From: Anaerolineaceae bacterium
Lineage (GTDB): Bacteria; Chloroflexota; Anaerolineae; Aggregatilineales; Phototrophicaceae
Assembly (NCBI GenBank): GCA_002702065.1
Contig: NZXX01000001.1
Location: 1,860,001-1,924,000 of the forward strand
Direction: 5' to 3'
DNA: 64,000 nucleotides
In this document: one piece after another, positions 1 through 64,000 of the stretch
Layout: the number at the start of each line of letters is the position of its first letter
Position numbering within the stretch: position 1 is the stretch's first letter
Made by a program: the position numbers and the translations under genes
Notes under the pieces: model-generated
The model's database searches: none
Told to the model about the DNA's origin: nothing
Seen by the model: only the letters and a program-made list of their open reading frames with translations

Positions 1-252
1 CGCGAGAGCGCGTTTATTGACGCCAACTATATCGAGTTTGGTTCCAAGCTGGGATTCTACTCTGGTGGGGTTTTGACTCTGGTGGCCTTCGGTCAGCCAC
101 TGGAGGGCGAGCCGGTCATATCGGTTACTTTCTTTCGAAACATCCCACAGCGTATGTACAGCGAAATGCTGCGCGAAGACTCTATTGGTTTCTTTGCACA
201 CTGGCTCAACCTGACTGCTTGTACCCAATTAGCGGAAGCCTTAACGTCATGA
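1..252 (+). CDS. C-terminal end of an unknown protein (partial)
   Basis: An open frame enters at base 1 and runs 83 codons to a TGA at 250-252; its start lies outside the window. The visible part is soluble-looking, with beta-like stretches followed by an acidic-aromatic tail around HWLNLTACTQ. I do not recognise the family. The stop overlaps the next start as ATGA, so the two genes are probably co-transcribed and translationally coupled. Confidence 0.6.
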   Translation, partial: RESAFIDANYIEFGSKLGFYSGGVLTLVAFGQPLEGEPVISVTFFRNIPQRMYSEMLREDSIGFFAHWLNLTACTQLAEALTS

Positions 253-683
253 TCGAACTTATTCCGGCCATGATCAGTGTTTTCGGGCTGGCTTTTTTCT
301 GGTTCATCGGGGCTATTCCGGCAGGGATGGCGCTTAATCTATCGCCTGTGGTGGCAGCGGTGACAGCCTGGGCCGCTTATGCTGCTGGGGTATTGCTGAT
401 TGCGCTGGCCGGTGTCCCCTTGCGCGCTCGCATCATCAAGCGGTTTAACATTTCGCTGGAGCCTAACCCGGACAAGCTGCTGTGGAAGGTGTGGGATCGA
501 TACGCCATCGTTGGGTTGGCTCTCCTGGCACCCGTCACCGTCGGTTCGCAGATCGCGACATTGATCGGCCTGACAATGGGCGTACCCGTTCGCCGCCTGA
601 CCATCGCATTAATCGTCGGCGCTGCCGTCTGGTGTGCGGTGATCGCGCTGGTATCGGCCCTGGGGTTAACCGTCATCAGCTGA
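249..683 (+). CDS. Small integral membrane protein, Sm_multidrug_ex-like
   Basis: 144 residues and very hydrophobic. Membrane segments are predicted near residues 5-25, 33-55, 80-108 and 118-142, with a basic loop (RARIIKRF) around residue 60. The glycine- and threonine-rich third segment (LLAPVTVGSQIATLIGLTMG) and the size resemble the small multidrug export protein family (COG2426), whose real substrate is unclear. The ATG at 249 was chosen over an in-frame TTG at 219 because it gives an ATGA overlap with the upstream gene. Function in this organism cannot be inferred from context. Confidence 0.6.
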   Translation: MIELIPAMISVFGLAFFWFIGAIPAGMALNLSPVVAAVTAWAAYAAGVLLIALAGVPLRARIIKRFNISLEPNPDKLLWKVWDRYAIVGLALLAPVTVGSQIATLIGLTMGVPVRRLTIALIVGAAVWCAVIALVSALGLTVIS

Positions 684-827
684 GTGTGTATGGTTATGTC
701 ATTAAGAACGCCAATAATCGGTCAGGTGACCCACTAAGTGCTGCGCCAATCGGCGTACGATGGTTCTAACTGCCTGTCTCATGCTATTGCTATGGATGCG
801 TAATAAAATAGCTATACAGGAGGAAAC

Positions 828-1151
828 ATGACTTCAGAACTGCCGATTGAACTACATAACTCGACTGATGCCCGTGAAGACGAGCGGGCTTTATACATTA
901 TGGTCGAAGAGCAAATTCGAGACCTCGCGAAGGGGCACAGCGATATTACCGGCGCTGCTGTTAACCTGACCGAACCCTCCCAGGATACGGAAACCAATTA
1001 CATATTTGAGGCGACTGTGGTTCTTTATACCCGCCCCAATAACATTGCTGCCACCGAAAAGGGAAGTGATTTGCAGCAGACCCTGCAGGGTGCCCTTGAT
1101 GCCGCCCAGCGTCAGGTGCGCGAGAAGCGGGATCGGTTACGCAATTACTGA
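828..1151 (+). CDS. RaiA/HPF-like ribosome-associated stress protein
   Basis: 107 residues, preceded by a strong ribosome binding site (AGGAGG at 818-823). An N-terminal beta-alpha unit (residues 5-45), a beta-hairpin region containing FEATVVLYTR (about 60-75) and a C-terminal amphipathic helix ending REKRDRLRNY fit the single-domain sigma-54 modulation/S30EA fold. Short HPF-type members bind the 30S subunit in stationary phase; that role is a family-level inference. The basic C-terminal helix fits RNA contact. Identity is low by eye, so a related fold without hibernation activity remains possible. Confidence 0.5.
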   Translation: MTSELPIELHNSTDAREDERALYIMVEEQIRDLAKGHSDITGAAVNLTEPSQDTETNYIFEATVVLYTRPNNIAATEKGSDLQQTLQGALDAAQRQVREKRDRLRNY

Positions 1152-1219
1152 TAAACCTGCATATCGTAGCTGTATCAGCCAGGAAGTTTTGTTCGGGAAC
1201 TTTGGAAAGGCAGTATGGT

Positions 1220-1504
1220 ATGGAACGACGAACCCTGATGGCAACCTATTCGAGCTTGCCAAAAGCGCGCTATGTGGTTCAGGATCTTGTGCGGAACAAC
1301 TTTAAGAAGGACGAGATTGTGGTGGCGATTGATCACAATACAGGTGAGGCGCTGCTCTCGCTGACCACCTTCGCCGATTATCTGGACTATGCGCTGCACA
1401 TTGTTCAGCATCAGAAACCGGGTTGGGTTGACGCCACGGGTCAGTCTCCAACCATCGAATATCTGGACCCGGAGCGTTTTCAGAAGGTTTCGACACTCGA
1501 ATAA
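1220..1504 (+). CDS. Small conserved protein, possible general-stress (YflT/17M-like) domain
   Basis: 94 residues. The ATG at 1220 is preceded by GGAAAGG (1204-1210); an in-frame TTG at 1202 is less likely. After ten residues the pattern of a helix (ARYVVQDLVRNNF), KKDEIVVAIDH and a mainly helical remainder recalls the N-terminal half of general-stress 17M/YflT domains. No catalytic motif is visible. It lies between the HPF-like gene and the cupin in the same direction, and a stress-related role is only suggested by that neighbour. Confidence 0.5.
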   Translation: MERRTLMATYSSLPKARYVVQDLVRNNFKKDEIVVAIDHNTGEALLSLTTFADYLDYALHIVQHQKPGWVDATGQSPTIEYLDPERFQKVSTLE

Positions 1505-1506
1505 CT

Positions 1507-2034
1507 ATGTCTGATCAAGGTGCGACCAACCAGCTTGTGCAGCAGTTCCGCTTTGAGGATGATGGTCGGATTCCCAATAGTCCGACCTTACCACTTCTTG
1601 TTTATGCCGGTGTGGTGGATGTGGGTGATGATGGGGTGGCGGCCGTCCGGCGGCGGTTTAGCCAGGCAAACTGGCGCGGCATCTGGGTGAACGGAATCTA
1701 TGATTACCACCATTACCACAGCACGGCGCATGAGGTGTTGGGTATTGCTCGTGGCTCGGCAGATGTTCAGTTTGGCGGCGAGCGCGGGCCGATCCTTCGC
1801 GTGTATACCGGAGATGTAGTGGTGATCCCGGCGGGGGTGGGCCATTGCAATCGCGGTTCATCTGCTGATTTGCAGGTGGTGGGTGCCTATCCTGCCGGTC
1901 AGGACTGGGACTTGTGCACAGGTCAGCCTGACGAACGCCCACAGGTCCTTCGAAACATCGAACAGGTGCCGCTGCCATCGACCGACCCTGTTTATGGCGA
2001 GTACGGTCCCTTGCTCGATTTGTGGCAGGCCTAG
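1507..2034 (+). CDS. YjlB-type cupin protein
   Basis: 175-residue single-domain cupin. The first cupin motif lies at residues 66-76 (DYHHYHSTAHE, possible ligands H69, H71 and E76) and the second at about 103-113 (DVVVIPAGVGH, ligand H113), so a metal site looks complete. The spacing and the GxADVQFGG segment match the COG4297/YjlB group, which has no assigned reaction. It starts two bases after the preceding stop without an obvious Shine-Dalgarno, suggesting coupling with the upstream gene. Confidence 0.7.
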   Translation: MSDQGATNQLVQQFRFEDDGRIPNSPTLPLLVYAGVVDVGDDGVAAVRRRFSQANWRGIWVNGIYDYHHYHSTAHEVLGIARGSADVQFGGERGPILRVYTGDVVVIPAGVGHCNRGSSADLQVVGAYPAGQDWDLCTGQPDERPQVLRNIEQVPLPSTDPVYGEYGPLLDLWQA

Positions 2035-2084
2035 ACTTCAAAGCTTTGCAATTTCAGTTTTTCCTCGCTGATGTGCCATACCCT

Positions 2085-2106
2085 GCGCCTTTTGGCGCTG
2101 TTTTGA
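2085..2106 (+). terminator. Possible weak intrinsic terminator
   Basis: A 5-bp GC-only stem (GCGCC 2085-2089, GGCGC 2094-2098) with a TTTT loop is followed by TGTTTTGA. It lies 51 bases after the cupin stop and before the PLP enzyme. The stem is short, so this is a weak call. Confidence 0.35.
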
Positions 2107-2195
2107 TACAATAGGCTGTGTAATTTATTCGATGCCGTTGCAGGCTTGCGTTTTGCTCCTCGCGCTGTCTGGGCTTTTAAATACAGGAAAAACTT

Positions 2196-3284
2196 ATGAC
2201 CGAAGTTGGGCTTGCAAAGGAACAGCTCGATACGCCCGTGCTGTGGGTTGATCTCAATATACTGGAAAGGAATATTGCTTTATTAGTTGAGCATTTTCGG
2301 CGTGCAGGGGTGAACTGGCGCCCGCATGTCAAAGGGGTGAAGGTGCCCGAACTGGCCCATATGCTGGTGGATGCGGGGGCTATCGGCGTGACCTGTGCCA
2401 AACTCGGTGAAGCGGAAGTGATGGCAGCGGCGGGAATTACTGACATATTGGTCGCCAATCAGGTCGTGGGACCGCGCAAGATCGAGCGTTTGGTGCGGCT
2501 GGCTCGTACGGCGGACATCAAGGTGGCTGTGGATAACGCCGAGAACGTCAACGCGCTGAGCCAGGCTGCGACCGAGCAGCAGGTCGAAATCGGTGTTCTT
2601 GTTGACGTCGATACGGGCATGAATCGGACCGGCGTGCAGCCTGGGCCAGCGGTGGTTGAATTGGCGCGGCAGGTTCACGCGGCGAGCGGACTGCGCTTTC
2701 TGGGGTTGATGGCATGGGAAGGGCATACCCTTGTCCATAAAGAGACAGATGTTAAACATGGGGCAATTGTACGCGCGGTCGAACTGCTGACCAAAATGGC
2801 AGCGGATTGCGAGGCTGCCGGACTGCCGGTTACGATTGTGAGTGGTGGCGGTAGTGGGACCTATAAAGTGACGCCCTTCCTGCCAAACATGACTGAGATC
2901 CAAGCGGGTGGAGCCATTTTCAGTGATGTGGCCTATTCCGGATGGGGGGTGGAAACTACACCATGTCTGTTTGTCCGGTCCATCGTTACCAGTCGGCCCG
3001 CTCCCGATCGTATGGTGTTTGACGCTGGCTACAAAGCACTGCCTGCCTGGATCGCTCAACCGAAGCCCATTGGTATCGATCATATCGTTAAGTATTCGAC
3101 ATCAGCCGAACATGGCGTCATCACCCTGTCTGAACCAAACCTTCAGATTAAGGTTGGTGATGTGTTTGATTTTGTGGTGGGCTACACGGATTCGACCCTG
3201 TTTTTGCACAATCAGCTTTATGGTATCCGGAATGATGTTGTCGAAAATGTGTGGACCGTCAGCGCCCGGGGCATGTTGACGTAG
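2196..3284 (+). CDS. PLP-dependent D-threonine aldolase / D-serine dehydratase-like protein
   Basis: 362 residues. Alanine-racemase-type TIM barrel at about 10-250 with RPHVKGVK (residues 42-49, K46 the likely PLP lysine), a glycine-rich phosphate loop (SGGGSGTY, near 215), and a C-terminal beta domain. Family members cleave beta-hydroxy-D-amino acids or deaminate D-serine using PLP and a divalent metal. The C-terminal metal motif is normally His-x-Asp (aldolases) or His-x-Cys (D-serine dehydratase). Here the corresponding tripeptide reads Tyr-Thr-Asp (residues 330-332), so one metal ligand appears lost, although the conserved EHG upstream remains. The ATG at 2196 follows AGGAAA. It may form a transcription unit with the nucleotidyltransferase 9 bases downstream. 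Confidence 0.75.
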   Translation: MTEVGLAKEQLDTPVLWVDLNILERNIALLVEHFRRAGVNWRPHVKGVKVPELAHMLVDAGAIGVTCAKLGEAEVMAAAGITDILVANQVVGPRKIERLVRLARTADIKVAVDNAENVNALSQAATEQQVEIGVLVDVDTGMNRTGVQPGPAVVELARQVHAASGLRFLGLMAWEGHTLVHKETDVKHGAIVRAVELLTKMAADCEAAGLPVTIVSGGGSGTYKVTPFLPNMTEIQAGGAIFSDVAYSGWGVETTPCLFVRSIVTSRPAPDRMVFDAGYKALPAWIAQPKPIGIDHIVKYSTSAEHGVITLSEPNLQIKVGDVFDFVVGYTDSTLFLHNQLYGIRNDVVENVWTVSARGMLT

Positions 3285-3293
3285 CGGGGCGTC

Positions 3294-4085
3294 ATGGAAG
3301 AACCAACCGGGTATACAGCCTATCCTGAAATTAATGCTATGCTGGATGACCTGTCGGCGCGTTTGCAGGCGTTGCTAGGCGATCAACTGGTGGCATTGTA
3401 TTTGCATGGGTCATTGGCATACGGGGATTTTAACCCGAATACCAGCGATATCGACTTTCTGGCAGTAACGGCCAGCCCACTGTCTGCTGAGCAGGTAGAC
3501 GCTTTGCGAGTGATGCATCAGCAGCTTGCCGCGCCGGGTTACCGGTGGGTTGTGCGGCTGGAAGGCTCCTATATTCCGCAGGACCAGTTGCGATATTACA
3601 ATCCAGCCCTGACAACCCATCCTGCGCTGCGGATGGATGGCAGTTTCGACATGGACCATCATGGTCAGGATTGGATCATTCAGCGTTACCTCATTCGTGA
3701 GCGTGCAGTTCCGCTTTTTGGTATCCCGGCATCCGAACTAATCGACCCGGTTCTGCCCGACGCCCTGCGGCAAGCGGCGCAGGCGACGCTCTATGAATGG
3801 TGGCGGCCCCAGCTTACGGATTCATTTCGGCTGACAACCGGTGAGTATCAGGCTTACGGGGTACTCACCATGTGTCGCATCCTCTATACGTTGCAGATGG
3901 GGCATGTCGTTTCAAAACCTGTGGCCGCGCGCTGGGCGTTGAAAAATGTGGATCCCCGCTGGCATCCACTGATTGAGGCGGCATTGGATTGGCGCCCTGA
4001 TGGACCTGAACCCGGCTTTCAGGCGACGCTGGTGTTTATTCAGCATGTTGTTGATTTCAGCCAAACATCTTCGCCGCAAACATAA
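3294..4085 (+). CDS. Aminoglycoside adenylyltransferase-like nucleotidyltransferase
   Basis: 263 residues. The nucleotidyltransferase signature is intact: LYLHGSLAYGDFNPNTSDID at residues 35-54, with G39-S40 and the metal-binding D52 and D54. A helical C-terminal domain (about 150-255) of the DUF4111 type follows, as in AadA/ANT(3'')/ANT(9) enzymes that transfer AMP to streptomycin- or spectinomycin-like substrates. Whether it confers resistance or modifies another small molecule cannot be told from sequence. Nothing nearby suggests mobility, so it looks like an ordinary chromosomal member. Confidence 0.75.
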   Translation: MEEPTGYTAYPEINAMLDDLSARLQALLGDQLVALYLHGSLAYGDFNPNTSDIDFLAVTASPLSAEQVDALRVMHQQLAAPGYRWVVRLEGSYIPQDQLRYYNPALTTHPALRMDGSFDMDHHGQDWIIQRYLIRERAVPLFGIPASELIDPVLPDALRQAAQATLYEWWRPQLTDSFRLTTGEYQAYGVLTMCRILYTLQMGHVVSKPVAARWALKNVDPRWHPLIEAALDWRPDGPEPGFQATLVFIQHVVDFSQTSSPQT

Positions 4086-4138
4086 TCCGGCACCTATTCC
4101 CTATTTTCTCAAAATACGCAACTGTGCTGTACGTCATC

Positions 4139-4158
4139 GCAGACTTCAGGATGTCTGC
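4139..4158 (+). terminator. Stem-loop, possible weak terminator
   Basis: Perfect 6-bp stem (GCAGAC 4139-4144, GTCTGC 4153-4158) with an 8-base loop, 54 bases after the nucleotidyltransferase stop. Only a short T-rich stretch follows, so termination would be inefficient. It lies in the 320-bp gene-free stretch 4086-4405, which also holds the promoter at 4221-4247. Confidence 0.3.
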
Positions 4159-4220
4159 TCATCCACATTTTCTGTTGTTATGTTTAATAAATAGAATTTG
4201 AATTATTTAGTTTATAAAAT

Positions 4221-4247
4221 TTGACAAAATCGAATCCTCGCTATAGA
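4221..4247 (+). promoter_or_regulatory. Sigma70-like promoter for the arabinan operon
   Basis: TTGACA at 4221-4226, a 15-bp spacer and TATAGA at 4242-4247, in an AT-rich stretch (TTTATAAAATTTGACAAAAT). The -35 is a perfect consensus; the spacer is short. It would give a leader of about 150 nt ahead of the GH51 start at 4406. Confidence 0.45.
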
Positions 4248-4405
4248 GTCACTGGAAATCGTAAAAATTGCATTGGTTTCAGGCCATTCTATACCTCGCT
4301 GCACCTGTCATGCAGACGAAACCAGATTTGCTTATAATGTGTTTATTAAACAGCGCGTCTGAAAAATTGAACTTATCCGTTTCATTGCCAAAGAGATATT
4401 CAAGA

Positions 4406-5878
4406 ATGAATCACATTAAAATCGATCTGGACCGGCGTTTGGGCAACATTCACCCGCATATCTTCGGTGGATTTGCAGAACATCTGGGGCGCTGCTTTTA
4501 CGGTGGCATTTACGAACCCGGTTCGCCGCTAGCCGATGATGAAGGCTTTCGGACTGACGTACTGGATGCTTTGCGGCGTTTACGTATGCCGATTATTCGC
4601 TATCCCGGCGGAAATTTTGTTTCCGGTTATCGATGGCTGGATGGTGTGGGGCCGCTTGAAGAGCGCCAGACTCGGATCGACATGGCCTGGGATACGCTGG
4701 AGCCGAACCACTTCGGCACCAATGAATTCATTCAGTTCTGCCGGAAGGTCGAGACAGAACCATATTTTGTGGTGAACTGCGGCGATGGCGACATGCGCGA
4801 GGCCCATGACTGGGTTGAATACTGCAACGGTACGCAGGACACCGCTCTCGTCAAGCTGCGTAAACAGCACGGCTTTGAAGCCCCCCATGAGGTGAAATAC
4901 TGGGGCATTGGCAACGAAGTTGATGGCACGTGGCAGATTGGTTACAAGTCGCCTGCGGAATATGCGCGCGCGTATAAAGAGTTTGCCAAAGTGATGCGCT
5001 GGTCGGACCCGTCAATCAAACTGATCGCGTCGGTGACATCCAACTGGAGCGAACCCTTTGTCGAACGCACCCAACTGCTGCTCGAAGAAGCACCGGATCA
5101 TGTCGATTATGTCTCGATCCACTGGTATGTCGGCAACCGGGAGGATGACTTCGCCCGCTACATGACCGTCTCGGAGTTCTTCGATGAACGCATTGGGGTC
5201 TTCGAAGGGTTAATCAAGGCGATGCGGCTCCAGCAGAAAATCCAAAAACCCATTGCGATTGCTGTCGATGAATGGAATGTCTGGTACCGCGCGCGTGGGG
5301 CTACGGCTGAAGAACGGAATAATCTGGAAGAAATCTATAACTTGGAAGACGCCTTGGTCGTGGCGATGCACTTTAATGCGTTTATTCGCCACGCTCAGAT
5401 GGTCAAGATGGCCAACATCGCTCAGATCGTCAACGTCATCGCCCCCATCTTTACCAACCCTGACGGCCTTTTCTTGCAGACGATTTTCCATCCATTTGAA
5501 ATTTACAGCCGCACCTGCGGCAATGTGGCACTGGATGTGTTTTGGAAGGGCGATACGTTCTCCGGCGGCGATTATTCGGCATTACGGACGTTGGATGTGT
5601 CGGCAACGCTGGATGAGCAGAAGAAGTCTCTGTCGCTTTACGTGGTTAACCGCAGCCAGACTGATGCGCTTGAAACGACGATAGCCCTTGATTCGGGATA
5701 TTTCTCTGGGCCGGTGCAAGCCTATGTTGTCAACGGACCCGATATCAAATCCGAGAACTCGTTTGATAACCCTAACCAGGTAGGTGTAACCGACGCGGCC
5801 ATCACCGCAGAAAGGAGCCATCTGACCTATACCTTTGAGCCACATTCGGTAACGGCGCTTGTTTGCCCGCTCGAGTGA
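4406..5878 (+). CDS. GH51 alpha-L-arabinofuranosidase
   Basis: 490 residues. Typical GH51 layout: a TIM barrel up to about residue 380 and a C-terminal beta-sandwich. The acid/base Glu is E171 (WGIGNEVDG) and the nucleophile Glu is E289 (VDEWNVWY); RYPGGNFVSGY (65-75) is also characteristic. It removes terminal arabinofuranose from arabinan or arabino-oligosaccharides. There is no signal peptide, so it should act in the cytoplasm on imported oligosaccharides, consistent with the importer and the GH43 gene downstream. The frame is open upstream to 4268, but the ATG at 4406 begins the homologous region (MNHIKIDLD). Confidence 0.9.
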   Translation: MNHIKIDLDRRLGNIHPHIFGGFAEHLGRCFYGGIYEPGSPLADDEGFRTDVLDALRRLRMPIIRYPGGNFVSGYRWLDGVGPLEERQTRIDMAWDTLEPNHFGTNEFIQFCRKVETEPYFVVNCGDGDMREAHDWVEYCNGTQDTALVKLRKQHGFEAPHEVKYWGIGNEVDGTWQIGYKSPAEYARAYKEFAKVMRWSDPSIKLIASVTSNWSEPFVERTQLLLEEAPDHVDYVSIHWYVGNREDDFARYMTVSEFFDERIGVFEGLIKAMRLQQKIQKPIAIAVDEWNVWYRARGATAEERNNLEEIYNLEDALVVAMHFNAFIRHAQMVKMANIAQIVNVIAPIFTNPDGLFLQTIFHPFEIYSRTCGNVALDVFWKGDTFSGGDYSALRTLDVSATLDEQKKSLSLYVVNRSQTDALETTIALDSGYFSGPVQAYVVNGPDIKSENSFDNPNQVGVTDAAITAERSHLTYTFEPHSVTALVCPLE

Positions 5879-5905
5879 AATTATTTGTTAATTTTGGAGG
5901 ACCAA

Positions 5906-7222
5906 ATGAATAAACGTATTTCTCTTCTGCTGATCGTTTCGATACTGATCGCAGTGTTGGGTGTCGGCGTTGTCAGCGCCCAGGATGCCACCGATTTATC
6001 CTTATGGGTATTCGTGGACCGTCATGGCCTGTTTATGCAGAATCAGGCGGAGCGTTGGAACGAAGCTAATCCGGATCGCCCGATTAACCTTACTTACGAA
6101 CAAATCGAATACACCCAGATGCACGATAATCTGCTGGCATCGCTGCTGGTAGGTGTTGGTGCGCCTGATCTGGCTGATGTTGAGATTAAGAAATTTGCTA
6201 CCTTTACCAAGGGTGACATTCAGTTTATCCCGCTGGATGATGCTATTGACCCTTACCGGGGGGATATCATCGAATCGCGGTTAGCGCCCTACACAGCCAA
6301 CGGGCACAACTACGGTATCGACTATCACCTGGGTTCGTTTGTGATGTTTTACAACACGGCCATTCTCGAGGCCGCCGGTGTGGATGTCGACAGCATTGTG
6401 ACATGGGACGACTATATCGAAGCTGGTAAGAAAGTCACCCAGGACACTGATGGGGATGGCACGCCAGATGTCTATATGGCGAGCATTGAAACCGCAGATG
6501 TCTTCTCCGGCTACCCATTGATGCTGATGAAGGGTGGCGGTGTTTACAATGCGGATGGCGAAATCATCCTGGATAGCCCGGAAAATGTGGAAGCGCTGCA
6601 ATTCTTGCAGGACCTCGTTTACGAACACGGGATCGCCCGCGCTGTTTCCGGCGGCAACCACCACTCGCCGGATCACTACCTTGACCTGACCGAGGGGCGG
6701 ATTGCGTCACTGTGGATGCCGCAGTGGTACATGACTCGGTTCCCGGACAACATGAGCAGCGAACTGGCTGACGTCGAGGTTGTTCGCCCGATGCCGATCT
6801 TTGAAGAGGGCGGCTATACGACCACTATGGGTGGCGGTACCGGTACGGTCATTACCAACCAGATCGACGAATCCAAGGTCGAACTGGCCAAAGAGTTCCT
6901 CGCGTTTGCCAAGCTGACCTACGATGCGAATGTCGCGCTCTGGACAGACCTGGGCTTCGACCCGATGCGCGTGGATGTCTATGACGATGAAGCTCTGCTG
7001 ATCGCCATGGATGACTTCAGCGGCGAAGTACCCTTTACGTACATCAAGGCTGGGCTGGGCAATGTCGCGCCGGAATATACCGGGCCGTTCTATCCGGAAG
7101 TGGCAACCATCATGAACGCCACCGGATTCTATGATCTGATTGAAAATCAGAAACCACCGGAGGAAGTCCTTGCGGCAGCGATGGCTGAACTGCAAGCGAT
7201 GGGTGCCGACGTGGGTGGCTGA
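5906..7222 (+). CDS. ABC sugar-binding protein (family 1, CUT1 type), arabinan operon
   Basis: 438 residues with a Sec signal peptide (MNKRISLLLIVSILIAVLG, likely cleaved before Q26), followed by a periplasmic-binding fold. GGAGG at 5896-5900 supports the ATG at 5906. A DTDGDGTPD loop near residue 180 looks like a calcium-binding EF-hand-type turn. By position it should capture arabinose-containing oligosaccharides for the two permeases that follow. A stem-loop lies 20 nt after its stop codon. Confidence 0.85.
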   Translation: MNKRISLLLIVSILIAVLGVGVVSAQDATDLSLWVFVDRHGLFMQNQAERWNEANPDRPINLTYEQIEYTQMHDNLLASLLVGVGAPDLADVEIKKFATFTKGDIQFIPLDDAIDPYRGDIIESRLAPYTANGHNYGIDYHLGSFVMFYNTAILEAAGVDVDSIVTWDDYIEAGKKVTQDTDGDGTPDVYMASIETADVFSGYPLMLMKGGGVYNADGEIILDSPENVEALQFLQDLVYEHGIARAVSGGNHHSPDHYLDLTEGRIASLWMPQWYMTRFPDNMSSELADVEVVRPMPIFEEGGYTTTMGGGTGTVITNQIDESKVELAKEFLAFAKLTYDANVALWTDLGFDPMRVDVYDDEALLIAMDDFSGEVPFTYIKAGLGNVAPEYTGPFYPEVATIMNATGFYDLIENQKPPEEVLAAAMAELQAMGADVGG

Positions 7223-7241
7223 TCAACTCCGAATTTTGCAA

Positions 7242-7267
7242 GCGGACATCTTGAAAAAGGTGTCCGC
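7242..7267 (+). terminator. Stem-loop between binding-protein and permease genes
   Basis: A 9-bp stem with one G-U pair (GCGGACATC 7242-7250, GGTGTCCGC 7259-7267) and an 8-base A-rich loop, 20 nt after the binding-protein stop. It lacks a T-tract, so it is more likely a partial terminator or 3'-end stabiliser, as between malE and malF, than a full stop. Confidence 0.6.
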
Positions 7268-7330
7268 TGCCTTTCACCCCTTCATTCCAAAGCATCTCAT
7301 AAGAATTAATATATTTGAGGTAGCACAAAA

Positions 7331-8230
7331 TTGTTTAGCCCAATAAGCTCAATCATCCACAACAAGCGCGTTGTGCCCGTTGTCTTCCTCGCTCCATTCA
7401 TGATTGTCTTTCTGGTATTCAAAGTCTACCCGGTGATTCTGGCGGTCATCATGAGCTTTCAGAATTTCCAGGGTGTTCAGAGCCAGGAATGGGTGGGACT
7501 GGCAAATTACCAGAATGTGTTTCAACTGGTGAGGTTTAATCAGGCGGTGACCAATACAACGGTCTACACCGTTGGTACCCTGCTGATCCTCATCCCACTA
7601 CCGCTTGTCCTGGCTGTGCTGCTGGATTCCGGGCGGGTGGTGCAGAGCACATTATTCAGAACGTTGATTTTCTTGCCGGCGCTCACGTCACTGGTTGTGG
7701 CCGGAACCGTTTTTCGTTTGATTCTGGCTGAAGATGGCTTTCTTAATCTGTTCCTGTCCTCGACCTTGGGGATATCACATCCGCGATGGCTGGAAACTGC
7801 CGAGCTGGCCTTGCCTTCGCTCATTCTGGTGGCAACCTGGCGCTGGACGGGCATCAATATCCTGTACTTTAATTCGGGCCTGGTCAACATTCCGCGAGAG
7901 CTGTATGAAGCGGCGGCGATTGATGGTGCGACGCCCATTCAGATGTTCTGGCGTATTACGCTGCCGTTGCTTCGACCGACCACCTTATTTGTCGTGGTGC
8001 TCAGTATTATTGGCGGGTATCAGGTGTTTGTCGAACCGTTCATCCTGTATACGGGTGGGGGCGGCCCGGGTGATGGCGCGCTGACGATGGCTCTGCTTAT
8101 CTACCGCACAGCATTCACATCGTTTAACTTCGGTACCGCCGCGGCTATGGGCGTGATTCTCGCGACCATTATTTTCGTCTTTTCGCTGATCCAGTTTCGG
8201 TTCTTTGGCGTATTTCGGAGCGAGGGTTAA
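7331..8230 (+). CDS. CUT1 sugar ABC permease (MalF-type), arabinan operon
   Basis: 299 residues, six predicted membrane helices. The EAA loop that docks the ATPase is EAAAIDGATPIQMFWRITLP in the second half. The start is a TTG at 7331 with TGAGGT nine bases upstream; no better ATG covers the first membrane helix. It pairs with the permease starting six bases after its stop. No ATPase gene is nearby. Confidence 0.85.
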   Translation: MFSPISSIIHNKRVVPVVFLAPFMIVFLVFKVYPVILAVIMSFQNFQGVQSQEWVGLANYQNVFQLVRFNQAVTNTTVYTVGTLLILIPLPLVLAVLLDSGRVVQSTLFRTLIFLPALTSLVVAGTVFRLILAEDGFLNLFLSSTLGISHPRWLETAELALPSLILVATWRWTGINILYFNSGLVNIPRELYEAAAIDGATPIQMFWRITLPLLRPTTLFVVVLSIIGGYQVFVEPFILYTGGGGPGDGALTMALLIYRTAFTSFNFGTAAAMGVILATIIFVFSLIQFRFFGVFRSEG

Positions 8231-8235
8231 GGGTC

Positions 8236-9111
8236 ATGGCAGAGCAAGTTTCCGAATATCTTCAAGAAACCCGGCTGGGCACAAAGTCGCGTTTTCGGCT
8301 CAGCGGCATCGTGTTGACCGTGCTCTTTGTCGTTTTAGCCATTATTTTTATCTTCCCGCTGTACTGGATGGTGATCAGTTCGTTGCGGCCTGAGGGGCGC
8401 ATTTTTGTTGATGCATTTGAGCTGTTTCCATCTGAACTATCGCTGGACAGCTATCACAACCTGTTTGCGGAAGAACCGTTTGGGCGCTGGATCCTCAACT
8501 CGATTGTGCAGACGGGCGGCTTTGCGATGATGGCGCTCTTTCTGTGTACCACCGGCGGCTATGCGCTGGCGAAGTTCAAGTTCCGGTTTCGGAATGTGCT
8601 GTTTATGCTGATTCTTGTTTCCCAGATGATACCCTTTCATCTGTTGATTGTGTCCTTGTTTTTGATGATTATTCAGTTCGGCATGGTCGAGACGTATTGG
8701 GGGGCGATTATCCCGTTGGCCGCCTCGCCAATAGGCATTTTCTTTGTCCGGCAGTATATGCTGTCCATTGATGATGAAATGCTGAATGCGGCGCGGGTTG
8801 ATGGGGCGAATGAGTATCAGATATTTTTAACGGTCGTTTTGCCCAATGCGCGCCCGGCCATCGCGACCTTGTTTATCCTGTTCTCATTGGAATACTGGAA
8901 CAATCTGCTGTGGCCGCTGATTGTCTTTCGTCAGGCGGAGAATATGCCGCTGGCTGTGGGCATCACACGGCTGGTGAATCAGTATCAGCAATCTTATGAT
9001 CTGGTGATGGCCGGTTCCACGCTGGCGACGCTGCCGATCATTATCCTGTTTCTGTTCCTGCGGCGGCAGGTGATGGAAGGTCTCGCTTCGACTGGCACAG
9101 GCATGAAATAA
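8236..9111 (+). CDS. CUT1 sugar ABC permease (MalG-type), arabinan operon
   Basis: 291 residues with an N-terminal tail, then six membrane helices. The EAA-type loop reads NAARVDGANEYQIFLTVVLP, and the family-typical FPLYWMVISSLRP follows helix 1. It forms the inner-membrane channel with the preceding permease. Its stop is separated from the GH43 start by one base, so the hydrolase belongs to the same operon. Confidence 0.85.
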   Translation: MAEQVSEYLQETRLGTKSRFRLSGIVLTVLFVVLAIIFIFPLYWMVISSLRPEGRIFVDAFELFPSELSLDSYHNLFAEEPFGRWILNSIVQTGGFAMMALFLCTTGGYALAKFKFRFRNVLFMLILVSQMIPFHLLIVSLFLMIIQFGMVETYWGAIIPLAASPIGIFFVRQYMLSIDDEMLNAARVDGANEYQIFLTVVLPNARPAIATLFILFSLEYWNNLLWPLIVFRQAENMPLAVGITRLVNQYQQSYDLVMAGSTLATLPIIILFLFLRRQVMEGLASTGTGMK

Positions 9112-9112
9112 C

Positions 9113-10111
9113 ATGCGGTTCAGCCGACGGCAATTTCTGCGTTCGACCCTGCTGCTGCTCGGTTATCGGGGTGGCAGTAATGCACTCGTTTTGCCTCAAC
9201 CGGACGATGACCTGACCGGTCATATTCGCCCGGTCCATGATCCGTGCATTATCAGGGCTGGCGGCACCTATTATCTGTTCTGCACCGGGCCTGGTATTCC
9301 CATTCGGACATCAACCGATCTCATTCACTGGGAACTGCGGGGTGATGTCTTCGACCGTTTGCCGTCCTGGGCTGTCGAACAGGTGCCCGGCACGGAAGGA
9401 TTCTGGGCGCCGGATATTTCCTACTTTAATGACCGCTATCACCTGTACTATTCCATATCGACCTTTGGCAGCAATCGCTCGCGTATTGGCCTTGCGACCA
9501 CGCCGACCCTTGACCCAGCCGCAGACGATTACCAGTGGGTCGACCATGGACTCGTCATTGCATCTGAGCACAGCGACGATTGGAACGCAATTGATGCAAA
9601 TCTGTTCATGGATGAAGATGGCTCTGTGTGGCTGCTGTACGGCAGTTTTTGGAGCGGCATCAAAATGCGTCGGCTGGATTATGCAACGGGCATGCTGTCG
9701 GCAGACGATACCACGCTGTATGATCTGGCAACCCGAACTGAAAATTCCGGTTCGGTCGAAGCACCCTTTCTTATCCGCCGGGGCGATTATTACTATCTGT
9801 TTGTTTCATTCGATTTTTGCTGTCGGGGCTATGGCAGCACGTATCGGGTCATGGTGGGGCGGGCCGACGCCGTGACTGGGCCTTATGTTGATCGAGAAGG
9901 TGTGGCGATGTTGCGCGGTGGCGGCACGCAAGTCACCTTTGCCACACCGCGCTGGCGTGGGCCGGGGCATAATGCCATCCTTCAGGAAGGTGACGAAACG
10001 TGGATTGTTTACCACAGCTATGACACAACCTACAACAGTATTCCGACGCTGCGGATTCAGCTGCTGGTCTGGGATGACGATGGATGGCCGTCTATTCCGG
10101 AAGACTCATGA
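9113..10111 (+). CDS. GH43 endo-arabinanase-like hydrolase with Tat-like leader
   Basis: 332 residues. A five-bladed propeller of the GH43 endo-alpha-1,5-L-arabinanase type: catalytic base D43 (VHDPCI), pKa modulator D161 (NAIDANLF) and acid E216 (GSVEAPF). The N-terminus RFSRRQFLRSTLLLLG resembles a twin-arginine leader, although the hydrophobic stretch is short. It would cut arabinan outside the cytoplasm and feed the importer and GH51. Its 3' end overlaps the convergent kinase gene by six bases, and no terminator is visible between them. Confidence 0.85.
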   Translation: MRFSRRQFLRSTLLLLGYRGGSNALVLPQPDDDLTGHIRPVHDPCIIRAGGTYYLFCTGPGIPIRTSTDLIHWELRGDVFDRLPSWAVEQVPGTEGFWAPDISYFNDRYHLYYSISTFGSNRSRIGLATTPTLDPAADDYQWVDHGLVIASEHSDDWNAIDANLFMDEDGSVWLLYGSFWSGIKMRRLDYATGMLSADDTTLYDLATRTENSGSVEAPFLIRRGDYYYLFVSFDFCCRGYGSTYRVMVGRADAVTGPYVDREGVAMLRGGGTQVTFATPRWRGPGHNAILQEGDETWIVYHSYDTTYNSIPTLRIQLLVWDDDGWPSIPEDS

Positions 10112-11038
10112 GGTTTCAAGATACGTGAATAACTCCTCGCGTGTTGGTGATGTCGAGTAGCCACCGTGCCCCCGCAGCGACAGCCCGCCTGCGATGTTCC
10201 CCCATTGCAGGCACGTTTCGATCGCATTGCCTTCCAAAAATGCAGATAGAAATCCGGCATTAAATACGTCACCCGCGCCGGTCGTATCGACGACCGGCTC
10301 AATTTTGATGGCGGGGGCATGGGCATAGTGCCCGTTGACCCAGGCATGTACGCCATTGCGGCCATCCTTGATGATCAGGTGGGGCACCAGCTCACGCAGG
10401 ATGCCGGCGGCGGCTTCGAGCGATGTGGTGCCGGTCAGGCGTTGGGCCTCGCTGACATTCGGCATGAACAGATCCAGGCCGGAGACAATCGATTTGACCA
10501 GTGGCGAGTCCAGCGTTTGTTCCCGGTGCTGGCAGTCCATGGATACGCGGATGCCGCGCTGGTGGCACGCCTGAATCAAATCCGGCATTTGCTCTACGAT
10601 ATGCAAGCCTGTGAAGTGCAGATGGCGAAAAGGTGTCGTTTCCAGTGCTTCATAGACACGTGGTAATAAATCCGGTACCGGGTCGACATACGTCACAAAA
10701 GCACGATCATCCGTGTAGGACAGGGCAACGGTAACGCGCTTGAGTGGGCGATCAACAAACTTCATTAGAGATAAATCGATGCCTTCTGCGCGGGCGGTAT
10801 TTGCAGTGAACTGGCTAAAAAAGTCGTTACCGAGCGTGCTGAGCCAGCCCACGCGCGTATTTAACCGGGCCAGCGCCCCGACCGTGTTCATGATGCCGCC
10901 CGGGATAACGGTCAGGTCTTTGGTAAACAGCTCTGTGCCGAGCGTCGGAAAACCCGGGATTCCGCTAAAAATAATGTCGCAGAAATAATGTCCGGGAATC
11001 AGAATGTCGTACGGTTCTACGTCCACGCGCCAACCCAC
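10106..11038 (-). CDS. PfkB-family carbohydrate kinase
   Basis: 310 residues. PfkB/ribokinase fold: the GG motif (VIPGGIMNT, 45-52) and the second signature DTTGAGDVFNAGF (251-263) with D257 as catalytic base. Members phosphorylate sugars such as ribose, fructose, 2-keto-3-deoxygluconate or nucleosides; the substrate is not readable here. It starts, probably at a GTG, inside the last 22 bases of the GH4 gene, so translation is coupled. Context suggests it phosphorylates the sugar freed by the GH4 enzyme. Confidence 0.8.
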   Translation of the reverse strand: MGWRVDVEPYDILIPGHYFCDIIFSGIPGFPTLGTELFTKDLTVIPGGIMNTVGALARLNTRVGWLSTLGNDFFSQFTANTARAEGIDLSLMKFVDRPLKRVTVALSYTDDRAFVTYVDPVPDLLPRVYEALETTPFRHLHFTGLHIVEQMPDLIQACHQRGIRVSMDCQHREQTLDSPLVKSIVSGLDLFMPNVSEAQRLTGTTSLEAAAGILRELVPHLIIKDGRNGVHAWVNGHYAHAPAIKIEPVVDTTGAGDVFNAGFLSAFLEGNAIETCLQWGNIAGGLSLRGHGGYSTSPTREELFTYLETS

Positions 11039-12387
11039 TCCTGGTGTGCGTCAATAAATGCGTCGACAAGTTTTTCGGCCAGTGGATAGGAACCGACCAG
11101 TGGGTGAACGGTCAGAGCCTGAGCAGCCAGCGCACGTGATTTCTGACGGATGGCCTGCGACGCGTAACGCTCGTACTGCTTGACATCCTGCATCAATTGC
11201 AACTGGTGGTCGGGGATGTCGCCAACTTGAATAGGGTGCACCCCATCCCCTTTGACCCAACAGGCGACCTCGATAATGTCATCATCGCGCATACCGTTTA
11301 TGGAGCCATTATTGGGCACATTCAGGCCCGTGTAGCGCGGGTTGTCCGTCGCAATGGCTTCGATGCAGCCCAGTGCGACAGCCGCATAGCCTTCGTCGTC
11401 ATCGCCCACCGCTTTCATCTGGACACGGTCAGCGCCACCGCGGGCGTGGGCCATATACGACTTGCTGCGGCGGTCCATGATGTCGCGATAGATCGCCAAC
11501 CGCTGATCGATCGTATCCGCTTGCTTAAGCTGTTCAAGCATGTCACTGGTGAGGCGCAGCACTTCTTCGCCACGCGATTCCGATTTGTTCATCAACGAAT
11601 GCAGCACTTCATCACGGTGATAGAAGTAGTGCAGATACTCATTCATGAAGGTCCCCTGCCAGTCGCGCAGGCCGGGCGCGAACATCTGCATGTGGGTTTT
11701 CTGGATAAAAGCGGGGTCTTTCAGAAGCGGTGGGAGAACCTCTTCACCGTTGCTGCCATCCGGCTCTGCGTCGATTTTGACGCTGCGAGTCCAGGACAGA
11801 TGATTCAGGCCGTAGACTTCGTGCTGGAGGCGGCTCATGGGAATCTCCATGAACCGGCTGACCGCATGCTGGGCTTTGTTGGCACTGTCGCAGATGCCGA
11901 TTATTCGCTGGATTCCGGCATCGTGCAGCACCTGTGCAACGAGACCAGCCGGATTGGTGAAGTTAAAGACCCAGGCCCCCGGCTTTGCGAGTTGATCCAC
12001 CAGGCGGGCATAGTCGAGAATAGCCGGTGCGCTGCGCATCGCCATGGCGAAACCTGCTGCGCCGGTTGTCTCCTGTCCAAGCACGCCGTGACTAAAGCAG
12101 ATTCGCTCATCAACTGCCCGGCCCCGTTCATAACCAGGACGAATAGAGGTGATGACATGATCGGCGTCCGTAACCGCTTCGCGAGCATCGGTGGTTAGAA
12201 TAATCTCGAACGACGCGCCAGCTTCTTCGGCCATTGCCCGGCACAAACCGCCAATGAGTTCCAGCTTTTCGGGCTGAATATCCATCAACCAGAGTTCTTT
12301 CAGGCCAAGATTTTGTGTGCGACGGACCAGTGTAGGGATGAGGCGGGGGGTTCGGACACTGCCACCCCCGATTATGGTGAGTTTCAT
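11017..12387 (-). CDS. GH4 NAD-dependent glycosidase (alpha-galactosidase / 6-phospho-glycosidase type)
   Basis: 456 residues. GH4 enzymes use NAD+ and Mn2+ in a redox-assisted hydrolysis. The dinucleotide loop IIGGGSVRTPRL opens the protein at residue 5. FNFTNPAGLV, GICDSANKAQ (metal-binding Cys) and YGLNHLSW (metal-binding Asn/His) are present. The gene order GH4-kinase suggests catabolism of an imported glycoside or glycoside phosphate. The frame extends 26 codons upstream, but the ATG at 12387 begins the conserved nucleotide-binding strand. Confidence 0.85.
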   Translation of the reverse strand: MKLTIIGGGSVRTPRLIPTLVRRTQNLGLKELWLMDIQPEKLELIGGLCRAMAEEAGASFEIILTTDAREAVTDADHVITSIRPGYERGRAVDERICFSHGVLGQETTGAAGFAMAMRSAPAILDYARLVDQLAKPGAWVFNFTNPAGLVAQVLHDAGIQRIIGICDSANKAQHAVSRFMEIPMSRLQHEVYGLNHLSWTRSVKIDAEPDGSNGEEVLPPLLKDPAFIQKTHMQMFAPGLRDWQGTFMNEYLHYFYHRDEVLHSLMNKSESRGEEVLRLTSDMLEQLKQADTIDQRLAIYRDIMDRRSKSYMAHARGGADRVQMKAVGDDDEGYAAVALGCIEAIATDNPRYTGLNVPNNGSINGMRDDDIIEVACWVKGDGVHPIQVGDIPDHQLQLMQDVKQYERYASQAIRQKSRALAAQALTVHPLVGSYPLAEKLVDAFIDAHQEWVGAWT

Positions 12388-12460
12388 GAGGATGTATTCC
12401 CACAGTGATAACACGTGATTAATTGTAACACAGTGCTGATGCGGGTACACGAAAATTAAG

Positions 12461-12488
12461 GTCACTGATTGACCGTGTTATTAGTGAC
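12461..12488. promoter_or_regulatory. Operator-like inverted repeat between divergent operons
   Basis: Nine-base arms GTCACTGAT (12461-12469) and ATTAGTGAC (12480-12488) match as an inverted repeat at 8 of 9 positions with a 10-bp gap. It lies between the GH4 operon and the amidohydrolase operon, 74 bases upstream of the GH4 ATG and about 40 bases upstream of the opposite promoter. A dimeric regulator site is the likely meaning; no cognate regulator is next to it. Confidence 0.35.
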
Positions 12489-12529
12489 TTTTTCTAAAAT
12501 AAAGCCCCATTAATAGTGGCAGAAATAAA

Positions 12530-12559
12530 TTGGGCGAGTGTTCATTCTGTGGGTATAAT
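12530..12559 (+). promoter_or_regulatory. Promoter for the amidohydrolase/importer operon
   Basis: TTGGGC at 12530-12535, an 18-bp spacer and a perfect TATAAT at 12554-12559, 36 bases before the ATG at 12596. Confidence 0.45.
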
Positions 12560-12595
12560 CAGAAAAATCTTTATTCATATATTCTGAGATTCCTC

Positions 12596-13549
12596 ATGTA
12601 TCTGGACCTCGAAATCATCGACTTTCACACCCATTTTCCAACCAAGAGGCCCTGGTTTGCCGGGATGGCACCAGACCCCAGAGCAGAGTACGCGCGGCGG
12701 CGCGGCGAACGTCGGGCGGCAATCGCACGCGAACAGTCGATGGCCTATAGCAGAGACTGGCGACTGGCCTGGGATTTTGAACCGCCGGAAAGTAACCCAC
12801 CGGATGATGAGACTCAGGCGGACCGTTGGGCGGATGAGGTGGACCGCTATGGACTGCGCGCCGTTGGCTTCGTGACTGGTGGTGGGAACGACCATCTGGC
12901 AAGCATGATTGCCCGGCACCCGGATAAATTTATCGGCTTTGCCCATCATTATCCGTTTGCCGATGACGCGGCTGATGAGCTGAAACGGGCCGTTACTGAA
13001 CTGGGCATGAAGGGCTATAAATTGCTGGCGCCCATGCTCGACCGTCCCATTGAAGACGAAGCCGCTTACCCGGTCTGGGAGATGTGTGCCGAACTGGATA
13101 TCCCGGTGCTGGTGCATTTCGGTATCCAGGGTGGTGGCGGTGGCATCGGCTGGCACGAGAACATCAACCCGCTCAAACTGCACAATGTGGCGAAAGACTT
13201 TCCGGAAGTGACGTTCGTTATCCCGCACTTTGGGTGCGCCTGGATTCGGGAAACGCTTCAACTCTGTTGGGCGTGCCGCAATGTCTCGATCGACACGTCC
13301 GGGTCGAACCAATGGGTGCGGTGGGTCGATGGCGACTGGACCGTGAAAAAACTCTTTCGTAAGTACTTGGAAACCATTGGGGCAGAGCGGATTATCTTCG
13401 GCACAGACTCCAGCTACTTTCCGCGAGGGTTTGCTATTCGCTATTTGCAGGATCAGATTCGGGATTGTCGTGAACTGGGTGTTCATCCAGAGCACTTACA
13501 GATGATTTTTGCCGGCAACGCTGCTCGTTTATTCAAGCTGGACCTGTGA
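12596..13549 (+). CDS. Amidohydrolase 2-family metal-dependent hydrolase or lactonase
   Basis: 317 residues. TIM-barrel amidohydrolase: DFHTHFP (metal ligands H11 and H13), VLVHFG (His near residue 175), VIPHFGCAW and the terminal FGTDSSYFP (catalytic Asp). Relatives are sugar lactonases, 2-pyrone-4,6-dicarboxylate hydrolases and non-oxidative decarboxylases. Being first in an operon with sugar transport, Gfo/Idh and lactonase genes favours hydrolysis of a sugar lactone. The ATG at 12596 lies 36 bases after the -10 element; the open frame further upstream would include the promoter. Confidence 0.75.
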   Translation: MYLDLEIIDFHTHFPTKRPWFAGMAPDPRAEYARRRGERRAAIAREQSMAYSRDWRLAWDFEPPESNPPDDETQADRWADEVDRYGLRAVGFVTGGGNDHLASMIARHPDKFIGFAHHYPFADDAADELKRAVTELGMKGYKLLAPMLDRPIEDEAAYPVWEMCAELDIPVLVHFGIQGGGGGIGWHENINPLKLHNVAKDFPEVTFVIPHFGCAWIRETLQLCWACRNVSIDTSGSNQWVRWVDGDWTVKKLFRKYLETIGAERIIFGTDSSYFPRGFAIRYLQDQIRDCRELGVHPEHLQMIFAGNAARLFKLDL

Positions 13550-13651
13550 GTAAATGAACCGCCGTATACATCTGGGAGGTGGTGGAAGCGATCCATGTTA
13601 TAACGTTGAGCAACAAGCCCGTTTAGCCGATTGTCAACGAGGAGTTTCGAA

Positions 13652-14953
13652 ATGCAAAAGATCAAAATAACGACCTTCTTGACTCTGCTGCTGCTGATTG
13701 TGCTGACCATTGGCGTCCAGGCGCAGGATGATGTCGTTACGATTGAGTACTGGCAGTACACGTTTGAACCGCGCAGCATCGCAATGGATATGCTGATCGA
13801 GCAGTTTGAAGCCGAGAATCCCGATATCGACGTCATTCATAATGCCGATATTGCTTATGAGAATTTCCGTGATGAAATAGCTGCGTCGGCCCCGGCGGGT
13901 GTCGGTCCTGATGTGGTCACGCTGTTTTATGGCTGGATTCCAGCGTTTGTCGACGCAGAATATCTGATCCCGCTGCCGCAGGACGAATTCCCGCACGACA
14001 TGATTGAAAGCTCGTTCTCACCGATGGTGGCAGAATCCAAATTCCTGGATGAATATTGGGCGCTGCCGACTGCGGTCCGTTCGCTGGCCCTGTTCTATAA
14101 CAAAGACCTGTTCACCGAAGCAGGTCTCGACCCAGAGTCACCACCGACTACCACCGAAGAATTTCTGGAAATGGCCCAGCAATTGACCCAATACGATGGT
14201 AATGGGACGGGCATCGAGAATCTGACGAAAATGGGCTACGCTGCCGAGATGACGGGGCAGGCCCACCACTGGTTCCGCGAAGTGCTGATAAGGCAGTATG
14301 GCGGTGTGCCCTACAGTGACGACAACCGCGAAGTGCTCTGGAACAGCCCGGAAGGTTGCGAAGCCTTCAGCTATCTCGCCAGTTTTGAAACAGAATTCAA
14401 CACCGGGACGAGCGATGGCTTCCTCTACGAAAATGCAACCGACGCCTTTATCAATGGCGATCTGGCTCTGCACATCGACGGGTCGTTCCGTGTGGGGACG
14501 CTGGCGAACAACGCACCTGACCTGAATTATGGTGTTGCGGAGCTGCCCGCTGGACCGAATGGCGAGAAACATACCTTCGGTTCGTACTGGACACATGGTA
14601 TCACGCGGCAGGCCGCTGCTGATGACGCCAAACTGGAAGCCTCGATTCGTTTCCTGAAATTCATTACCTCGCCGGAAGCCGGTACCCTGTGGGTGAATGA
14701 AGTTGGCGAACTCCCGGCACAACTGGAAGCCGCCTCTGACCCCGAACTGCTGTCGGACCCGATCCTTGGTCCGTTTGCCGCAGGCCTGGAATATGCTCAC
14801 GCGACATTCTTTGTCGATGAGACCGCCCAGCGCCAGCACCTGATTGATGCGTATGACCAGATTCGGCTGGGTGGTGTTGATCCTTGCGAAGCGCTGAATG
14901 AGGCGGCTGCGCTGGAACAATCACTGCTGGATGATTTCTGGGCAAACCATTAA
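13652..14953 (+). CDS. ABC sugar-binding protein (family 1, CUT1 type), second importer
   Basis: 433 residues. Sec leader with a hydrophobic core ending VQAQD (cleavage near residue 25), then a type I binding-protein fold with FEAENPDIDV and WALPTAVRSLALFYNKD motifs. The ATG at 13652 follows GAGGAG. The sugar is unknown; neighbours (PIG-L, Gfo/Idh, lactonase) suggest an N-acetylated or oxidisable sugar. A strong stem-loop starts 26 nt after the stop. Confidence 0.85.
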   Translation: MQKIKITTFLTLLLLIVLTIGVQAQDDVVTIEYWQYTFEPRSIAMDMLIEQFEAENPDIDVIHNADIAYENFRDEIAASAPAGVGPDVVTLFYGWIPAFVDAEYLIPLPQDEFPHDMIESSFSPMVAESKFLDEYWALPTAVRSLALFYNKDLFTEAGLDPESPPTTTEEFLEMAQQLTQYDGNGTGIENLTKMGYAAEMTGQAHHWFREVLIRQYGGVPYSDDNREVLWNSPEGCEAFSYLASFETEFNTGTSDGFLYENATDAFINGDLALHIDGSFRVGTLANNAPDLNYGVAELPAGPNGEKHTFGSYWTHGITRQAAADDAKLEASIRFLKFITSPEAGTLWVNEVGELPAQLEAASDPELLSDPILGPFAAGLEYAHATFFVDETAQRQHLIDAYDQIRLGGVDPCEALNEAAALEQSLLDDFWANH

Positions 14954-14978
14954 TACGATTTGACCTCTCTGATGGATG

Positions 14979-15008
14979 CTGCGCCGGGGCAGTAGGTATC
15001 CGGCGCAG
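14979..15008 (+). terminator. Stem-loop between binding-protein and permease genes
   Basis: Perfect 9-bp GC-rich stem (CTGCGCCGG 14979-14987, CCGGCGCAG 15000-15008) with a 12-base loop, then TGTTTATCC. It starts 26 nt after the binding-protein stop. A partial terminator or 3' stabiliser of the abundant binding-protein mRNA is likely. Confidence 0.65.
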
Positions 15009-15077
15009 TGTTTATCCAATGATTCTGGACGACAGTTTGGTGCGATTTTCATCAGCGGTTAGTTTCTAGGGGCAAAT

Positions 15078-16037
15078 ATGGCAGGTGTGACATATGAGGC
15101 TGCGAACGATCAATCCCCCGGCGGGCGTGGTCGTTTTCAGATGACTCTGGCACGACAAAAGGTAATGTGGGCCTATATCTTTCTGGCGGTTCCGCTGCTG
15201 TTTTTTCTCGCCATTCGCATATATCCCACATTTTTTGCCTTTGGAATGAGTCTCTATAATTACAACCCCCTTGCGGCGGACCAGCAGTTTGTCGGCGCAG
15301 CCAATTACGAAAAGTTGTGGGCGGAGCTAAACAATTCTGGCTCAGTCACACAGGCCGCGTTTATCAATACGGCGCACTACATTATTGCCGGGATGCCGCT
15401 TCAGCTGATCGTGGGTTTGTTGATTGCACTGATGCTGAATGAAATCCGGTTCATGAGTACGCTTTACCGGGTTGCCTTCTTTCTGCCATTTGTCACATCA
15501 ACCATTGCCATTTCCTGGGTGTTTCGCTGGTTGTATCAGCCGCGCATCGGGTTCTTTAACGTGGTCTTGCAGACCTTTTCGCTGCCGCAGCAGCCCTTCC
15601 TGCGCAGCCCGGACCAGGCCTTGTATGCGATTATGGCGGTGGTGATCTGGCAGGGGTTGGGGTTTGTGGTGGTAATTTTCCTGGCAGGTCTCAAGCAGAT
15701 TCCCAGAACCTATTATGAAGCGGCGGAAGTGGACGGCGCCAGCCGGTGGCAGACATTCTGGAATATCACGCTGCCGCTGCTGAATCCCAGCATAGTTTAT
15801 CTGGTGGTCTTGCAGACCATTAGCTTCCTGCGCATGTTTGCGCCGGTGCTGGCGATGACCAATCAGGGCGATGGTGGCCCGCTGAATTCGACCACGACGG
15901 TGGTGTTACGCGTTTATCGCGAGGCATTCCAGCGCCTGAACATGGGGTACGCATCAACGCTGACTGTGGCCCTGTTCGTGATTATTCTGGTTATAACGGT
16001 TATCCAGCTTCGGTTGACGACCCGCCGCATTGAGTAG
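15078..16037 (+). CDS. CUT1 sugar ABC permease (MalF-type), second importer
   Basis: 319 residues with an N-terminal cytoplasmic tail of about 25 residues and six predicted membrane helices. The ATPase-docking loop is EAAEVDGASRWQTFWNITLP. It is followed 19 bases later by its partner permease. A TAGGGG sequence precedes the ATG at 15078. Confidence 0.85.
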   Translation: MAGVTYEAANDQSPGGRGRFQMTLARQKVMWAYIFLAVPLLFFLAIRIYPTFFAFGMSLYNYNPLAADQQFVGAANYEKLWAELNNSGSVTQAAFINTAHYIIAGMPLQLIVGLLIALMLNEIRFMSTLYRVAFFLPFVTSTIAISWVFRWLYQPRIGFFNVVLQTFSLPQQPFLRSPDQALYAIMAVVIWQGLGFVVVIFLAGLKQIPRTYYEAAEVDGASRWQTFWNITLPLLNPSIVYLVVLQTISFLRMFAPVLAMTNQGDGGPLNSTTTVVLRVYREAFQRLNMGYASTLTVALFVIILVITVIQLRLTTRRIE

Positions 16038-16056
16038 GTGAAAAGGTTCGGTCACT

Positions 16057-16953
16057 ATGGGTACTTATCAACAGCCTCAGGTAACGTTTGCAGATCAACC
16101 AACCAGCACCAGCGTGGGCCGTTCGTTTTCCGACTGGCCGTACAAACTTGTTTCATATGTCTTTCTCACGCTGATCGCTGTTACGATGGTAACGCCGTTT
16201 GTCTGGATGATTTCTACTTCGTTTAAAGGGGCAACCGAAATTCGTCAGCCGAACTTTTTCCCTCAGAATGCTATTCTGGATAATTACGAGGAAGTGCTGC
16301 TGGAAACGGAACTGCCGCGCTGGTATGTCAACTCCATTGTGGTGGCTGTCATCAGCACGATCAGCGTCGCCTTTTTCGACTCGCTGACGGGTTACGTATT
16401 CGCCAAATATCAGTTTCCCGGCAAGCGATTCATCTTCATCCTGTTCCTCAGTTCGCTGATGGTGCCGACAGAGATGTTAATTATTCCCTGGTACATTATG
16501 TCGGTGCATCCGCCGATTGGTCCAACGTGGGTGGACACGTACTGGGGCATTGCGTTTCCGGGCATGATTACCGCAGCGGGTATCTTCCTGATGCGGCAGT
16601 TTATGCAGGGCGTGCCGGACGAACTGCTGGATGCCGGGCGCATCGATGGCGTACACGAATTTGGTTTGTTCTGGCGCATCGCCGTACCGCTCAGCTTACC
16701 GGCAATCGGGGCGCTTTGTATCTTTAACTTCCTGGGTAACTGGAATGCGTTTATCTGGCCACTCATCGTGACATCTGACCGGGCTATGATGACGCTGCCC
16801 GTTGGTTTGCAGTTTTTCTCCAGCGAAGCCGGGGCAGACTGGCATCTGATCATGACCGGTGCGTCGCTTTCGGTGGTGCCGCTGCTGGCTATTGTCATTT
16901 TTTTCCAGCGTTATATCATCGAAGGCATTACCTTAACCGGCTTGAAAGGGTAG
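16057..16953 (+). CDS. CUT1 sugar ABC permease (MalG-type), second importer
   Basis: 298 residues and six membrane helices. MVTPFVWMISTSFKG follows helix 1, and the EAA-type loop reads DAGRIDGVHEFGLFWRIAVP. It completes the channel with the preceding permease. No ATPase is encoded in the operon, so a shared MsiK-like ATPase elsewhere is implied. Confidence 0.85.
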   Translation: MGTYQQPQVTFADQPTSTSVGRSFSDWPYKLVSYVFLTLIAVTMVTPFVWMISTSFKGATEIRQPNFFPQNAILDNYEEVLLETELPRWYVNSIVVAVISTISVAFFDSLTGYVFAKYQFPGKRFIFILFLSSLMVPTEMLIIPWYIMSVHPPIGPTWVDTYWGIAFPGMITAAGIFLMRQFMQGVPDELLDAGRIDGVHEFGLFWRIAVPLSLPAIGALCIFNFLGNWNAFIWPLIVTSDRAMMTLPVGLQFFSSEAGADWHLIMTGASLSVVPLLAIVIFFQRYIIEGITLTGLKG

Positions 16954-17021
16954 GCCAGCCCACCAACACAAGGCTTCTACGATCTCTTTCATTGGCCGGA
17001 CTCCTGTGGAGATATATACAC

Positions 17022-17744
17022 ATGAATGTACTAGCAATCGGTGCGCACGGCGACGATATTGAAGTTCAGTGCGGAGGCACGCTGGCCAAGTATGCGGCAC
17101 GCGGCGATAAGGTTTTTATGTGCGTTGTTACAGATGGGCGTGGCCGTCCAAAAGGCGACCCGGACCAGATTGCGGAAGTACGTCGGCAGGAATCGCTGGC
17201 ATCGGCCCGTGTCATTGGCGCCGAACTGGTTTGGATGGGTATCCCTGATGGTGGATTGAAGGTTACTGACGAGACTCTGGCGCAGTTTGTTGAGGTGATT
17301 CGCGAGACAAAGCCCAATGTCATCATCACCCACCCACAGGAAGATTATCACCCGGACCACCGCTACACCAATCAGCTTGTCCTCGATGCGGCGCAGCTGG
17401 CACGTGTGCGCAATTTCCCCTCGGACCTGCCGCCCTATCGCGAGACGCTGCCGATCGCTTTTATGGATGGCGTTCTGGGCCTCAGTTTTCTGCCAGAAGA
17501 GTGGGTTGATATCTCGGATTATTACGAGAAAAAAGCCGAAATGCTGAGCCAGCACGTCAGCCAGATGATGCCGGATACCTACGATCCGAACTTTGTCATC
17601 CCGTCGCGCGACCAGAACCCGTTCCTGCGCATGATTGAAGTGCAAAGTGGGTTTCGGGGGATGCAGTGTGGCGCGCGCTACGGCGAAGCCTTTATCTGGT
17701 GGCGCTCATTGAATCGTGTTGTGCCTTACCGCGTGCTGCCCTGA
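17022..17744 (+). CDS. PIG-L family zinc deacetylase
   Basis: 240 residues of the LmbE/PIG-L family, which removes N-acetyl groups from amino sugars or related conjugates. The N-terminal zinc motif reads AHGDDIE (residues 8-14, with Gly where most members have Pro), and HPDHRYT near residue 107 supplies the second metal ligand. No signal peptide, so cytoplasmic. The ATG at 17022 has GTGGAG upstream. Its place between importer genes and a Gfo/Idh oxidoreductase suggests deacetylation of an imported amino sugar. Confidence 0.85.
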   Translation: MNVLAIGAHGDDIEVQCGGTLAKYAARGDKVFMCVVTDGRGRPKGDPDQIAEVRRQESLASARVIGAELVWMGIPDGGLKVTDETLAQFVEVIRETKPNVIITHPQEDYHPDHRYTNQLVLDAAQLARVRNFPSDLPPYRETLPIAFMDGVLGLSFLPEEWVDISDYYEKKAEMLSQHVSQMMPDTYDPNFVIPSRDQNPFLRMIEVQSGFRGMQCGARYGEAFIWWRSLNRVVPYRVLP

Positions 17745-17859
17745 ACCATTTATTTTGATCGAAATCCAATTTGCTGGCGTTGTCCCCTCCGAGACGCTAG
17801 AGTTATGCTGCTGCCCGGTGACGCAGCCACATAAATTTATTGACGTCTAAGGATTCTTG

Positions 17860-18933
17860 ATGACGCACCTCAACGTAGACTGGCGACCCAAACTTGGTCG
17901 CAAAACGGATTACGGGATTGGAAGTATCGGCTGTGGGGGAATTGTCCAGTACGCCCATATGCCAGCCTATCAAAAAGCAGGCTTCAAGCTTGTTGCCGCC
18001 TATGACCTGAACCGCGAAACCGCTGAGAAGCTGGCGGCGGATAACCAGATTCCCAATGTGTACGACACGCTCGATGAACTGCTCGCGGACCCGGCGGTCG
18101 AGGTCGTTGATATTGCCGTGCCACCCTGGACACAACTCGCCATTGTCGAAAAGGTTGCGGCGGCAGGGAAACATATGCTATGCCAGAAGCCGCTGTCCGA
18201 TACCTTTTCTGAAGCCGTCAAAATCGTGGAACTGGGGCGTCAGGCGGGTATCAAGCAGGCAATCAATCATCAGATGCGCTGGGATGCCGGTATCGCAGCC
18301 AGCAAAGACATAATCGAGCAAGGGCTGATCGGCACACCAACCGACGCCCAAATTCAGGTGACCTGCGAAACGCCCTGGCATATGTGGCCCTGGCTGGCGG
18401 CAGTGCCGGGTCTGGAGATTATGTTCCATAGCATTCACTATCTTGATTCCATACGTTTCCTGTTTGGTGATCCTGAATGGGTGACGAGCCGGCATACCCG
18501 TTACCCGGAGCAGGGTGAGGTCAAAGGCGAAACCAAGACCGTCACGGTGCTGGACTACCAAAGCGGATTGCAGGCGCTGGTGGCTGTGAACCACTACAAC
18601 CTGCACGGTGAGACATCCGCAGTATTCAAATTTATCGGCACCGAGGGGGCCATCGAGGGCACCATTGGCCTGATGTATGATTACCCGGCTGGCAGGCCGG
18701 ATACACTGGTCTACCGCAAGCGGGGACAGGACCCGGTTCCGGTCGAGCTGGATGAGATGTGGATCCCTGACGCGTTTGTCGGCCCGATGGCCGGGTTGAT
18801 GATGGCCATCGAACAGGATACGACCCCGCCGACGGATACACTGGACAACCTCAATACGCTGCGGGTTGTGAACGCTGCCTATCGCTCTGCTGCCGAAAAT
18901 CGCTCTGTGCGCCCGTCCGACATTCAGGCCTGA
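17860..18933 (+). CDS. Gfo/Idh/MocA-family NAD(P)-dependent oxidoreductase
   Basis: 357 residues. Rossmann domain with GIGSIGCGGIVQYAHMPAY at the N-terminus and CQKPLSDTF (the family EKP-like lysine motif) near residue 110, then the alpha/beta C-terminal domain. Members oxidise or epimerise sugars and inositols. TTG-ATG codons lie at 17857-17862 and the ATG is preferred. With the deacetylase upstream and a lactonase-like propeller downstream, oxidation to a lactone and hydrolysis is a plausible order. Confidence 0.8.
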   Translation: MTHLNVDWRPKLGRKTDYGIGSIGCGGIVQYAHMPAYQKAGFKLVAAYDLNRETAEKLAADNQIPNVYDTLDELLADPAVEVVDIAVPPWTQLAIVEKVAAAGKHMLCQKPLSDTFSEAVKIVELGRQAGIKQAINHQMRWDAGIAASKDIIEQGLIGTPTDAQIQVTCETPWHMWPWLAAVPGLEIMFHSIHYLDSIRFLFGDPEWVTSRHTRYPEQGEVKGETKTVTVLDYQSGLQALVAVNHYNLHGETSAVFKFIGTEGAIEGTIGLMYDYPAGRPDTLVYRKRGQDPVPVELDEMWIPDAFVGPMAGLMMAIEQDTTPPTDTLDNLNTLRVVNAAYRSAAENRSVRPSDIQA

Positions 18934-18958
18934 CTATTTCCCGATTTGGAGAGCTGCT

Positions 18959-20089
18959 TTGACTCAAAACACGAAAGATTTATTGCTCTATATTGCCAGT
19001 TCCAGCTTTCGGTTTGTGGATGATCCACAGGCCGGAGACGATACGGGTATTTTTGTCGTGCGCCTGTCGCTGGATAGCGGGGCAATGGAGATTGTCGATA
19101 CGGTTCGGGATATTCCCAGTTCACAGTATATGACCATTAGCCCCAACCGAAACCACTTTTATGCGACCTATCTCGAACGACCGGCGGACAAGGGGAAAAG
19201 CAGCTGGATTTGCGCGTTTTCGCTGGATTCAACGACCGGGCAGGTACAGTATCTGAACCGGCAGGCAGGTGATGGGGATTCACCCTGTCATGTCAGCACC
19301 GATCAGACAGGGCGATGGGTGCTGTCGGTGAGCTATACCGGCGTGGATGATCGGGGGAGTGTCTGTGTGTTCCCTGTGCTGGCGGACGGCTCGTTGGGTG
19401 CGCGCACCACCTATCTGCAGCATGAAGGGTCAGGTGTGAACCCGGACCGTCAGCAGGCTTCGCACCCACATATGATCGTCACGGACCCCACCAACCAGCT
19501 TGTCCTTGTGCCGGATCTTGGCATTGATAAGGTGATGGTATATCGGCTTGATCATGAAACAGGAACTCTGACACCGCATGACGTCCCGTGGCTCAGGTTG
19601 GCTGATGGAGCCGGACCCCGGCATCTTGTATTTCATCCGAACGGGCAATTCCTGTATGTCATTAATGAGTTAAACAGTACGGTAACCAGTTTTCGATATG
19701 ACGCGGCACAGGGTACGTTTGAGCCGCTGGAAACGGTGTCAACAATCCCGGATGACTTTACGGCGAACAACCAGTGTGCCAACATTCATATCGAACCGTC
19801 GGGTCGGTTTTTATACGGGTCGAATCGGGGGCATAACAGCATCGTCATCTATGCCATTGATTCTGAAACAGGTCGGCTTGAGCTGGTAGGGTTTGAATCG
19901 ACTTTGGGCGAATGGCCGCGCGGGTTTGCGATTGATCCGACCGGGACCATGCTCATCGCGGCGAATCAGAACAGCGATGATGTGCGAACGTTTCGGATTG
20001 ACCCGCTGCATGGCACCTTATCCGCGACCGGTTTCAAGCTGGATATCGGCGGGCCGATCTGTATCAAACCGCTGCTGCTGGATATCTAA
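18959..20089 (+). CDS. Lactonase-family seven-bladed propeller (6-phosphogluconolactonase type)
   Basis: 376 residues of the Pgl/YbhE beta-propeller family. The repeated blade motif HPNGQFLYVINELNSTV, PSGRFLYGSNRGHNSI and DPTGTMLIAANQNSDDV is clear in the second half. It probably opens a sugar lactone made by the oxidoreductase 25 bases upstream. The start is a TTG at 18959 with TTGGAGAG upstream. A role as housekeeping pgl is less likely, given the operon position. Confidence 0.75.
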   Translation: MTQNTKDLLLYIASSSFRFVDDPQAGDDTGIFVVRLSLDSGAMEIVDTVRDIPSSQYMTISPNRNHFYATYLERPADKGKSSWICAFSLDSTTGQVQYLNRQAGDGDSPCHVSTDQTGRWVLSVSYTGVDDRGSVCVFPVLADGSLGARTTYLQHEGSGVNPDRQQASHPHMIVTDPTNQLVLVPDLGIDKVMVYRLDHETGTLTPHDVPWLRLADGAGPRHLVFHPNGQFLYVINELNSTVTSFRYDAAQGTFEPLETVSTIPDDFTANNQCANIHIEPSGRFLYGSNRGHNSIVIYAIDSETGRLELVGFESTLGEWPRGFAIDPTGTMLIAANQNSDDVRTFRIDPLHGTLSATGFKLDIGGPICIKPLLLDI

Positions 20090-20241
20090 TTGTTCCGGCT
20101 GTTACAAACCATGAGTCCATCCACTTTGCCGGGAGATAAATCTTTAAGGTACAATTAAATAAACACACATCAATCCAATTTTGATGGTAGCAAACTGCTG
20201 AACGCGTGTCTCAGGGTATCCAGGACGCTGCTGCCGCACGA

Positions 20242-20269
20242 TTGAATACAATGAAATTATTGGTATAAA
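20242..20269 (+). promoter_or_regulatory. Promoter close to the exporter start codon
   Basis: TTGAAT at 20242-20247, a 16-bp spacer and TATAAA at 20264-20269, only nine bases before the ATG at 20279. This would give an almost leaderless mRNA. A second candidate, TTGCCG-18-TACAAT, ends near 20156. Confidence 0.35.
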
Positions 20270-20278
20270 GCGTTCGTT

Positions 20279-22066
20279 ATGACTCATCATGCTCGTCAAG
20301 ACTTTGCCAATTACCGTCCTCAGTCCGCGCCAACAACAGCAAACCGGCATGTGTTACTGCGTTGTTTTGGGTTTCTGCGCCCATACTGGCGTATAGCTGC
20401 CGGTGCCTATATTGCTGCGCTCGGCGTCAGCGCGTTGACCGTTGCCATTCCACAGGTGATTCGCTGGATTGTCGATGTAGGTATTGCCCAAAATCAGATT
20501 GATTTGCTGGGTTGGGCGATTATCGGCTTGCTTGTGCTGACCGCTGTTAAAGGGGTGATGGGGTTTTTGCTGGGCCGCTGGAGCGAGAGCGCTTCACAAT
20601 ACGTGGCCTATGATCTGCGCAATGCCATTCATCATAAACTGGGCGAACTATCCTTTTCTTATCATGATCAGGCACAGAGCGGGCAGCTGCTTTCACGCTC
20701 TATCCAGGATGTTGAACGTATCCGGTTTCTGACCGGGCGGGCTGTGCTGCGTTTGTTTCAGGCGGTGACGTTGCTGGTTGGCACCGTTATTGCGCTGCTG
20801 TGGATGAACCCGCGATTGGCGCTGCTGTCACTGGCGACGATGCCGGTGTTGGCCTGGGTCGCCTTTCGCTTTGGGCGCATCTACAGGCCCCTTTCCAGTG
20901 AGATACAGCAACAACTCGCGGTGTTAACGACTGTGCTGGAACAGAATTTGCGCGGCTCACGGATCGTCCGGGCTTTTTCGCAGGAAGATGCGGAGATCAG
21001 CAAATTCAGGCAGTCCAATGATCACTGGTTCAATCTGTCGGTGCTGGCAACCCGCGTGCAATCAATCAATGTGCCGCTGATCGATTTTATCGCCAACATC
21101 AGCACCGTGCTGATTGTGTGGTACGGCGGCTCACTCGTGATCAACAACCTGCTGACCCTTGGTGAACTGGTGGCATTCACCACTTATCTGAGCCAGTTGG
21201 TGCAGCCTGTGCGTCGGCTTGGGGTTATTATTCCGGCGATTGCGATGGCATCCGCCGCTGGCGAGCGCATTTTCGAGATTCTCGACTCCGAATCCGAAGT
21301 CTCTGAATCACCGGATGCTGTTGAGTTGCCACCGGTCAAAGGGCGCGTGACATTTGATGACGTCTCGTTTGCCTATTTTGGACGGCAGCAGGTTCTGAAC
21401 CAGTTGAATCTTGAGGTCGAACCCGGCCAGGTGGTGGCGCTGTTGGGCAAAACGGGTTCGGGCAAGTCGACCATCATTAACCTGATTCCCCGATTTTACG
21501 ATACCACCAGCGGTCGCATTCTGATCGACGGACATGATATCCGGGATGTGACGCTCAATTCGCTGCGCGATCAGATTGGGATTGTCTTGCAGGAGACCAC
21601 GCTGTTTGCCGCGACGATTCACGAGAATATTGCGTTTGGCAGTGTCGATGCGAGTGAAGCTGAGGTGCGGGCGGCTGCTGAGGCGGCACAGGCACATGCG
21701 TTTATTATGGAAACCGTCAAGGGATACCAGACCGAGGTCGGTGAACGTGGCATTACGCTGTCCGGTGGGCAAAAACAACGTATTGCGATTGCCCGTGCGC
21801 TGCTCAAGAACCCGCGTATTTTGCTGCTCGATGATGCGACATCCAGTGTGGATACCGAAACGGAGCGTCTTATTCAAATCGCTTTCGAGCGTTTGATGGA
21901 AGGGCGCACGTCCTTTATTATCGCCCAGCGTCTGAGCACGGTCCGCATGGCTGATCTGGTGCTGGTGCTGGACGATGGTCAGATTGTGGCACGTGGTACC
22001 CATGAAGAACTGATCAAGTCTTCTGGCCTGTACGCCGATATTTGCCAGCGACAATTGCAACAATAG
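20279..22066 (+). CDS. Heterodimeric ABC exporter half-transporter, degenerate NBD
   Basis: 595 residues: six membrane helices (about 35-310) then a nucleotide-binding domain. Walker A GKTGSGKST and the signature LSGGQKQRIAIARAL are intact. The residue after Walker B is Asp (LLLDDATSS) instead of catalytic Glu, and the switch His is Gln (IIAQRLST). These paired losses mark the degenerate-site partner of heterodimeric exporters such as BmrCD, LmrCD and TM287/288. It should work with the next gene to move drugs, lipids or peptides outward. Confidence 0.9.
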   Translation: MTHHARQDFANYRPQSAPTTANRHVLLRCFGFLRPYWRIAAGAYIAALGVSALTVAIPQVIRWIVDVGIAQNQIDLLGWAIIGLLVLTAVKGVMGFLLGRWSESASQYVAYDLRNAIHHKLGELSFSYHDQAQSGQLLSRSIQDVERIRFLTGRAVLRLFQAVTLLVGTVIALLWMNPRLALLSLATMPVLAWVAFRFGRIYRPLSSEIQQQLAVLTTVLEQNLRGSRIVRAFSQEDAEISKFRQSNDHWFNLSVLATRVQSINVPLIDFIANISTVLIVWYGGSLVINNLLTLGELVAFTTYLSQLVQPVRRLGVIIPAIAMASAAGERIFEILDSESEVSESPDAVELPPVKGRVTFDDVSFAYFGRQQVLNQLNLEVEPGQVVALLGKTGSGKSTIINLIPRFYDTTSGRILIDGHDIRDVTLNSLRDQIGIVLQETTLFAATIHENIAFGSVDASEAEVRAAAEAAQAHAFIMETVKGYQTEVGERGITLSGGQKQRIAIARALLKNPRILLLDDATSSVDTETERLIQIAFERLMEGRTSFIIAQRLSTVRMADLVLVLDDGQIVARGTHEELIKSSGLYADICQRQLQQ

Positions 22067-22083
22067 CGGAGAGGTAACCTGAT

Positions 22084-23910
22084 ATGGGTTTTTCGATTGG
22101 CACCGCCGGTGGCGATATGGGCGGGCCGCGCGGCGCTATTCGAGGATATGGCGACAAGGTCGAGGGCAGCACATTTAATCTGAAGGTTGTGCTGCGGTTG
22201 CTGAAGTTTATCCGACCGTACTGGCGGCAGATGGCTGTGGCTTTTGTCGCCATGATTATATCGTCGGGCCTGACGCTGCTTATTCCCTACTTCATCAAAG
22301 TTGCGATTGATCAACCGATAACCAACGGCGACCTCGATGGATTGAACCAGATCACACTCGTTATTCTGGCCTCTTTTGCGCTGTTGTATGTCACGTCTGT
22401 GCTTCAAAGCTATTGGCTGTCGTGGGTTGGGCAGCGCGCGCTGGCGGACCTGCGCGGCGAATTGTTCCGCCACTTACAGCGGCTGTCATTGGGTTATCAT
22501 GACAAAAACATCATCGGTGTGACGATTTCGAGGGTTATCAGCGATGTCGCGGTCATCAATCAACTGCTTTCCGAGGGGTTGATTATGCTGATTGGTGACA
22601 CCTTGCTGCTAGGCGGCATCATTGTCATTATGCTGTCGATGAGTGTGGAACTCGCGCTGCTGACCTTCAGCGTACTGCCGTTGATGGTCATCGCAACCGC
22701 GATTTTCGCCCGCCACGCGAAGGTTGCTTTCCGCAAAACTCGCGCACGGATCGCCGCCGTTGTTGGTGATCTCGCTGAAAATCTATCCGGGATGCGCGTG
22801 ATTCAGGCATTTGCCCAGGAAGATACGTCGCTGGAACGGTTTGATGAGGCAAATCGGGCGAACAGGGACGCCAATATTGAGGCGGTGTCGCTGTCGTTTG
22901 TCTTTTTGCCAACGGTTGAGTTTCTGGGAATGCTGGCGACGGGGATCGTCCTGTGGTTTGGCGGTCTGGCGATTGTCGATGGGTCGCTGACGCTGGGTGT
23001 CGTGGTCGCGTTTCTGGCTTATGTCACGCGGTTTTTCCAGCCGATTCAGGAATTGAGCCAGTTATATACGACGATGCAGGCGGCAATGGCTGGTGGCGAA
23101 CGTGTGCTGAATCTGCTGGACACGGTACCTGAAGTTGCCGATAAACCGGACGCACAGGCTATCCCCCCGTTGGAAGGGCGGGTTGAGATGCGGGATGTCT
23201 CGTTTGCCTACAAGGACGATGTCGAGGTCTTGCATGACATCAACATGGTGATTGAACCGGGCCAGACGGTCGCGTTGGTCGGGCCTACGGGCGCGGGCAA
23301 GTCGTCGATTGCTAACCTGATCGCGCGCTTCTACGAAGTGACCGACGGTGCGGTGCTCATTGATGGGCACGATGTGCGCGATGTGACCCAACATTCTTTG
23401 CGCCAGCAAATGGGCTTGGTTTCGCAGGACCCATTCCTGTTTTACGGAACCATTGCCGATAATATTCGTTTTGGTCAGCCGGATGCCGATGATGACGCTG
23501 TTGAAGCGGCTGCCAGGCTGGCGAATGTGCATGAATTTGTGGAGTCGCTGCCGGAGCAATACGAGACGCGTGTGCTGGAAGATGCTGCCAACCTGTCTGT
23601 GGGGCAGCGGCAGTTAATTTCGATTGCGCGGGCTGTGCTGGCTGACCCACGCATTCTGATTATGGATGAGGCAACGTCCAGTGTCGATATGGTCACGGAA
23701 GCCTTGATTCAAGACGCCTTGGATCAACTGCTGCATGATCGCACGGCGATTGTGATTGCGCACCGCCTGAGCACGATTATCAATGCGGATTTGATCTGTG
23801 TCATTCAGGATGGGCGCATTATCGAGCAGGGCAAGCATCAGGATTTGCTGGCGAACGAAGGGCTGTATTATCAGCTTTATCAGCGTCAGTTTGTAAACGC
23901 CATGAATTGA
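22084..23910 (+). CDS. Heterodimeric ABC exporter half-transporter, catalytic NBD
   Basis: 608 residues: a glycine-rich N-terminal tail, six membrane helices (about 45-330) and an NBD. Walker A GPTGAGKSS, Walker B LIMDEATSS with catalytic Glu and the switch His (VIAHRLST) are all present; the signature is LSVGQRQ rather than LSGGQ. It supplies the catalytic Glu/His that its partner lacks, so one competent and one degenerate ATP site are expected. GAGAGG precedes the ATG, 17 bases after the upstream stop. Confidence 0.9.
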   Translation: MGFSIGTAGGDMGGPRGAIRGYGDKVEGSTFNLKVVLRLLKFIRPYWRQMAVAFVAMIISSGLTLLIPYFIKVAIDQPITNGDLDGLNQITLVILASFALLYVTSVLQSYWLSWVGQRALADLRGELFRHLQRLSLGYHDKNIIGVTISRVISDVAVINQLLSEGLIMLIGDTLLLGGIIVIMLSMSVELALLTFSVLPLMVIATAIFARHAKVAFRKTRARIAAVVGDLAENLSGMRVIQAFAQEDTSLERFDEANRANRDANIEAVSLSFVFLPTVEFLGMLATGIVLWFGGLAIVDGSLTLGVVVAFLAYVTRFFQPIQELSQLYTTMQAAMAGGERVLNLLDTVPEVADKPDAQAIPPLEGRVEMRDVSFAYKDDVEVLHDINMVIEPGQTVALVGPTGAGKSSIANLIARFYEVTDGAVLIDGHDVRDVTQHSLRQQMGLVSQDPFLFYGTIADNIRFGQPDADDDAVEAAARLANVHEFVESLPEQYETRVLEDAANLSVGQRQLISIARAVLADPRILIMDEATSSVDMVTEALIQDALDQLLHDRTAIVIAHRLSTIINADLICVIQDGRIIEQGKHQDLLANEGLYYQLYQRQFVNAMN

Positions 23911-23994
23911 TGTAAGGGTGGCGAACTTTGTGTTGGTGTTGCTTCTGATTTGTGCAACACAGCGTGTTGAAATTATTTCTTGATGCACCATTTG

Positions 23995-24004
23995 TTGCTA
24001 TAAT
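23995..24004 (+). promoter_or_regulatory. Extended -10 promoter for the GNAT gene
   Basis: TGC followed by a perfect TATAAT (23999-24004) forms an extended -10, 35 bases before the ATG at 24039. No good -35 is visible, as usual for this class. Confidence 0.4.
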
Positions 24005-24038
24005 CCTGCCAGCACGATTGCAGCAGGATACATAGCCG

Positions 24039-24851
24039 ATGATCATTTACCGTGAACTGCATTCTCCTGAAGAATTCGAACATCTGGTAGACCTTCAAGC
24101 CCATGTGTGGGCGACGACAGACCGCAACAGTACCCCGCATAACATGCTGATGGCGATCTCTCATGGCGGTGGTGTGAGCATTGCCGCGATCGATGGCGAC
24201 CGCTACGTGGGTTTTAACTTCGCGTTTATTGCCCGTCGTGGCGATGAGTATATCCTGTGGTCGCATATGACGGGTGTACTGGCAGACTATCAGGGGCAGG
24301 GCATCGGAAAAGCCCTGAAACTGACCCAGCGTGATTGGGCACTGGCGCATGGCTATCAGCGTATCAATTGGACAACGGACCCGCTACAGCGGGGGAATGC
24401 CCGTTTCAATTTGCGGCTGCTGGGTGGGATGACCAATGCGTATCATGCCAACCACTACGGGCCTATGAACGACTCGATTAACGCCGGCATGGAGACGGAT
24501 CGGTTCGAAATTACCTGGCCGCTTAATCACCCTCGAGTGGTGCAGGTCGCGGCTGGCGATGTGCTGCAACCCGTCACCAGCGACGACTGGCCATTCCTGC
24601 TCGAAGCGAATGCGGCAGGTCTGCCAGTTGAGACGCAACCTTCCGGTCTCGACGCAGCGTACTACTTTATTGAGATTCCGCGCAATATTGCTGCCATCAA
24701 ACTATCGGACATCAATCTTGCCAAGCGGTGGCAGTTGGCGGTGCGTACCACATTCACCAACTGCTTCCGGCAGGGTTACCATCTGGTCGATTTTGTCGAC
24801 CGTGATAACCGGGGCTGGTATGTGGTCGCTCGTAATTTCGCGGCAAGCTAG
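24039..24851 (+). CDS. GNAT-family N-acetyltransferase
   Basis: 270 residues. GNAT fold in the first half: the acetyl-CoA pyrophosphate loop lies around ADYQGQGIGKALK (residues 88-100), followed by RINWTTDPLQRGNARFNLRLLG, typical of the COG3375 predicted acetyltransferase group. The C-terminal half is an extra domain without a recognised motif. Substrate unknown. It is monocistronic, and its 3' end overlaps the convergent permease gene by four bases. Confidence 0.75.
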   Translation: MIIYRELHSPEEFEHLVDLQAHVWATTDRNSTPHNMLMAISHGGGVSIAAIDGDRYVGFNFAFIARRGDEYILWSHMTGVLADYQGQGIGKALKLTQRDWALAHGYQRINWTTDPLQRGNARFNLRLLGGMTNAYHANHYGPMNDSINAGMETDRFEITWPLNHPRVVQVAAGDVLQPVTSDDWPFLLEANAAGLPVETQPSGLDAAYYFIEIPRNIAAIKLSDINLAKRWQLAVRTTFTNCFRQGYHLVDFVDRDNRGWYVVARNFAAS

Positions 24852-25762
24852 CTGGAAAACACGTTGGGATCCAGCGCATCGCGCAAGGCGTCGCCAACCA
24901 CGTTGAGCGCCAGGACCACCAGCGTGATGGTCATGCCGGGGAAGACCGAAATCCACCAGGCGTTACGCAGAAAACCACGCCCGTCCGCCAACATGGAACC
25001 CCATTCCGGTGTCGGCGGGCTGACCCCCAACCCCAGGAAACTGAGGCTGGCCCCGGTGATGATGGCGCCGGAAACGCCCAGCGTGGTCAGGACGATGAGT
25101 GGCCCCATTACGCCGGGCAAGATATGGATGAACAGGATTCGAAGCGGCCCCGCACCCATGCTGCGCGCAGCGATGACATATTCCATCTCGCGAATCGAGA
25201 GGGTGACGCCGCGTGTCATACGGGCATAATTGGGCAGCGAAAAGAACGCTATCGCCAGGATGATGTTGATCAGGTCCGAGCCAAGCAACCCCACCAGCCA
25301 GATGATCAGAATGAGGCCAGGAAACGCGAGGATTACATCCATCACACGCATAATCACGTTATCGGCTTTGCCGCCTGCATAGCCAGCGATCAACCCCAGT
25401 GGCACACTTATCACGACCGAAATCGCTATCGACAAGAACCCAACTTGCAGCGAGATTTGACCCCCATGCAGCACCCGGCTGAGAATATCACGCCCAAGCG
25501 AGTCGGTTCCCATAGGGTGTAATTGCGATGGCCCCTGTAGCCGGACCTGCGCGTCGCGTTCCAGCGGGTCATAGGGTGTCAGCTGCGTTGCAAAAGCCGA
25601 ACTCAGGATAATCAGAAAAATGCCGATCAATGCAATGACGGCGACCCGGTTGCTGGTGAATTCGCGGATCACCTTAGAATAGAGGCCATCCTTACGGACA
25701 GAAATTTCGGCAGTCTGTATGGCTACTGTATTGTTCGAGAGAGTGTTGGTGTTTTCTGCCAT
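24848..25762 (-). CDS. Peptide ABC permease, OppC/DppC type
   Basis: About 304 residues: a cytoplasmic N-terminal segment, one helix (VAVIALIGIFLIILSS), the periplasmic loop with PYDPLERD and HPMGTDSLGRDILSRVLHG typical of DppC/OppC, then five helices containing the EAA-like loop AARSMGAGPLRILFIHILP. TTG-ATG-ATG codons occur at 25768-25760; AGGA six bases upstream favours the ATG at 25762. It forms the channel with the OppB/DppB gene upstream. The ATPase genes (oppD/oppF) are not in the window. Confidence 0.85.
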   Translation of the reverse strand: MAENTNTLSNNTVAIQTAEISVRKDGLYSKVIREFTSNRVAVIALIGIFLIILSSAFATQLTPYDPLERDAQVRLQGPSQLHPMGTDSLGRDILSRVLHGGQISLQVGFLSIAISVVISVPLGLIAGYAGGKADNVIMRVMDVILAFPGLILIIWLVGLLGSDLINIILAIAFFSLPNYARMTRGVTLSIREMEYVIAARSMGAGPLRILFIHILPGVMGPLIVLTTLGVSGAIITGASLSFLGLGVSPPTPEWGSMLADGRGFLRNAWWISVFPGMTITLVVLALNVVGDALRDALDPNVFSS

Positions 25763-25775
25763 CATCAATCCTGAG

Positions 25776-26699
25776 TTACTCGTAACGAATACGGGGATCC
25801 ACGTAGACGTAGATCACATCAACAACCAGATTCACGAAGATGAAGGCTGTTGCCACCAGCAGGACGGTTCCCTGAATCATGGGGTAATCGCGGTTGTGGA
25901 TCGCTTCAATCGCCAGCCGCCCAACCCCCGGCAGTCCGAAGATGTTTTCCGTGATGACCGCACCGCCCAGCAGGCTGCCAATTGAAATGCCGACGACCGT
26001 GATAATCGGGATAAGGGTATTTCGCAGGGCGTGGCGCAGAATGACCCACCGTTCACGCAGGCCTTTGGCGCGTGCCGTCTGGACGTAGTGGGCGCCCAGA
26101 ATTTCAATCATGCTGGAGCGTGTCAAACGGGCGATTAACGCGGCTTGCCCGATTCCCAGGGTGATTACCGGCATGACGAAATGCTGCCATGTACCGGTGC
26201 CCTGTACGGGTAACCAGCGCAGGCCCACCGCGAATATCAGGATGAGCATCAGCCCCAGCCAGAAAGTGGGTATCGAATAGAAAAACACGACAAACACAAT
26301 GCTGATATTGTCAACCCAGGTGCCACGTTTAACGGCGGTGACAATGCCGACGATCAGCCCCAGGACAGTGCCAACGCTGACGCTCAGCAGGGTCAGCAGC
26401 ACAGTAAACGGGAATGCCTTCGCAATAACCCCCAATACTGGCTCACGAAATTTCACCGACCGGCCAAGGTCACCCTGAACCGCGTTCAGCAAGAAGATCG
26501 CGTACTGTTCTGGCACGGGTCGATCCAGCCCCAGATTCTCCCGAATTTGTTCGATCAGCTCTGGTGAGGCTCGGTCACCCGCCAGGATTTTGGCCGGGTC
26601 GCCGGGCAGGGCCACCCGCAGCATGACGAAAACGATGGTCGCAATCGCCAGAATAAGTGGAATTGCTACTGCGGTGCGCCTGATAATGTATTTGCTCAT
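25776..26699 (-). CDS. Peptide ABC permease, OppB/DppB type
   Basis: 307 residues, six membrane helices. The N-terminus YIIRRTAVAIPLILAIATIVFVMLR and the periplasmic segment LPGDPAKILAGDRASPELIEQIRENLGLD are diagnostic of DppB/OppB. The ATPase-docking loop is ARAKGLRERWVILRHALRN. It is encoded downstream of a family 5 binding protein and is separated from it by a 203-bp spacer that holds a stem-loop. Confidence 0.9.
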   Translation of the reverse strand: MSKYIIRRTAVAIPLILAIATIVFVMLRVALPGDPAKILAGDRASPELIEQIRENLGLDRPVPEQYAIFLLNAVQGDLGRSVKFREPVLGVIAKAFPFTVLLTLLSVSVGTVLGLIVGIVTAVKRGTWVDNISIVFVVFFYSIPTFWLGLMLILIFAVGLRWLPVQGTGTWQHFVMPVITLGIGQAALIARLTRSSMIEILGAHYVQTARAKGLRERWVILRHALRNTLIPIITVVGISIGSLLGGAVITENIFGLPGVGRLAIEAIHNRDYPMIQGTVLLVATAFIFVNLVVDVIYVYVDPRIRYE

Positions 26700-26858
26700 G
26701 TGCCTGTCTCCATCCCGTTATTCATACAGCGTTCCAGCAAATCCGGATTAGGCAATTTCCCCGCTGGGGCGCGACAGCGGACTTTCACAGCCCCGTGATT
26801 TTGCGTGTGTGCTTCTGTGCACAACTTTCGCACAGCTACCGCTACGATGTACGATGAA

Positions 26859-26882
26859 GAGAGCCTCAGACACGAGGCCCTC
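26859..26882 (-). terminator. Stem-loop between binding-protein and permease genes (minus strand)
   Basis: On the minus strand a 9-bp stem with one G-U pair (GAGGGCCTC, loop GTGTCT, GAGGCTCTC) begins 21 nt after the binding-protein stop and is followed by a short T/C stretch. It has the same layout as at 7242, 14979 and 49694. A partial terminator or RNA 3'-end stabiliser is likely. Confidence 0.55.
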
Positions 26883-26902
26883 CTCATGCAGTGTGTGGTC
26901 AA

Positions 26903-28507
26903 TTATTCGGTTTCGAAGTACGCATTCCAGTAAAGGAAGCTCAGGTCAGGATTGATCTTCCAACCCTGAAGCTCGTTGCGCACACCGGCCAGATAGGGCG
27001 GCACCACCAGGAAGACCCAGGGTGACTCATTCATGATGTACTGGCTCAGTTCTGTGATCGTCTGGTAGCGGGTTTCCTGATTCAGGTCCGTATCAGCTTC
27101 GACCAGCAGGGCGGTCAGTTCATCGGTCGAGTACCACGCACGATTGCTGCCACCTTTACGGTCAGGATCAAAGAAGTAGGTCAGAATGCTCGGATCCTGA
27201 TAGCCGTATTGCAGCAGGAACAGGTCGTGTGTGCCGGTGGTGGTCAGGTCGATGAGCGCCTGGAATTCCATCATCTCGATCTCGACCGGGATGCCCACAT
27301 CGCGCCACTGCGCATCCAGAACTTCGGCCTGACGCCGCCATTCGTCAGTTGAGGCGGTGCTCAGACGAACGGCCCAGGGGTTGCCCTCCGGATCTTCGCG
27401 CATACCATCACCGTCCACGTCTACATAGCCAAGGTTGTCAAGAATTTCGGCGGCCATGTCGGGGTCATAGTGATAGGAGCCTTCATCCAGGTCCGGGTTG
27501 TGGCCCCAGATGGTGGGCGGCAGCGGTTGGTACAGCGGCAATGCCAGGCCATCCCACGCCAGCAGGTTGAATTCTTCACGGTTGGTGGCATAGGCAAAGG
27601 CACGGCGCAGTTCAGGGTCGCTCCATTCAGGCTTTGAGGTGTTAAAGCCGACATAGCGAATCTGGTCGAGCTGCGATTTGTGTACGGTGATGTCCGGGTT
27701 GGCTTCGACATCGGCGAGGTTCTGGGTCGGGATGCCGGCAAAGGTAATTTCACCGGTTTCCAGAGCCGACAGAATGGTCTGGTCTTCACCAAGGAACAGA
27801 ATCTGAAGCTCATCCAGGTAGACCGGGCCGGGGTGATCGTAAAGTTCCGGCGGTGCCCAGGTGAAGTCCGGGTTTTTCTCGAACAGGACGTAATTGTCGG
27901 TGTTCAGTTCCTTGAGGATGAACGGCCCTGCGCCGACCGGGTTGGTGCCAAAGTTGTCGACGCCCAGTTCTTCATAAGCGGTGGGTGAAACAATTTCGAT
28001 GCCCGACAGGGTGAAGAAAAGCGGCGCATAGGAGGAAGCCAGATGCAGCGTGAAGCTGTATTCATCCAGAACTTCGACTTCTTCCAGCAGGCCAATCAGG
28101 TCTGCACCTTGCGCGGCACCGGTATCCGGATTGGCATACTTTTCCAGGTTCCATTTGATGGCTTCAGCATTCACCGGTGTGCCATCTGTGAACGTGGCGA
28201 AGTCGATGAGATTGATCGTCATCTCCGTGCCATCTTCAGAGACTTCCCATGTGTCCGCCAGAAAGCCGACGTACTCCAGGTTCTCATCACGCGAGAACAG
28301 GGTGGGATAAAGTGCGTAGTGGGGCCAGCTATGCCAGGAAGAAACGAATGGATCCAGCGACACATTGGAGTTGGCGTCTGCCACCACCAGCCGACCGCCA
28401 CGCCCGTCACCATCAGCATCCTGAGCCATAACGCCCAGGGTTCCCGAAAGCAGTACTGTGACGAGAAGTGCGATCAAAATACCCGATAATCTTTTATGCT
28501 TGTACAT
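26903..28507 (-). CDS. Family 5 (peptide-type) ABC solute-binding protein
   Basis: 534 residues. Sec leader MYKHKRLSGILIALLVTVLL ending near VMAQD, then a family 5 (OppA/DppA) fold with LDPFVSSWHSWPHYALYPTLF and LADTWEVSEDGTEMTINL. DADGDG just after the leader and DVDGDGMRED further on look like calcium-binding turns. The ATG at 28507 follows AAGGAAGG and was preferred to the longer frame start. With the hydrolases and racemase upstream, it likely binds short peptides or N-acylated amino acids. Confidence 0.88.
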   Translation of the reverse strand: MYKHKRLSGILIALLVTVLLSGTLGVMAQDADGDGRGGRLVVADANSNVSLDPFVSSWHSWPHYALYPTLFSRDENLEYVGFLADTWEVSEDGTEMTINLIDFATFTDGTPVNAEAIKWNLEKYANPDTGAAQGADLIGLLEEVEVLDEYSFTLHLASSYAPLFFTLSGIEIVSPTAYEELGVDNFGTNPVGAGPFILKELNTDNYVLFEKNPDFTWAPPELYDHPGPVYLDELQILFLGEDQTILSALETGEITFAGIPTQNLADVEANPDITVHKSQLDQIRYVGFNTSKPEWSDPELRRAFAYATNREEFNLLAWDGLALPLYQPLPPTIWGHNPDLDEGSYHYDPDMAAEILDNLGYVDVDGDGMREDPEGNPWAVRLSTASTDEWRRQAEVLDAQWRDVGIPVEIEMMEFQALIDLTTTGTHDLFLLQYGYQDPSILTYFFDPDRKGGSNRAWYSTDELTALLVEADTDLNQETRYQTITELSQYIMNESPWVFLVVPPYLAGVRNELQGWKINPDLSFLYWNAYFETE

Positions 28508-28591
28508 TGCCCTTCCTTTTCTGACTGTCAGATTGAACGATGAGGACGTCTGGCCTGCTTTCATCTTGATGTGTATTCCCCTCCCTCTGCG

Positions 28592-28612
28592 AATCGGATG
28601 CGTATGATCCGA
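28592..28612 (-). other. Perfect inverted repeat upstream of the family 5 binding-protein gene
   Basis: Seven-base arms ATCGGAT (28592-28598) and ATCCGAT (28606-28612) around a 7-base loop, in the 144-bp spacer between the class A-like hydrolase and the binding-protein gene. It could be an RNA hairpin setting relative expression or an operator. No clear T-tract follows on the minus strand. Confidence 0.35.
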
Positions 28613-28651
28613 TAGAACAAACTAGGCTAGGCTGCTTTTGCTAACGTGCAA

Positions 28652-29566
28652 TCACAGGTTGTTGTAATGGTCGTAAACCAATTTGCCGATCTTGCCCATG
28701 GCGGTTTCGACCTCGAAGATGCGCTGGTGCTCTGCTTCGGGCTGCTGCCAGACTGCCTGGTCATCCCACCAGACAAACAGGGTGACGATCACATGACTGT
28801 CGTCATTGATGTAGATGACGCCGCTGTCGTTGCGGATGCCGCCAATGGTGCCGGTCTTATGGGCAAAGGCGACATTGGGCGGTAGAAAGCGGGACAGGCG
28901 TACATTAAACTGCTGTTTGAGCAGAATGTTGAGTAATTCATCCCGGATGGCCCCATCGACAATTTCGCTCTGGAAGATCATATGGACCAATTGTGTCATC
29001 GCGTTGGCGGTGCTGACGTTGTTGTCTGGCCCTGTGCTGAAGGCTGTGCCGTCGCGCACAATATCGTTTTCCGCCGCCCAATCACGTATTTCCTCAAGCG
29101 GGCGCTCGGCAATATCAGCCGGGAACAGCGTTTTCAGCAGGTCCTTGCAGTTCATCTTGAAATAGATGTCGCCCAACCCAATCTCGTGCATATAGCTTTC
29201 GACGACTTGCGCACCGCCCAACAGTTCGACAGTCATATCCGTAGCGGTGTTGTCGCTGATGATTATCATCAACGTCAGCAGATCGCGCACGGTCGGGTTC
29301 AGACCTGCCTCGAAGTAAGGCAGGATGCCGCTGCCGGCGCTTTTGTCTGCATCCTTGAGTTCGATGCGCGTATCGAGGCTGATCCGGCCTTCCTTGAGCT
29401 GCTTACCCGCCGTCGCCAGAATAGGAATCTTGAATACGCTGGCCATCGGGAAGGGTTGATCGCCGTTGACGTCTGTTTGTTCGTCGCGCTCGATGTGCCA
29501 CACCGAAACGCCGGCCTGAATGCCACTTTCATCAATGATGGTTTGAATGTCGCTTTGGAGTGTCAT
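28652..29566 (-). CDS. Class A beta-lactamase-like serine hydrolase
   Basis: 304 residues, PF13354-type fold. The three penicillin-recognising motifs are present: SVFK (S43, K46), SDN (104-106) and HKTGT near residue 235. The omega-loop Glu-x-x-Leu-Asn of true class A beta-lactamases is not evident, and there is no signal peptide, so a cytoplasmic peptidase or esterase is more likely than antibiotic hydrolysis. It starts as ATGA overlapping the racemase stop. Together with the racemase, class C relative and peptide importer it suggests processing of peptides with D-amino acids. Confidence 0.75.
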   Translation of the reverse strand: MTLQSDIQTIIDESGIQAGVSVWHIERDEQTDVNGDQPFPMASVFKIPILATAGKQLKEGRISLDTRIELKDADKSAGSGILPYFEAGLNPTVRDLLTLMIIISDNTATDMTVELLGGAQVVESYMHEIGLGDIYFKMNCKDLLKTLFPADIAERPLEEIRDWAAENDIVRDGTAFSTGPDNNVSTANAMTQLVHMIFQSEIVDGAIRDELLNILLKQQFNVRLSRFLPPNVAFAHKTGTIGGIRNDSGVIYINDDSHVIVTLFVWWDDQAVWQQPEAEHQRIFEVETAMGKIGKLVYDHYNNL

Positions 29567-30729
29567 GAAATGGCCTCGCTCTGCTTGTAGGGGTAGGTGG
29601 CTTGCCAGCGGGCTTTGGCATCTGCCAGCCGGTCAGTTTGAACCTCGACACCGCTGCCTGCGCCATCCGGGACAGCCAGCGTGCTATCCGGACCCAGCAC
29701 GAACGGTGGTTCGGTGATGTCCGGGTCAAAGTAACGGTCGGTGGCGGAAATATCACAGGGCAGCGTGACGCCGGGCAAGGACGCAAAGGCCGTGTTCGCC
29801 GCGCGGCCCACACCTGTTTCCAGCATGCCCCCGATCCAGAGGGGGGTGCCCGTTTCGACGCACAGATTGTAGATTTTCAGGCTTTCGACATAACCGCCGA
29901 CACGGGCTGGCTTCAGGTTCAGGATTTTGCACGCGCCGATTTCAAGCGCCAGTTTCAGGTCATTCACGTTCTTGACGCTCTCGTCAAGGCAGATGGGCGT
30001 TTTGAGCTGCGCCTGTAGTTTGCTGTGCTCATAGATGTCGTTATACGCCAGAGGCTGCTCAATCATCAACAGATTAAAATCGTCCAGCTGCGCCAGATGA
30101 TCGGCATCGGCCAGCGTGTAGTCGCTGTTGGCATCCAGCATGAGGGTAATATCTGGCAGCGCCGCCCGAATGCCACGCGCCAGTTCGACATCCCAGCCGC
30201 GTTTAATTTTGAGTTTGATCCGCTGATAACCCTGATTGAGCCGTTTCTGGATGATGGCGACTGTATCTTCAATGGTAGGCTGAATCCCGATGCTCACCCC
30301 AACCGTTGCGACGTTACGTGATTCATGGCCTGCGGGCAGATAGGCCGCGAAACAGTCTGCCAGACGCATATCGTTGGTACGTGCAAAGGCATCCCAGACG
30401 GCGGTCTCCATACCACACTTGGCAAAATTGTGGCCGCGGATGCTTTTCAGCAGGGCCGGAACCTCGAATGGTGACTCGATTGTCTGGCCATTGAGCCTGG
30501 GGATGATGAACTCATCCAGCACATGCATGGCGGTGATGACGGTTTCTGAGCCGTAACCGGGCCGTACTTCGATTGGTGCCTCGCCCCAGCCCGTTACGCC
30601 TGTGTCCGTGGTCAGCTCCACCAGGACGGCGGCTTTGTCCGGTTCCACGCCGAAGCTGGTGCGCAGCGGCTCGACATAGGGCAAAGACACAACATGCAAC
30701 TGAATATCTTTAATCGTAATGGATTTCAA
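29563..30729 (-). CDS. Enolase-superfamily racemase (NSAR/OSBS or dipeptide-epimerase type)
   Basis: 388 residues, muconate-lactonising subgroup. Catalytic lysines K172 and K174 (IKLKIK) and K273 (NLKPARVGG) and metal ligands D199, E224 and D249 are all present. The C-terminal GGMLETGVGRAANTAFASLP followed by DISATDRYF closely resembles N-succinylamino-acid racemase/OSBS enzymes. No menaquinone genes are nearby, so racemisation of N-acylamino acids or epimerisation of dipeptides is likelier than o-succinylbenzoate synthesis. The start is a TTG at 30729 with AAGGA eight bases upstream. Confidence 0.8.
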   Translation of the reverse strand: MKSITIKDIQLHVVSLPYVEPLRTSFGVEPDKAAVLVELTTDTGVTGWGEAPIEVRPGYGSETVITAMHVLDEFIIPRLNGQTIESPFEVPALLKSIRGHNFAKCGMETAVWDAFARTNDMRLADCFAAYLPAGHESRNVATVGVSIGIQPTIEDTVAIIQKRLNQGYQRIKLKIKRGWDVELARGIRAALPDITLMLDANSDYTLADADHLAQLDDFNLLMIEQPLAYNDIYEHSKLQAQLKTPICLDESVKNVNDLKLALEIGACKILNLKPARVGGYVESLKIYNLCVETGTPLWIGGMLETGVGRAANTAFASLPGVTLPCDISATDRYFDPDITEPPFVLGPDSTLAVPDGAGSGVEVQTDRLADAKARWQATYPYKQSEAIS

Positions 30730-30775
30730 TGGTCTGTTCCTTGTTGCCTGCCAAAAATAAGCGCATTCGCATGGA

Positions 30776-32248
30776 CTATTCGGCTGCCTGTTCAGGTTGA
30801 GCCTGTACGCGTGTGAAGGCGATTGCATCGACAGCGGGTTCGAATTGCATCGTCAACTGAGTGATCGCCCCGTCGACACCTGTGGTAAAGGCAATGGGCA
30901 TCGGTGGTGTGGTTTCGCCCAATTCGTGCTTTGTTTCGAAGATGTCGAAATGCAAATGCTCCATCTCAAACTTCAGATTGTTGTATTCAGCACGCAGCTT
31001 GCCATCGCCCCGCGTGATCGATAGCAGCCCATAACCCGGATGTTCGTAGGTGCCGGTATAGGCTTCCAGCGGGTGAGACAGGCTGGTGTCAGGGTGTTGG
31101 CTTTCTTTCAGTTTTTGGGTCTGTTCTTCGACCTGGGCTTTTGCCTGATCATGGACCTGCTTGTACCGACCACGCCAGTCAATCGGCTCCTGATCGAGCA
31201 GGCAGTCATACACATGCATGGCGATGGACATGGATAGAGAATCGCCACCATTGTTGTAAACAATGACACCGAGGTTTTCATTGGGCATGAACGAAACATC
31301 TGTGATGAAGCCGTCAATGCCCCCAGTATGCCGTATGCGCATGCGCCCGCGATAGATGTGCTGTGCCCAACCCAACCCATACGCATTGTGTTGAATTTCC
31401 ACAAAATCGAACTGTGGCACGGGCGGGATGACGACCCAGGGCTGGTGCATTTGCTTCAGATTTTCCGGGCTGACGAATTGCTGCCCATTGTGTTGGCCGC
31501 CGTTCATGTGCATCATCAGCCACGTGGCGATCTCTGGCAGGTTGGAATGAATCGACCCGGCGGGACCGATGGCATCAATATTGCGGAACGGAATGCGCTT
31601 GGCGGCTTCATCTTCAATTTCATGGGGTTTCGCCGCATTGTCTGATTGTTCAGCCGTGATGACGGAGAATACGCTTTCCTTCATCCCCAGTGGATCGAAG
31701 ATACGCTGCTGCACGAACGATTCCCATGTCTGCCCGGTGACTGATTCGATCAGACAGCCCGCGACCATGTACATCAGGTTTTGATATTGAAAGACGTAGC
31801 GGAATGGTTGCGAGGGCACCAGATATTGCAGGCGTTCGAACAATTCCCAACGTGACCGGGATGAGCCATACCACATCATGTCGTGCCGGGGCAGCCCGGA
31901 ACGGTGGCTGACGAGGTCGCGTGCTGTCATCTGGTCGCTGGCTACCGAATCATGTAGTTTGAAGGATGGCATATAACGGCGGATCGGGGTATCCCAGTCG
32001 AGCTTGCCATCATCGACAAGCTGGGCGAGCGCCATCGTTGTGAATGCTTTGGTGCAGGAACCAATGGCAAACAGGGTTTCAGGCGTTACCCGATCATCCT
32101 TTTCGATGTCGCGCGTGCCATAGCCCTTTTGGTGGATGATGGTATCCCCATGAATGACGGCTACCGCAGCGCCAGGGACGTGCCATTTTTGCATTTCCGA
32201 TTGAATGTATGTATCCAGATTCTTGAGTCGGCCTAAATAATCAGTCAT
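30776..32248 (-). CDS. Class C beta-lactamase-like serine hydrolase with C-terminal domain
   Basis: 490 residues. The N-terminal PF00144 domain (1-370) has SCTK (S64, K67), the Tyr motif YQN (155-157) and HTGG in place of KTG. A beta-rich DUF3471-like domain occupies about 400-480. Relatives include D-aminopeptidases, D-Ala-D-Ala carboxypeptidases and esterases. No signal peptide is seen from the ATG at 32248. It is the first gene of the minus-strand peptide operon, 79 nt downstream of its predicted transcription start. Confidence 0.78.
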   Translation of the reverse strand: MTDYLGRLKNLDTYIQSEMQKWHVPGAAVAVIHGDTIIHQKGYGTRDIEKDDRVTPETLFAIGSCTKAFTTMALAQLVDDGKLDWDTPIRRYMPSFKLHDSVASDQMTARDLVSHRSGLPRHDMMWYGSSRSRWELFERLQYLVPSQPFRYVFQYQNLMYMVAGCLIESVTGQTWESFVQQRIFDPLGMKESVFSVITAEQSDNAAKPHEIEDEAAKRIPFRNIDAIGPAGSIHSNLPEIATWLMMHMNGGQHNGQQFVSPENLKQMHQPWVVIPPVPQFDFVEIQHNAYGLGWAQHIYRGRMRIRHTGGIDGFITDVSFMPNENLGVIVYNNGGDSLSMSIAMHVYDCLLDQEPIDWRGRYKQVHDQAKAQVEEQTQKLKESQHPDTSLSHPLEAYTGTYEHPGYGLLSITRGDGKLRAEYNNLKFEMEHLHFDIFETKHELGETTPPMPIAFTTGVDGAITQLTMQFEPAVDAIAFTRVQAQPEQAAE

Positions 32249-32333
32249 GGAACGTCCGTTTCCGGCCTTGTGAGCCGTCATGAAGCATCTGACTAGAAGG
32301 TGGAAATGCACATCGGGTGTTGATTGGTGCATG

Positions 32334-32362
32334 ATAGTAGCAACAAACCGTGTGAAATACAA
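32334..32362 (-). promoter_or_regulatory. Promoter of the peptide/racemase operon (minus strand)
   Basis: Read on the minus strand: TTGTAT (complement of 32357-32362), a 17-bp spacer, and TACTAT (complement of 32334-32339) preceded by TGC, an extended -10. It diverges from the regulator promoter at 32380-32408. Confidence 0.5.
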
Positions 32363-32395
32363 AAATTCTGCACGTCATGTTGCAGGCGAATTTTT
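32361..32395. promoter_or_regulatory. Operator-like inverted repeat between divergent promoters
   Basis: AAAAATTC (32361-32368) and GAATTTTT (32388-32395) are perfect 8-base inverted repeats 19 bp apart. One arm touches the -35 of the minus-strand promoter, the other lies in the spacer of the plus-strand promoter. This is what a site for the adjacent RpiR-type regulator acting on both promoters would look like. Confidence 0.45.
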
Positions 32396-32408
32396 CGAAC
32401 GTTATAAT
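32380..32408 (+). promoter_or_regulatory. Promoter of the RpiR regulator gene
   Basis: TTGCAG at 32380-32385, a 17-bp spacer and a perfect TATAAT at 32403-32408, 37 bases before the ATG at 32446. Confidence 0.6.
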
Positions 32409-32445
32409 GCGGGTGAATTGGGTTCTGAGCAATTTGATTGGAATT

Positions 32446-33357
32446 ATGCGCATGGCACAGCATGAGGGTGACCAAAAGGATGTTCTTCAGCACATCCGCA
32501 CTTCATTCGATCGGATGAGCAAGAGCCAGCGGAAGGTCGCCGAGTTTTTGCTAACCTATGGGATTGACGTGGTTTACCTGTCTGCCAGCCGCATTGCCGA
32601 ACTGATCGACGTCAATCGTTCGACGGTGGTTCGGACAGCGCAGGCATTGGGCTATGAGGGATTTGGTGATTTACAGGCAGATTTGCAGAAACAGCTGCTA
32701 AAGCGCTTTTCGACCGCCGACCGGGTGCGGATGGACCTGATGCGTTTGAGCGAGGACATTGAAGAATCGGTTGGGGATGGCCGCGATCTCGCTATTTTGC
32801 AATCAATGGCCCGTGCCGAGATCAAAGATCTGGAAAATATGGTAAGCCGGATTTCCGAGGCGGATTTTGCGCGGGCGGTGGATATGCTGGAAAAAGGGCA
32901 GAAGATCTTTGTTCTGGGGCTGCGTGGGTCGCTGCCGCTGGCAATGGGCTTCATTTTCCTGCTGCGACATGTGCGCACGAACTGCTTTCTGCTGGAACCC
33001 GGTGTCGATAATTTTGCCGATCAACTGATCAGCATGACATCCGATGATGTGCTGTTCACCATTTCATACAGTCGCTATGCCAACGAGACAATCCGCTGCA
33101 TGGAATATGCGCATAAGCTGGGCACCCCTATCATTACATTGACCGATAGCCCCGTATCACCGGTTGCCAAACGGGCTGATCTGACGTTTGTGCTGCTGTT
33201 TCGGATGTATTTGTACCGCAATACCAGCACACCGATGATTTTGCTCAATTCGCTGGTTGCTGCATTGTCGGCCCGCCAGCACAAGGACTCACAGGCCAGG
33301 CTGGAACGCCTGGAAGAAATCTATGATCAATTCGATGTTTTTCGCCGCGATGATTAG
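32446..33357 (+). CDS. RpiR/MurR-type transcription regulator
   Basis: 303 residues from the ATG at 32446 (an alternative ATG lies at 32452). The N-terminal RpiR helix-turn-helix (MSKSQRKVAEFLLTY, then ASRIAELIDVNRSTVVRTAQALGY) is followed by a SIS sugar-phosphate-binding domain (KIFVLGLRGSLPLAMGF and DDVLFTISYSRYANETIRCMEYA). Relatives such as MurR sense phosphorylated sugars, for example N-acetylmuramate 6-phosphate. It is divergent from the peptide/racemase operon and precedes the M81 gene, so it probably controls both; a cell-wall-derived signal is a reasonable guess but not shown. Confidence 0.85.
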   Translation: MRMAQHEGDQKDVLQHIRTSFDRMSKSQRKVAEFLLTYGIDVVYLSASRIAELIDVNRSTVVRTAQALGYEGFGDLQADLQKQLLKRFSTADRVRMDLMRLSEDIEESVGDGRDLAILQSMARAEIKDLENMVSRISEADFARAVDMLEKGQKIFVLGLRGSLPLAMGFIFLLRHVRTNCFLLEPGVDNFADQLISMTSDDVLFTISYSRYANETIRCMEYAHKLGTPIITLTDSPVSPVAKRADLTFVLLFRMYLYRNTSTPMILLNSLVAALSARQHKDSQARLERLEEIYDQFDVFRRDD

Positions 33358-33377
33358 TTGAACTGAGGGATTCAAAC

Positions 33378-34841
33378 ATGAAAGTGTTCGCTGGTGGTAT
33401 CGAGACAGAAACAAACACTTTTTCCCCCATGCCGACGGGCCTGGCCGATTTCAGGGTGATGCGGGCAGCAGATTTGCCGGAGGATGGTAATGCTGGCGGG
33501 TTTGCCACACCAATTGATGTGTTTCGTAACCGCAGTCGGGAGCGCGGTTGGGAATTCGTCTTTGGCCTGTACGCGCTTGCCGAGCCAGCCGGGACCACGG
33601 TTCGGCCAGCGTATGAAAGTCTGCGCGATGAAATGCTCGAGTCGCTCAAGGCGGCGCTGCCGGTCGATATTGTATTTTTGCCCTTGCACGGGGCAATGGT
33701 GGCGCAGGGCTATGACGATTGCGAGACGGACATCATTCGCCGGGTGCGGGAGATTGTCGGACCGGATACAAAGATCGGCGTTGAGCTTGACCTGCATTGT
33801 GACGTGACACAGGACATGATTGATCTGGCGGACGCCATTGTCATCTATAAAGAGTATCCGCACATCGATATTGGTGAACGGGCTGAAGACCTGTTTCGTA
33901 TCATTGCCGATGCCGCCGAGGGCAAAGTCTCGCCAACCATGGCCTTGTACGATTGCCGGATGATCGGCATGTATCTGACGCCATTTGAACCGACGCGCAG
34001 CTTCGTCGATGAAATGACCGCGCGCGAACAGGAAGATGGAGTGTTATCGCTGTCGCTGGCACATTGTTTTCCATGGGGTGATGTGCCGACCTGCGGAACG
34101 CAGATGCTGGTGATTACGGACAATGATTCGGTTAAAGCAGCAGCACTTGCCGAAGAAATGGGGCAGAAATTCTTTGGCATGCGCCATGAACTGGAAATGC
34201 CCTCCTTGCCAATGAACGAAGCATTGGACAAGGCACTGTCGATCAAGGCGTATCCCGTCGTGGTGGCGGACCAGTCGGACAACGCGGGCGGCGGCGCACC
34301 GAGCGATTCGACATTTGTGTTGCAGGAGCTGCTTGAGCGCGGCGTGGAGAATGCCGGGTTGGCGATGATCTGGGACCCCATCGCGGTTCAGGTCGCTATG
34401 TCTGCCGGAGAAGGCGCCACACTGGATTTGCGGCTGGGTGGCAAGATGGGGCCGATGTCTGGCGATCCGCTTGATCTGCGCGTCACTGTTACGCGCATCA
34501 TCGAGGATATGACGCAGGAGTGGCCGCAAAAAGAAGGCACGTTGCGTGTGCCCTGCGGCGATGCGGTAGCCCTGCACTGTCAGGGTATCGACATCATCGT
34601 GAACAGCGAACGGGGCCAGGTGCTCAGTACGCAGGTATTCAGCAATTTTGGCATTGATCCATTGTGGAAACGGCTGCTGGTAGTCAAATCTACACAGCAT
34701 TTTTATGCCGCGTTTGGTCCGATTGCATCACAGGTGATCTACATGGCGGCGCCGGGTGCCATCGCGCCGCTGTTTCGGGAAATCCCCTACGAACGCGTGG
34801 ACATGAACAAATATCCCTGGGTGGATAACCCGTTTGCCTAA
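33378..34841 (+). CDS. M81-family metallopeptidase (MlrC-like)
   Basis: 487 residues. N-terminal MKVFAGGIETETNTFSP, zinc-site motifs FLPLHGAMVAQGYDDCETD (near 112-130) and ELDLHCDVT (near 140), plus the C-terminal MlrC domain with DNAGGGAPSDST. MlrC is known for degrading linearised microcystin; most relatives probably act on other small peptides or amides. It follows the RpiR regulator by 20 bases and ends at a strong terminator. The shared regulator suggests a role in the same peptide pathway. Confidence 0.85.
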   Translation: MKVFAGGIETETNTFSPMPTGLADFRVMRAADLPEDGNAGGFATPIDVFRNRSRERGWEFVFGLYALAEPAGTTVRPAYESLRDEMLESLKAALPVDIVFLPLHGAMVAQGYDDCETDIIRRVREIVGPDTKIGVELDLHCDVTQDMIDLADAIVIYKEYPHIDIGERAEDLFRIIADAAEGKVSPTMALYDCRMIGMYLTPFEPTRSFVDEMTAREQEDGVLSLSLAHCFPWGDVPTCGTQMLVITDNDSVKAAALAEEMGQKFFGMRHELEMPSLPMNEALDKALSIKAYPVVVADQSDNAGGGAPSDSTFVLQELLERGVENAGLAMIWDPIAVQVAMSAGEGATLDLRLGGKMGPMSGDPLDLRVTVTRIIEDMTQEWPQKEGTLRVPCGDAVALHCQGIDIIVNSERGQVLSTQVFSNFGIDPLWKRLLVVKSTQHFYAAFGPIASQVIYMAAPGAIAPLFREIPYERVDMNKYPWVDNPFA

Positions 34842-34865
34842 ATTCGGTATCATCACACTTAATGC

Positions 34866-34904
34866 AAAGGATCGGTCTTGTGAGTAGGACCGATCTTTTA
34901 ATTT
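34866..34904 (+). terminator. Intrinsic terminator after the M81 gene
   Basis: 8-bp stem GATCGGTC (34870-34877) / GACCGATC (34888-34895), extended by AAAG-TTTT pairing, with a 10-base loop, followed by TTTTAATTT. Canonical Rho-independent terminator 28 bases after the stop. Confidence 0.85.
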
Positions 34905-34918
34905 CTGAATCAGCCTCA

Positions 34919-34947
34919 TTGACAAAGAACGCGCTACTCGTTAGAAC
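34919..34947 (+). promoter_or_regulatory. Promoter of the SDR gene
   Basis: Perfect TTGACA at 34919-34924, a 17-bp spacer and TAGAAC at 34942-34947, just after the upstream terminator. It predicts a leader of about 50 nt before the ATG at 35007. Confidence 0.5.
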
Positions 34948-35006
34948 CTTTCAGGAACGCAGCTGTTCAATACGCCACTGCGAATACTTAAACCACAAAG
35001 GAAAAT

Positions 35007-35738
35007 ATGTTGAATAAGTTAAGTGAGAAAAATATGCTTGTTACCGGGGCCAGCAGTGGGTTTGGCTGGGCGATTGCGCTTGCAGCTGCGGCAGAAGGGG
35101 CGAATGTGGCGTTGGTTGCGCGGCGCGAAGATAAATTGCGCGAACTGGCGGCATTGGTTGAGGACATGGGTGTGCGTGCGTCCGTTTGTACGGCTGATGT
35201 GGCCGATGAAGCCCAGATTCTGGCAGCGGTGGATAAAGCTCGTCATGATCTGGGACCAATCGACGTGCTGGTGAATAATGCAGGCACGAACGTTACTGAA
35301 CGCAGTATTGAAGATACAAGCAGCGACCAATGGCGTTATCTGCTGGAAGTGAACCTGACCAGTGCTTACGTGTTCACCAAAGCAGTTCTGCCCGAAATGA
35401 AAGCGCGGCAGGATGGTGTCATTATCAATCTGGCATCCCGTTCGGCGCTGCATCCGGGGCTTGGTGGGGGAGTCGCTTACAGCACATCGAAGATGGGAAT
35501 GGATGCGCTGACTCAGATTACCAATCAGGAGGCGAACGCTGCCAATGTGCGTGCATGCCTGATTTGCCCCGGTAGTGCCAATACCCCGATTGTCATGCGC
35601 CGGCCCAGGCCACCGAGTCAGGAACAGCTTGAATTGATGTTGCAGTCTGAAGATGTGGCTGAAACGGTTGTGTTTGTCGCAGGGCTGCCACCGCGTGCTC
35701 ATGTTGAACTAATCGCGATCAAACCAACCCATCTTTAG
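35007..35738 (+). CDS. Short-chain dehydrogenase/reductase
   Basis: 243 residues, classical SDR. Cofactor loop TGASSGFG (13-20), NNAG (90-93), catalytic Ser around 144-146, and Tyr158/Lys162 (YSTSK). The ARR after the second strand hints at NADP preference. The substrate is unknown; its position ahead of the acid-sugar cluster suggests a sugar or uronate reductase. It has its own promoter and is separated from the next gene by a 282-bp regulatory region. Confidence 0.8.
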   Translation: MLNKLSEKNMLVTGASSGFGWAIALAAAAEGANVALVARREDKLRELAALVEDMGVRASVCTADVADEAQILAAVDKARHDLGPIDVLVNNAGTNVTERSIEDTSSDQWRYLLEVNLTSAYVFTKAVLPEMKARQDGVIINLASRSALHPGLGGGVAYSTSKMGMDALTQITNQEANAANVRACLICPGSANTPIVMRRPRPPSQEQLELMLQSEDVAETVVFVAGLPPRAHVELIAIKPTHL

Positions 35739-35770
35739 TTGGCTCCATGATGTAATTATTTATGTTGGTT

Positions 35771-35912
35771 TGGTGAACGAATGTCTAACACACATTTTTT
35801 GCCTAAGAGGTTAAACGTAAGCCAAGCGTAAAAATAGTGGCTAACCGTGTTGAACATCCGTGCGTCATGTGTTGAACAATTGTTGTACACCTTGAATCGG
35901 GCTGGTGAACAA
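35771..35912. repeat. Four short TGAAC-type repeats in a regulatory region
   Basis: GTGTTGAACA occurs exactly at 35847-35856 and 35869-35878, 22 bp apart (two helical turns). Related TGGTGAACGA (35771) and TGGTGAACAA (35903) flank them. The second copy runs into a perfect palindrome AACAATTGTT (35875-35884). They may be binding sites of a regulator of the cluster starting at 36021. Confidence 0.35.
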
Positions 35913-35974
35913 TATCCATTCAGAAATTGATCGATTGGGGCTGAATACAGTGTTTAAATATTTGCCGCTTGTCG

Positions 35975-36003
35975 ACTTGTAGGATATGTTAAAGTAGTAT
36001 ATA
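35975..36003 (+). promoter_or_regulatory. Promoter plus 15-bp operator shared with the GntR gene
   Basis: ACTTGTAGGATATGT (35975-35989) is identical, in reverse orientation, to 45861-45875 in the promoter of the GntR gene. A -10-like TATATA at 35998-36003 lies downstream, with TTGTAG inside the element as a possible -35 (15-bp spacer). The element would block RNA polymerase if bound. Confidence 0.55.
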
Positions 36004-36020
36004 AGCACAGGGAAAAACTT

Positions 36021-37049
36021 ATGCCTACTTATGAACCCGTTCGCTTTGCTATGGTATCACCTGCCCGCTGGGGACGGTTGCTCCTCGATTCCGTGCGCGA
36101 GTCGGATAAATTAGAACTGACAGGTGTATTCAGCCGGAATCAGGCCAACGCTCAGGCCGTAGCCGATGAATATGGGGGCCGGACTTTCAGTAGTTATGAA
36201 GCTTTACTGGATGATGACAGTATCGAAGCGGTTATGCTGCCCACGCCCCATTTTCTGCACCATCCGCAAACGATGGCAGCACTGCAAGCGGGTAAACATG
36301 TGTTTGTCGAAAAGCCGATGGCTAACACGCTGGATGAAGCGCGGGAAATGCAACAGCTGGCCCAAGAAAAAGGGCTGGTGCTGGCAGTTGGTCTACAGGG
36401 CCGACGGGGTGGCGGCATCCTGAAAGCCAAAGCGATGATCGATAATGGCGAGCTAGGGCAGGTGGTGATGGCGGTGGGCACACATGGCGCACCATTAGCC
36501 ATGAATTATACCGAAGCCGATTGGGAAACTTCTGCGGAGAAAATTCCGGGTGGACCGCTGGATAATCTGGGTGTGCATTATGCTGATGTACTGGAATTCT
36601 TGCTGGGTCCGGTCAAACGGGTTTCTGGATTTTATACGAATAAGATTACGCCATTTGATGTCATCGACGCGGGTACGGCCAATTTTGAGTTTGAAAGCGG
36701 TGCGGTTGGGGTTTATACCGTACAGCAGGTGTCGGCTTATGTTAGCCAGTTGAGTTTGTACGGCACCAAAGGCGCCCTGCACCTCAAGCGATTTGGGCAG
36801 GAACTTGAATGGCAGGATCTGGTGGATACGCAGGCGGCCAAACGTGAAGGGCCGACGCTGCGCAACATCGAGTTTGACGGTCCAAATCCGTTCACAACGG
36901 GGTTGCAGGAAGAACTGGAAGATTTGGCCGACTGCATCCGGTTGGGCGGACAGCCAAAAGTGGGCGCTGCGGAGGGAATTGCATCCCTGCGTTTGATTCG
37001 TGCCATCATGGAGTCGAATGACACGGGCAAAGCGGTAATGCTGTCATGA
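36021..37049 (+). CDS. Gfo/Idh/MocA-family oxidoreductase
   Basis: 342 residues. N-terminal Rossmann domain, with the cofactor loop degenerate (MVSPARWGRLLLDSV in place of a clear GxGxxG), HVFVEKPMANTLDEAREM (EKP motif near 95) and a C-terminal substrate domain with GPLDNLGVHYADVLEFLLG (catalytic His region). It is the first gene of a tightly packed cluster; its stop overlaps the next start as ATGA. The role is presumably oxidation or epimerisation of a sugar acid or its precursor. Confidence 0.8.
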   Translation: MPTYEPVRFAMVSPARWGRLLLDSVRESDKLELTGVFSRNQANAQAVADEYGGRTFSSYEALLDDDSIEAVMLPTPHFLHHPQTMAALQAGKHVFVEKPMANTLDEAREMQQLAQEKGLVLAVGLQGRRGGGILKAKAMIDNGELGQVVMAVGTHGAPLAMNYTEADWETSAEKIPGGPLDNLGVHYADVLEFLLGPVKRVSGFYTNKITPFDVIDAGTANFEFESGAVGVYTVQQVSAYVSQLSLYGTKGALHLKRFGQELEWQDLVDTQAAKREGPTLRNIEFDGPNPFTTGLQEELEDLADCIRLGGQPKVGAAEGIASLRLIRAIMESNDTGKAVMLS

Positions 37050-38164
37050 AGATTACAGGACTGACCGCACGCTTACTCGAGATTGATGCACGACCCCGGT
37101 TTGGGGATGAAGGTGTACCGCCGGGGCGACCCAGCGTATGGCATTATCCGCTGTTTGTGCTTCACACGGATGCGGGCATTGATGGCTATTCGATGGGGTA
37201 CGGCAATCAGGGTGATGGCAAGGCACTGGCGCATCTGGTGCGGGATGTGTATCTTGCGGAACTCCTGGGTGAGAACCCGCTGTTTGTCGAAGCGATCTGG
37301 CATAAAATCCGGCGGCGCACGCGTCACATGTATGCTTTGATGGATTCGGTGGTGGGCATCATTGACGTCGCTTTATGGGACATCGTGGGCAAGCAGATGC
37401 AGCAGCCAATCGCTATGCTGCTCGGTGCCTATCGCACGAGGGTGCCGGGTTATGCCACCGGTTACAGCTTCCACCCGACGCCGGATATTGTCTTCAAAGA
37501 AGCGAGTCAGATGAAGCAGGCCGGGTATCACGGCTATAAGCTTCATTTCTGGAATGACCCCAAAACAGACATCCCCTGTATGTATGCGGCTCGTGAAGCG
37601 GTCGGCCCCGGCTTTCCGCTGATGCAGGACCTCAACAGCAAGTACAACCTGACTCAGGCATTGGAAGCAGGCCGTGTGCTGGATGAACTCAACTTCTACT
37701 GGTTTGAGGAACCCATCCCCGAACGACAGATGGCGAATGTGCGCAAGCTGGCCGATGAACTGAAGACGCCCATATTAGGTGGGGAAACGCTGCGGCTGGA
37801 TGAAATGGCGGAACATATCCGTTACGGGGCGTTTGACATTGCGCGCGGCGACGTTTATTCAAAAGCAGGCATTACTGGCCTGTATAAGACGTATGCCATG
37901 TGCGAGTTGTTTGGCCTCAACCTGGAGGTACATACGATGGCAACGCCGCTGCTGGATGTGGCGAATTTGCATGTGGCGTGTGCGGTTCAAAATGGTGAGT
38001 TTATGGAAATTATTCATCCGGTTTATCGATTTGGCATGGTTGGCAATCCGCTGGACATTGATGCCGACGGTTATTTACACATGCCGCAAGGGCCCGGCCT
38101 CGGTATCGAACTCGACTGGGATTGGATTGAAGACCATACCATTGAGGTCATCACCGGCCCTTAG
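37046..38164 (+). CDS. Enolase-superfamily acid-sugar dehydratase (mandelate racemase subgroup)
   Basis: 372 residues. Metal ligands D195, E221 or E222 and E247; His-Asp dyad H296 (EVHTMATP) and D269 (RGDVYSKAG), as in mandelate racemase-type enzymes. The second-strand motif is Lys-x-His (K165-x-H167) where most sugar dehydratases have Lys-x-Lys. Members dehydrate aldonic, uronic or aldaric acids to 2-keto-3-deoxy acids. Coupled to the oxidoreductase upstream and followed by a sulfatase 13 bases later. Confidence 0.82.
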   Translation: MKITGLTARLLEIDARPRFGDEGVPPGRPSVWHYPLFVLHTDAGIDGYSMGYGNQGDGKALAHLVRDVYLAELLGENPLFVEAIWHKIRRRTRHMYALMDSVVGIIDVALWDIVGKQMQQPIAMLLGAYRTRVPGYATGYSFHPTPDIVFKEASQMKQAGYHGYKLHFWNDPKTDIPCMYAAREAVGPGFPLMQDLNSKYNLTQALEAGRVLDELNFYWFEEPIPERQMANVRKLADELKTPILGGETLRLDEMAEHIRYGAFDIARGDVYSKAGITGLYKTYAMCELFGLNLEVHTMATPLLDVANLHVACAVQNGEFMEIIHPVYRFGMVGNPLDIDADGYLHMPQGPGLGIELDWDWIEDHTIEVITGP

Positions 38165-38174
38165 AAAAGGAATT

Positions 38175-39581
38175 ATGATGGCAGATCAACCCAATATACT
38201 TGTTGTTCTTTCAGATCAGCATGCACCCATGTACAGCGGCCCGTATGGCCACCCGATTGTCCAGACACCGAATATGGATCGTCTGGCGCGTGAAGGCGCT
38301 GTTTTTGAGAATGCTTACTGCAACTCGCCTATCTGTGTGCCTTCGCGCATGACGTTGATGAGTGGGCTTCACCTGCATCACAGTGGCATCTGGGACAATG
38401 GCGTGCCTTTACCCTCGGACACGGTGACATGGGCCCATTATGCGCGGGCCGCCGGTTACGACGCGGTGCTGGCCGGTAAAATGCACTTTCGCGGGCTGGA
38501 TCAGCTGCACGGTTTCAGGGAGCAGCTGGCGTACGACATCAACGCACAGAATCTACCCAAAATCCCCAATTGGGCCGCGCCACCACCGGTTCGTGAGACC
38601 CCCTGGCGCGAGATTCGGGCGGAAGCCGGGTCATCCAAAGAGATTGTCGCGGACGACGCGGTGGCCGAGGCAGCTCTGCAATATCTGCGCGACCCCGCCA
38701 TAAAGGCGCAACCCTGGGCGCTGGTGGCCGGGTTTGTCGCTCCACATCCCCCTTTTGTTGTTCCACAGCGTTATATGGATATGTACCCGCCCGATGAGAT
38801 GGATTTGCCGGACGTGCCTGCCGGGCATATGGCGGACCTGCATCCGGCATACCAGCGCATTTTGCAGTGGCGCGGGCTGGTGGAAGGTGGCATCAGCGAA
38901 GCAAATATCCGCCGCGCACGGTCGGTGTACTATGGGCTGGTGACGTATCTGGACGACAAGATCGGTCAGTTGATCACGGCACTGGAGGAAACGGGTCAAT
39001 ACGACAACACCATCATCATCTATCTGAGCGATCATGGCGAGATGCTCGGCGAGCATGGCCTGTGGTACAAATGCAATTTTTACGAACAGTCCGTGCGTAT
39101 CCCGCTGATTATCGCTGGCCCTGGCATGCCTCAGAACCAGCGTATTCCGCAGGTTGCTTCAACGGTTGATGTCACCGCTACGTTGCTTGATTTGTTAAAC
39201 GCTGACGTCTTCAGTCCACTGGATGGCGAGAGTTTACTGCCGCTGCTTCGGGGGGAGGCTGATGGCTGGAAAGATGAAGCCATTTCGGAGTTTTATGCGG
39301 ATGGCAGCACAAGACCGTGGGCGATGCTGCGGCAGGGGCGCTATAAGTATGTTTACAGCCACAACGATCCGCTAGAGCTTTATGATCTGGAAGATGACCC
39401 CGGCGAGTTCCGCAATCTGGCAGCGGACCCGGCGCAGCAGCCTGTGCTTGAGCGCATGACGAACAGCTTGCTCTCGCGCTGGAACCCGGATGAAATCGAC
39501 CGGCGTATTCAACAGAGCCAGCGCGAACGAACGCTGATTTATGATGATCTGTTTCGCTATTTGCTGGAGCCAACCTCATGA
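38175..39581 (+). CDS. Type I sulfatase (cytoplasmic)
   Basis: 468 residues, alkaline-phosphatase fold. The formylglycine motif is ICVPSR (C54), with VLSDQHA (metal-binding D14) and SDHGEMLGEHGLWYK downstream. There is no signal peptide, so it should desulfate sugars inside the cell. AAAAGG precedes the ATG pair at 38175-38180. The open frame starting at 37779 is only overlap with the dehydratase gene. No sulfatase-maturing enzyme is encoded in the window. Confidence 0.88.
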   Translation: MMADQPNILVVLSDQHAPMYSGPYGHPIVQTPNMDRLAREGAVFENAYCNSPICVPSRMTLMSGLHLHHSGIWDNGVPLPSDTVTWAHYARAAGYDAVLAGKMHFRGLDQLHGFREQLAYDINAQNLPKIPNWAAPPPVRETPWREIRAEAGSSKEIVADDAVAEAALQYLRDPAIKAQPWALVAGFVAPHPPFVVPQRYMDMYPPDEMDLPDVPAGHMADLHPAYQRILQWRGLVEGGISEANIRRARSVYYGLVTYLDDKIGQLITALEETGQYDNTIIIYLSDHGEMLGEHGLWYKCNFYEQSVRIPLIIAGPGMPQNQRIPQVASTVDVTATLLDLLNADVFSPLDGESLLPLLRGEADGWKDEAISEFYADGSTRPWAMLRQGRYKYVYSHNDPLELYDLEDDPGEFRNLAADPAQQPVLERMTNSLLSRWNPDEIDRRIQQSQRERTLIYDDLFRYLLEPTS

Positions 39582-40999
39582 CCATCAAGCTGGCCGATGA
39601 TGGATTGAACGACGCAGTCCTGTTTGCCTTTGACGAGCAGGCGTTTCCGTTTCGTAATCACGTACAGATTCACCTGATACCGGGGCAAAAAGCGCAGATG
39701 GTGCTGCCACCCGGTCCGCCCGGCACGCATGACGAGGCTGTGTTGTATTACGGCACGGTGCTGCGCATCGGTGACACGTTTCATATGTGGTATTTCGGCA
39801 GTTATGGGGCGCAGCGCGAGGGTATCGGTCATGGGCATGGCCGACCCAGCAGCGTGTTGTGCTACGCCACCAGCGCCGATGGTATTCAGTGGGACCGGCC
39901 TGAACTTGGCCTTGTTGAATTTAATGGTTCGCGGCAGAACAACATTGTTGATCTGCCTGATCCGGGTTTGCGCCCGGCAGCGGCTATCCTGTATGAACCG
40001 GAAGATTCCGAGCGTCCCTATAAGCTGGCCTACGAAGCGACGGTCGACGGGCAGGCCCGGTTCTGCGTGGCTTTCAGCCGGGATGGGCTGCGCTGGCAGC
40101 CGTACGAAGCGAACCCGGTTGGGCCGTTTCTGGAAATGGCAGGTGTGACCCGATTTGATGGGATGTACTATGTGGTCGGGCAGGGGCCGCTGACGGCACA
40201 TCGCCCGCAGCGCGCACGCCAGTTGATGGTCTTCGCCTCCAAGGATTTTGAGTATTGGTCGCCATGTGGTGCCGTTGGGCTGGACCGCAGCCCCGACTTG
40301 ACCGGACCATCGGTTGAAACCAACTGGAATCACATTGAGGAAATTCATCTTGGGGCGGGTCTGTGGAACCGGGGAAATGTGATCCTCGGCATTTATGGGC
40401 AGTGGCATGGGCATTATTCCGGTGATCGCCGTTTTTTGACGATGGATCTGGGGCTGGCTATCTCGCACGACGCGATTCACTTTACCGAGCCGATTCCCGG
40501 TTTTGCGCTGATCCCCGCCCGTGAACAACCCGGCAGCCCGGCAGGCGAGTTTCCGGCGCTGATGCAGGGGCAGGGCATGGAAAATGTGGGGGATGAGACG
40601 TACTACTGGTATTCGCTGTGGAAAGGTACGAGTGGAACCGGCGTCCGGATGGTGAAATGGACGCGGGACCGGCTGGGTTCGCTGATTCCGTTTGCGCCGA
40701 AAGGTGCCCGCGTGCTTACCTGCCCGGTTGATATTGAGGGTGCGGCGCGCTTGTACGTGAATGCCAGCGGATTGGGCGAGTACAGTTCGCTGCAAATAAG
40801 CGTGCTGGACGAGGGGTTTCGACCTGTGCCGGGTTATGCGCCTGTCACGATTGATGAGGATGGCTTACGAGCACCTGTTCAATGGCCGGACCACGATGTC
40901 ATCGCTGAAGGTCGATTCCGAATAGAAGTCCAGTTCAGCGGCATTCGCCCCGAAGATTGCCATTTGCACGCCTTGTATTTGGAGCGCGTGTTGTCATGA
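39578..40999 (+). CDS. GH32/43-like five-bladed propeller protein with C-terminal beta domain
   Basis: 473 residues. The repeats (FHMWYFGSYG, VLCYATSADGIQWDRPELG, FCVAFSRDGLRWQPYE, MYYVVGQG, TYYWYSLWKG) are typical of glycoside-hydrolase-like five-bladed propellers, followed by a beta-sandwich from about residue 380. I do not recognise an assigned CAZy family or a clear catalytic triad. It overlaps the sulfatase (ATGA) and is a distant paralogue of the protein at 41877. No signal peptide. Probably an intracellular glycosidase for a desulfated oligosaccharide. Confidence 0.65.
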   Translation: MTIKLADDGLNDAVLFAFDEQAFPFRNHVQIHLIPGQKAQMVLPPGPPGTHDEAVLYYGTVLRIGDTFHMWYFGSYGAQREGIGHGHGRPSSVLCYATSADGIQWDRPELGLVEFNGSRQNNIVDLPDPGLRPAAAILYEPEDSERPYKLAYEATVDGQARFCVAFSRDGLRWQPYEANPVGPFLEMAGVTRFDGMYYVVGQGPLTAHRPQRARQLMVFASKDFEYWSPCGAVGLDRSPDLTGPSVETNWNHIEEIHLGAGLWNRGNVILGIYGQWHGHYSGDRRFLTMDLGLAISHDAIHFTEPIPGFALIPAREQPGSPAGEFPALMQGQGMENVGDETYYWYSLWKGTSGTGVRMVKWTRDRLGSLIPFAPKGARVLTCPVDIEGAARLYVNASGLGEYSSLQISVLDEGFRPVPGYAPVTIDEDGLRAPVQWPDHDVIAEGRFRIEVQFSGIRPEDCHLHALYLERVLS

Positions 41000-41880
41000 G
41001 AAAACAGACACTTGGGCGAACCGGGCTGGTTGTAACGGAATTGGGGTATGGCACCGGCCAGTTACGCGGGGACCGTATCTGGAATGGGCGATCAATCCAG
41101 CCGGAGCAGGCGGGGCGAATGCTCAACATGGTGCTGGACTCTGGCATCAACTTTATTGACACGGCGAATGTCTATGGCCGTGCCGAAGATTATATTGGCC
41201 AGTTTATCAGCCAGCGGCGATCGGAATATTATCTGGCGACCAAGTGCGGCTGCCAGTTGGTGAATATGGGCGATCATGACGAAACCCCGCGTAACTGGAC
41301 CCGCGCCCACCTGGAAGAGTCGATACATAACAGCCTGAAACGCATGAAGACGGACTACGTGGACCTGCTGCAATTTCATAATCCCACGTTTGATGACCTC
41401 GAAAAATATGATCTGGTGCGCGTCATGGAAGATGCACGCCGCGCGGGAAAAACGCGATTTGTCGGCATCTCGACGACGGTGCCGGATTTACCGCGCATAC
41501 GGGCACTCGGCGTATTTGATGTCTTCCAGATTCCGTATTCGGCGCTCGAACGGGAGCATGAGGCGTGGCTTCAAACCGTAGCTGATGCCCATATCGGCAC
41601 CATCATTCGCGGTGGTGTTGCGAAAGGGGCACCGGCTAAAACCGGGTCGGATTTGTGGGAGCATGCCCGGCTGGATGACCTGCTGGATGGGATGTCGCGC
41701 ATGGATTTTATGCTGCGGTTCACCCTCAGCCATCCTGCTGCCCACACCACCATTGTCGCGACCATCAATCCGGATCATTTGCAGGATAACCTCGCGGCGG
41801 CTGAAAAAGGACCGCTGCCCATAGAAACCTATGAAGAAGCCAAGCGGCGTCTCTCGCAGGCCGAACAGGAGCTTACATGA
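40996..41880 (+). CDS. Aldo/keto reductase
   Basis: 294 residues. The AKR catalytic tetrad is complete: D55 and Y60 (DTANVYG), K83 (ATKCG) and H128 (LLQFHNP). The domain matches the YajO/Tas-like group that reduces sugar aldehydes and ketones with NADPH. It is coupled by ATGA overlaps on both sides (40996 and 41877), placing it inside the propeller-propeller cluster. Confidence 0.85.
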   Translation: MRKQTLGRTGLVVTELGYGTGQLRGDRIWNGRSIQPEQAGRMLNMVLDSGINFIDTANVYGRAEDYIGQFISQRRSEYYLATKCGCQLVNMGDHDETPRNWTRAHLEESIHNSLKRMKTDYVDLLQFHNPTFDDLEKYDLVRVMEDARRAGKTRFVGISTTVPDLPRIRALGVFDVFQIPYSALEREHEAWLQTVADAHIGTIIRGGVAKGAPAKTGSDLWEHARLDDLLDGMSRMDFMLRFTLSHPAAHTTIVATINPDHLQDNLAAAEKGPLPIETYEEAKRRLSQAEQELT

Positions 41881-43313
41881 AATTACTCTTCTTTGATCCG
41901 TACCATCTCGAATCGTGGCGCAATGTCACGTTTGAGGCGCACCAGCCGGTGAAGGACGAATCGCCGGTTCTCGTGCCGGAACACCCCTGGGAAGCGTGGC
42001 GTGCTTTTCCAATATCGAACTGCGTGATGCGCGATGACGCTGGTTTTCGGATGTGGTACGAAACGGGCTATGATGAACGCTCGGTACCTGGTGATCGACT
42101 GAACCGGACGGCCTATGCCACTTCGGCAGACGGTATCCACTGGGAAAAGCCGGCGTTGGGCCAGTATGATTTTAAAGGCTCGACCGACAATAATATTCTG
42201 AATTTGGGGCCGTTTGGTGTGCATAACGTCAGTGTCGTGCACGATGACCATGACGGCAACCCGAACCGGCGCTACAAGATGACGTACTTTGCTATGCCGC
42301 CGCGCAAGAACTTCAGCCCGATACCGCCGGGGATCAATGTGGCTGTTTCGGAGGATGGGGTACGCTGGAAACTGGCCTGCCCGATGGAGGAACCAGCTTT
42401 TCGAGCATGGCGTGATGTCGTGCCGGGGCGACCCACGTCCAGTGACACCCACTCGCTGGTGGGTTGGATACCGGAGCGTCAGCGTTATGTCATCATGGCG
42501 CGTAATGTGTCGCTGGTGCCCTACATGTTTCGGACGATTGGTTACAGTGAGAGTGCGGATTTCATGCACTGGTCGGAACCGATCAATGTGCTGTCGCCAG
42601 ATGAACATGATCCCTGGGGGACTGAATTTTACTATATGACTGTGTGCCGGTATGAAGACCTGTATCTGGGTCACTTGTGTGTGTTTCATAACTACAGCCG
42701 CCGCCTGACTGCTGGTCGACCGGATACGGCGCAGGTGCCGCCGGAACTGGCCTATATGAATCAGCGGTTGGATATGAAGCTGGTTTACAGCCGTGATTTG
42801 CAGGTCTGGCGGTATGCCGACGCTGACCGGGGCGCATTTCTGCCAGTGGGTGAGTCGGGTGCATGGGATAGCGGGATGGTCTTTGGCAGTTCGATACTGC
42901 CGGTGGATGATGAAGTATGGGTTTATTATGGCGGTACGCCAATGCGTCATATCGTCGAGGATTTGCAGCACGCTGGTTCGGATGCACACCACCGGATGTG
43001 CGGGGGGCTGGCCCGGATGCGGCGCGACGGGTTTGTCAGTTTGCGGGCTGGCACAGAGCCGGGTGAATTTGTGTCCCGGCCCTATGAGCTGACGAATGAG
43101 GCGTTAACCCTGAACTCGCATACGTGGGACGATGGCGAGATCAGTATTCAGGTGCTCGATGCCGAATCCGATACCCCGCGCAGTGCAGTGGTGACTGTGC
43201 GTGGTGATGATGTGCGGATGCCGGTCGACTTTGATCTGGCCGCCTTGTACGGTCAGAAGGTCCGGCTGCGCGTGACGGCCCGCAATGCGGACCTTTATGC
43301 AATTGACCTTTAG
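41877..43313 (+). CDS. GH32/43-like five-bladed propeller protein, paralogue
   Basis: 478 residues with the same architecture as 39578-40999: FRMWYETGYDE, AYATSADGIHWEKPALGQYD, NNILNLGPF, INVAVSEDGVRWKLA, MKLVYSRDLQVWRYA, VWVYYGG, and a C-terminal beta-sandwich (ISIQVLDAE onward). No signal peptide and no recognised family assignment. The last gene of the cluster; its stop lies 8 bases from the convergent propeller gene with no terminator between. Confidence 0.65.
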   Translation: MKLLFFDPYHLESWRNVTFEAHQPVKDESPVLVPEHPWEAWRAFPISNCVMRDDAGFRMWYETGYDERSVPGDRLNRTAYATSADGIHWEKPALGQYDFKGSTDNNILNLGPFGVHNVSVVHDDHDGNPNRRYKMTYFAMPPRKNFSPIPPGINVAVSEDGVRWKLACPMEEPAFRAWRDVVPGRPTSSDTHSLVGWIPERQRYVIMARNVSLVPYMFRTIGYSESADFMHWSEPINVLSPDEHDPWGTEFYYMTVCRYEDLYLGHLCVFHNYSRRLTAGRPDTAQVPPELAYMNQRLDMKLVYSRDLQVWRYADADRGAFLPVGESGAWDSGMVFGSSILPVDDEVWVYYGGTPMRHIVEDLQHAGSDAHHRMCGGLARMRRDGFVSLRAGTEPGEFVSRPYELTNEALTLNSHTWDDGEISIQVLDAESDTPRSAVVTVRGDDVRMPVDFDLAALYGQKVRLRVTARNADLYAIDL

Positions 43314-43321
43314 GCAGCGAG

Positions 43322-44197
43322 TCAGGTGATCGTTTGCCGGGTGACGCTGCCATCGTGTTTCCCCAGCAATATGGCACCAGACCCATTCAACCGTGCGAGA
43401 GCAGTTGCGCCGCTGGTTTGGCTCTGCTCTCGCCATGTATCGCCGTTATCATCCGACACATACACGACATCATCTGCCAGCACGATCAGAGATTGTGAAC
43501 TCGCAGCGGGCAGAACAGCGTTGATCGCGCCGGATAGGGCATTTTGACCGATCTGAACCCACGAATCGAGAGTGGGGGATGCCTGGTACAGGCCTTGCGT
43601 TTCTGTGCCGACGAGTACGCTGCCATCTGCCCGGTACGCCACGCTCAGGACAGGGGGCAGGTTTTCCGGAAAATCAAGCCACTGCCACGACTGACCCTGA
43701 TTGCTGCTGTGATACAGGCCGGTTTCTGTACCAGCCAGCAGTGACGAAAAATCCGCATTGGCTGCCAGACAGAGAATGCGCCGGTCGAGCAGGCCAAAGT
43801 TCCAGGGCTGCCATGAACTGCCACCATCGGTGGTGCGGTAAATGCCATCATCCAATGTGCTGAGAATGACGGTTCCATCCTGTTCGAAATCTGGCGAAAA
43901 GAGGATAGCCGATACGGCTGACGGCGGTTCTGGCAGGCGAAACGCTGCCCATGTTTGCCCGCCGTCGTCGGAGCGCATGATGCCACCGACCACGCCGGCA
44001 AAGAGTGTTTGATCCTGCGTGTAATTTGGCGACAGGGCAACCGACAGCGTTGGTAAGGATGTGTCCAGTTCCAGCGTGTCGTAAACAGATTCCCACGAAT
44101 CATCCTGCTGGCGAAACAATCCCACTTGTGTGGCCAGATAGATAGCATCATGAGAAGCTGCGATGGCGTAGATCGCCTCAAAATTTTGGTCTGACAT
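43322..44197 (-). CDS. Ycf48/BNR-type beta-propeller protein
   Basis: 291 residues with regular propeller repeats: GGIMRSDDGGQTWAAF, DGIYRTTDGGSSWQPW, TGLYHSSNQGQSWQWL, QGLYQASPTLDSWVQI and VVYVSDDNGDTWREQ, each with an Asp-box-like turn. There is no signal peptide, catalytic motif or membrane helix, so it is probably a binding or scaffold propeller like Ycf48 or sortilin-type proteins. It lies 20 bases downstream of the chaperonin-like gene in the same direction. A functional partnership is inferred only from that pairing. Confidence 0.7.
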   Translation of the reverse strand: MSDQNFEAIYAIAASHDAIYLATQVGLFRQQDDSWESVYDTLELDTSLPTLSVALSPNYTQDQTLFAGVVGGIMRSDDGGQTWAAFRLPEPPSAVSAILFSPDFEQDGTVILSTLDDGIYRTTDGGSSWQPWNFGLLDRRILCLAANADFSSLLAGTETGLYHSSNQGQSWQWLDFPENLPPVLSVAYRADGSVLVGTETQGLYQASPTLDSWVQIGQNALSGAINAVLPAASSQSLIVLADDVVYVSDDNGDTWREQSQTSGATALARLNGSGAILLGKHDGSVTRQTIT

Positions 44198-44217
44198 ATA
44201 AAAAATCCAATCAAGTG

Positions 44218-45822
44218 TTATGGCGCAGTAGACTGCGGTGGCTGGCGTTGTTGTATGAGCACGTCCGTTGTCAGGGCCAGCGCTGCGCTGGTGATGGCGG
44301 TGCGGGCAGCGGCTTTAATCACCATTGCACTGTCCAGGATGCCCGCTTCTTTCATGTTGACGATCTTTCCACGTACCACGTCAAAACCCTCACCGGAACC
44401 ATTGATCTGCGCGAGAATCTCGCCGGGGTCATAGCCCGCGTTTTCCAGAATAGCTTGGGCAGGGGCACGCAGCGCCCGGCAAAGAATTCGATTGGCCGCT
44501 ATGGCCTCGGGGGTGTTGCCGTGTGTACCCTGAAGCTTTTGCTGGCAGGCGAGAAGCGCCGTACCACCGCCCGGCAGCGCTCCCTCCAGCAACGCCCCAC
44601 GCAGGCCAGCGGCGGTGCGTTCGGCGAGGTCTTTGCGCATGGTGCTTTCGGCTTTGGTGATGCCCGCGACCCGCAGAACGGCAGAACCACCCAGCAGGCG
44701 GCCAACTCGTCGCTGAATATCCTTGCGTTCATCCAGATCAGTGGAGGTGTGATAGATCCGTTGCAGACGCTCGATCTGCTGGCGCAGCACCGGGACATCG
44801 CCCTGGCCGCCAACGACGCCGAAGTATTCGCTGTCCGCCCAGGCACGCCGGGCATGGCCCAGATCCTCCCATTGGACAGTATGAAGAGAATCGCCAGCTG
44901 CCTGAATGAGTGGCCGACCGCCGACCAGAAACGCCAGGTCTTGCAGGTTGCTAGCTTGATCCGCAGCTTTTGACCCCAGCGGCTTGACGGCGATGATGTC
45001 AAAACGACCGGGCTTTTCGTTATTGATAATCAACGCTTTGATCTGATCCGAAATTTTCTTTGCGATGATGACCAGGCCATTGACGTCGTCACGGACGGCC
45101 AAGCGCATCAACGGAACCAGATCATGTGGATCCTGGATTTCAAGATCGCTGATGAGGACTGCTGCGTGGGTGAGGGTGCGGCGATCCAGCAGTTTGTCGC
45201 GGATCATCTGGTCCGAAAAAACGCCGCTTTTCCAATAGGTTCCATCCACATAATGGTGTTCGTAACCGCGTGCCCGGCCCGTGCGAATGTCCAGTTGACC
45301 AAAAGGCCCGATGACATCGAGAATCTCGCCCAGGCTGGCCGCCATCTCGGGTACCTGCGAAGTGGCTTCGGCCAGACGCGCAATATCGGTCCGGGTTTTG
45401 ACGGGCAGAGTCATTGCATCGAGCATATCGAGAATGACATTGAGGCCCTGTTCGAGTTCACGCCGCAACTGCATGGCGTTGCCACCGGCTGCCAGATAGC
45501 GCAGACCTTCGTTATAAACTGTCTGGAATATGATCGCGGCGGTGGCGGTACCGTCGCCGGTGTTTTCGTGCAAGCGCCACAATAAATGCCGGATCCACAT
45601 GGCTCCCGCGTTATCCGACCGGTCCGGCAGTTCGATGATGCGGCGCGCAATAACGCCGCCATTGTCGAGGATCTCCGGTGCCTGGCCGGGAAAATTGCGT
45701 TCGATGCTGACGTTGCGGGACAGCGGCCCTAGCGTCGGGGTCACGGCGTCCACGATCTGATTGATGCCGCGCTGAAAGGCGTTCTGGACGTCCGGTTGAA
45801 AGATAATTGCCGGTTTTGGCAT
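44218..45822 (-). CDS. Divergent GroEL-like chaperonin (Cpn60 family), probably ATPase-impaired
   Basis: 534 residues aligning end to end with GroEL: TPTLGPLSRNVSIE (GroEL TLGPKGRNV), NTGDGTATAAI (D90, equal to GroEL D87), LEDLG-like WEDLGHARR, LLEGALPGGGTALL, and KEAGILDS (GroEL D495 region). Three points differ: the Lys of GPKGRN is Leu, the D52 position reads Asn-Gly-Gly, and the GroEL D398 position is R402, so ATP hydrolysis should be weak or absent. The C-terminal GGM tail is missing. It is not accompanied by groES. GGAG precedes the ATG. Possibly a specialised scaffold or holdase working with the propeller downstream. Confidence 0.85.
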   Translation of the reverse strand: MPKPAIIFQPDVQNAFQRGINQIVDAVTPTLGPLSRNVSIERNFPGQAPEILDNGGVIARRIIELPDRSDNAGAMWIRHLLWRLHENTGDGTATAAIIFQTVYNEGLRYLAAGGNAMQLRRELEQGLNVILDMLDAMTLPVKTRTDIARLAEATSQVPEMAASLGEILDVIGPFGQLDIRTGRARGYEHHYVDGTYWKSGVFSDQMIRDKLLDRRTLTHAAVLISDLEIQDPHDLVPLMRLAVRDDVNGLVIIAKKISDQIKALIINNEKPGRFDIIAVKPLGSKAADQASNLQDLAFLVGGRPLIQAAGDSLHTVQWEDLGHARRAWADSEYFGVVGGQGDVPVLRQQIERLQRIYHTSTDLDERKDIQRRVGRLLGGSAVLRVAGITKAESTMRKDLAERTAAGLRGALLEGALPGGGTALLACQQKLQGTHGNTPEAIAANRILCRALRAPAQAILENAGYDPGEILAQINGSGEGFDVVRGKIVNMKEAGILDSAMVIKAAARTAITSAALALTTDVLIQQRQPPQSTAP

Positions 45823-45855
45823 GAAAATTTACTCCAAAAAAACTTGCATGTCTTG

Positions 45856-45884
45856 TTGACACATATCCTACAAGTGGATATTAT
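45856..45884 (+). promoter_or_regulatory. GntR-gene promoter containing the shared 15-bp operator
   Basis: TTGACA at 45856-45861, a 17-bp spacer and TATTAT at 45879-45884. ACATATCCTACAAGT (45861-45875) fills the spacer and is the reverse complement of 35975-35989. Binding there would repress the regulator gene and possibly the divergent chaperonin operon. Confidence 0.65.
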
Positions 45885-45918
45885 AGTGCTAAATTGCTGG
45901 GTGTCACCAGGTGATTGT

Positions 45919-46668
45919 ATGAACAACAAGGATTTTCAGCCGCTACAACGTCCTCCATCGCTACCCGAGACGGTTCAAACTGCCATTCGAAACTTCATTG
46001 CAGATAATAACCTAAGAACAGGCGATGCGCTCCCCCCGGAAACACAGTTAACGAAGCAGCTTGGGGTCAGCCGTAACGCCATTCGGGAAGCCGTAAAATC
46101 GCTCGAAATGGTTGGCATCGTCGAGGTGAGGCGCGGCAGCGGTTTGTTTGTGGGGGATTTCTCGCTGGATCCACTGCTGGATAACCTGCCTTATGGCCTG
46201 ATGTCTGATTTACAGGAACTGCGTGAATTGCTGGAGATTCGCCAGATTCTTGAAGTGGGCATGATGGATCGGGTCATTGCCCAGCGTACCGACGACCAGA
46301 TTAGCGGCTTAAAGCGGGTGGCTGATCAGATGCGCGTGCGCGCGGAACAAGGGAAACCGTTCCCGAATGAAGACCGCAAATTTCACCTGCTTCTCCTTGA
46401 AAACACGGACAATCGAACCTTGCTGAAACTGCTGGACATCTTCTGGCAGACCTATAATCGCGCGTCCCGGCTGGATGAAATTGAAGATTATGATCCGATG
46501 AAAACCTACCAGGATCATGCGGTGATTGTTCAGGCTGTGGAAGCGGGCGATGTTGACGGCGCGCGGCGGGCCTTGGAGCAGCATTACACGGGGTTGGGGT
46601 CATTGCAATTCCGGCTTCATAAGGTCAGCAATACCCAATTCAACGATCAAAATGACGGAACAAAATAA
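45919..46668 (+). CDS. GntR-family regulator, FadR/FCD subgroup
   Basis: 249 residues. N-terminal winged helix (LPPETQLTKQLGVSRNAIREAVKSLEMVGIVEVRRGSGLFV) and an all-helical FCD effector domain (ELRELLEIRQILEVGMMDRVI, EDRKFHLLLLENTDN, QDHAVIVQAVEAGDVDGARRALEQHY) with metal-binding His positions. FCD regulators usually sense sugar acids or other carboxylates. The ATG at 45919 lies 28 bases after the likely transcription start. The shared operator suggests it represses itself and the acid-sugar cluster at 36021; it may also affect the sulfatase cluster directly downstream. Confidence 0.85.
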   Translation: MNNKDFQPLQRPPSLPETVQTAIRNFIADNNLRTGDALPPETQLTKQLGVSRNAIREAVKSLEMVGIVEVRRGSGLFVGDFSLDPLLDNLPYGLMSDLQELRELLEIRQILEVGMMDRVIAQRTDDQISGLKRVADQMRVRAEQGKPFPNEDRKFHLLLLENTDNRTLLKLLDIFWQTYNRASRLDEIEDYDPMKTYQDHAVIVQAVEAGDVDGARRALEQHYTGLGSLQFRLHKVSNTQFNDQNDGTK

Positions 46669-46710
46669 GCCAAGCACCTTATTGAAATATTCTTTTAGGA
46701 ATACACGCGC

Positions 46711-48048
46711 ATGCGGAACTTACTGATAATCATGGTTGATGAGATGCGGTCGGATATTGCCTATCACGAGGCATATGAGTATGTCCGCACGCCGCATATT
46801 GATCGGTTGCGGGCTGAAGGAATCACGTGCCGCAACGCATTCTCTGTATATCCCATCTGTGGTCCTTCGCGCGCATCCATTATGACAGGGCGCTATCCAA
46901 AGCAGATCGGCGTGCTGACGAACACCTGCCTGCTGCCGCCAGAAGAACGGACGATTGGGCATCATCTGCGGGACTGTGGTTATGAAACGGTCGCGTTTGG
47001 TAAAACACATGGTCAGAACCCTGGTTTTCGTGTGTTTCGAGAGCCATCTCATGCCGCGCATCTGGGCACTGATTCGGGTGGCTGGAACAATGCCGATGGC
47101 ACACCTCTGGTGGGCGAATTGCCGGGTGAAACGGACAACCATTTCGATTTTGTGTTGACCAATGAGGTTGAAAAATACCTGAACAAACGCGATGAGTCGC
47201 AGCCTCTGGCGATGTACGTGGGCTTTCATACGCCGCATCCACCCTTTTACATGCCTCAAGAATTTTATGAGCTTTACGACCCGGCGGAGATCGACCCGCC
47301 ATCCGAGGATGAAGCCATTTTTGCGACCAAACCCCAGGTTCAGCACAAAATGGCGAAGTCGACTCGCTATCTCTATTACGATCATGTCACGCGTCAGAAA
47401 GTGATTGCGGCGTATCTGGCACAGATTACGATGGTTGATGTGGCGATTGGTCGCTTGCTGGCGTCGTTTGAGCAACGCGGCTTGCTGGATAACACGGTTG
47501 TCGTGTTTATCTCGGATCATGGCGAACAGCTGGGTCAGCACAATATGCTGGGCAAACAGAATAACTTTTATGAGGGGTCGCTGCGGTCGCCCCTGGTGTT
47601 TCGGCTGCCGGACCAGGCGCATGCCGGTACAGACATCACGACACTGATTGAGTTTGTGGATGTGGTGCCGACGATTTGTGATGCTCTGGGCGTGTGTACG
47701 CCTTACAACGTTGCTGGCAAGAGTTTTCAACCGGCATTTGAGGACTCGTCTTATGTGCACCGGGACTACGTGCACAGCATGTCCGTGGAACACCGGGCTA
47801 TCCCCGATACCAATGAAGATTTCACACGCGGCGAGATGGTGCGTACCAACCGCTGGAAGCTGGCTGTATATACCGATGGGGACGGCGAACTCTATGATCT
47901 GGAAACCGACCCGGATGAGTGCGTCAACCGTTTTCAGGACCCCGAACTGGCAAGTATAAAAATCGAGCTGCTGGAAGAGATGGTGAAACATCAATTGCAG
48001 TATACCCGCGATGCAACCCTGTGGGGATCGAACCGATTTCGTGGTTAG
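46711..48048 (+). CDS. Type I sulfatase (cytoplasmic)
   Basis: 445 residues. N-terminal LLIIMVDEMRSD (metal ligand D10), formylglycine motif ICGPSR (C50), HTPHPPFYMP and ISDHGEQLGQHNMLGKQNNFYEGS. No signal peptide. A TAGGAA sequence precedes the ATG. It opens the second glycan cluster, 42 bases after the GntR gene, and may be transcribed from the GntR promoter. Substrate unknown. Confidence 0.88.
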   Translation: MRNLLIIMVDEMRSDIAYHEAYEYVRTPHIDRLRAEGITCRNAFSVYPICGPSRASIMTGRYPKQIGVLTNTCLLPPEERTIGHHLRDCGYETVAFGKTHGQNPGFRVFREPSHAAHLGTDSGGWNNADGTPLVGELPGETDNHFDFVLTNEVEKYLNKRDESQPLAMYVGFHTPHPPFYMPQEFYELYDPAEIDPPSEDEAIFATKPQVQHKMAKSTRYLYYDHVTRQKVIAAYLAQITMVDVAIGRLLASFEQRGLLDNTVVVFISDHGEQLGQHNMLGKQNNFYEGSLRSPLVFRLPDQAHAGTDITTLIEFVDVVPTICDALGVCTPYNVAGKSFQPAFEDSSYVHRDYVHSMSVEHRAIPDTNEDFTRGEMVRTNRWKLAVYTDGDGELYDLETDPDECVNRFQDPELASIKIELLEEMVKHQLQYTRDATLWGSNRFRG

Positions 48049-48109
48049 TTGTTTGCGGTCGCATGGCAGACCTGAACATTTTCGGAAATAGTGCTAATGA
48101 GGAGAACTT

Positions 48110-49672
48110 ATGAGCAAGTCATCAAAGGTAAGCTTGTCCCGCCGCGACTTCCTGCGGTCGACCGGAACAGCCGCAGTACTGGCTGCTGTCCCTGGCGTGG
48201 CAATGGTGGCGGCGCAGGATAGCCCGGATGAAATTCCGCGTGTTCTGGAAGAAGTTACTTTTCTTTCCGGTTCACCCTTTCCTCCGCCCACGCCACGCGA
48301 TCAGAACACCTACTGGCAGGAAATCGAGAGCAGACTGGGTGTTCGGATCAATTTCCAACTGGTGCCGCGCAGTGACTATGACGCGTTGCTCGGTACAACA
48401 CTTGCTTCCGGTGACCTGCCGGACGCGTTGGGGGGTGGCCCCGGTGACCCGCTGATCCGTCAGGCGCTGCTGGACGGCGCGTTTGTCTGGCTGGATGATT
48501 TTGGTTTCCCCGGTGACTATCGCGGGCTGGATGGTTTCGCTGAAGTATCGGAAGCCGGATGGCGCAACAGTGCTTTTAATGGCCGCGTGAATGGCGTGCC
48601 GACCGGGTCGCATGATTTTGATGATGGCTCGTTCATTCGCACTGACTGGCTGGAAGCGACCGGCATGGAGAAACCCACCACGCTGGAAGAACTGACCGCG
48701 CTGATGCAGGCATTTGCCGAGAATGACCCGGATGGCAACGGCAATAACGACACATTCGCTTATTCAATTGCTTCGGCAAGCAGCCGTCATGATGATGGTG
48801 GTGGTTGGCGTGCGTTCACAGATGCATTCGGTATTCCGAATAACTGGGAATTGCAGGACGATGGGACGCTGCTGCACAAAGACGTCCATGAAACGACCCG
48901 CGCGGCCACCGAACACATGCGTTCTCTGGTCAGCCTGGGAATCTTCAATCCCGATTTCCTGAGCCTGAACAGCAACCAGGCCAATGAAGAATTCGCGTCC
49001 GGTATCTCCGGTGGTCTGGTACATAACCTGGCATCGGGCTACGACCTGTGGGGCGCGCGCGTGCGGGAACTGATCGACGGGGCGGACGTCACCCCGATTG
49101 ATCCAGTCACCACCGAAGGCTTTGAACGGGCGAACTGGCTGCGGCCTGAATTCAACACCGTTACTCAAATCCGCTTTGATTATGCGGACGACGAAGACCG
49201 GCTGTGGGACCTGTTGCGGATCATTCACTTCTGGTTCGACCCGGCAACCAAAGACTTTGTCAACTTCGGGTTCGAGGGTGAGCACCATATCGTGACCGAG
49301 AGTGGCGCGCTGGAACAGACCGAGAAGGGCAGTCAGGATATTGCCTGGATCCGGGCATGGAACCCACGTCACGTGAACAAGCAGGTGGATGCGCCATATG
49401 TCGGTCCTGAAACATTCGAACAGATCACCGAGGATACGGCCCGCCTGAAACAATGGGGTTTGCCTGACCCAACATGGGGTCTTTTCCCGGAACTGGGTTT
49501 CGAAGACCCGTCCGCAACCCTGTCGGATTTCGCCAACAATACGATTGGTCGTATGGTGGTGGGCGAACAGTCGATGGACGAGTGGGACACCTACGTCGAG
49601 GAATGGTACAACCGGGGTGGACGCCTGCTCACCGATACAATGACAGCACTTTACCAGCAGTTCAAAGGTTAA
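48110..49672 (+). CDS. ABC sugar-binding protein (family 1, LplA/YtcQ type) with Tat leader
   Basis: 520 residues. The N-terminus LSRRDFLRSTGTAAVLAAVP is a good twin-arginine signal, with cleavage near VAAQD. The mature fold is that of large LplA-like binding proteins for complex oligosaccharides. NDPDGNGNNDTFAY is a calcium-type loop at the position usual in this family. GAGGAG precedes the ATG. With the sulfatases and sialidases around it, the ligand may be a sulfated or sialylated glycan fragment. Confidence 0.85.
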   Translation: MSKSSKVSLSRRDFLRSTGTAAVLAAVPGVAMVAAQDSPDEIPRVLEEVTFLSGSPFPPPTPRDQNTYWQEIESRLGVRINFQLVPRSDYDALLGTTLASGDLPDALGGGPGDPLIRQALLDGAFVWLDDFGFPGDYRGLDGFAEVSEAGWRNSAFNGRVNGVPTGSHDFDDGSFIRTDWLEATGMEKPTTLEELTALMQAFAENDPDGNGNNDTFAYSIASASSRHDDGGGWRAFTDAFGIPNNWELQDDGTLLHKDVHETTRAATEHMRSLVSLGIFNPDFLSLNSNQANEEFASGISGGLVHNLASGYDLWGARVRELIDGADVTPIDPVTTEGFERANWLRPEFNTVTQIRFDYADDEDRLWDLLRIIHFWFDPATKDFVNFGFEGEHHIVTESGALEQTEKGSQDIAWIRAWNPRHVNKQVDAPYVGPETFEQITEDTARLKQWGLPDPTWGLFPELGFEDPSATLSDFANNTIGRMVVGEQSMDEWDTYVEEWYNRGGRLLTDTMTALYQQFKG

Positions 49673-49693
49673 GTGTGAGACAGCAATACGTTC

Positions 49694-49716
49694 GCAGGGG
49701 GTGCGCAGCCCCCTGC
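49694..49716 (+). terminator. Stem-loop between binding-protein and permease genes
   Basis: Perfect 8-bp stem (GCAGGGGG 49694-49701, CCCCCTGC 49709-49716) with a 7-base loop, 22 nt after the binding-protein stop, followed by only ATTT. Probably a partial terminator or mRNA 3' stabiliser. Confidence 0.6.
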
Positions 49717-49754
49717 ATTTGCGCCTGCCCGGTTGAGGCGATGAGGTTTTGACT

Positions 49755-50723
49755 ATGATCGATAGTGATTATCGGGTGCAAGGCAATCAACAACGACTTG
49801 CACGCCTGGCAGCGATCCTGCCCCGCCAGACGATCGCGCAAATCTGGAAGCACCGGTGGATTTATATACTGCTGGCGCCGGGGCTGCTGTATTTTGTGAT
49901 TTACGTTTACTGGCCGATGTGGGGCAACCTGATTGCGTTTCAGGATTTTAGCCCGTTTCGTGGTTTTTCTGGCAGCCCGTGGGTCGGCCTGAAGCATTTC
50001 CAGGCGCTGTTTACCGACCCGGATATACCGCGTGTGCTGGTAAACACGCTGGTGCTAAGCGGCCTGCAAATTATTCTGGCATTTCCGGTGCCCATTGTGT
50101 TGGCACTGCTGCTCAATGAAGTGCGCAGCGAGATCTACAAGCGAACCATTCAGAGCATTATCTACCTGCCACATTTTATTTCGTGGGTGGTGATTGTTGG
50201 TATCTGGTATCAGATGTTCGGGTCGCGCGGACTGATGAATCAGGTTCTAGGCGAGTTTGGTGTCGAGCCGATCAGTTTTCTGACGGACCCATTCTGGTTT
50301 CGCCTAAATTTTGTTGCTCAGAATATCTGGAAGAGTTCAGGGTGGGGCACCATTATCTTTCTGGCAGCGCTGACCAGCATTGACCAGGAACAATATGAAG
50401 CGGCTGCGATTGATGGGGCTTCGCGCTGGCAGCGGATGCGCTTCATTACCCTGCCCGGTATACGTCCCGTTATCCTGATTGTTCTGATTATCCAGCTTGG
50501 CAACGTGCTGAATCTCGGTTTTGAACATATCTTTCTGCTGCTCAACCCGGTCACCGAACCCTATGCGCAGGTGCTGGATACCTTTGTCTATACGCGCGGT
50601 ATTCAACGCGGCAACTTCTCGTTTGCGACTGCCGTCGGGCTGGCAAAAGGTGTGGTCGGCATGGGTATGGTGATGACGGCGAACTGGTTGGCCAAACGCT
50701 TTGGTGATGGGGGGATCTTCTGA
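49755..50723 (+). CDS. Sugar ABC permease, LplB type
   Basis: 322 residues: a basic N-terminal tail (about 25 residues), then six membrane helices. The HRWIYILLAPGLLYFVIYVYWPMWG start and the EAAAIDGASRWQRMRFITLP docking loop are typical of LplB/YteP permeases that partner large binding proteins. ATG 49755 is preferred over TTG 49749 because GAGG lies eight bases upstream. The next gene starts within its stop codon (TGATG). Confidence 0.88.
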   Translation: MIDSDYRVQGNQQRLARLAAILPRQTIAQIWKHRWIYILLAPGLLYFVIYVYWPMWGNLIAFQDFSPFRGFSGSPWVGLKHFQALFTDPDIPRVLVNTLVLSGLQIILAFPVPIVLALLLNEVRSEIYKRTIQSIIYLPHFISWVVIVGIWYQMFGSRGLMNQVLGEFGVEPISFLTDPFWFRLNFVAQNIWKSSGWGTIIFLAALTSIDQEQYEAAAIDGASRWQRMRFITLPGIRPVILIVLIIQLGNVLNLGFEHIFLLLNPVTEPYAQVLDTFVYTRGIQRGNFSFATAVGLAKGVVGMGMVMTANWLAKRFGDGGIF

Positions 50724-51586
50724 TGCTGCATGTAAATAATCGCGGGAATCGAATTGCAGATACGATCATCCATGTGTCGCTGCTGGTGGTCGCCATGTTC
50801 ATGCTGTTCCCCTTCATTTATGTCCTGCTTGGCAGTTTCACCTCGTTTCAGGACTTTGCAGGCGGCGGCGTGATTGTCATCCCGAAAGAACCATCGCTGG
50901 AAGCCTACCGTTATGTGCTGTCCAGCCCATCCCTGATGCAGTCGATTGGGGTGTCGATGTTTCTGGCGTCTGTGGGCACGCTCATCAAACTGGCGATGAC
51001 GGCGACGATGGCCTACGCGCTGGCCAGCAAGCATCTGGTGTTCCGACGTTTTTTCCTGCTGATGGTGCTGATCCCGATGTTGTTCTGGCCGGGCATCATC
51101 CCCAGATTTCTGGTCGTGCGTGAAACCGGTCTGTTGAACACGCTATGGGCGTTGATCTTCCCCTCGGCAATCGACGCTTTTTATCTGCTGGTGATGCGCA
51201 ACTTCTTTATGGACTTGCCCATTGAACTGTTCGAATCGGCGGAGCTGGACGGGGCTAACGACCTGACGATTTTTACGCGTATTGTACTGCCGCTTTCGAA
51301 GCCTATTCTGGCGGCTATCGGCCTGTTCTATGCCGTGCTGCAATGGAACCTGTATTTCGCCGCCATTTTGTATATTCGAACGCCGGAATTGTGGCCGGTG
51401 CAGGTGCTGCTGCGGCAAATCCTGATATTGGGCGAGGGCAATAATATCGAAGCAGACGTCGTGGCCCCGGCGTTTTCGATGCAGATGGCAACGGTAATGG
51501 TGGCGACAGTCCCGATCATCATTTTGTATCCCTTCTTGCAGCGCTACTTTGTCAAAGGCGTGCTGACCGGGGCGATCAAAGGTTGA
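50723..51586 (+). CDS. Sugar ABC permease, LplC/YtcP type
   Basis: 287 residues, six membrane helices, with MFPFIYVLLGSFTSFQDFAGGG after helix 1 and the docking loop ESAELDGANDLTIFTRIVLP. It completes the importer with the LplB-type protein. Both ends overlap neighbours through TGATG junctions, so the importer and the sulfatase downstream are translationally coupled. Confidence 0.88.
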   Translation: MLHVNNRGNRIADTIIHVSLLVVAMFMLFPFIYVLLGSFTSFQDFAGGGVIVIPKEPSLEAYRYVLSSPSLMQSIGVSMFLASVGTLIKLAMTATMAYALASKHLVFRRFFLLMVLIPMLFWPGIIPRFLVVRETGLLNTLWALIFPSAIDAFYLLVMRNFFMDLPIELFESAELDGANDLTIFTRIVLPLSKPILAAIGLFYAVLQWNLYFAAILYIRTPELWPVQVLLRQILILGEGNNIEADVVAPAFSMQMATVMVATVPIIILYPFLQRYFVKGVLTGAIKG

Positions 51587-53061
51587 TGATGACGCAACCC
51601 AATATTGTCTTCATCACGACGGATACACAGGGGCGCAACATGGTCTCTGCCTACGGTGATCGCCCCGGTGTGTCGACCCCGAATATTGACCGGTTGGCGG
51701 CTGACGGCGTGCTGTTCGAAAATTGCTACGTGGCCTGCCCATTGTGTACGCCGTCCCGTGCCGCATGGTACACGGGCCGGCACCCGAACCGGGGTGGGGC
51801 GTGGGGCAATGAAATGACCGTCGGGCGGCATGTGCCGATGCTGGCGGAGCTTCTGGCGGAACGGGGTTACGACGTGATGCATGTTGGTAAGTGGCATCTC
51901 GACGGCGGTGGTTACAATGGCCTCGGTCATGCGGATGGCGGCTTTGACCCCGCGGTGTGGTACGACCTGAGCAACTTCTATGACGAGGTTGGGCGCGACG
52001 GCTACAATCGTTTTGGCGGTTGGAGCAAAGGTCTTGAGGACATTCAATACTGCTTTGGGCATCGCGTTGCGGATCAGGCTGTTGCCGTGCTCGAACAGCG
52101 CGCCAAGGCGGATCAACCCTTTTTCCTGGCGGTGGAGTTTGATGAGCCGCATGGCCCGTATATCTGCCCACCCCCTTACAGCGGCAGCCATACACTGGAA
52201 AGTATCGAGCAGCCCGCCACGTTTATGACGGATATGCACGATAAACCACGTTTGCAGCAGCAGTACGCGGCGTATCTGGCGGAGCTGCGGGCTTCACCAG
52301 ACCAGTATCCGGCCTACTACACGCGTTACTACGATTGCAATTCCTACGTGGATTATGAAATTGGGCGGGTCATCGATGCGGTTGAGCGCTTCGCACCAGA
52401 TGATACTGTCATCATTTGCACGTCAGATCATGGGGATCATCTGGGTGAATTCGGCCTGGGGGCCAAAGGGCCGACGATGTACGACAGCACGACGGCTGTG
52501 CCGCTGATTATCCGCGCTCCGCACCTGACCACCGCCAACCGCCGTGAAACGGGTCTGGTGAGTTCAGTGGATATTCCGGCAACGATTCTGGATGTGGCCG
52601 GGCTTGCTATTCGGGATGAAGCGCGTTTTTCCGCCCAGAATGGTTATTCATGGCAATCCCTGACGCCGGTGTTAGCGGGTCGAGTGGCGAAGGTCCGAGA
52701 CGAAGTGTTTATGGAGTACAACCGCTTCGGCAAGCAGTTTGAGCAGGTGGACGGTTTGTATCCGATCCGGTGTATTGTCACGGAAGACTGGAAACTGAGC
52801 ATCAATCTGTTTGATACGGACGAGCTGTACAGTCGTCAGGCTGACCCCCAGGAAGCGACCAACCGGATCAATGACGCAGGCTTGCAGGATGTACGGGCTG
52901 ATCTGCATGATCGTTTGCTGGCATGGCAGCGCCAGATTCATGATGTGTTTCGCGGTCCACAATGGGGGTATCGGCCCTGGCGCCCAGACTATGAACATCG
53001 CTTTGAAGGGCTAACAACCACCGGCTATAAGGACGATTGGCCGTTTGGCCGTTTCGCCTGA
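51586..53061 (+). CDS. Type I sulfatase (cytoplasmic)
   Basis: 491 residues. FITTDTQGRN (metal ligand region), formylglycine motif LCTPSR (C54), GKWHLDGGGY, EPHGPY and TSDHGDHLGEFGLGAKGP. No signal peptide. It starts inside the permease stop (TGATG at 51584-51588), which ties desulfation directly to uptake. Substrate unknown. Confidence 0.88.
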   Translation: MMTQPNIVFITTDTQGRNMVSAYGDRPGVSTPNIDRLAADGVLFENCYVACPLCTPSRAAWYTGRHPNRGGAWGNEMTVGRHVPMLAELLAERGYDVMHVGKWHLDGGGYNGLGHADGGFDPAVWYDLSNFYDEVGRDGYNRFGGWSKGLEDIQYCFGHRVADQAVAVLEQRAKADQPFFLAVEFDEPHGPYICPPPYSGSHTLESIEQPATFMTDMHDKPRLQQQYAAYLAELRASPDQYPAYYTRYYDCNSYVDYEIGRVIDAVERFAPDDTVIICTSDHGDHLGEFGLGAKGPTMYDSTTAVPLIIRAPHLTTANRRETGLVSSVDIPATILDVAGLAIRDEARFSAQNGYSWQSLTPVLAGRVAKVRDEVFMEYNRFGKQFEQVDGLYPIRCIVTEDWKLSINLFDTDELYSRQADPQEATNRINDAGLQDVRADLHDRLLAWQRQIHDVFRGPQWGYRPWRPDYEHRFEGLTTTGYKDDWPFGRFA

Positions 53062-53127
53062 CGAATATGCGCCTGTGGCTGCGGGCTATCGCCATGATTT
53101 TGTGAATAGATTTAAGCGAGATGATTC

Positions 53128-54258
53128 ATGACTGAAGACATGCGAGAGATCGAAGGGGTGAAAAAGACCCTTCTGGTGCCTTCGACCGACTTTGCCCCAA
53201 AGAACACCGAAGGCAGCATGATCCATCTTCAAAACGGCGACATTCTTTTTTTATGGACACAGTTTGTCGACATTGATCAGCTGCCGGAGGCTGAACGGCC
53301 ACCGTTCTCCGGCAAACGCCGCGCACCCACATCGGACGATGGTTATGCCCGCGTGATGGGGATGACTTCTACGGATGGGGGATTCACGTGGTCAGAGCCG
53401 CGCGTGTATGTGGATGACGCGGATGCCGAAATCAACTGTATGTCGCCGGCACTGACCCGTATGGCCGATGGCAGATTGCTGCTGGCCTACAGCTGGCGGT
53501 CGGGTGGCAATCACGTCGACAATCACGGGCCGTGTGCCAAGCGCGTGCGGATTTCCGATGATGAGGGTGAGACATGGTCAGAACCGGTGCAGATCACCCC
53601 GCAGGATGGCCTGTACTATACCGGCTGCCACGACCGTGCCTACACGTTGCCATCCGGCAGGGTGCTGGTGCAGTGCCATACGCTGCATCCCGGCCCGGCC
53701 AAGAAGATGAGCAACTTTGTCGCCTATTCGGACGATAACGGCAGCACCTGGCAGCTATCCAACTTCGTGACGGAACCGATCGCACGTGGTTTCGAGGAAG
53801 CGAGCATCTCCCGCCGCAATGACGGCAGCTTGTTGATGATCATGCGGAGCTGGCGCGGGCACGCTTACTACACCGAATCATTTAACGATGGGGCGTCCTG
53901 GTCGGAAGCCTATAGTGCGGGTGTTGTCGCACCGGCTGCGCCATCGCTGCTGGCCAACCTGCCGGATTCTGACAATCTGCTGTTGATTTGGAACCCGGTT
54001 TATATCCCCGATGTGCCACACAACCTGACCCGCCATCCCCTGTTGTGTGCGATCAGCAACGATCAGGGTCGTAGCTGGGGGCCGCCAAAGGCACTGGAGG
54101 TCAGCCCGGACTATCAATGGGCCTACCCTGGCATCCTGTTTCATGATGGCATGGCACTGGTGCATTACTATCGCAGCCACGTGGCACGAAATGGCTGCCG
54201 GGAGATGGTGCTGGCCCACGTGCCGATCAACTGGTTTTATGACGAATTTGCAACCTAG
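53128..54258 (+). CDS. Sialidase-like BNR propeller protein
   Basis: 376 residues, six-bladed sialidase fold (BNR_2). Asp boxes: STDGGFTWSEP, SDDEGETWSEP, SDDNGSTWQLS, NDGASWSEA and SNDQGRSWGPP. It lacks the YRVPG-type arginine motif of GH33 seen in the protein at 57604, so a different glycosidase or lyase-like activity is possible. No signal peptide. It is a paralogue of the next gene, sharing TGCHDR and VAPxAPSL segments. Confidence 0.7.
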   Translation: MTEDMREIEGVKKTLLVPSTDFAPKNTEGSMIHLQNGDILFLWTQFVDIDQLPEAERPPFSGKRRAPTSDDGYARVMGMTSTDGGFTWSEPRVYVDDADAEINCMSPALTRMADGRLLLAYSWRSGGNHVDNHGPCAKRVRISDDEGETWSEPVQITPQDGLYYTGCHDRAYTLPSGRVLVQCHTLHPGPAKKMSNFVAYSDDNGSTWQLSNFVTEPIARGFEEASISRRNDGSLLMIMRSWRGHAYYTESFNDGASWSEAYSAGVVAPAAPSLLANLPDSDNLLLIWNPVYIPDVPHNLTRHPLLCAISNDQGRSWGPPKALEVSPDYQWAYPGILFHDGMALVHYYRSHVARNGCREMVLAHVPINWFYDEFAT

Positions 54259-54281
54259 CTGACACAGGAGCAATAGATTTC

Positions 54282-55349
54282 ATGGAACGCCCACAACGGC
54301 AGATTATCCTACCTTCGACACCGGAATATCCGCGTCACTCCGAAGCAACAGCCGTCCAGTTGAACAATGGCGACATCCTGCTGGCATGGTCAAAGTTTCA
54401 GGTTGAACGCAGACCGGATGGCCGCCTGCTTTCCGGCGATAATGCCAGAGCGCATATTGCGGGCCTCATCTCGCGTGATGGGGGTTACACGTGGGAAGAT
54501 GAACATGTGCTGGTGGAAAACACTGCTGGCCTCAATGTGATGGCGCCGGCCATACGTCGCCTGAAAGATGGCGGGCTGGGCATGATCTACAGCCATCGTG
54601 ATTCAACCACAGAAGCCCACCGGCTTTTTATGCGGTCCGATGATGAAGGGCAAACCTGGTCAACACCTGTCAAGATGACCCATGACGCTTATAAAACTGG
54701 CTGTCATGATCGCCTGACGGTGCTGGATTCGGGGCGGCTGGCCGCACCCCTGCATTGCACCGATGACTGGCACGATCATCACCTGCATGTTCGGGTTGCC
54801 CTGTCAGATGATCACGGCGAGTCTTGGCGTTTGACAGACCCGATTGAACTGCCGCGTGTGTCGGATTCCGGCGAATCAGGTGGCATTGAACCGGGGATTG
54901 TACAGCGGGCAGATGGTTCGCTGCTGATGGTTATCCGCACGGCTATGGGCACTATCTTCCGGGTTGAATCGCACGATGGCGGTGACACGTGGGAGGAATT
55001 ACGGTCGATGGAAGTCGTCGCGCCGGTGGCGCCGTCGCTGATTGATCGTATCCCCAACTCCAATGACCTGTTGTTGATCTGGAACTGGCGCTGGAACTGG
55101 CGGGAAAACCTGGCCGGTACGCGGCGTCCGCTGGCAATCGGCCTGAGCACGGATGGTGGGGATAGCTGGCCGTGGTCACGCCGCAAAATTCTGGAAGATG
55201 ACCCGGCCTATACCTATGCGTATCCGAGCTGTCTCATGCTGGAAGATCGGGCGCTTGTCACCTATTTTGTGACAGACCCGAAAAATCCGATCGGCACCAA
55301 CCGGGCGCTGGCGGTTATGCATGTCCCTTATGAATGGATTTATGCCTGA
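54282..55349 (+). CDS. Sialidase-like BNR propeller protein, tandem paralogue
   Basis: 355 residues. Asp boxes SRDGGYTWEDE, SDDEGQTWSTP, SDDHGESWRLT, SHDGGDTWEEL and STDGGDSWPWS. It shares NNGDILLAWSKF, KTGCHDRL, VVAPVAPSLIDRIPNSNDLLLIWNW and the C-terminal VPYEWIY with the preceding protein, which indicates a tandem duplication. No signal peptide. Its stop overlaps the aldolase start (TGATG). Confidence 0.7.
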   Translation: MERPQRQIILPSTPEYPRHSEATAVQLNNGDILLAWSKFQVERRPDGRLLSGDNARAHIAGLISRDGGYTWEDEHVLVENTAGLNVMAPAIRRLKDGGLGMIYSHRDSTTEAHRLFMRSDDEGQTWSTPVKMTHDAYKTGCHDRLTVLDSGRLAAPLHCTDDWHDHHLHVRVALSDDHGESWRLTDPIELPRVSDSGESGGIEPGIVQRADGSLLMVIRTAMGTIFRVESHDGGDTWEELRSMEVVAPVAPSLIDRIPNSNDLLLIWNWRWNWRENLAGTRRPLAIGLSTDGGDSWPWSRRKILEDDPAYTYAYPSCLMLEDRALVTYFVTDPKNPIGTNRALAVMHVPYEWIYA

Positions 55350-56113
55350 TGCGTCCGAACCGCATGAAACACAAACTGGCTGCCGGGGAGATGGTGCTTG
55401 GCCCCAATTTGCAGATTGATCATCCCTGGTTGGTGGAGATGATCGGGCTGGCTGGTTTTGATTTTGTCATGCTGGATGCGGAACATGGGCTGGCCCTGAA
55501 CAATCTGCCTGCGTTGATTGGAGCGGCGGACGCGGCAGACATTCCGGCGATTGTGCGCGTGCCCGATCATAGCCGTGCCTATCTCAACTGGGCGCTGGAA
55601 GCCGGGGCTGGCGGTGTACAGGTGCCGATGGTGGATACCCCGGATCAGGCGGCGGCGCTGGTACGTGAAACAAAGTTTGCGCCAGTCGGGGCACGCGGTT
55701 TTTCAAATGCGACACGGGCGGCTGATTTTGGCCGGATTGATGCGCTGGATTATGCCGAAATTGCCAACCGCGAAGTGCTGTTGTGTGTTCAGCTCGAAAC
55801 CAAAACTTCGCTGGAAAACGCGCAGGAGATTGCGCAGGTTGCGGGTGTCGATATGGTGTTTATTGGCCCGGCGGATCTGGCGCAGTCGTTGGGGTATCCC
55901 GGTCAATCGAAAGCGCCGCCGGTTATCGACGCAATCGTTCGTGTAGTCAATACATTACATAATCATATGCCTGTGGGCATTTCTGCATTCTCTGCGGAGG
56001 ACGTGCGCTTCTGGAAGGCACACGGGGTGCGCAGTATTCTGACGTCGAGTATGCATCCCATCCGGCAGGCATTCGAACAGTTACATTCTGATCTGAAAAG
56101 TGGATTGCAATAG
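55349..56113 (+). CDS. HpcH/HpaI-family aldolase
   Basis: 254 residues, TIM-barrel class II aldolase. Catalytic H46 (LDAEHG) and metal ligands in CVQLETKTSLEN and FIGPADLAQSLG are present. Members cleave 2-keto-3-deoxy acids (for example 2-keto-3-deoxy-L-rhamnonate or 4-hydroxy-2-oxo acids) to pyruvate and an aldehyde. The ATG at 55349 overlaps the upstream stop. It probably carries out the final cleavage step of the sugar-acid route encoded here. Confidence 0.85.
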   Translation: MRPNRMKHKLAAGEMVLGPNLQIDHPWLVEMIGLAGFDFVMLDAEHGLALNNLPALIGAADAADIPAIVRVPDHSRAYLNWALEAGAGGVQVPMVDTPDQAAALVRETKFAPVGARGFSNATRAADFGRIDALDYAEIANREVLLCVQLETKTSLENAQEIAQVAGVDMVFIGPADLAQSLGYPGQSKAPPVIDAIVRVVNTLHNHMPVGISAFSAEDVRFWKAHGVRSILTSSMHPIRQAFEQLHSDLKSGLQ

Positions 56114-56120
56114 AGGTTAA

Positions 56121-57602
56121 ATGATGCTGAGTACATTACGAACCCAGGTTCTGGTAGTTGGCTCTGGTGCTGCCGGTTTGAATGCGGCGATTGCTGCGGC
56201 GCGCAACGGTGCCGAAACATTGCTGGTGGAGTATCAGGGCTTTTTGGGTGGCATTTCATCGACGCTGCCCTGGCTGGGCTTTCATGACCAGCAGTATCGT
56301 CAGATTATCAAAGGACTGCCATTGGAGATCGCCACCCGGCTCCAGCAGGCAGGTGCCGCCGCCGACTTTGAACTGGACCCCAAATGCGGTTCGGCATTCA
56401 GTCTGGATAACCACTATTTCAAATGTCTGGCGATGGAAATGGTTAAGGAAGCCGGTGTCAACCTGATGATGCACACGCAGGTAGTGGACACCTTGCGTGA
56501 GGGGGATCGCATCACCGGTGTGGTCGTGGAGCATAAATCCGGGCGGCAGGTTATTCTGGCGGATATTATCATTGATTGCAGCGGCGATGGCGATGTGGCC
56601 GCGCGGGGTGGGGCAGCATGGGAAAAAGGGCGTACTGGCGATGGCCTGGTGCAAGCGCCGACGCTGGTTTTCCGGCTCGGTGGCATTGACCGCGAGGGTT
56701 TCATCCGCGGCTGCAAAGACCCCAATATTATGTACCGTGAATGGCTGAAGCCGTACCCGGAGCTGTGGGACAAAATGATGAAACGCATCGATGATATGAA
56801 TGTCATCGTTTGCGGCGGCTTTGCCGGGCTGGTGGAACAGGCAAGGCAGGCGGGCGATCATGATGTGCCGCAGTCTCGCGTCGTCGGGGTCAAGCTGCAC
56901 AGGGCGGATCAGTTCCAGGTGGTGATGACTCGTATTCTGGGTCTTGACCCGACCAACGTGGAAAGCCTGACGGACGCCTATACGGCTGTATACGAGCAGA
57001 TTCCGCAGTTGATTCGTTTCTTCCAGCGGTGGATGCCGGGCTGCGAGAATGCTTATCTGGTCGATATTGCGCCGATGCTCGGTATCCGCGAGAGCCGACG
57101 CATCATGGGCGATTATGTGCTGACGGCAGAAGATGTGACCAGCGGCGCAGAATTTGAAGACGGCGTCGCATTGGGTGGCTATCATATCGATATTCATCGT
57201 CCATCAGGGACATGGGTCGAGTCCAAAAATGTGAAGACGTACGATATCCCGTATCGCAGTCTGGTGGCGCGCGATGTCGAAGGCTTGATGATGGCGGGCA
57301 AGTGCCTGTCTGCAACCCATGAAGGTGTGGCGTCGACGCGTGTTATCCCGATCTGTATGGCGCAGGGGCAGGCGGTTGGTACCGCAGCAGCGATGGCGAT
57401 CAAGCAGGGGATTACGCCCCGTGAGGTCCGCGCCAGTGATCTGAGGAATACGTTGATCGATCAGGGTGCAGAATTGCGCCAGTCACTGGAAAAGCCCGAC
57501 CCTGCACTCATTGAACTGGTCGGCCAACTGCCAGAAGAAGAGCCACCGACAACCGGTGACCACGATGAAGTCAGCCAGGCCGCGACCGCCTGGATTCGCT
57601 GA
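56121..57602 (+). CDS. FAD-dependent oxidoreductase (FAD_oxidored family)
   Basis: 493 residues. N-terminal FAD-binding GSGAAGLNAAIAAARNGAETLLVE (14-37), the GGISSTLPWLGFHD motif, the central IDCSGDGDVAARGGA and the C-terminal GLMMAGKCLSATHEGVASTRVIPICMAQGQAVGTAAAMA are standard for PF12831 proteins, which are common in polysaccharide loci and of mostly unknown reaction. No signal peptide. GAGG precedes the tandem ATGs at 56121. The next gene starts two bases after its stop. Confidence 0.82.
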   Translation: MMLSTLRTQVLVVGSGAAGLNAAIAAARNGAETLLVEYQGFLGGISSTLPWLGFHDQQYRQIIKGLPLEIATRLQQAGAAADFELDPKCGSAFSLDNHYFKCLAMEMVKEAGVNLMMHTQVVDTLREGDRITGVVVEHKSGRQVILADIIIDCSGDGDVAARGGAAWEKGRTGDGLVQAPTLVFRLGGIDREGFIRGCKDPNIMYREWLKPYPELWDKMMKRIDDMNVIVCGGFAGLVEQARQAGDHDVPQSRVVGVKLHRADQFQVVMTRILGLDPTNVESLTDAYTAVYEQIPQLIRFFQRWMPGCENAYLVDIAPMLGIRESRRIMGDYVLTAEDVTSGAEFEDGVALGGYHIDIHRPSGTWVESKNVKTYDIPYRSLVARDVEGLMMAGKCLSATHEGVASTRVIPICMAQGQAVGTAAAMAIKQGITPREVRASDLRNTLIDQGAELRQSLEKPDPALIELVGQLPEEEPPTTGDHDEVSQAATAWIR

Positions 57603-57603
57603 A

Positions 57604-58716
57604 ATGACACAACGGAATACAGACATGACATTCGAAACAACGGATTTATTTGAGGCACGTACAGGCGGCTATTACAACTACCGTGTGCCGGGGATCGTCA
57701 CGGCGCCGGATGGGACGCTGCTGGTTTACTGCGATGCGCGCAAGGGCAAGGGTGGAGACTGGGACCCGATTGATATTCATTTGCGTCGCAGTCTGGATGG
57801 CGGCAAGACATGGGAACCCGCTCAGGTTGTGGTCGATCATGCACAATTTGAGCAGGGCGGTATCAACAACTTCGTACTGATTCCGGATCGCGTGTCCGGC
57901 GAAGTGCACGCGCTGTTTTGCTGCAACTATGAGTCGTTGTATGCGATGAAAAGCACCGACAGTGGTCAAACCTTTACGCCACCCGTAGAGATTACATCTG
58001 TGTTTGACGCTTTTCGCGCGGAATATAACTGGAAAGCTGGTGCGACCGGGCCAGGGCACGGTATTCAACTGCGCAGTGGTCGGTTAATTGTGCCGGTCTG
58101 GTTATCCACCGGGGAAGGGCATGGCGGTCATCGACCCTCAATCGTCTCGGTGATTTACAGTGATGATCACGGCGCCAACTGGCAGCGCGGTGACATCATT
58201 GTGCGGCATGACGAGATGGTGATCAACCCCAGCGAAACGGTCCCGGTTGAACTGAGCGATGGTCGGGTGTTGTTCAATATCCGCAATGAATCGCCACAGC
58301 TTCGCCGGTTGATCTCGATCAGCCCGAATGGCATTGACCAGTGGTCTGCACCGGTCTTCGACGATGCGCTGCTGGAACCGCAGTGTATGGGCAGCATTCT
58401 TCGGCTGAAACACACTGATGATGCCATTTTGTTTGCCAACCCGGATAATCTGGAACAGACTTTGCCAGGGCTGTGGCAGCGTGCCTATGATCGCAAGAAT
58501 CTGACGCTCAAGCTCAGCCAGGATGATTGCCAGACGTGGGTGGCATCCAAAGTTATTGAGGTCGGGCCTTCGGGGTATTCCGATCTGGCAGAAGCGGACG
58601 ATGGGTCGGTGGTGTGTGTCTATGAACGCGGCTTTGTGACGGGCATGGCAGACACCCAATACATCACGGTTGCGCGTTTTGATCCGGGCTGGATCGCGCA
58701 TTCACAAGACGAATAA
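57604..58716 (+). CDS. GH33-type exo-sialidase (cytoplasmic)
   Basis: 370 residues. Hallmarks of GH33: YRVPG with R27 of the arginine triad, GGDWDPIDIHLRRS (catalytic Asp), Asp boxes SLDGGKTW and SDDHGANW, SETVPVEL (general-base Glu), NIRNES (second Arg) and SGYSDLA (nucleophile Tyr). No signal peptide, so desialylation of imported glycans is implied. Either ATG at 57604 or 57625 could be used. No sialate lyase, kinase or epimerase gene is nearby, so the released acid may be a sialic-acid analogue such as KDN, or the true substrate may differ. Confidence 0.8.
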   Translation: MTQRNTDMTFETTDLFEARTGGYYNYRVPGIVTAPDGTLLVYCDARKGKGGDWDPIDIHLRRSLDGGKTWEPAQVVVDHAQFEQGGINNFVLIPDRVSGEVHALFCCNYESLYAMKSTDSGQTFTPPVEITSVFDAFRAEYNWKAGATGPGHGIQLRSGRLIVPVWLSTGEGHGGHRPSIVSVIYSDDHGANWQRGDIIVRHDEMVINPSETVPVELSDGRVLFNIRNESPQLRRLISISPNGIDQWSAPVFDDALLEPQCMGSILRLKHTDDAILFANPDNLEQTLPGLWQRAYDRKNLTLKLSQDDCQTWVASKVIEVGPSGYSDLAEADDGSVVCVYERGFVTGMADTQYITVARFDPGWIAHSQDE

Positions 58717-58747
58717 TGACCAGGCAGATTTCTTAAAAGGACGATTG

Positions 58748-59473
58748 ATGGCGACCATTACACAGACTACGCTAGACCAGCTCCGCCAGTTTGATACGCC
58801 GACTATCTGTAACGTGATCGAGCTGTTTGAGGTGCGACCCTATACGGAAGGCTATATGGATCGTACGATCAAAGCCGCATTTCCAGAGTTTCCACCGATG
58901 GTTGGGTTCGCTTCAACGGTAACTTGCCGCACGGCTGTAAAGCCACTGGGTGGGGGCGCCTACACGGCGCTGCCCGATCAGGTTGATCGATTCGCGGAAC
59001 TGGCAGGTCCGCCTGTTGTCGTATTCCAGGACCTTGATGGCGCCTCGGCGGCGGCCACATTCGGGGAAATTATGTGTACAACCTATCAGGCCGCGGGTGC
59101 GGTCGGCCTGGTGACGAATGGCCCTGGGCGTGATTTGGAGCAAGTCAAGGCTATTTCGTTCCCTGTGTTTACGGATGGAGCTGTTTGCTCACACGGGCAT
59201 ATCCAGATTCTGGAAAGCCATGTGCCGGTTCTGGTGGGTGGGATCGTTATCTATGCTGGCGATTTGCTGCACGGCGATTGCAACGGTGTCACCACCATTC
59301 CGCTTGAAATTGCCGGTGAAGTGGCCGACGCTGCCGCCGAATTTGTCGCGGCGGAGCAGGTGATGCTGGATGTACTGCATAATGAGCCCTTTTCAACGAC
59401 GCGCCTGCGGGAAGTCGCTGCTGAAAAGGATGTGCTGGTCGGCAAATTGAAGGCGCGCATTCGAGCACGCTAG
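58748..59473 (+). CDS. RraA-like aldolase/decarboxylase
   Basis: 241 residues. RraA fold: GAVGLVTNGPGRDLEQV (substrate Arg-Asp motif) and VYAGDLLHGDCNGVTTIP (metal Asp). Family members are 4-hydroxy-4-methyl-2-oxoglutarate/4-carboxy-4-hydroxy-2-oxoadipate aldolases and oxaloacetate decarboxylases. It probably acts with the HpcH-type aldolase on a keto-acid intermediate. The ATG at 58748 follows AAAAGGA. Last gene of the cluster, followed by a terminator. Confidence 0.82.
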   Translation: MATITQTTLDQLRQFDTPTICNVIELFEVRPYTEGYMDRTIKAAFPEFPPMVGFASTVTCRTAVKPLGGGAYTALPDQVDRFAELAGPPVVVFQDLDGASAAATFGEIMCTTYQAAGAVGLVTNGPGRDLEQVKAISFPVFTDGAVCSHGHIQILESHVPVLVGGIVIYAGDLLHGDCNGVTTIPLEIAGEVADAAAEFVAAEQVMLDVLHNEPFSTTRLREVAAEKDVLVGKLKARIRAR

Positions 59474-59496
59474 GCGAGTTTATCACTAACAAGAGT

Positions 59497-59538
59497 GGTC
59501 TCAGCGGGGGTATAACTATCGCTGAGATCATTTGTTTT
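59497..59538 (+). terminator. Intrinsic terminator of the sialidase/sulfatase cluster
   Basis: A 10-bp stem with one G-U pair (GGTCTCAGCG 59497-59506, CGCTGAGATC 59520-59529) and a 13-base loop, followed by ATTTGTTTT. It starts 23 bases after the RraA-like stop. Confidence 0.8.
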
Positions 59539-59637
59539 CCCAATCCATCAGGTTTCATAAAGCTGGTCAATGACGAGCTGCTTTGCTTGACGTAAACGGC
59601 CAGCGTGGTCAATTGTGTTCGCGCATTCTATATTGCT

Positions 59638-59663
59638 GTTTCATATTCTATAATATAGGAAAC
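59638..59663. promoter_or_regulatory. Palindromic operator over the IclR-gene -10
   Basis: A 26-bp imperfect palindrome with perfect 5-base ends (GTTTC at 59638, GAAAC at 59659-59663) contains TATAAT at 59649-59654. ATTCTATA is repeated directly at 59625-59632 and 59645-59652. The arrangement fits autorepression by the IclR protein encoded about 95 bases downstream. Confidence 0.5.
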
Positions 59664-59756
59664 TGTGGTTGTAAAGGTGCTGGTCAGCGACGCCTCGCTT
59701 AACGAGGGCACCACACCTGAGTCGCCATTGCGAACACATCAACGGAGAATCACACC

Positions 59757-60548
59757 ATGATTCGTTCTGTCCTGAAAGCTATTGACCTGATGAACGTATT
59801 TTCCATCGAAGAGCCGTATCTGACTCTGACGCAAATTAGTGATCGGCTCAAGATGCCGAAAAGTACCGCGCATAACCTGCTGAACACCTTAGCATCGCGT
59901 GGATTTATAGAGAAAGTAAATGATGAGTATTATGCACTGGGTACTGCCGTCATTTCGCTGACCCAGTCTGCCCGCGTGAACGCGGAACTGCGCGATCGTG
60001 CAGCGCCCCTGCTGCGCGAATTGGCCGATACCTCTAAGGAGTCTGTCTATCTCACGTATCTGGACGGAGACTATGTGCTGTATATCTACGCGATTGAAAC
60101 CACAAACCGGCTGATGGCCCGCAGTGCAGTGGGTGACCGAGTACACACGCATTGTACGGGTGTTGGCAAGGCGATTCTGGCTGCGCTTGAACCCAAGCAG
60201 GTGGAGCAAATTATTGAGCGTACCAGCATGCCAGAGTTTACGCCTAATACACTGACTACACTGGATGCGCTTATGGCCGAACTGGAGGCAACCCGGAAAC
60301 GTGGCTATTCTATCGATAATCAGGAACACGAACTGGGGACGTATTGTGTTGGTTCGGTGATTCGTGATGCACACGGGAAAGCCATTGGCGCGTGCAGTAT
60401 CTCTGGCCGGGACCCCGAAATCATAGGTTCCCGTGAGGCCAATCTTACCGCTGATTTGTTGTATACGGCACAGGAAATCTCGCGTCATATGGGTTATGTA
60501 CCGGCCTCTCCGTCGCTGCTGGTGCAGCGGTCACAAGTCCAACGCTGA
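59757..60548 (+). CDS. IclR-family transcription regulator
   Basis: 263 residues. The N-terminal winged helix (LTLTQISDRLKMPKSTAHNLLNTLASRGFIEK) is followed by the IclR effector domain with TGVGKAILAAL, RGYSIDNQEHELGTYCVGSVIRDAHGKAIGACSISG. Members sense small carboxylates such as keto-deoxy acids. It lies immediately after the sialidase cluster, and its likely target is that cluster plus itself. GGAG is present upstream of the ATG at 59757. Confidence 0.88.
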   Translation: MIRSVLKAIDLMNVFSIEEPYLTLTQISDRLKMPKSTAHNLLNTLASRGFIEKVNDEYYALGTAVISLTQSARVNAELRDRAAPLLRELADTSKESVYLTYLDGDYVLYIYAIETTNRLMARSAVGDRVHTHCTGVGKAILAALEPKQVEQIIERTSMPEFTPNTLTTLDALMAELEATRKRGYSIDNQEHELGTYCVGSVIRDAHGKAIGACSISGRDPEIIGSREANLTADLLYTAQEISRHMGYVPASPSLLVQRSQVQR

Positions 60549-60859
60549 CAGGCTGCGGATTATTATCTTGCATTACATGACTTTATCTGTCATGATTTCG
60601 CCGTACGTGGGGCCGTAACCATTCACTACGGTGAACCTTTTCGCCCTCTGTGGTGTTCTACATTGTTGACTCTGTTTGTGCAATAATTCGCTATCATTCG
60701 ATGCTGAAGGATGTTTAAAACGATGCGGGTTGGTTGCACGGGGATTGCATAGGGTCTTATAAAGAGAAAAACACCAACATTTTTCGTGGTGTATGACCCT
60801 ACAATGACGTAGGTAACGCCCATCGTTCAGTCAGTAACAAGCCGAAGGATAATATTGAC
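60549..60859 (+). other. Intergenic region with weak hairpin and desaturase promoter candidates
   Basis: A 311-bp stretch without a gene. A 6-bp hairpin CATGAC/GTCATG (60576-60594) may weakly terminate the IclR transcript. TTGCAC (60734-60739), an 18-bp spacer and TATAAA (60758-60763) form a possible promoter. A stem ACACCA/TGGTGT (60771-60792) around a T-rich loop follows in the predicted leader, so a leader-based control, for example temperature or fatty-acid state, is conceivable but unproven. Confidence 0.35.
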
Positions 60860-61951
60860 GTGACAGTAACTTCTCGCAAGCCAATGCCGCCCAAAGCAAA
60901 AGACATTCCGTGGAAACAGACCATCAAGAATTATCAGGACTCCGACCTCAAATTAAGTATCTGGCAGATTATCAATACCATTCCGCCATATTTCATTTTG
61001 TGGTATCTGGCGTATCGAAGCCTTGAGGTTTCCTACTGGCTGACACTGTTGTGTGCTTTTTTCGCGGCCTTGTTTGCCTTTCGCTCCTTTATCATTTTCC
61101 ACGATTGTGGGCATGGATCGTTTTTCAAATCCAGAAAAGCCAACGATATCGTAGGTATCTTTACCGGTATCATGCTGTTTACGCCATACTATGCGTGGCG
61201 GCACAGTCATGCGGTTCATCACGCTACCTCGGGCGATCTGGATCGACGTGGCGTCGGGGATATCTGGACTTTGACCTACGAAGAATACCAGCAGATGCCA
61301 CTCTGGAAGCGGATTGGCTACCGCATCTACCGGAATCCATTTTTCATTTTTGTCGTGGGGCCGACATTCGACTTTGCCGTATTGCAGCGACTGCCCTATA
61401 TCAATGCGTCGGACAAAGCACGCGAGAAGAACAGCATCACCTACACGAATCTGGCGCTGCTGGCAATCCTTATCGTCATGGGCCTGACCATCGGTCTTGA
61501 AGCATATATTCTGGTGCAACTGCCCATTCTGGCGATTGCTTCTTCGCTCGGCGTGTGGTTCTTCTATGTGCAGCACCAGTATGAGAACGTCTACTGGGAA
61601 CGGCATGAGGAATGGGATTATGCCACAGCCGCCCTGTATGGCAGTTCATTCTATAAACTGCCGAAGCTGCTCCAGTGGTTCTCCGGCAACATTGGTTTCC
61701 ATCATATTCACCATCTCAGCCCGCGTATTCCGAACTACAAGCTTGAAGCCTGCCATTATGAAAACCCGATCTTTACCGAGATCGAACCGTTGACCTTTGG
61801 CAAGAGCCTGAAGTCAGTGAATATTCGCCTGTGGGATGAAGATCGGCATAAGATGATCGGTTATCGTAAAGCGGATGAGTCGCACGAACATCATGAAGCA
61901 CATGATGCGCCGTTTATGCAACCGCATCCGGCAGAGACGAGTGCGGATTAA
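60860..61951 (+). CDS. Membrane fatty acid desaturase, Delta12 (omega-6) type
   Basis: 363 residues. Three di-iron histidine boxes: HDCGH (81-85), HSHAVHH (115-121) and HHIHH (281-285), with hydrophobic segments around 45-80, 95-112 and 195-235. The DLDRRGVGDIWTLTYEEY stretch after box two resembles Delta12/omega-6 enzymes. It introduces a double bond into membrane acyl chains using O2 and reduced ferredoxin, implying at least some exposure to oxygen. The start is a GTG at 60860 after GAAGGA; the ATG at 60884 is an alternative. Confidence 0.88.
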   Translation: MTVTSRKPMPPKAKDIPWKQTIKNYQDSDLKLSIWQIINTIPPYFILWYLAYRSLEVSYWLTLLCAFFAALFAFRSFIIFHDCGHGSFFKSRKANDIVGIFTGIMLFTPYYAWRHSHAVHHATSGDLDRRGVGDIWTLTYEEYQQMPLWKRIGYRIYRNPFFIFVVGPTFDFAVLQRLPYINASDKAREKNSITYTNLALLAILIVMGLTIGLEAYILVQLPILAIASSLGVWFFYVQHQYENVYWERHEEWDYATAALYGSSFYKLPKLLQWFSGNIGFHHIHHLSPRIPNYKLEACHYENPIFTEIEPLTFGKSLKSVNIRLWDEDRHKMIGYRKADESHEHHEAHDAPFMQPHPAETSAD

Positions 61952-61990
61952 CCCGTATCTGACCGTTGATTGTTGACTGCTAAGCACTAA

Positions 61991-62021
61991 AAAGCCCCGA
62001 TGACCACTTCACCGGGGCTTT
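61991..62021. terminator. Bidirectional intrinsic terminator
   Basis: A 9-bp stem AAAGCCCCG (61991-61999) / CGGGGCTTT (62013-62021) with a 13-base loop. CGTTTT follows on the plus strand and TTAGTGC on the minus strand, so it serves both the desaturase and the convergent binding-protein gene. Confidence 0.85.
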
Positions 62022-62043
62022 CGTTTTGAGTCAGGATGACGGA

Positions 62044-63162
62044 TTATTCACCGCCGGGTCGCAGCTCGACTTCAATGCGTTCCCAGGCTTCGCCTGTAAC
62101 GTCAATGTCCGGGTTTTCTTCCTGCAATTGCTCCAGTGCGGCCTGTGCCAGATCTGTCCGATAGGCGCCTTCGGTGGGTTCGTCTGCGATGACATTGCCT
62201 TCAATCGCAACGGCAACCGTCTGGTCCCACAACGCCTGATCCAGCATGCCAATACCATCGGGTGAAGGCCAGATAAGGGCGTTAATTTCGTTCAATTGCC
62301 ACTGCTGATGGCTTTCGCCCAGGGTCGTTCCGTTATCCAGAACAATATCCACACAGGCGTCAAAATTGTCGCGGCAGAAGATCCAGCCTTTGAAGGATGC
62401 TTTCAAGAACTTGATCGCGACTTCCTCATTGCCTTCCTCGGCCAACCAGGATTCGGTCGTAAAAATATGATCCTGAAGCATGGCTGTGCCGACGTCGTTG
62501 AAGTCGATCACGCTCAGGTCTTCCGGCTGGTACAATTCGCCCGTTTCAGGATTAACCTGTTCCAGCACCTGCGCATATTCGTTATATGTCATCGCCTGGG
62601 CTGCGTCGAGGTCGCCATTAAGGAGCATGGACATATCGAATGGCTGGTTCGGGAAAACATCGACTTCTTCTGGGTTGTCGGGGTCCAGGCCGGCGGCACG
62701 AATAGCGGCAATCAGTTCATGCTCATTGCCGAAGCCCCACGTGCCGATCGTCATGCCCTCAAAATCTTCGACCGATTCGATGCCTGTTTCGACAAACGAA
62801 ATTTCCAGCGTGCCGCTGCGCTGGAATACCTGAGCAATATTCACCAGGTCGGTGTCTTCTTCGCGCCAGTCGAGGACTTTCGGCACCCATGCGATACCAA
62901 ACTCGGCGCCGCCGGATACCACGACCTGTTGCGGAACGATTTCGACAGCACCTTCCAGAATGGTGACGTCGAGTCCTTCTTCTTCGTAAAAACCCTGGTC
63001 CAGGGCTGCAAAATAGCCAGCAAACTGTGATTGTGCCACCCATTGCAGTTGCAGGCGTACAGGGATGAGTTCCTCCTGAGCACTCACACCCCCAAGCGCC
63101 AGCAGCGCCATCAGGGTAGTCAGGCAGACCAAACCAATAAGCCTTCGTGTATGACGGAACAT
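62044..63162 (-). CDS. NMT1/THI5-like ABC substrate-binding protein (ThiY/SsuA type)
   Basis: 372 residues. Sec leader ending GGVSAQE (near residue 29), then an NMT1 fold: RLQLQWVAQSQFAGYFAALDQGFYEEEGLDV, GMTIGTWGFGNEHEL and FPNQPFDMSMLLNGDLDAAQAM. Relatives bind thiamine precursors (formylaminopyrimidine/HMP), sulfonates or nitrate; the QWxxQxQFAGYFxA start favours the ThiY side. GGAGGAAAT precedes the ATG. It lies 157 bases downstream of the permease gene of the same importer. Confidence 0.85.
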   Translation of the reverse strand: MFRHTRRLIGLVCLTTLMALLALGGVSAQEELIPVRLQLQWVAQSQFAGYFAALDQGFYEEEGLDVTILEGAVEIVPQQVVVSGGAEFGIAWVPKVLDWREEDTDLVNIAQVFQRSGTLEISFVETGIESVEDFEGMTIGTWGFGNEHELIAAIRAAGLDPDNPEEVDVFPNQPFDMSMLLNGDLDAAQAMTYNEYAQVLEQVNPETGELYQPEDLSVIDFNDVGTAMLQDHIFTTESWLAEEGNEEVAIKFLKASFKGWIFCRDNFDACVDIVLDNGTTLGESHQQWQLNEINALIWPSPDGIGMLDQALWDQTVAVAIEGNVIADEPTEGAYRTDLAQAALEQLQEENPDIDVTGEAWERIEVELRPGGE

Positions 63163-63255
63163 AGGATTTCCTCCGGTTAAGTAAGATGTTTTTAGTCTCT
63201 GCCACCCAGACAGAGATGCCCCCGCCCATTGATTAGGCCAGATGGACTTGATGCG

Positions 63256-63261
63256 AGTATA
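63256..63261 (-). promoter_or_regulatory. Possible -10 element upstream of the ThiY-like gene
   Basis: Minus-strand TATACT (complement of 63256-63261), about 94 bases before the ATG at 63162, in an AT-rich stretch; no convincing -35. It could give the binding protein its own promoter. Confidence 0.25.
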
Positions 63262-63319
63262 GCTTATTTTTCAAAAACGGAATTGGTCATCCCGGACGAA
63301 AACGCGGTGCGCACTTTTG

Positions 63320-64000
63320 TCAGTTTGCCTGACGCCGCTTTGTCTGCCAGGGCATGACCCATCGTTCTGCCAGCAAAACCACGTTATAGAAAGCGATGCC
63401 GATGATTGATGAGATCAGAATTGCGGCCCATGCTTTCGTAAAATTTACACTGGCCGCCTGCTGCGTGATGTAGACACCGAGCGTCGTGCGGGGCGCACCA
63501 AAAAATTCGGCGACGACTGCACCAATCACGCTGAGGGAGCTGGCAACGCGCAAGGCGCTGAAGATAAAGGGGAGGGCATTGGGGATGCGTAATGCCCGTA
63601 GAATCTTGAAGCCCCCGGCGGCATATGACGTCATCAGGTCAAGCTGCCGTTTGTCGACCAGGGTTAACCCTCGAACCGTATTGATCATGGTGGGGAAAAA
63701 CACGATGATGGCGACAATCGCCATTTTGGACGCAGGATTCAGTATGCCGAACCAGTTATTCATGATCGGCGCGAAAGCAATGATCGGTACGGAATTGGCA
63801 GCGATGGCAAAGGGCATGGTGGCTTCGCTGAGAACGGTCCAGCGTGCGGTGGCAAGGGCAACCAGTATGCCAGCCCCGCAGCCAATCACAAAACCCCCGA
63901 AAGCAGACCAGAACGTTGTTTTGGCGGCTTCAAACAAAATGGACTGACTGCCGGGTGTGACGAACAGGCGTAGTTCGTTCAGAAACTCAATGAGAATATC
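63320..64000 (-). CDS. ABC permease, ThiX/SsuC type (5' end outside window)
   Basis: At least 226 residues; the reading frame stays open to base 64000, so the start lies beyond the window. The TTG at 63937 is internal. BPD_transp_1 fold with five visible helices; the docking loop reads MTSYAAGGFKILRALRIPNALPFIFSALRVA. It belongs with the binding protein downstream. The ATPase gene may be just outside the window. Confidence 0.85.
   Translation of the reverse strand, partial: DILIEFLNELRLFVTPGSQSILFEAAKTTFWSAFGGFVIGCGAGILVALATARWTVLSEATMPFAIAANSVPIIAFAPIMNNWFGILNPASKMAIVAIIVFFPTMINTVRGLTLVDKRQLDLMTSYAAGGFKILRALRIPNALPFIFSALRVASSLSVIGAVVAEFFGAPRTTLGVYITQQAASVNFTKAWAAILISSIIGIAFYNVVLLAERWVMPWQTKRRQAN

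Follow-up and report, generated by a model that had tools for sequence, protein, structure and literature searches.

Arrangement of the locus

The window (the whole analysed stretch of DNA, 64,000 nucleotides) carries a gene for a GntR-type regulator between two oppositely directed gene groups, and a 15-mer, ACTTGTAGGATATGT, which occurs near this gene and again 10 kb away. The features are listed below with their positions in the window.

35975-35989, + strand: candidate operator copy 1, ACTTGTAGGATATGT, non-coding, upstream of the Gfo/Idh operon
36021-43313, + strand: genes for a Gfo/Idh dehydrogenase, a mandelate-racemase-type dehydratase, a sulfatase, an unknown protein, an aldo/keto reductase and another unknown protein, in overlapping frames
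43322-44197, - strand: BNR/YCF48-like propeller gene, behind the chaperonin gene
44218-45822, - strand: GroEL-type chaperonin gene, divergent from gntR, 38 bases from copy 2
45856-45884, + strand: gntR promoter-like match TTGACA-17-TATTAT (11/12 matches), enclosing copy 2
45861-45875, - strand: candidate operator copy 2, exact reverse complement of ACTTGTAGGATATGT, in the gntR promoter spacer
45880-45907, - strand: divergent promoter-like match GTGACA-16-TATAAT (11/12 matches), facing the chaperonin gene
45919-46668, + strand: gntR, an FCD (FadR-subfamily) GntR regulator of 249 aa with a helix-turn-helix (HTH) and a ligand domain
46711-59473, + strand: 11 genes behind gntR, with gaps of at most 76 bases

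The FadR-type assignment made for the regulator in the sequence-only reading holds, with both domains above their Pfam cut-offs: the N-terminal GntR winged helix-turn-helix (PF00392, 3.1e-16, 59.2 bits versus 27) and the C-terminal FCD ligand domain (PF07729, 2.4e-25, 89.8 bits versus 24.3). The ligand domain has the D-x3-H, H, H set (D152, H156, H200, H222) of metal ligands present in many FCD domains, such as that of TM0439. Among the homologues listed this set recurs in 24 of the 26 orthologues, the other two being fragments that end short of the region. Four of the five organism-named relatives of the regulator come from Chloroflexota MAGs.

The ATG of the Gfo/Idh gene (36021) lies 31 bases after the end of copy 1, and the genes at 36021-43313 likely form one operon behind this copy. 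The “propeller” formerly read at 39578-43313 found no support in Pfam, or in NCBIfam at its cut-offs. Behind gntR the order is sulfatase, likely solute-binding protein (an assignment below the Pfam cut-off), two ABC permeases, sulfatase, two BNR proteins, HpcH/HpaI aldolase, FAD oxidoreductase, BNR protein and RraA-like protein. Promoter-like matches within this string are at the shuffle level (the best on the + strand, 10/12, is at 58462-58491), and gntR with the 11 following genes is likely one 12-gene operon headed by the gntR promoter, a point absent from the sequence-only reading.

Rarity of the 15-mer

The pair of 15-mers is exact and lies where it was originally described, and its dyad symmetry is indeed partial (4 of 7 pairs match by eye). 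In a search of the whole 6.77 Mb genome, ACTTGTAGGATATGT has two exact copies, both in the window, no near-match with one mismatch and four with two. Allowing as many as three mismatches gives no excess over the reversed-pattern control, with 38 matches in each orientation versus 49 in each. Exact repeat pairs of at least 15 bases are not scarce in the window (16 distinct, versus a first-order Markov null mean of 5.45). The ACTTGTAGGATATGT pair is the only one of them with both copies wholly non-coding, as judged from a hand-made gene list in a window that is 94% coding. On the grounds of its genome-wide rarity and its conservation, described below, we reject a chance repeat.

One may still suggest that copy 2 is a genuine autoregulatory operator and copy 1 a chance match, so that no two-operon regulon exists. 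This would agree with the lack of a standard promoter setting and of a testable orthologue for copy 1, since a search of 395 other genomes with the cut E<=1e-80 gave no orthologue of its Gfo/Idh gene. However, base count alone (two strands of 6.77 Mb against 4^15) predicts about 0.013 exact copies per genome. Copy 1 is moreover non-coding, 10 kb away and placed before a Gfo/Idh gene, and three other genomes also have a gene of this type next to the site. We consider a chance origin of copy 1 unlikely.

The core written as YTGTAGGATAY occurs four times in the genome, versus once for its reversed control. Besides the window pair, one match falls in a long open frame (L118) and the other in a non-coding stretch free of long frames (L117), with the ATG of a short ORF some 25 bases further on; the L117 match could be a third site of this genome. 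A wider regulon was not seen among the four two-mismatch sites, all of which, when fetched and scanned, lacked the exact core; L099, the one of the four for which gene context was listed, is inside an open frame.

Promoter setting of the two copies

The promoter scan of 35.7-47 kb gave 11 matches in all (shuffle mean 7.9), and the gntR and chaperonin promoters are the two best, the next best reaching 9/12. The proposed placing of copy 2 in the TTGACA/TATTAT spacer of the GntR gene, facing the chaperonin, was thereby confirmed: the hexamers occupy 45856-45861 and 45879-45884, copy 2 fills the spacer, and it also lies immediately downstream of the -10 hexamer in the divergent chaperonin promoter. 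The further claim that both copies sit in core promoters stands for copy 2 (11/12) and is weak for copy 1, where the scan lists no promoter and the best hexamers, found by eye, reach 8/12. Copy 1 also has the opposite orientation relative to its gene and lacks the TTGAC/TTGC box, unlike 22 of the 25 tabled sites.

The divergent gap between gntR and the chaperonin gene is 96 bases, and the centre of copy 2 is 51 and 46 bases from the respective start codons, that is, near the middle. A single site mid-way in the gap has been reported for divergons of the FadR subfamily (PMC4494728, section 15).

Conservation of the core in other genomes

A search for the 15-mer upstream of orthologous genes, which the sequence-only reading had named as a check, was run, and its outcome does not refute that reading for the regulator gene. 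Among the homologues listed, the core TGTAGGATA lies within 300 bases upstream of 16 of the 26 orthologous FCD-GntR genes and of none of the 31 more distant FCD homologues, orthologues being those with identity of at least 41% (own gene excluded), a cut set after the data were seen. With a 43% cut the same listed homologues give 15 of 24 versus 1 of 33. The homologues tested are those with a returned locus among the matches listed; the P value of 9e-8 for the association is nominal, because the cut is post hoc and the orthologues are related. Loose core variants also occur upstream of distant homologues and were left out of the counts.

The core-bearing orthologues span other genera and families. 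Fourteen class-level orthologues with at least 43% identity were met after the motif had been defined; seven have the exact core, two a one- or two-base variant and five neither. Across 98 genomes of the family the exact 15-mer occurs four times in three genomes, the two occurrences outside the window being upstream of a gntR orthologue, one each in G050 and G057. The pattern YTGTAGGATAYNTGYNAA was found at eight places in six genomes, versus none for the reversed control; the match in G073, which lies inside a gene, was taken as chance. The site at L121 is core-intact although it was missed by the 15-mer score.

The possibility that a different transcription factor controlling the same genes, and not the neighbouring GntR protein, recognises the element draws on the 10 orthologues of 26 (among the homologues listed) that lack the exact core and on the right half ATAT, which departs from the TKGT/ACMA consensus of the subfamily. 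Four of the core-less loci (L172, L173, L175 and L176, of one genus) have the recognition helix SRNSVREA in common with core-bearing orthologues, which counts against the GntR protein as the reader. Against another factor, the core tracks gntR orthologues across families of the class while being absent from all 31 distant FCD homologues listed, and one of the two exact genomic copies stands directly before gntR. At HTH specificity position 28 (Arg-35 of FadR) the regulator has Thr42, and the core-bearing orthologues also have no Arg; by the rule of PMC4494728 (section 10), this absence goes with the A/T pairs found at positions 6/14 of the site, a weak point, as many core-less homologues lack Arg too. 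Reading by another factor is, in our estimate, quite improbable.

A second explanation makes the 15-mer part of the core promoter (a sigma contact or an extended -10), retained because the gntR promoters descend from one ancestor and not as an operator. The fixed place of the core suits it: 22 of 25 sites have a TTGAC/TTGC -35 box in the 9 bases preceding the core. So does the frequent G at the extended -10 (C at column -2 in motif orientation, 14 of 16 sites). Because the core partly guided the choice of the 25 tabled sites, it looks more invariant than it is; the -10 with at least 4/6 somewhere in 18 bases, present at 23 of the 25, is a loose count with no null. But YTGTAGGATAY, with four occurrences in the genome and one of the two further copies non-coding, is no general promoter part; the core recurs at non-gntR promoters and is inverted at copy 1. 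To our knowledge, spacer bases between genes with 45% identical proteins are not normally conserved, which we also count against a mere promoter part. This origin of the 15-mer is very hard to credit.

Proposed regulon

The genes preceded by the core elsewhere include Gfo/Idh genes (G021, G072, G414), 2-hydroxyacid dehydrogenase genes (G025, G005, G414), an FAD oxidoreductase gene (G027) and an amidohydrolase gene followed by an HpcH aldolase gene (G025). Two second targets, DUF455 in G050 and AP_endonuc_2 in G053, have no obvious fit to a sugar-acid pathway.

We suggest, with a probability of roughly 0.83, that the FCD-type GntR protein (45919-46668) has the 15-mer as its operator. By repression it would control the likely 12-gene operon that starts with gntR, the operon of the Gfo/Idh gene and, probably, the chaperonin. 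As we infer binding, repression, operon extents and effector class, a GntR dimer would bind the 15-mer and block the promoter of its own likely sulfatase–transporter–aldolase operon, that of the Gfo/Idh–dehydratase–sulfatase operon and probably the divergent chaperonin promoter, until a sugar-acid-like ligand releases it from the predicted operator. A single repressor for the region is likely because two control regions separated by 10 kb share the 15-mer and because its core also precedes related regulator genes in other genomes. The initial prediction of one regulator for GntR and the acid-sugar cluster gains support in that the core is kept with gntR orthologues, has a mostly fixed promoter place and precedes sugar- and hydroxy-acid-type genes elsewhere. 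The predicted repressor would thereby switch a region for the breakdown of sulfated sugars, a well-supported reading of an ordinary kind of bacterial gene control; one regulator and one operator would link up to three operons.

Control of the chaperonin by the regulator is proposed because of one thing, the position of copy 2. This position fits the earlier “perhaps” for the chaperonin operon. The link is not conserved: the core was found at none of 29 other chaperonin loci examined, which speaks against the chaperonin as a conserved regulon member, though control at this locus alone is possible. We tentatively raise the rather doubtful idea that the chaperonin and its partner propeller are switched by the sugar-acid repressor via the operator shared with gntR, forming a pathway-dedicated, substrate-induced chaperonin for folding the region's sulfatases and propeller enzymes. 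The case bears on whether a catabolic signal or stress controls a divergent GroEL-type chaperonin.

The literature search found no FadR–sulfatase regulon in Chloroflexota and no GntR divergent from GroEL with a sulfatase, and the matches listed for the core words in full text were unrelated by title; for GntR FCD operators in Chloroflexi it returned PMC4494728. To trace the regulon across the class one can use the promoter motif, in which TATCCTACA comes shortly after TTGACA or TTGCA.

Comparison with known systems

The regulator scores 103, 90 and 78 bits against the NCBIfam models NanR, LldR and UxuR, far under their cut-offs of 260, 311 and 442. The best match, NanR, is the sialic-acid repressor of E. 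coli; its structure 6on4 is the second-best solved relative of the regulator, and BNR (sialidase-like) genes lie nearby. However, the NanR cut-off is not reached, the direct repeats TGGTATAW read by NanR (PMC4494728) are not seen at the site, and no sialic-acid lyase or kinase families were seen by Pfam in 40 window frames.

An inverted GGATA box lies 2-4 bases beyond the core at 9 of the 25 sites, including copy 2, some 10 bases away from the centre of the site. Its spacing is similar to that of the additional half-site boxes near GntR operators (7-12 bases; PMC4494728, section 17), but the box overlaps the -10 region and is absent from copy 1; it is a possible extra half-site, and promoter constraint may explain part of its conservation. 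The larger dyad TATCC-N7-GGATA, present in copy 2, was rejected as the true operator, as the box occurs at just 9 of 25 sites.

The closest likeness in arrangement is to the FadR/FCD subfamily (DgoR, ExuR, LldR and UxuR, regulators of sugar-acid and hydroxy-acid pathways), which shares the GntR HTH with an FCD domain, one site placed centrally in a divergent gap and the location of the regulator beside its likely targets. The left half TTGT and the 3-base centre fit TKGT-N3-ACMA (PMC4494728), whereas the right half of the ACTTGTAGGATATGT site is ATAT instead of ACMA, the core is asymmetric, and Arg is missing at HTH position 28. The site is likely the operator of a FadR-subfamily protein, of a form other than the canonical FadR-type palindrome.

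Regulator, site and promoters

The elements considered here are the following:

35975-35989, + strand: 15-mer ACTTGTAGGATATGT, copy 1, upstream of the Gfo/Idh operon
45861-45875, - strand: 15-mer ACTTGTAGGATATGT, copy 2, in the gntR promoter
45919-46668: gntR, 249 aa, GntR helix-turn-helix (HTH) and FCD domains

The sequence-only reading had described these two exact copies on opposite strands, and we confirmed them as a pair unique in the 6.77 Mb genome. Exact repeats of 15 bases or more form 16 distinct pairs in the window, and this is the sole pair with both copies entirely outside genes, according to a gene list compiled by hand. Both copies had also been placed in core promoters. This fits copy 2, which fills the spacer of TTGACA-17-TATTAT, the promoter-like match of gntR, and lies between it and the divergent GTGACA-16-TATAAT facing the chaperonin gene; these are the top two promoter-like matches in a scan of 35.7-47 kb. 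At copy 1, however, the hexamers are weak and absent from the scan list, while the Gfo/Idh start codon lies 31 bases after the end of the copy.

The domain composition assigns the regulator to the FadR subfamily, and it fails the NCBIfam cut-offs for NanR, LldR and UxuR. It carries D152, H156, H200 and H222, which we take to be metal ligands; this pattern is kept in 24 of 26 orthologs among the matches listed, the other two being fragments. Organism-named relatives, among the 120 listed out of 401, come from Chloroflexia, Caldilineaceae (two), Thermomicrobiales and Trueperaceae, all except the last being Chloroflexota.

Conservation of the site

The exact 15-mer occurs four times in 98 family genomes: the two window copies and one each in G050 and G057, both upstream of orthologous gntR. 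The wider pattern YTGTAGGATAYNTGYNAA has eight occurrences in six of these genomes, the one in G073 being intragenic, while the reversed control gave none. We then considered 300 bases before 60 FCD homologs from the matches listed, leaving out L054 and L082 (less than 100 bases upstream) and setting aside the own gene. Conservation upstream of orthologues was borne out for the core TGTAGGATA of the 15-mer, which precedes 16 of 26 orthologs (at least 41% identity) versus 0 of 31 more distant homologs among the matches listed (15/24 versus 1/33 with a 43% cut). The corresponding P = 9e-8 is only nominal because the cut was chosen afterwards and the proteins are related. Among the 26 orthologs, L065 (core present) and L129 (core absent) are gene fragments.

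Instead of the exact core, TATAGGATA is present at L061 and L179, TGTATGATA at L129 and TGTCTGATA at L167, although looser variants weigh little, being found before some distant homologs as well. Neither core nor variant was seen in the 300 bases upstream of L172-L176 and L184. Four of L172-L176 belong to a single genus and have the recognition helix SRNSVREA, as in core-bearing orthologs, which speaks against a simple regulator-site reading.

That the core is a mere promoter part is an unlikely alternative. In a table of 25 sites, part of them selected by the core, TTGAC or TTGC stands at most 9 bases before it in 22, and a TATAAT-like hexamer (at least 4/6) anywhere in the 18 bases behind it in 23, the latter being a loose test. 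The three sites without the box are copy 1, L100 and L194. Judging by gene positions, copy 1 is the only site oriented opposite to the single gene it precedes, and this reversal speaks against the promoter-part explanation. Lack of the -35-type box and opposite orientation also make copy 1 less certain than copy 2.

Several related elements were observed. Another CTGTAGGATAC in the own genome (L117, G000:C7:984849-984859) lies in a stretch without long frames; a short open frame starts with ATG about 25 bases downstream, and the element is possibly a third site. L046 and L062, upstream of GntR paralogs (39-40% identity), lack the core and share the palindrome-like ACATCAGAYGTCTGACT, which suggests a different operator. 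At L063, upstream of a gntR homolog (38%), two overlapping inverted sites make up GCCTGTAGAATGTCCTACAGGC; their core variant TGTAGGACA recurs in L125, also upstream of a gntR homolog (38%), and this element is a related, more symmetric putative operator.

Candidate targets

Genes in other genomes that a site precedes, or that share one with a divergent gntR
G027: FAD oxidoreductase
G021: Gfo/Idh
G072: Gfo/Idh
G025: 2-hydroxyacid dehydrogenase
G005: 2-hydroxyacid dehydrogenase
G414: one site between a Gfo/Idh and a 2-hydroxyacid dehydrogenase gene
G025: amidohydrolase, then HpcH aldolase
G422: shared site, amidohydrolase divergent from gntR
G050: DUF455 gene
G053: AP_endonuc_2 gene

Three of these gene types (Gfo/Idh, HpcH/HpaI aldolase, FAD oxidoreductase) also surround gntR in the window, together with a mandelate-racemase-type dehydratase, sulfatases, BNR proteins and a transporter; none of the remaining types was seen in this region. 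Two genes (39578-40999 and 41877-43313) have no Pfam matches and an NCBIfam trace of beta-1,2-mannobiose phosphorylase far under the cut-off. Behind the gntR promoter, 12 same-direction genes separated by no more than 76 bases (45919-59473), including two sulfatases and three BNR proteins, form a string that copy 2 may control as a whole.

The chaperonin is a divergent GroEL, its nearest solved relatives scoring about 250 bits, with matches at E<=1e-80 in 48 of 98 family genomes, the own one included (at most five per genome). We compared the best matches at 29 other loci (L137-L165, one per genome). A homolog of the BNR/YCF48-like propeller gene is present at 25 and sugar ABC permease homologs lie alongside at 14, so chaperonin and propeller gene (together 43322-45822) look like a self-standing module that accompanies genes for sugar transport. 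Since the core was found in 0/29 of these loci (3-4.7 kb each), the chaperonin-operator link seems confined to the own genome.

Proposed regulation and comparison with the FadR subfamily

The prediction of one regulator for itself is supported for gntR and its own operon, which GntR would control via this site. Its extension to the acid-sugar cluster is likely for the Gfo/Idh operon, but with the lesser certainty of copy 1. A regulator dimer occupying the promoter spacer would block RNA polymerase at gntR and the genes downstream as far as 59473 and also at the Gfo/Idh operon; the chaperonin may be a further target of the same block, which a ligand lowering regulator affinity would lift. Searches of one open-access library found no literature on this regulon.

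Section 10 of PMC4494728 associates Arg at HTH position 28 with G/C pairing at positions 6/14 of the site. With numbering anchored on position 27 and the Glu-34 row of Table 1 in that paper, this position is Thr42 (mapped by eye); core-bearing orthologs lack Arg there and the candidate site has A/T pairs at 6/14, although many core-less homologs lack it too. Asn53 (position 39) agrees with A at site position 9 and disagrees with G at 11. The 15-mer dyad comprises 4/7 pairs by eye, and the same count gives 5/7 for the dyads AGCTGTAGAATAGCT and ACCTGTAGAATAGGT on the same centre at L077 and L081, 2 of 17 distant control homologs, which lend some support to the proposed centre. Because its right half is ATAT rather than the ACMA of the FadR palindrome, we do not call the site canonical. 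As a lone site lying centrally in the divergent gap of 96 bases, it agrees with the site positions reported for FadR-subfamily divergons in section 15 of PMC4494728.
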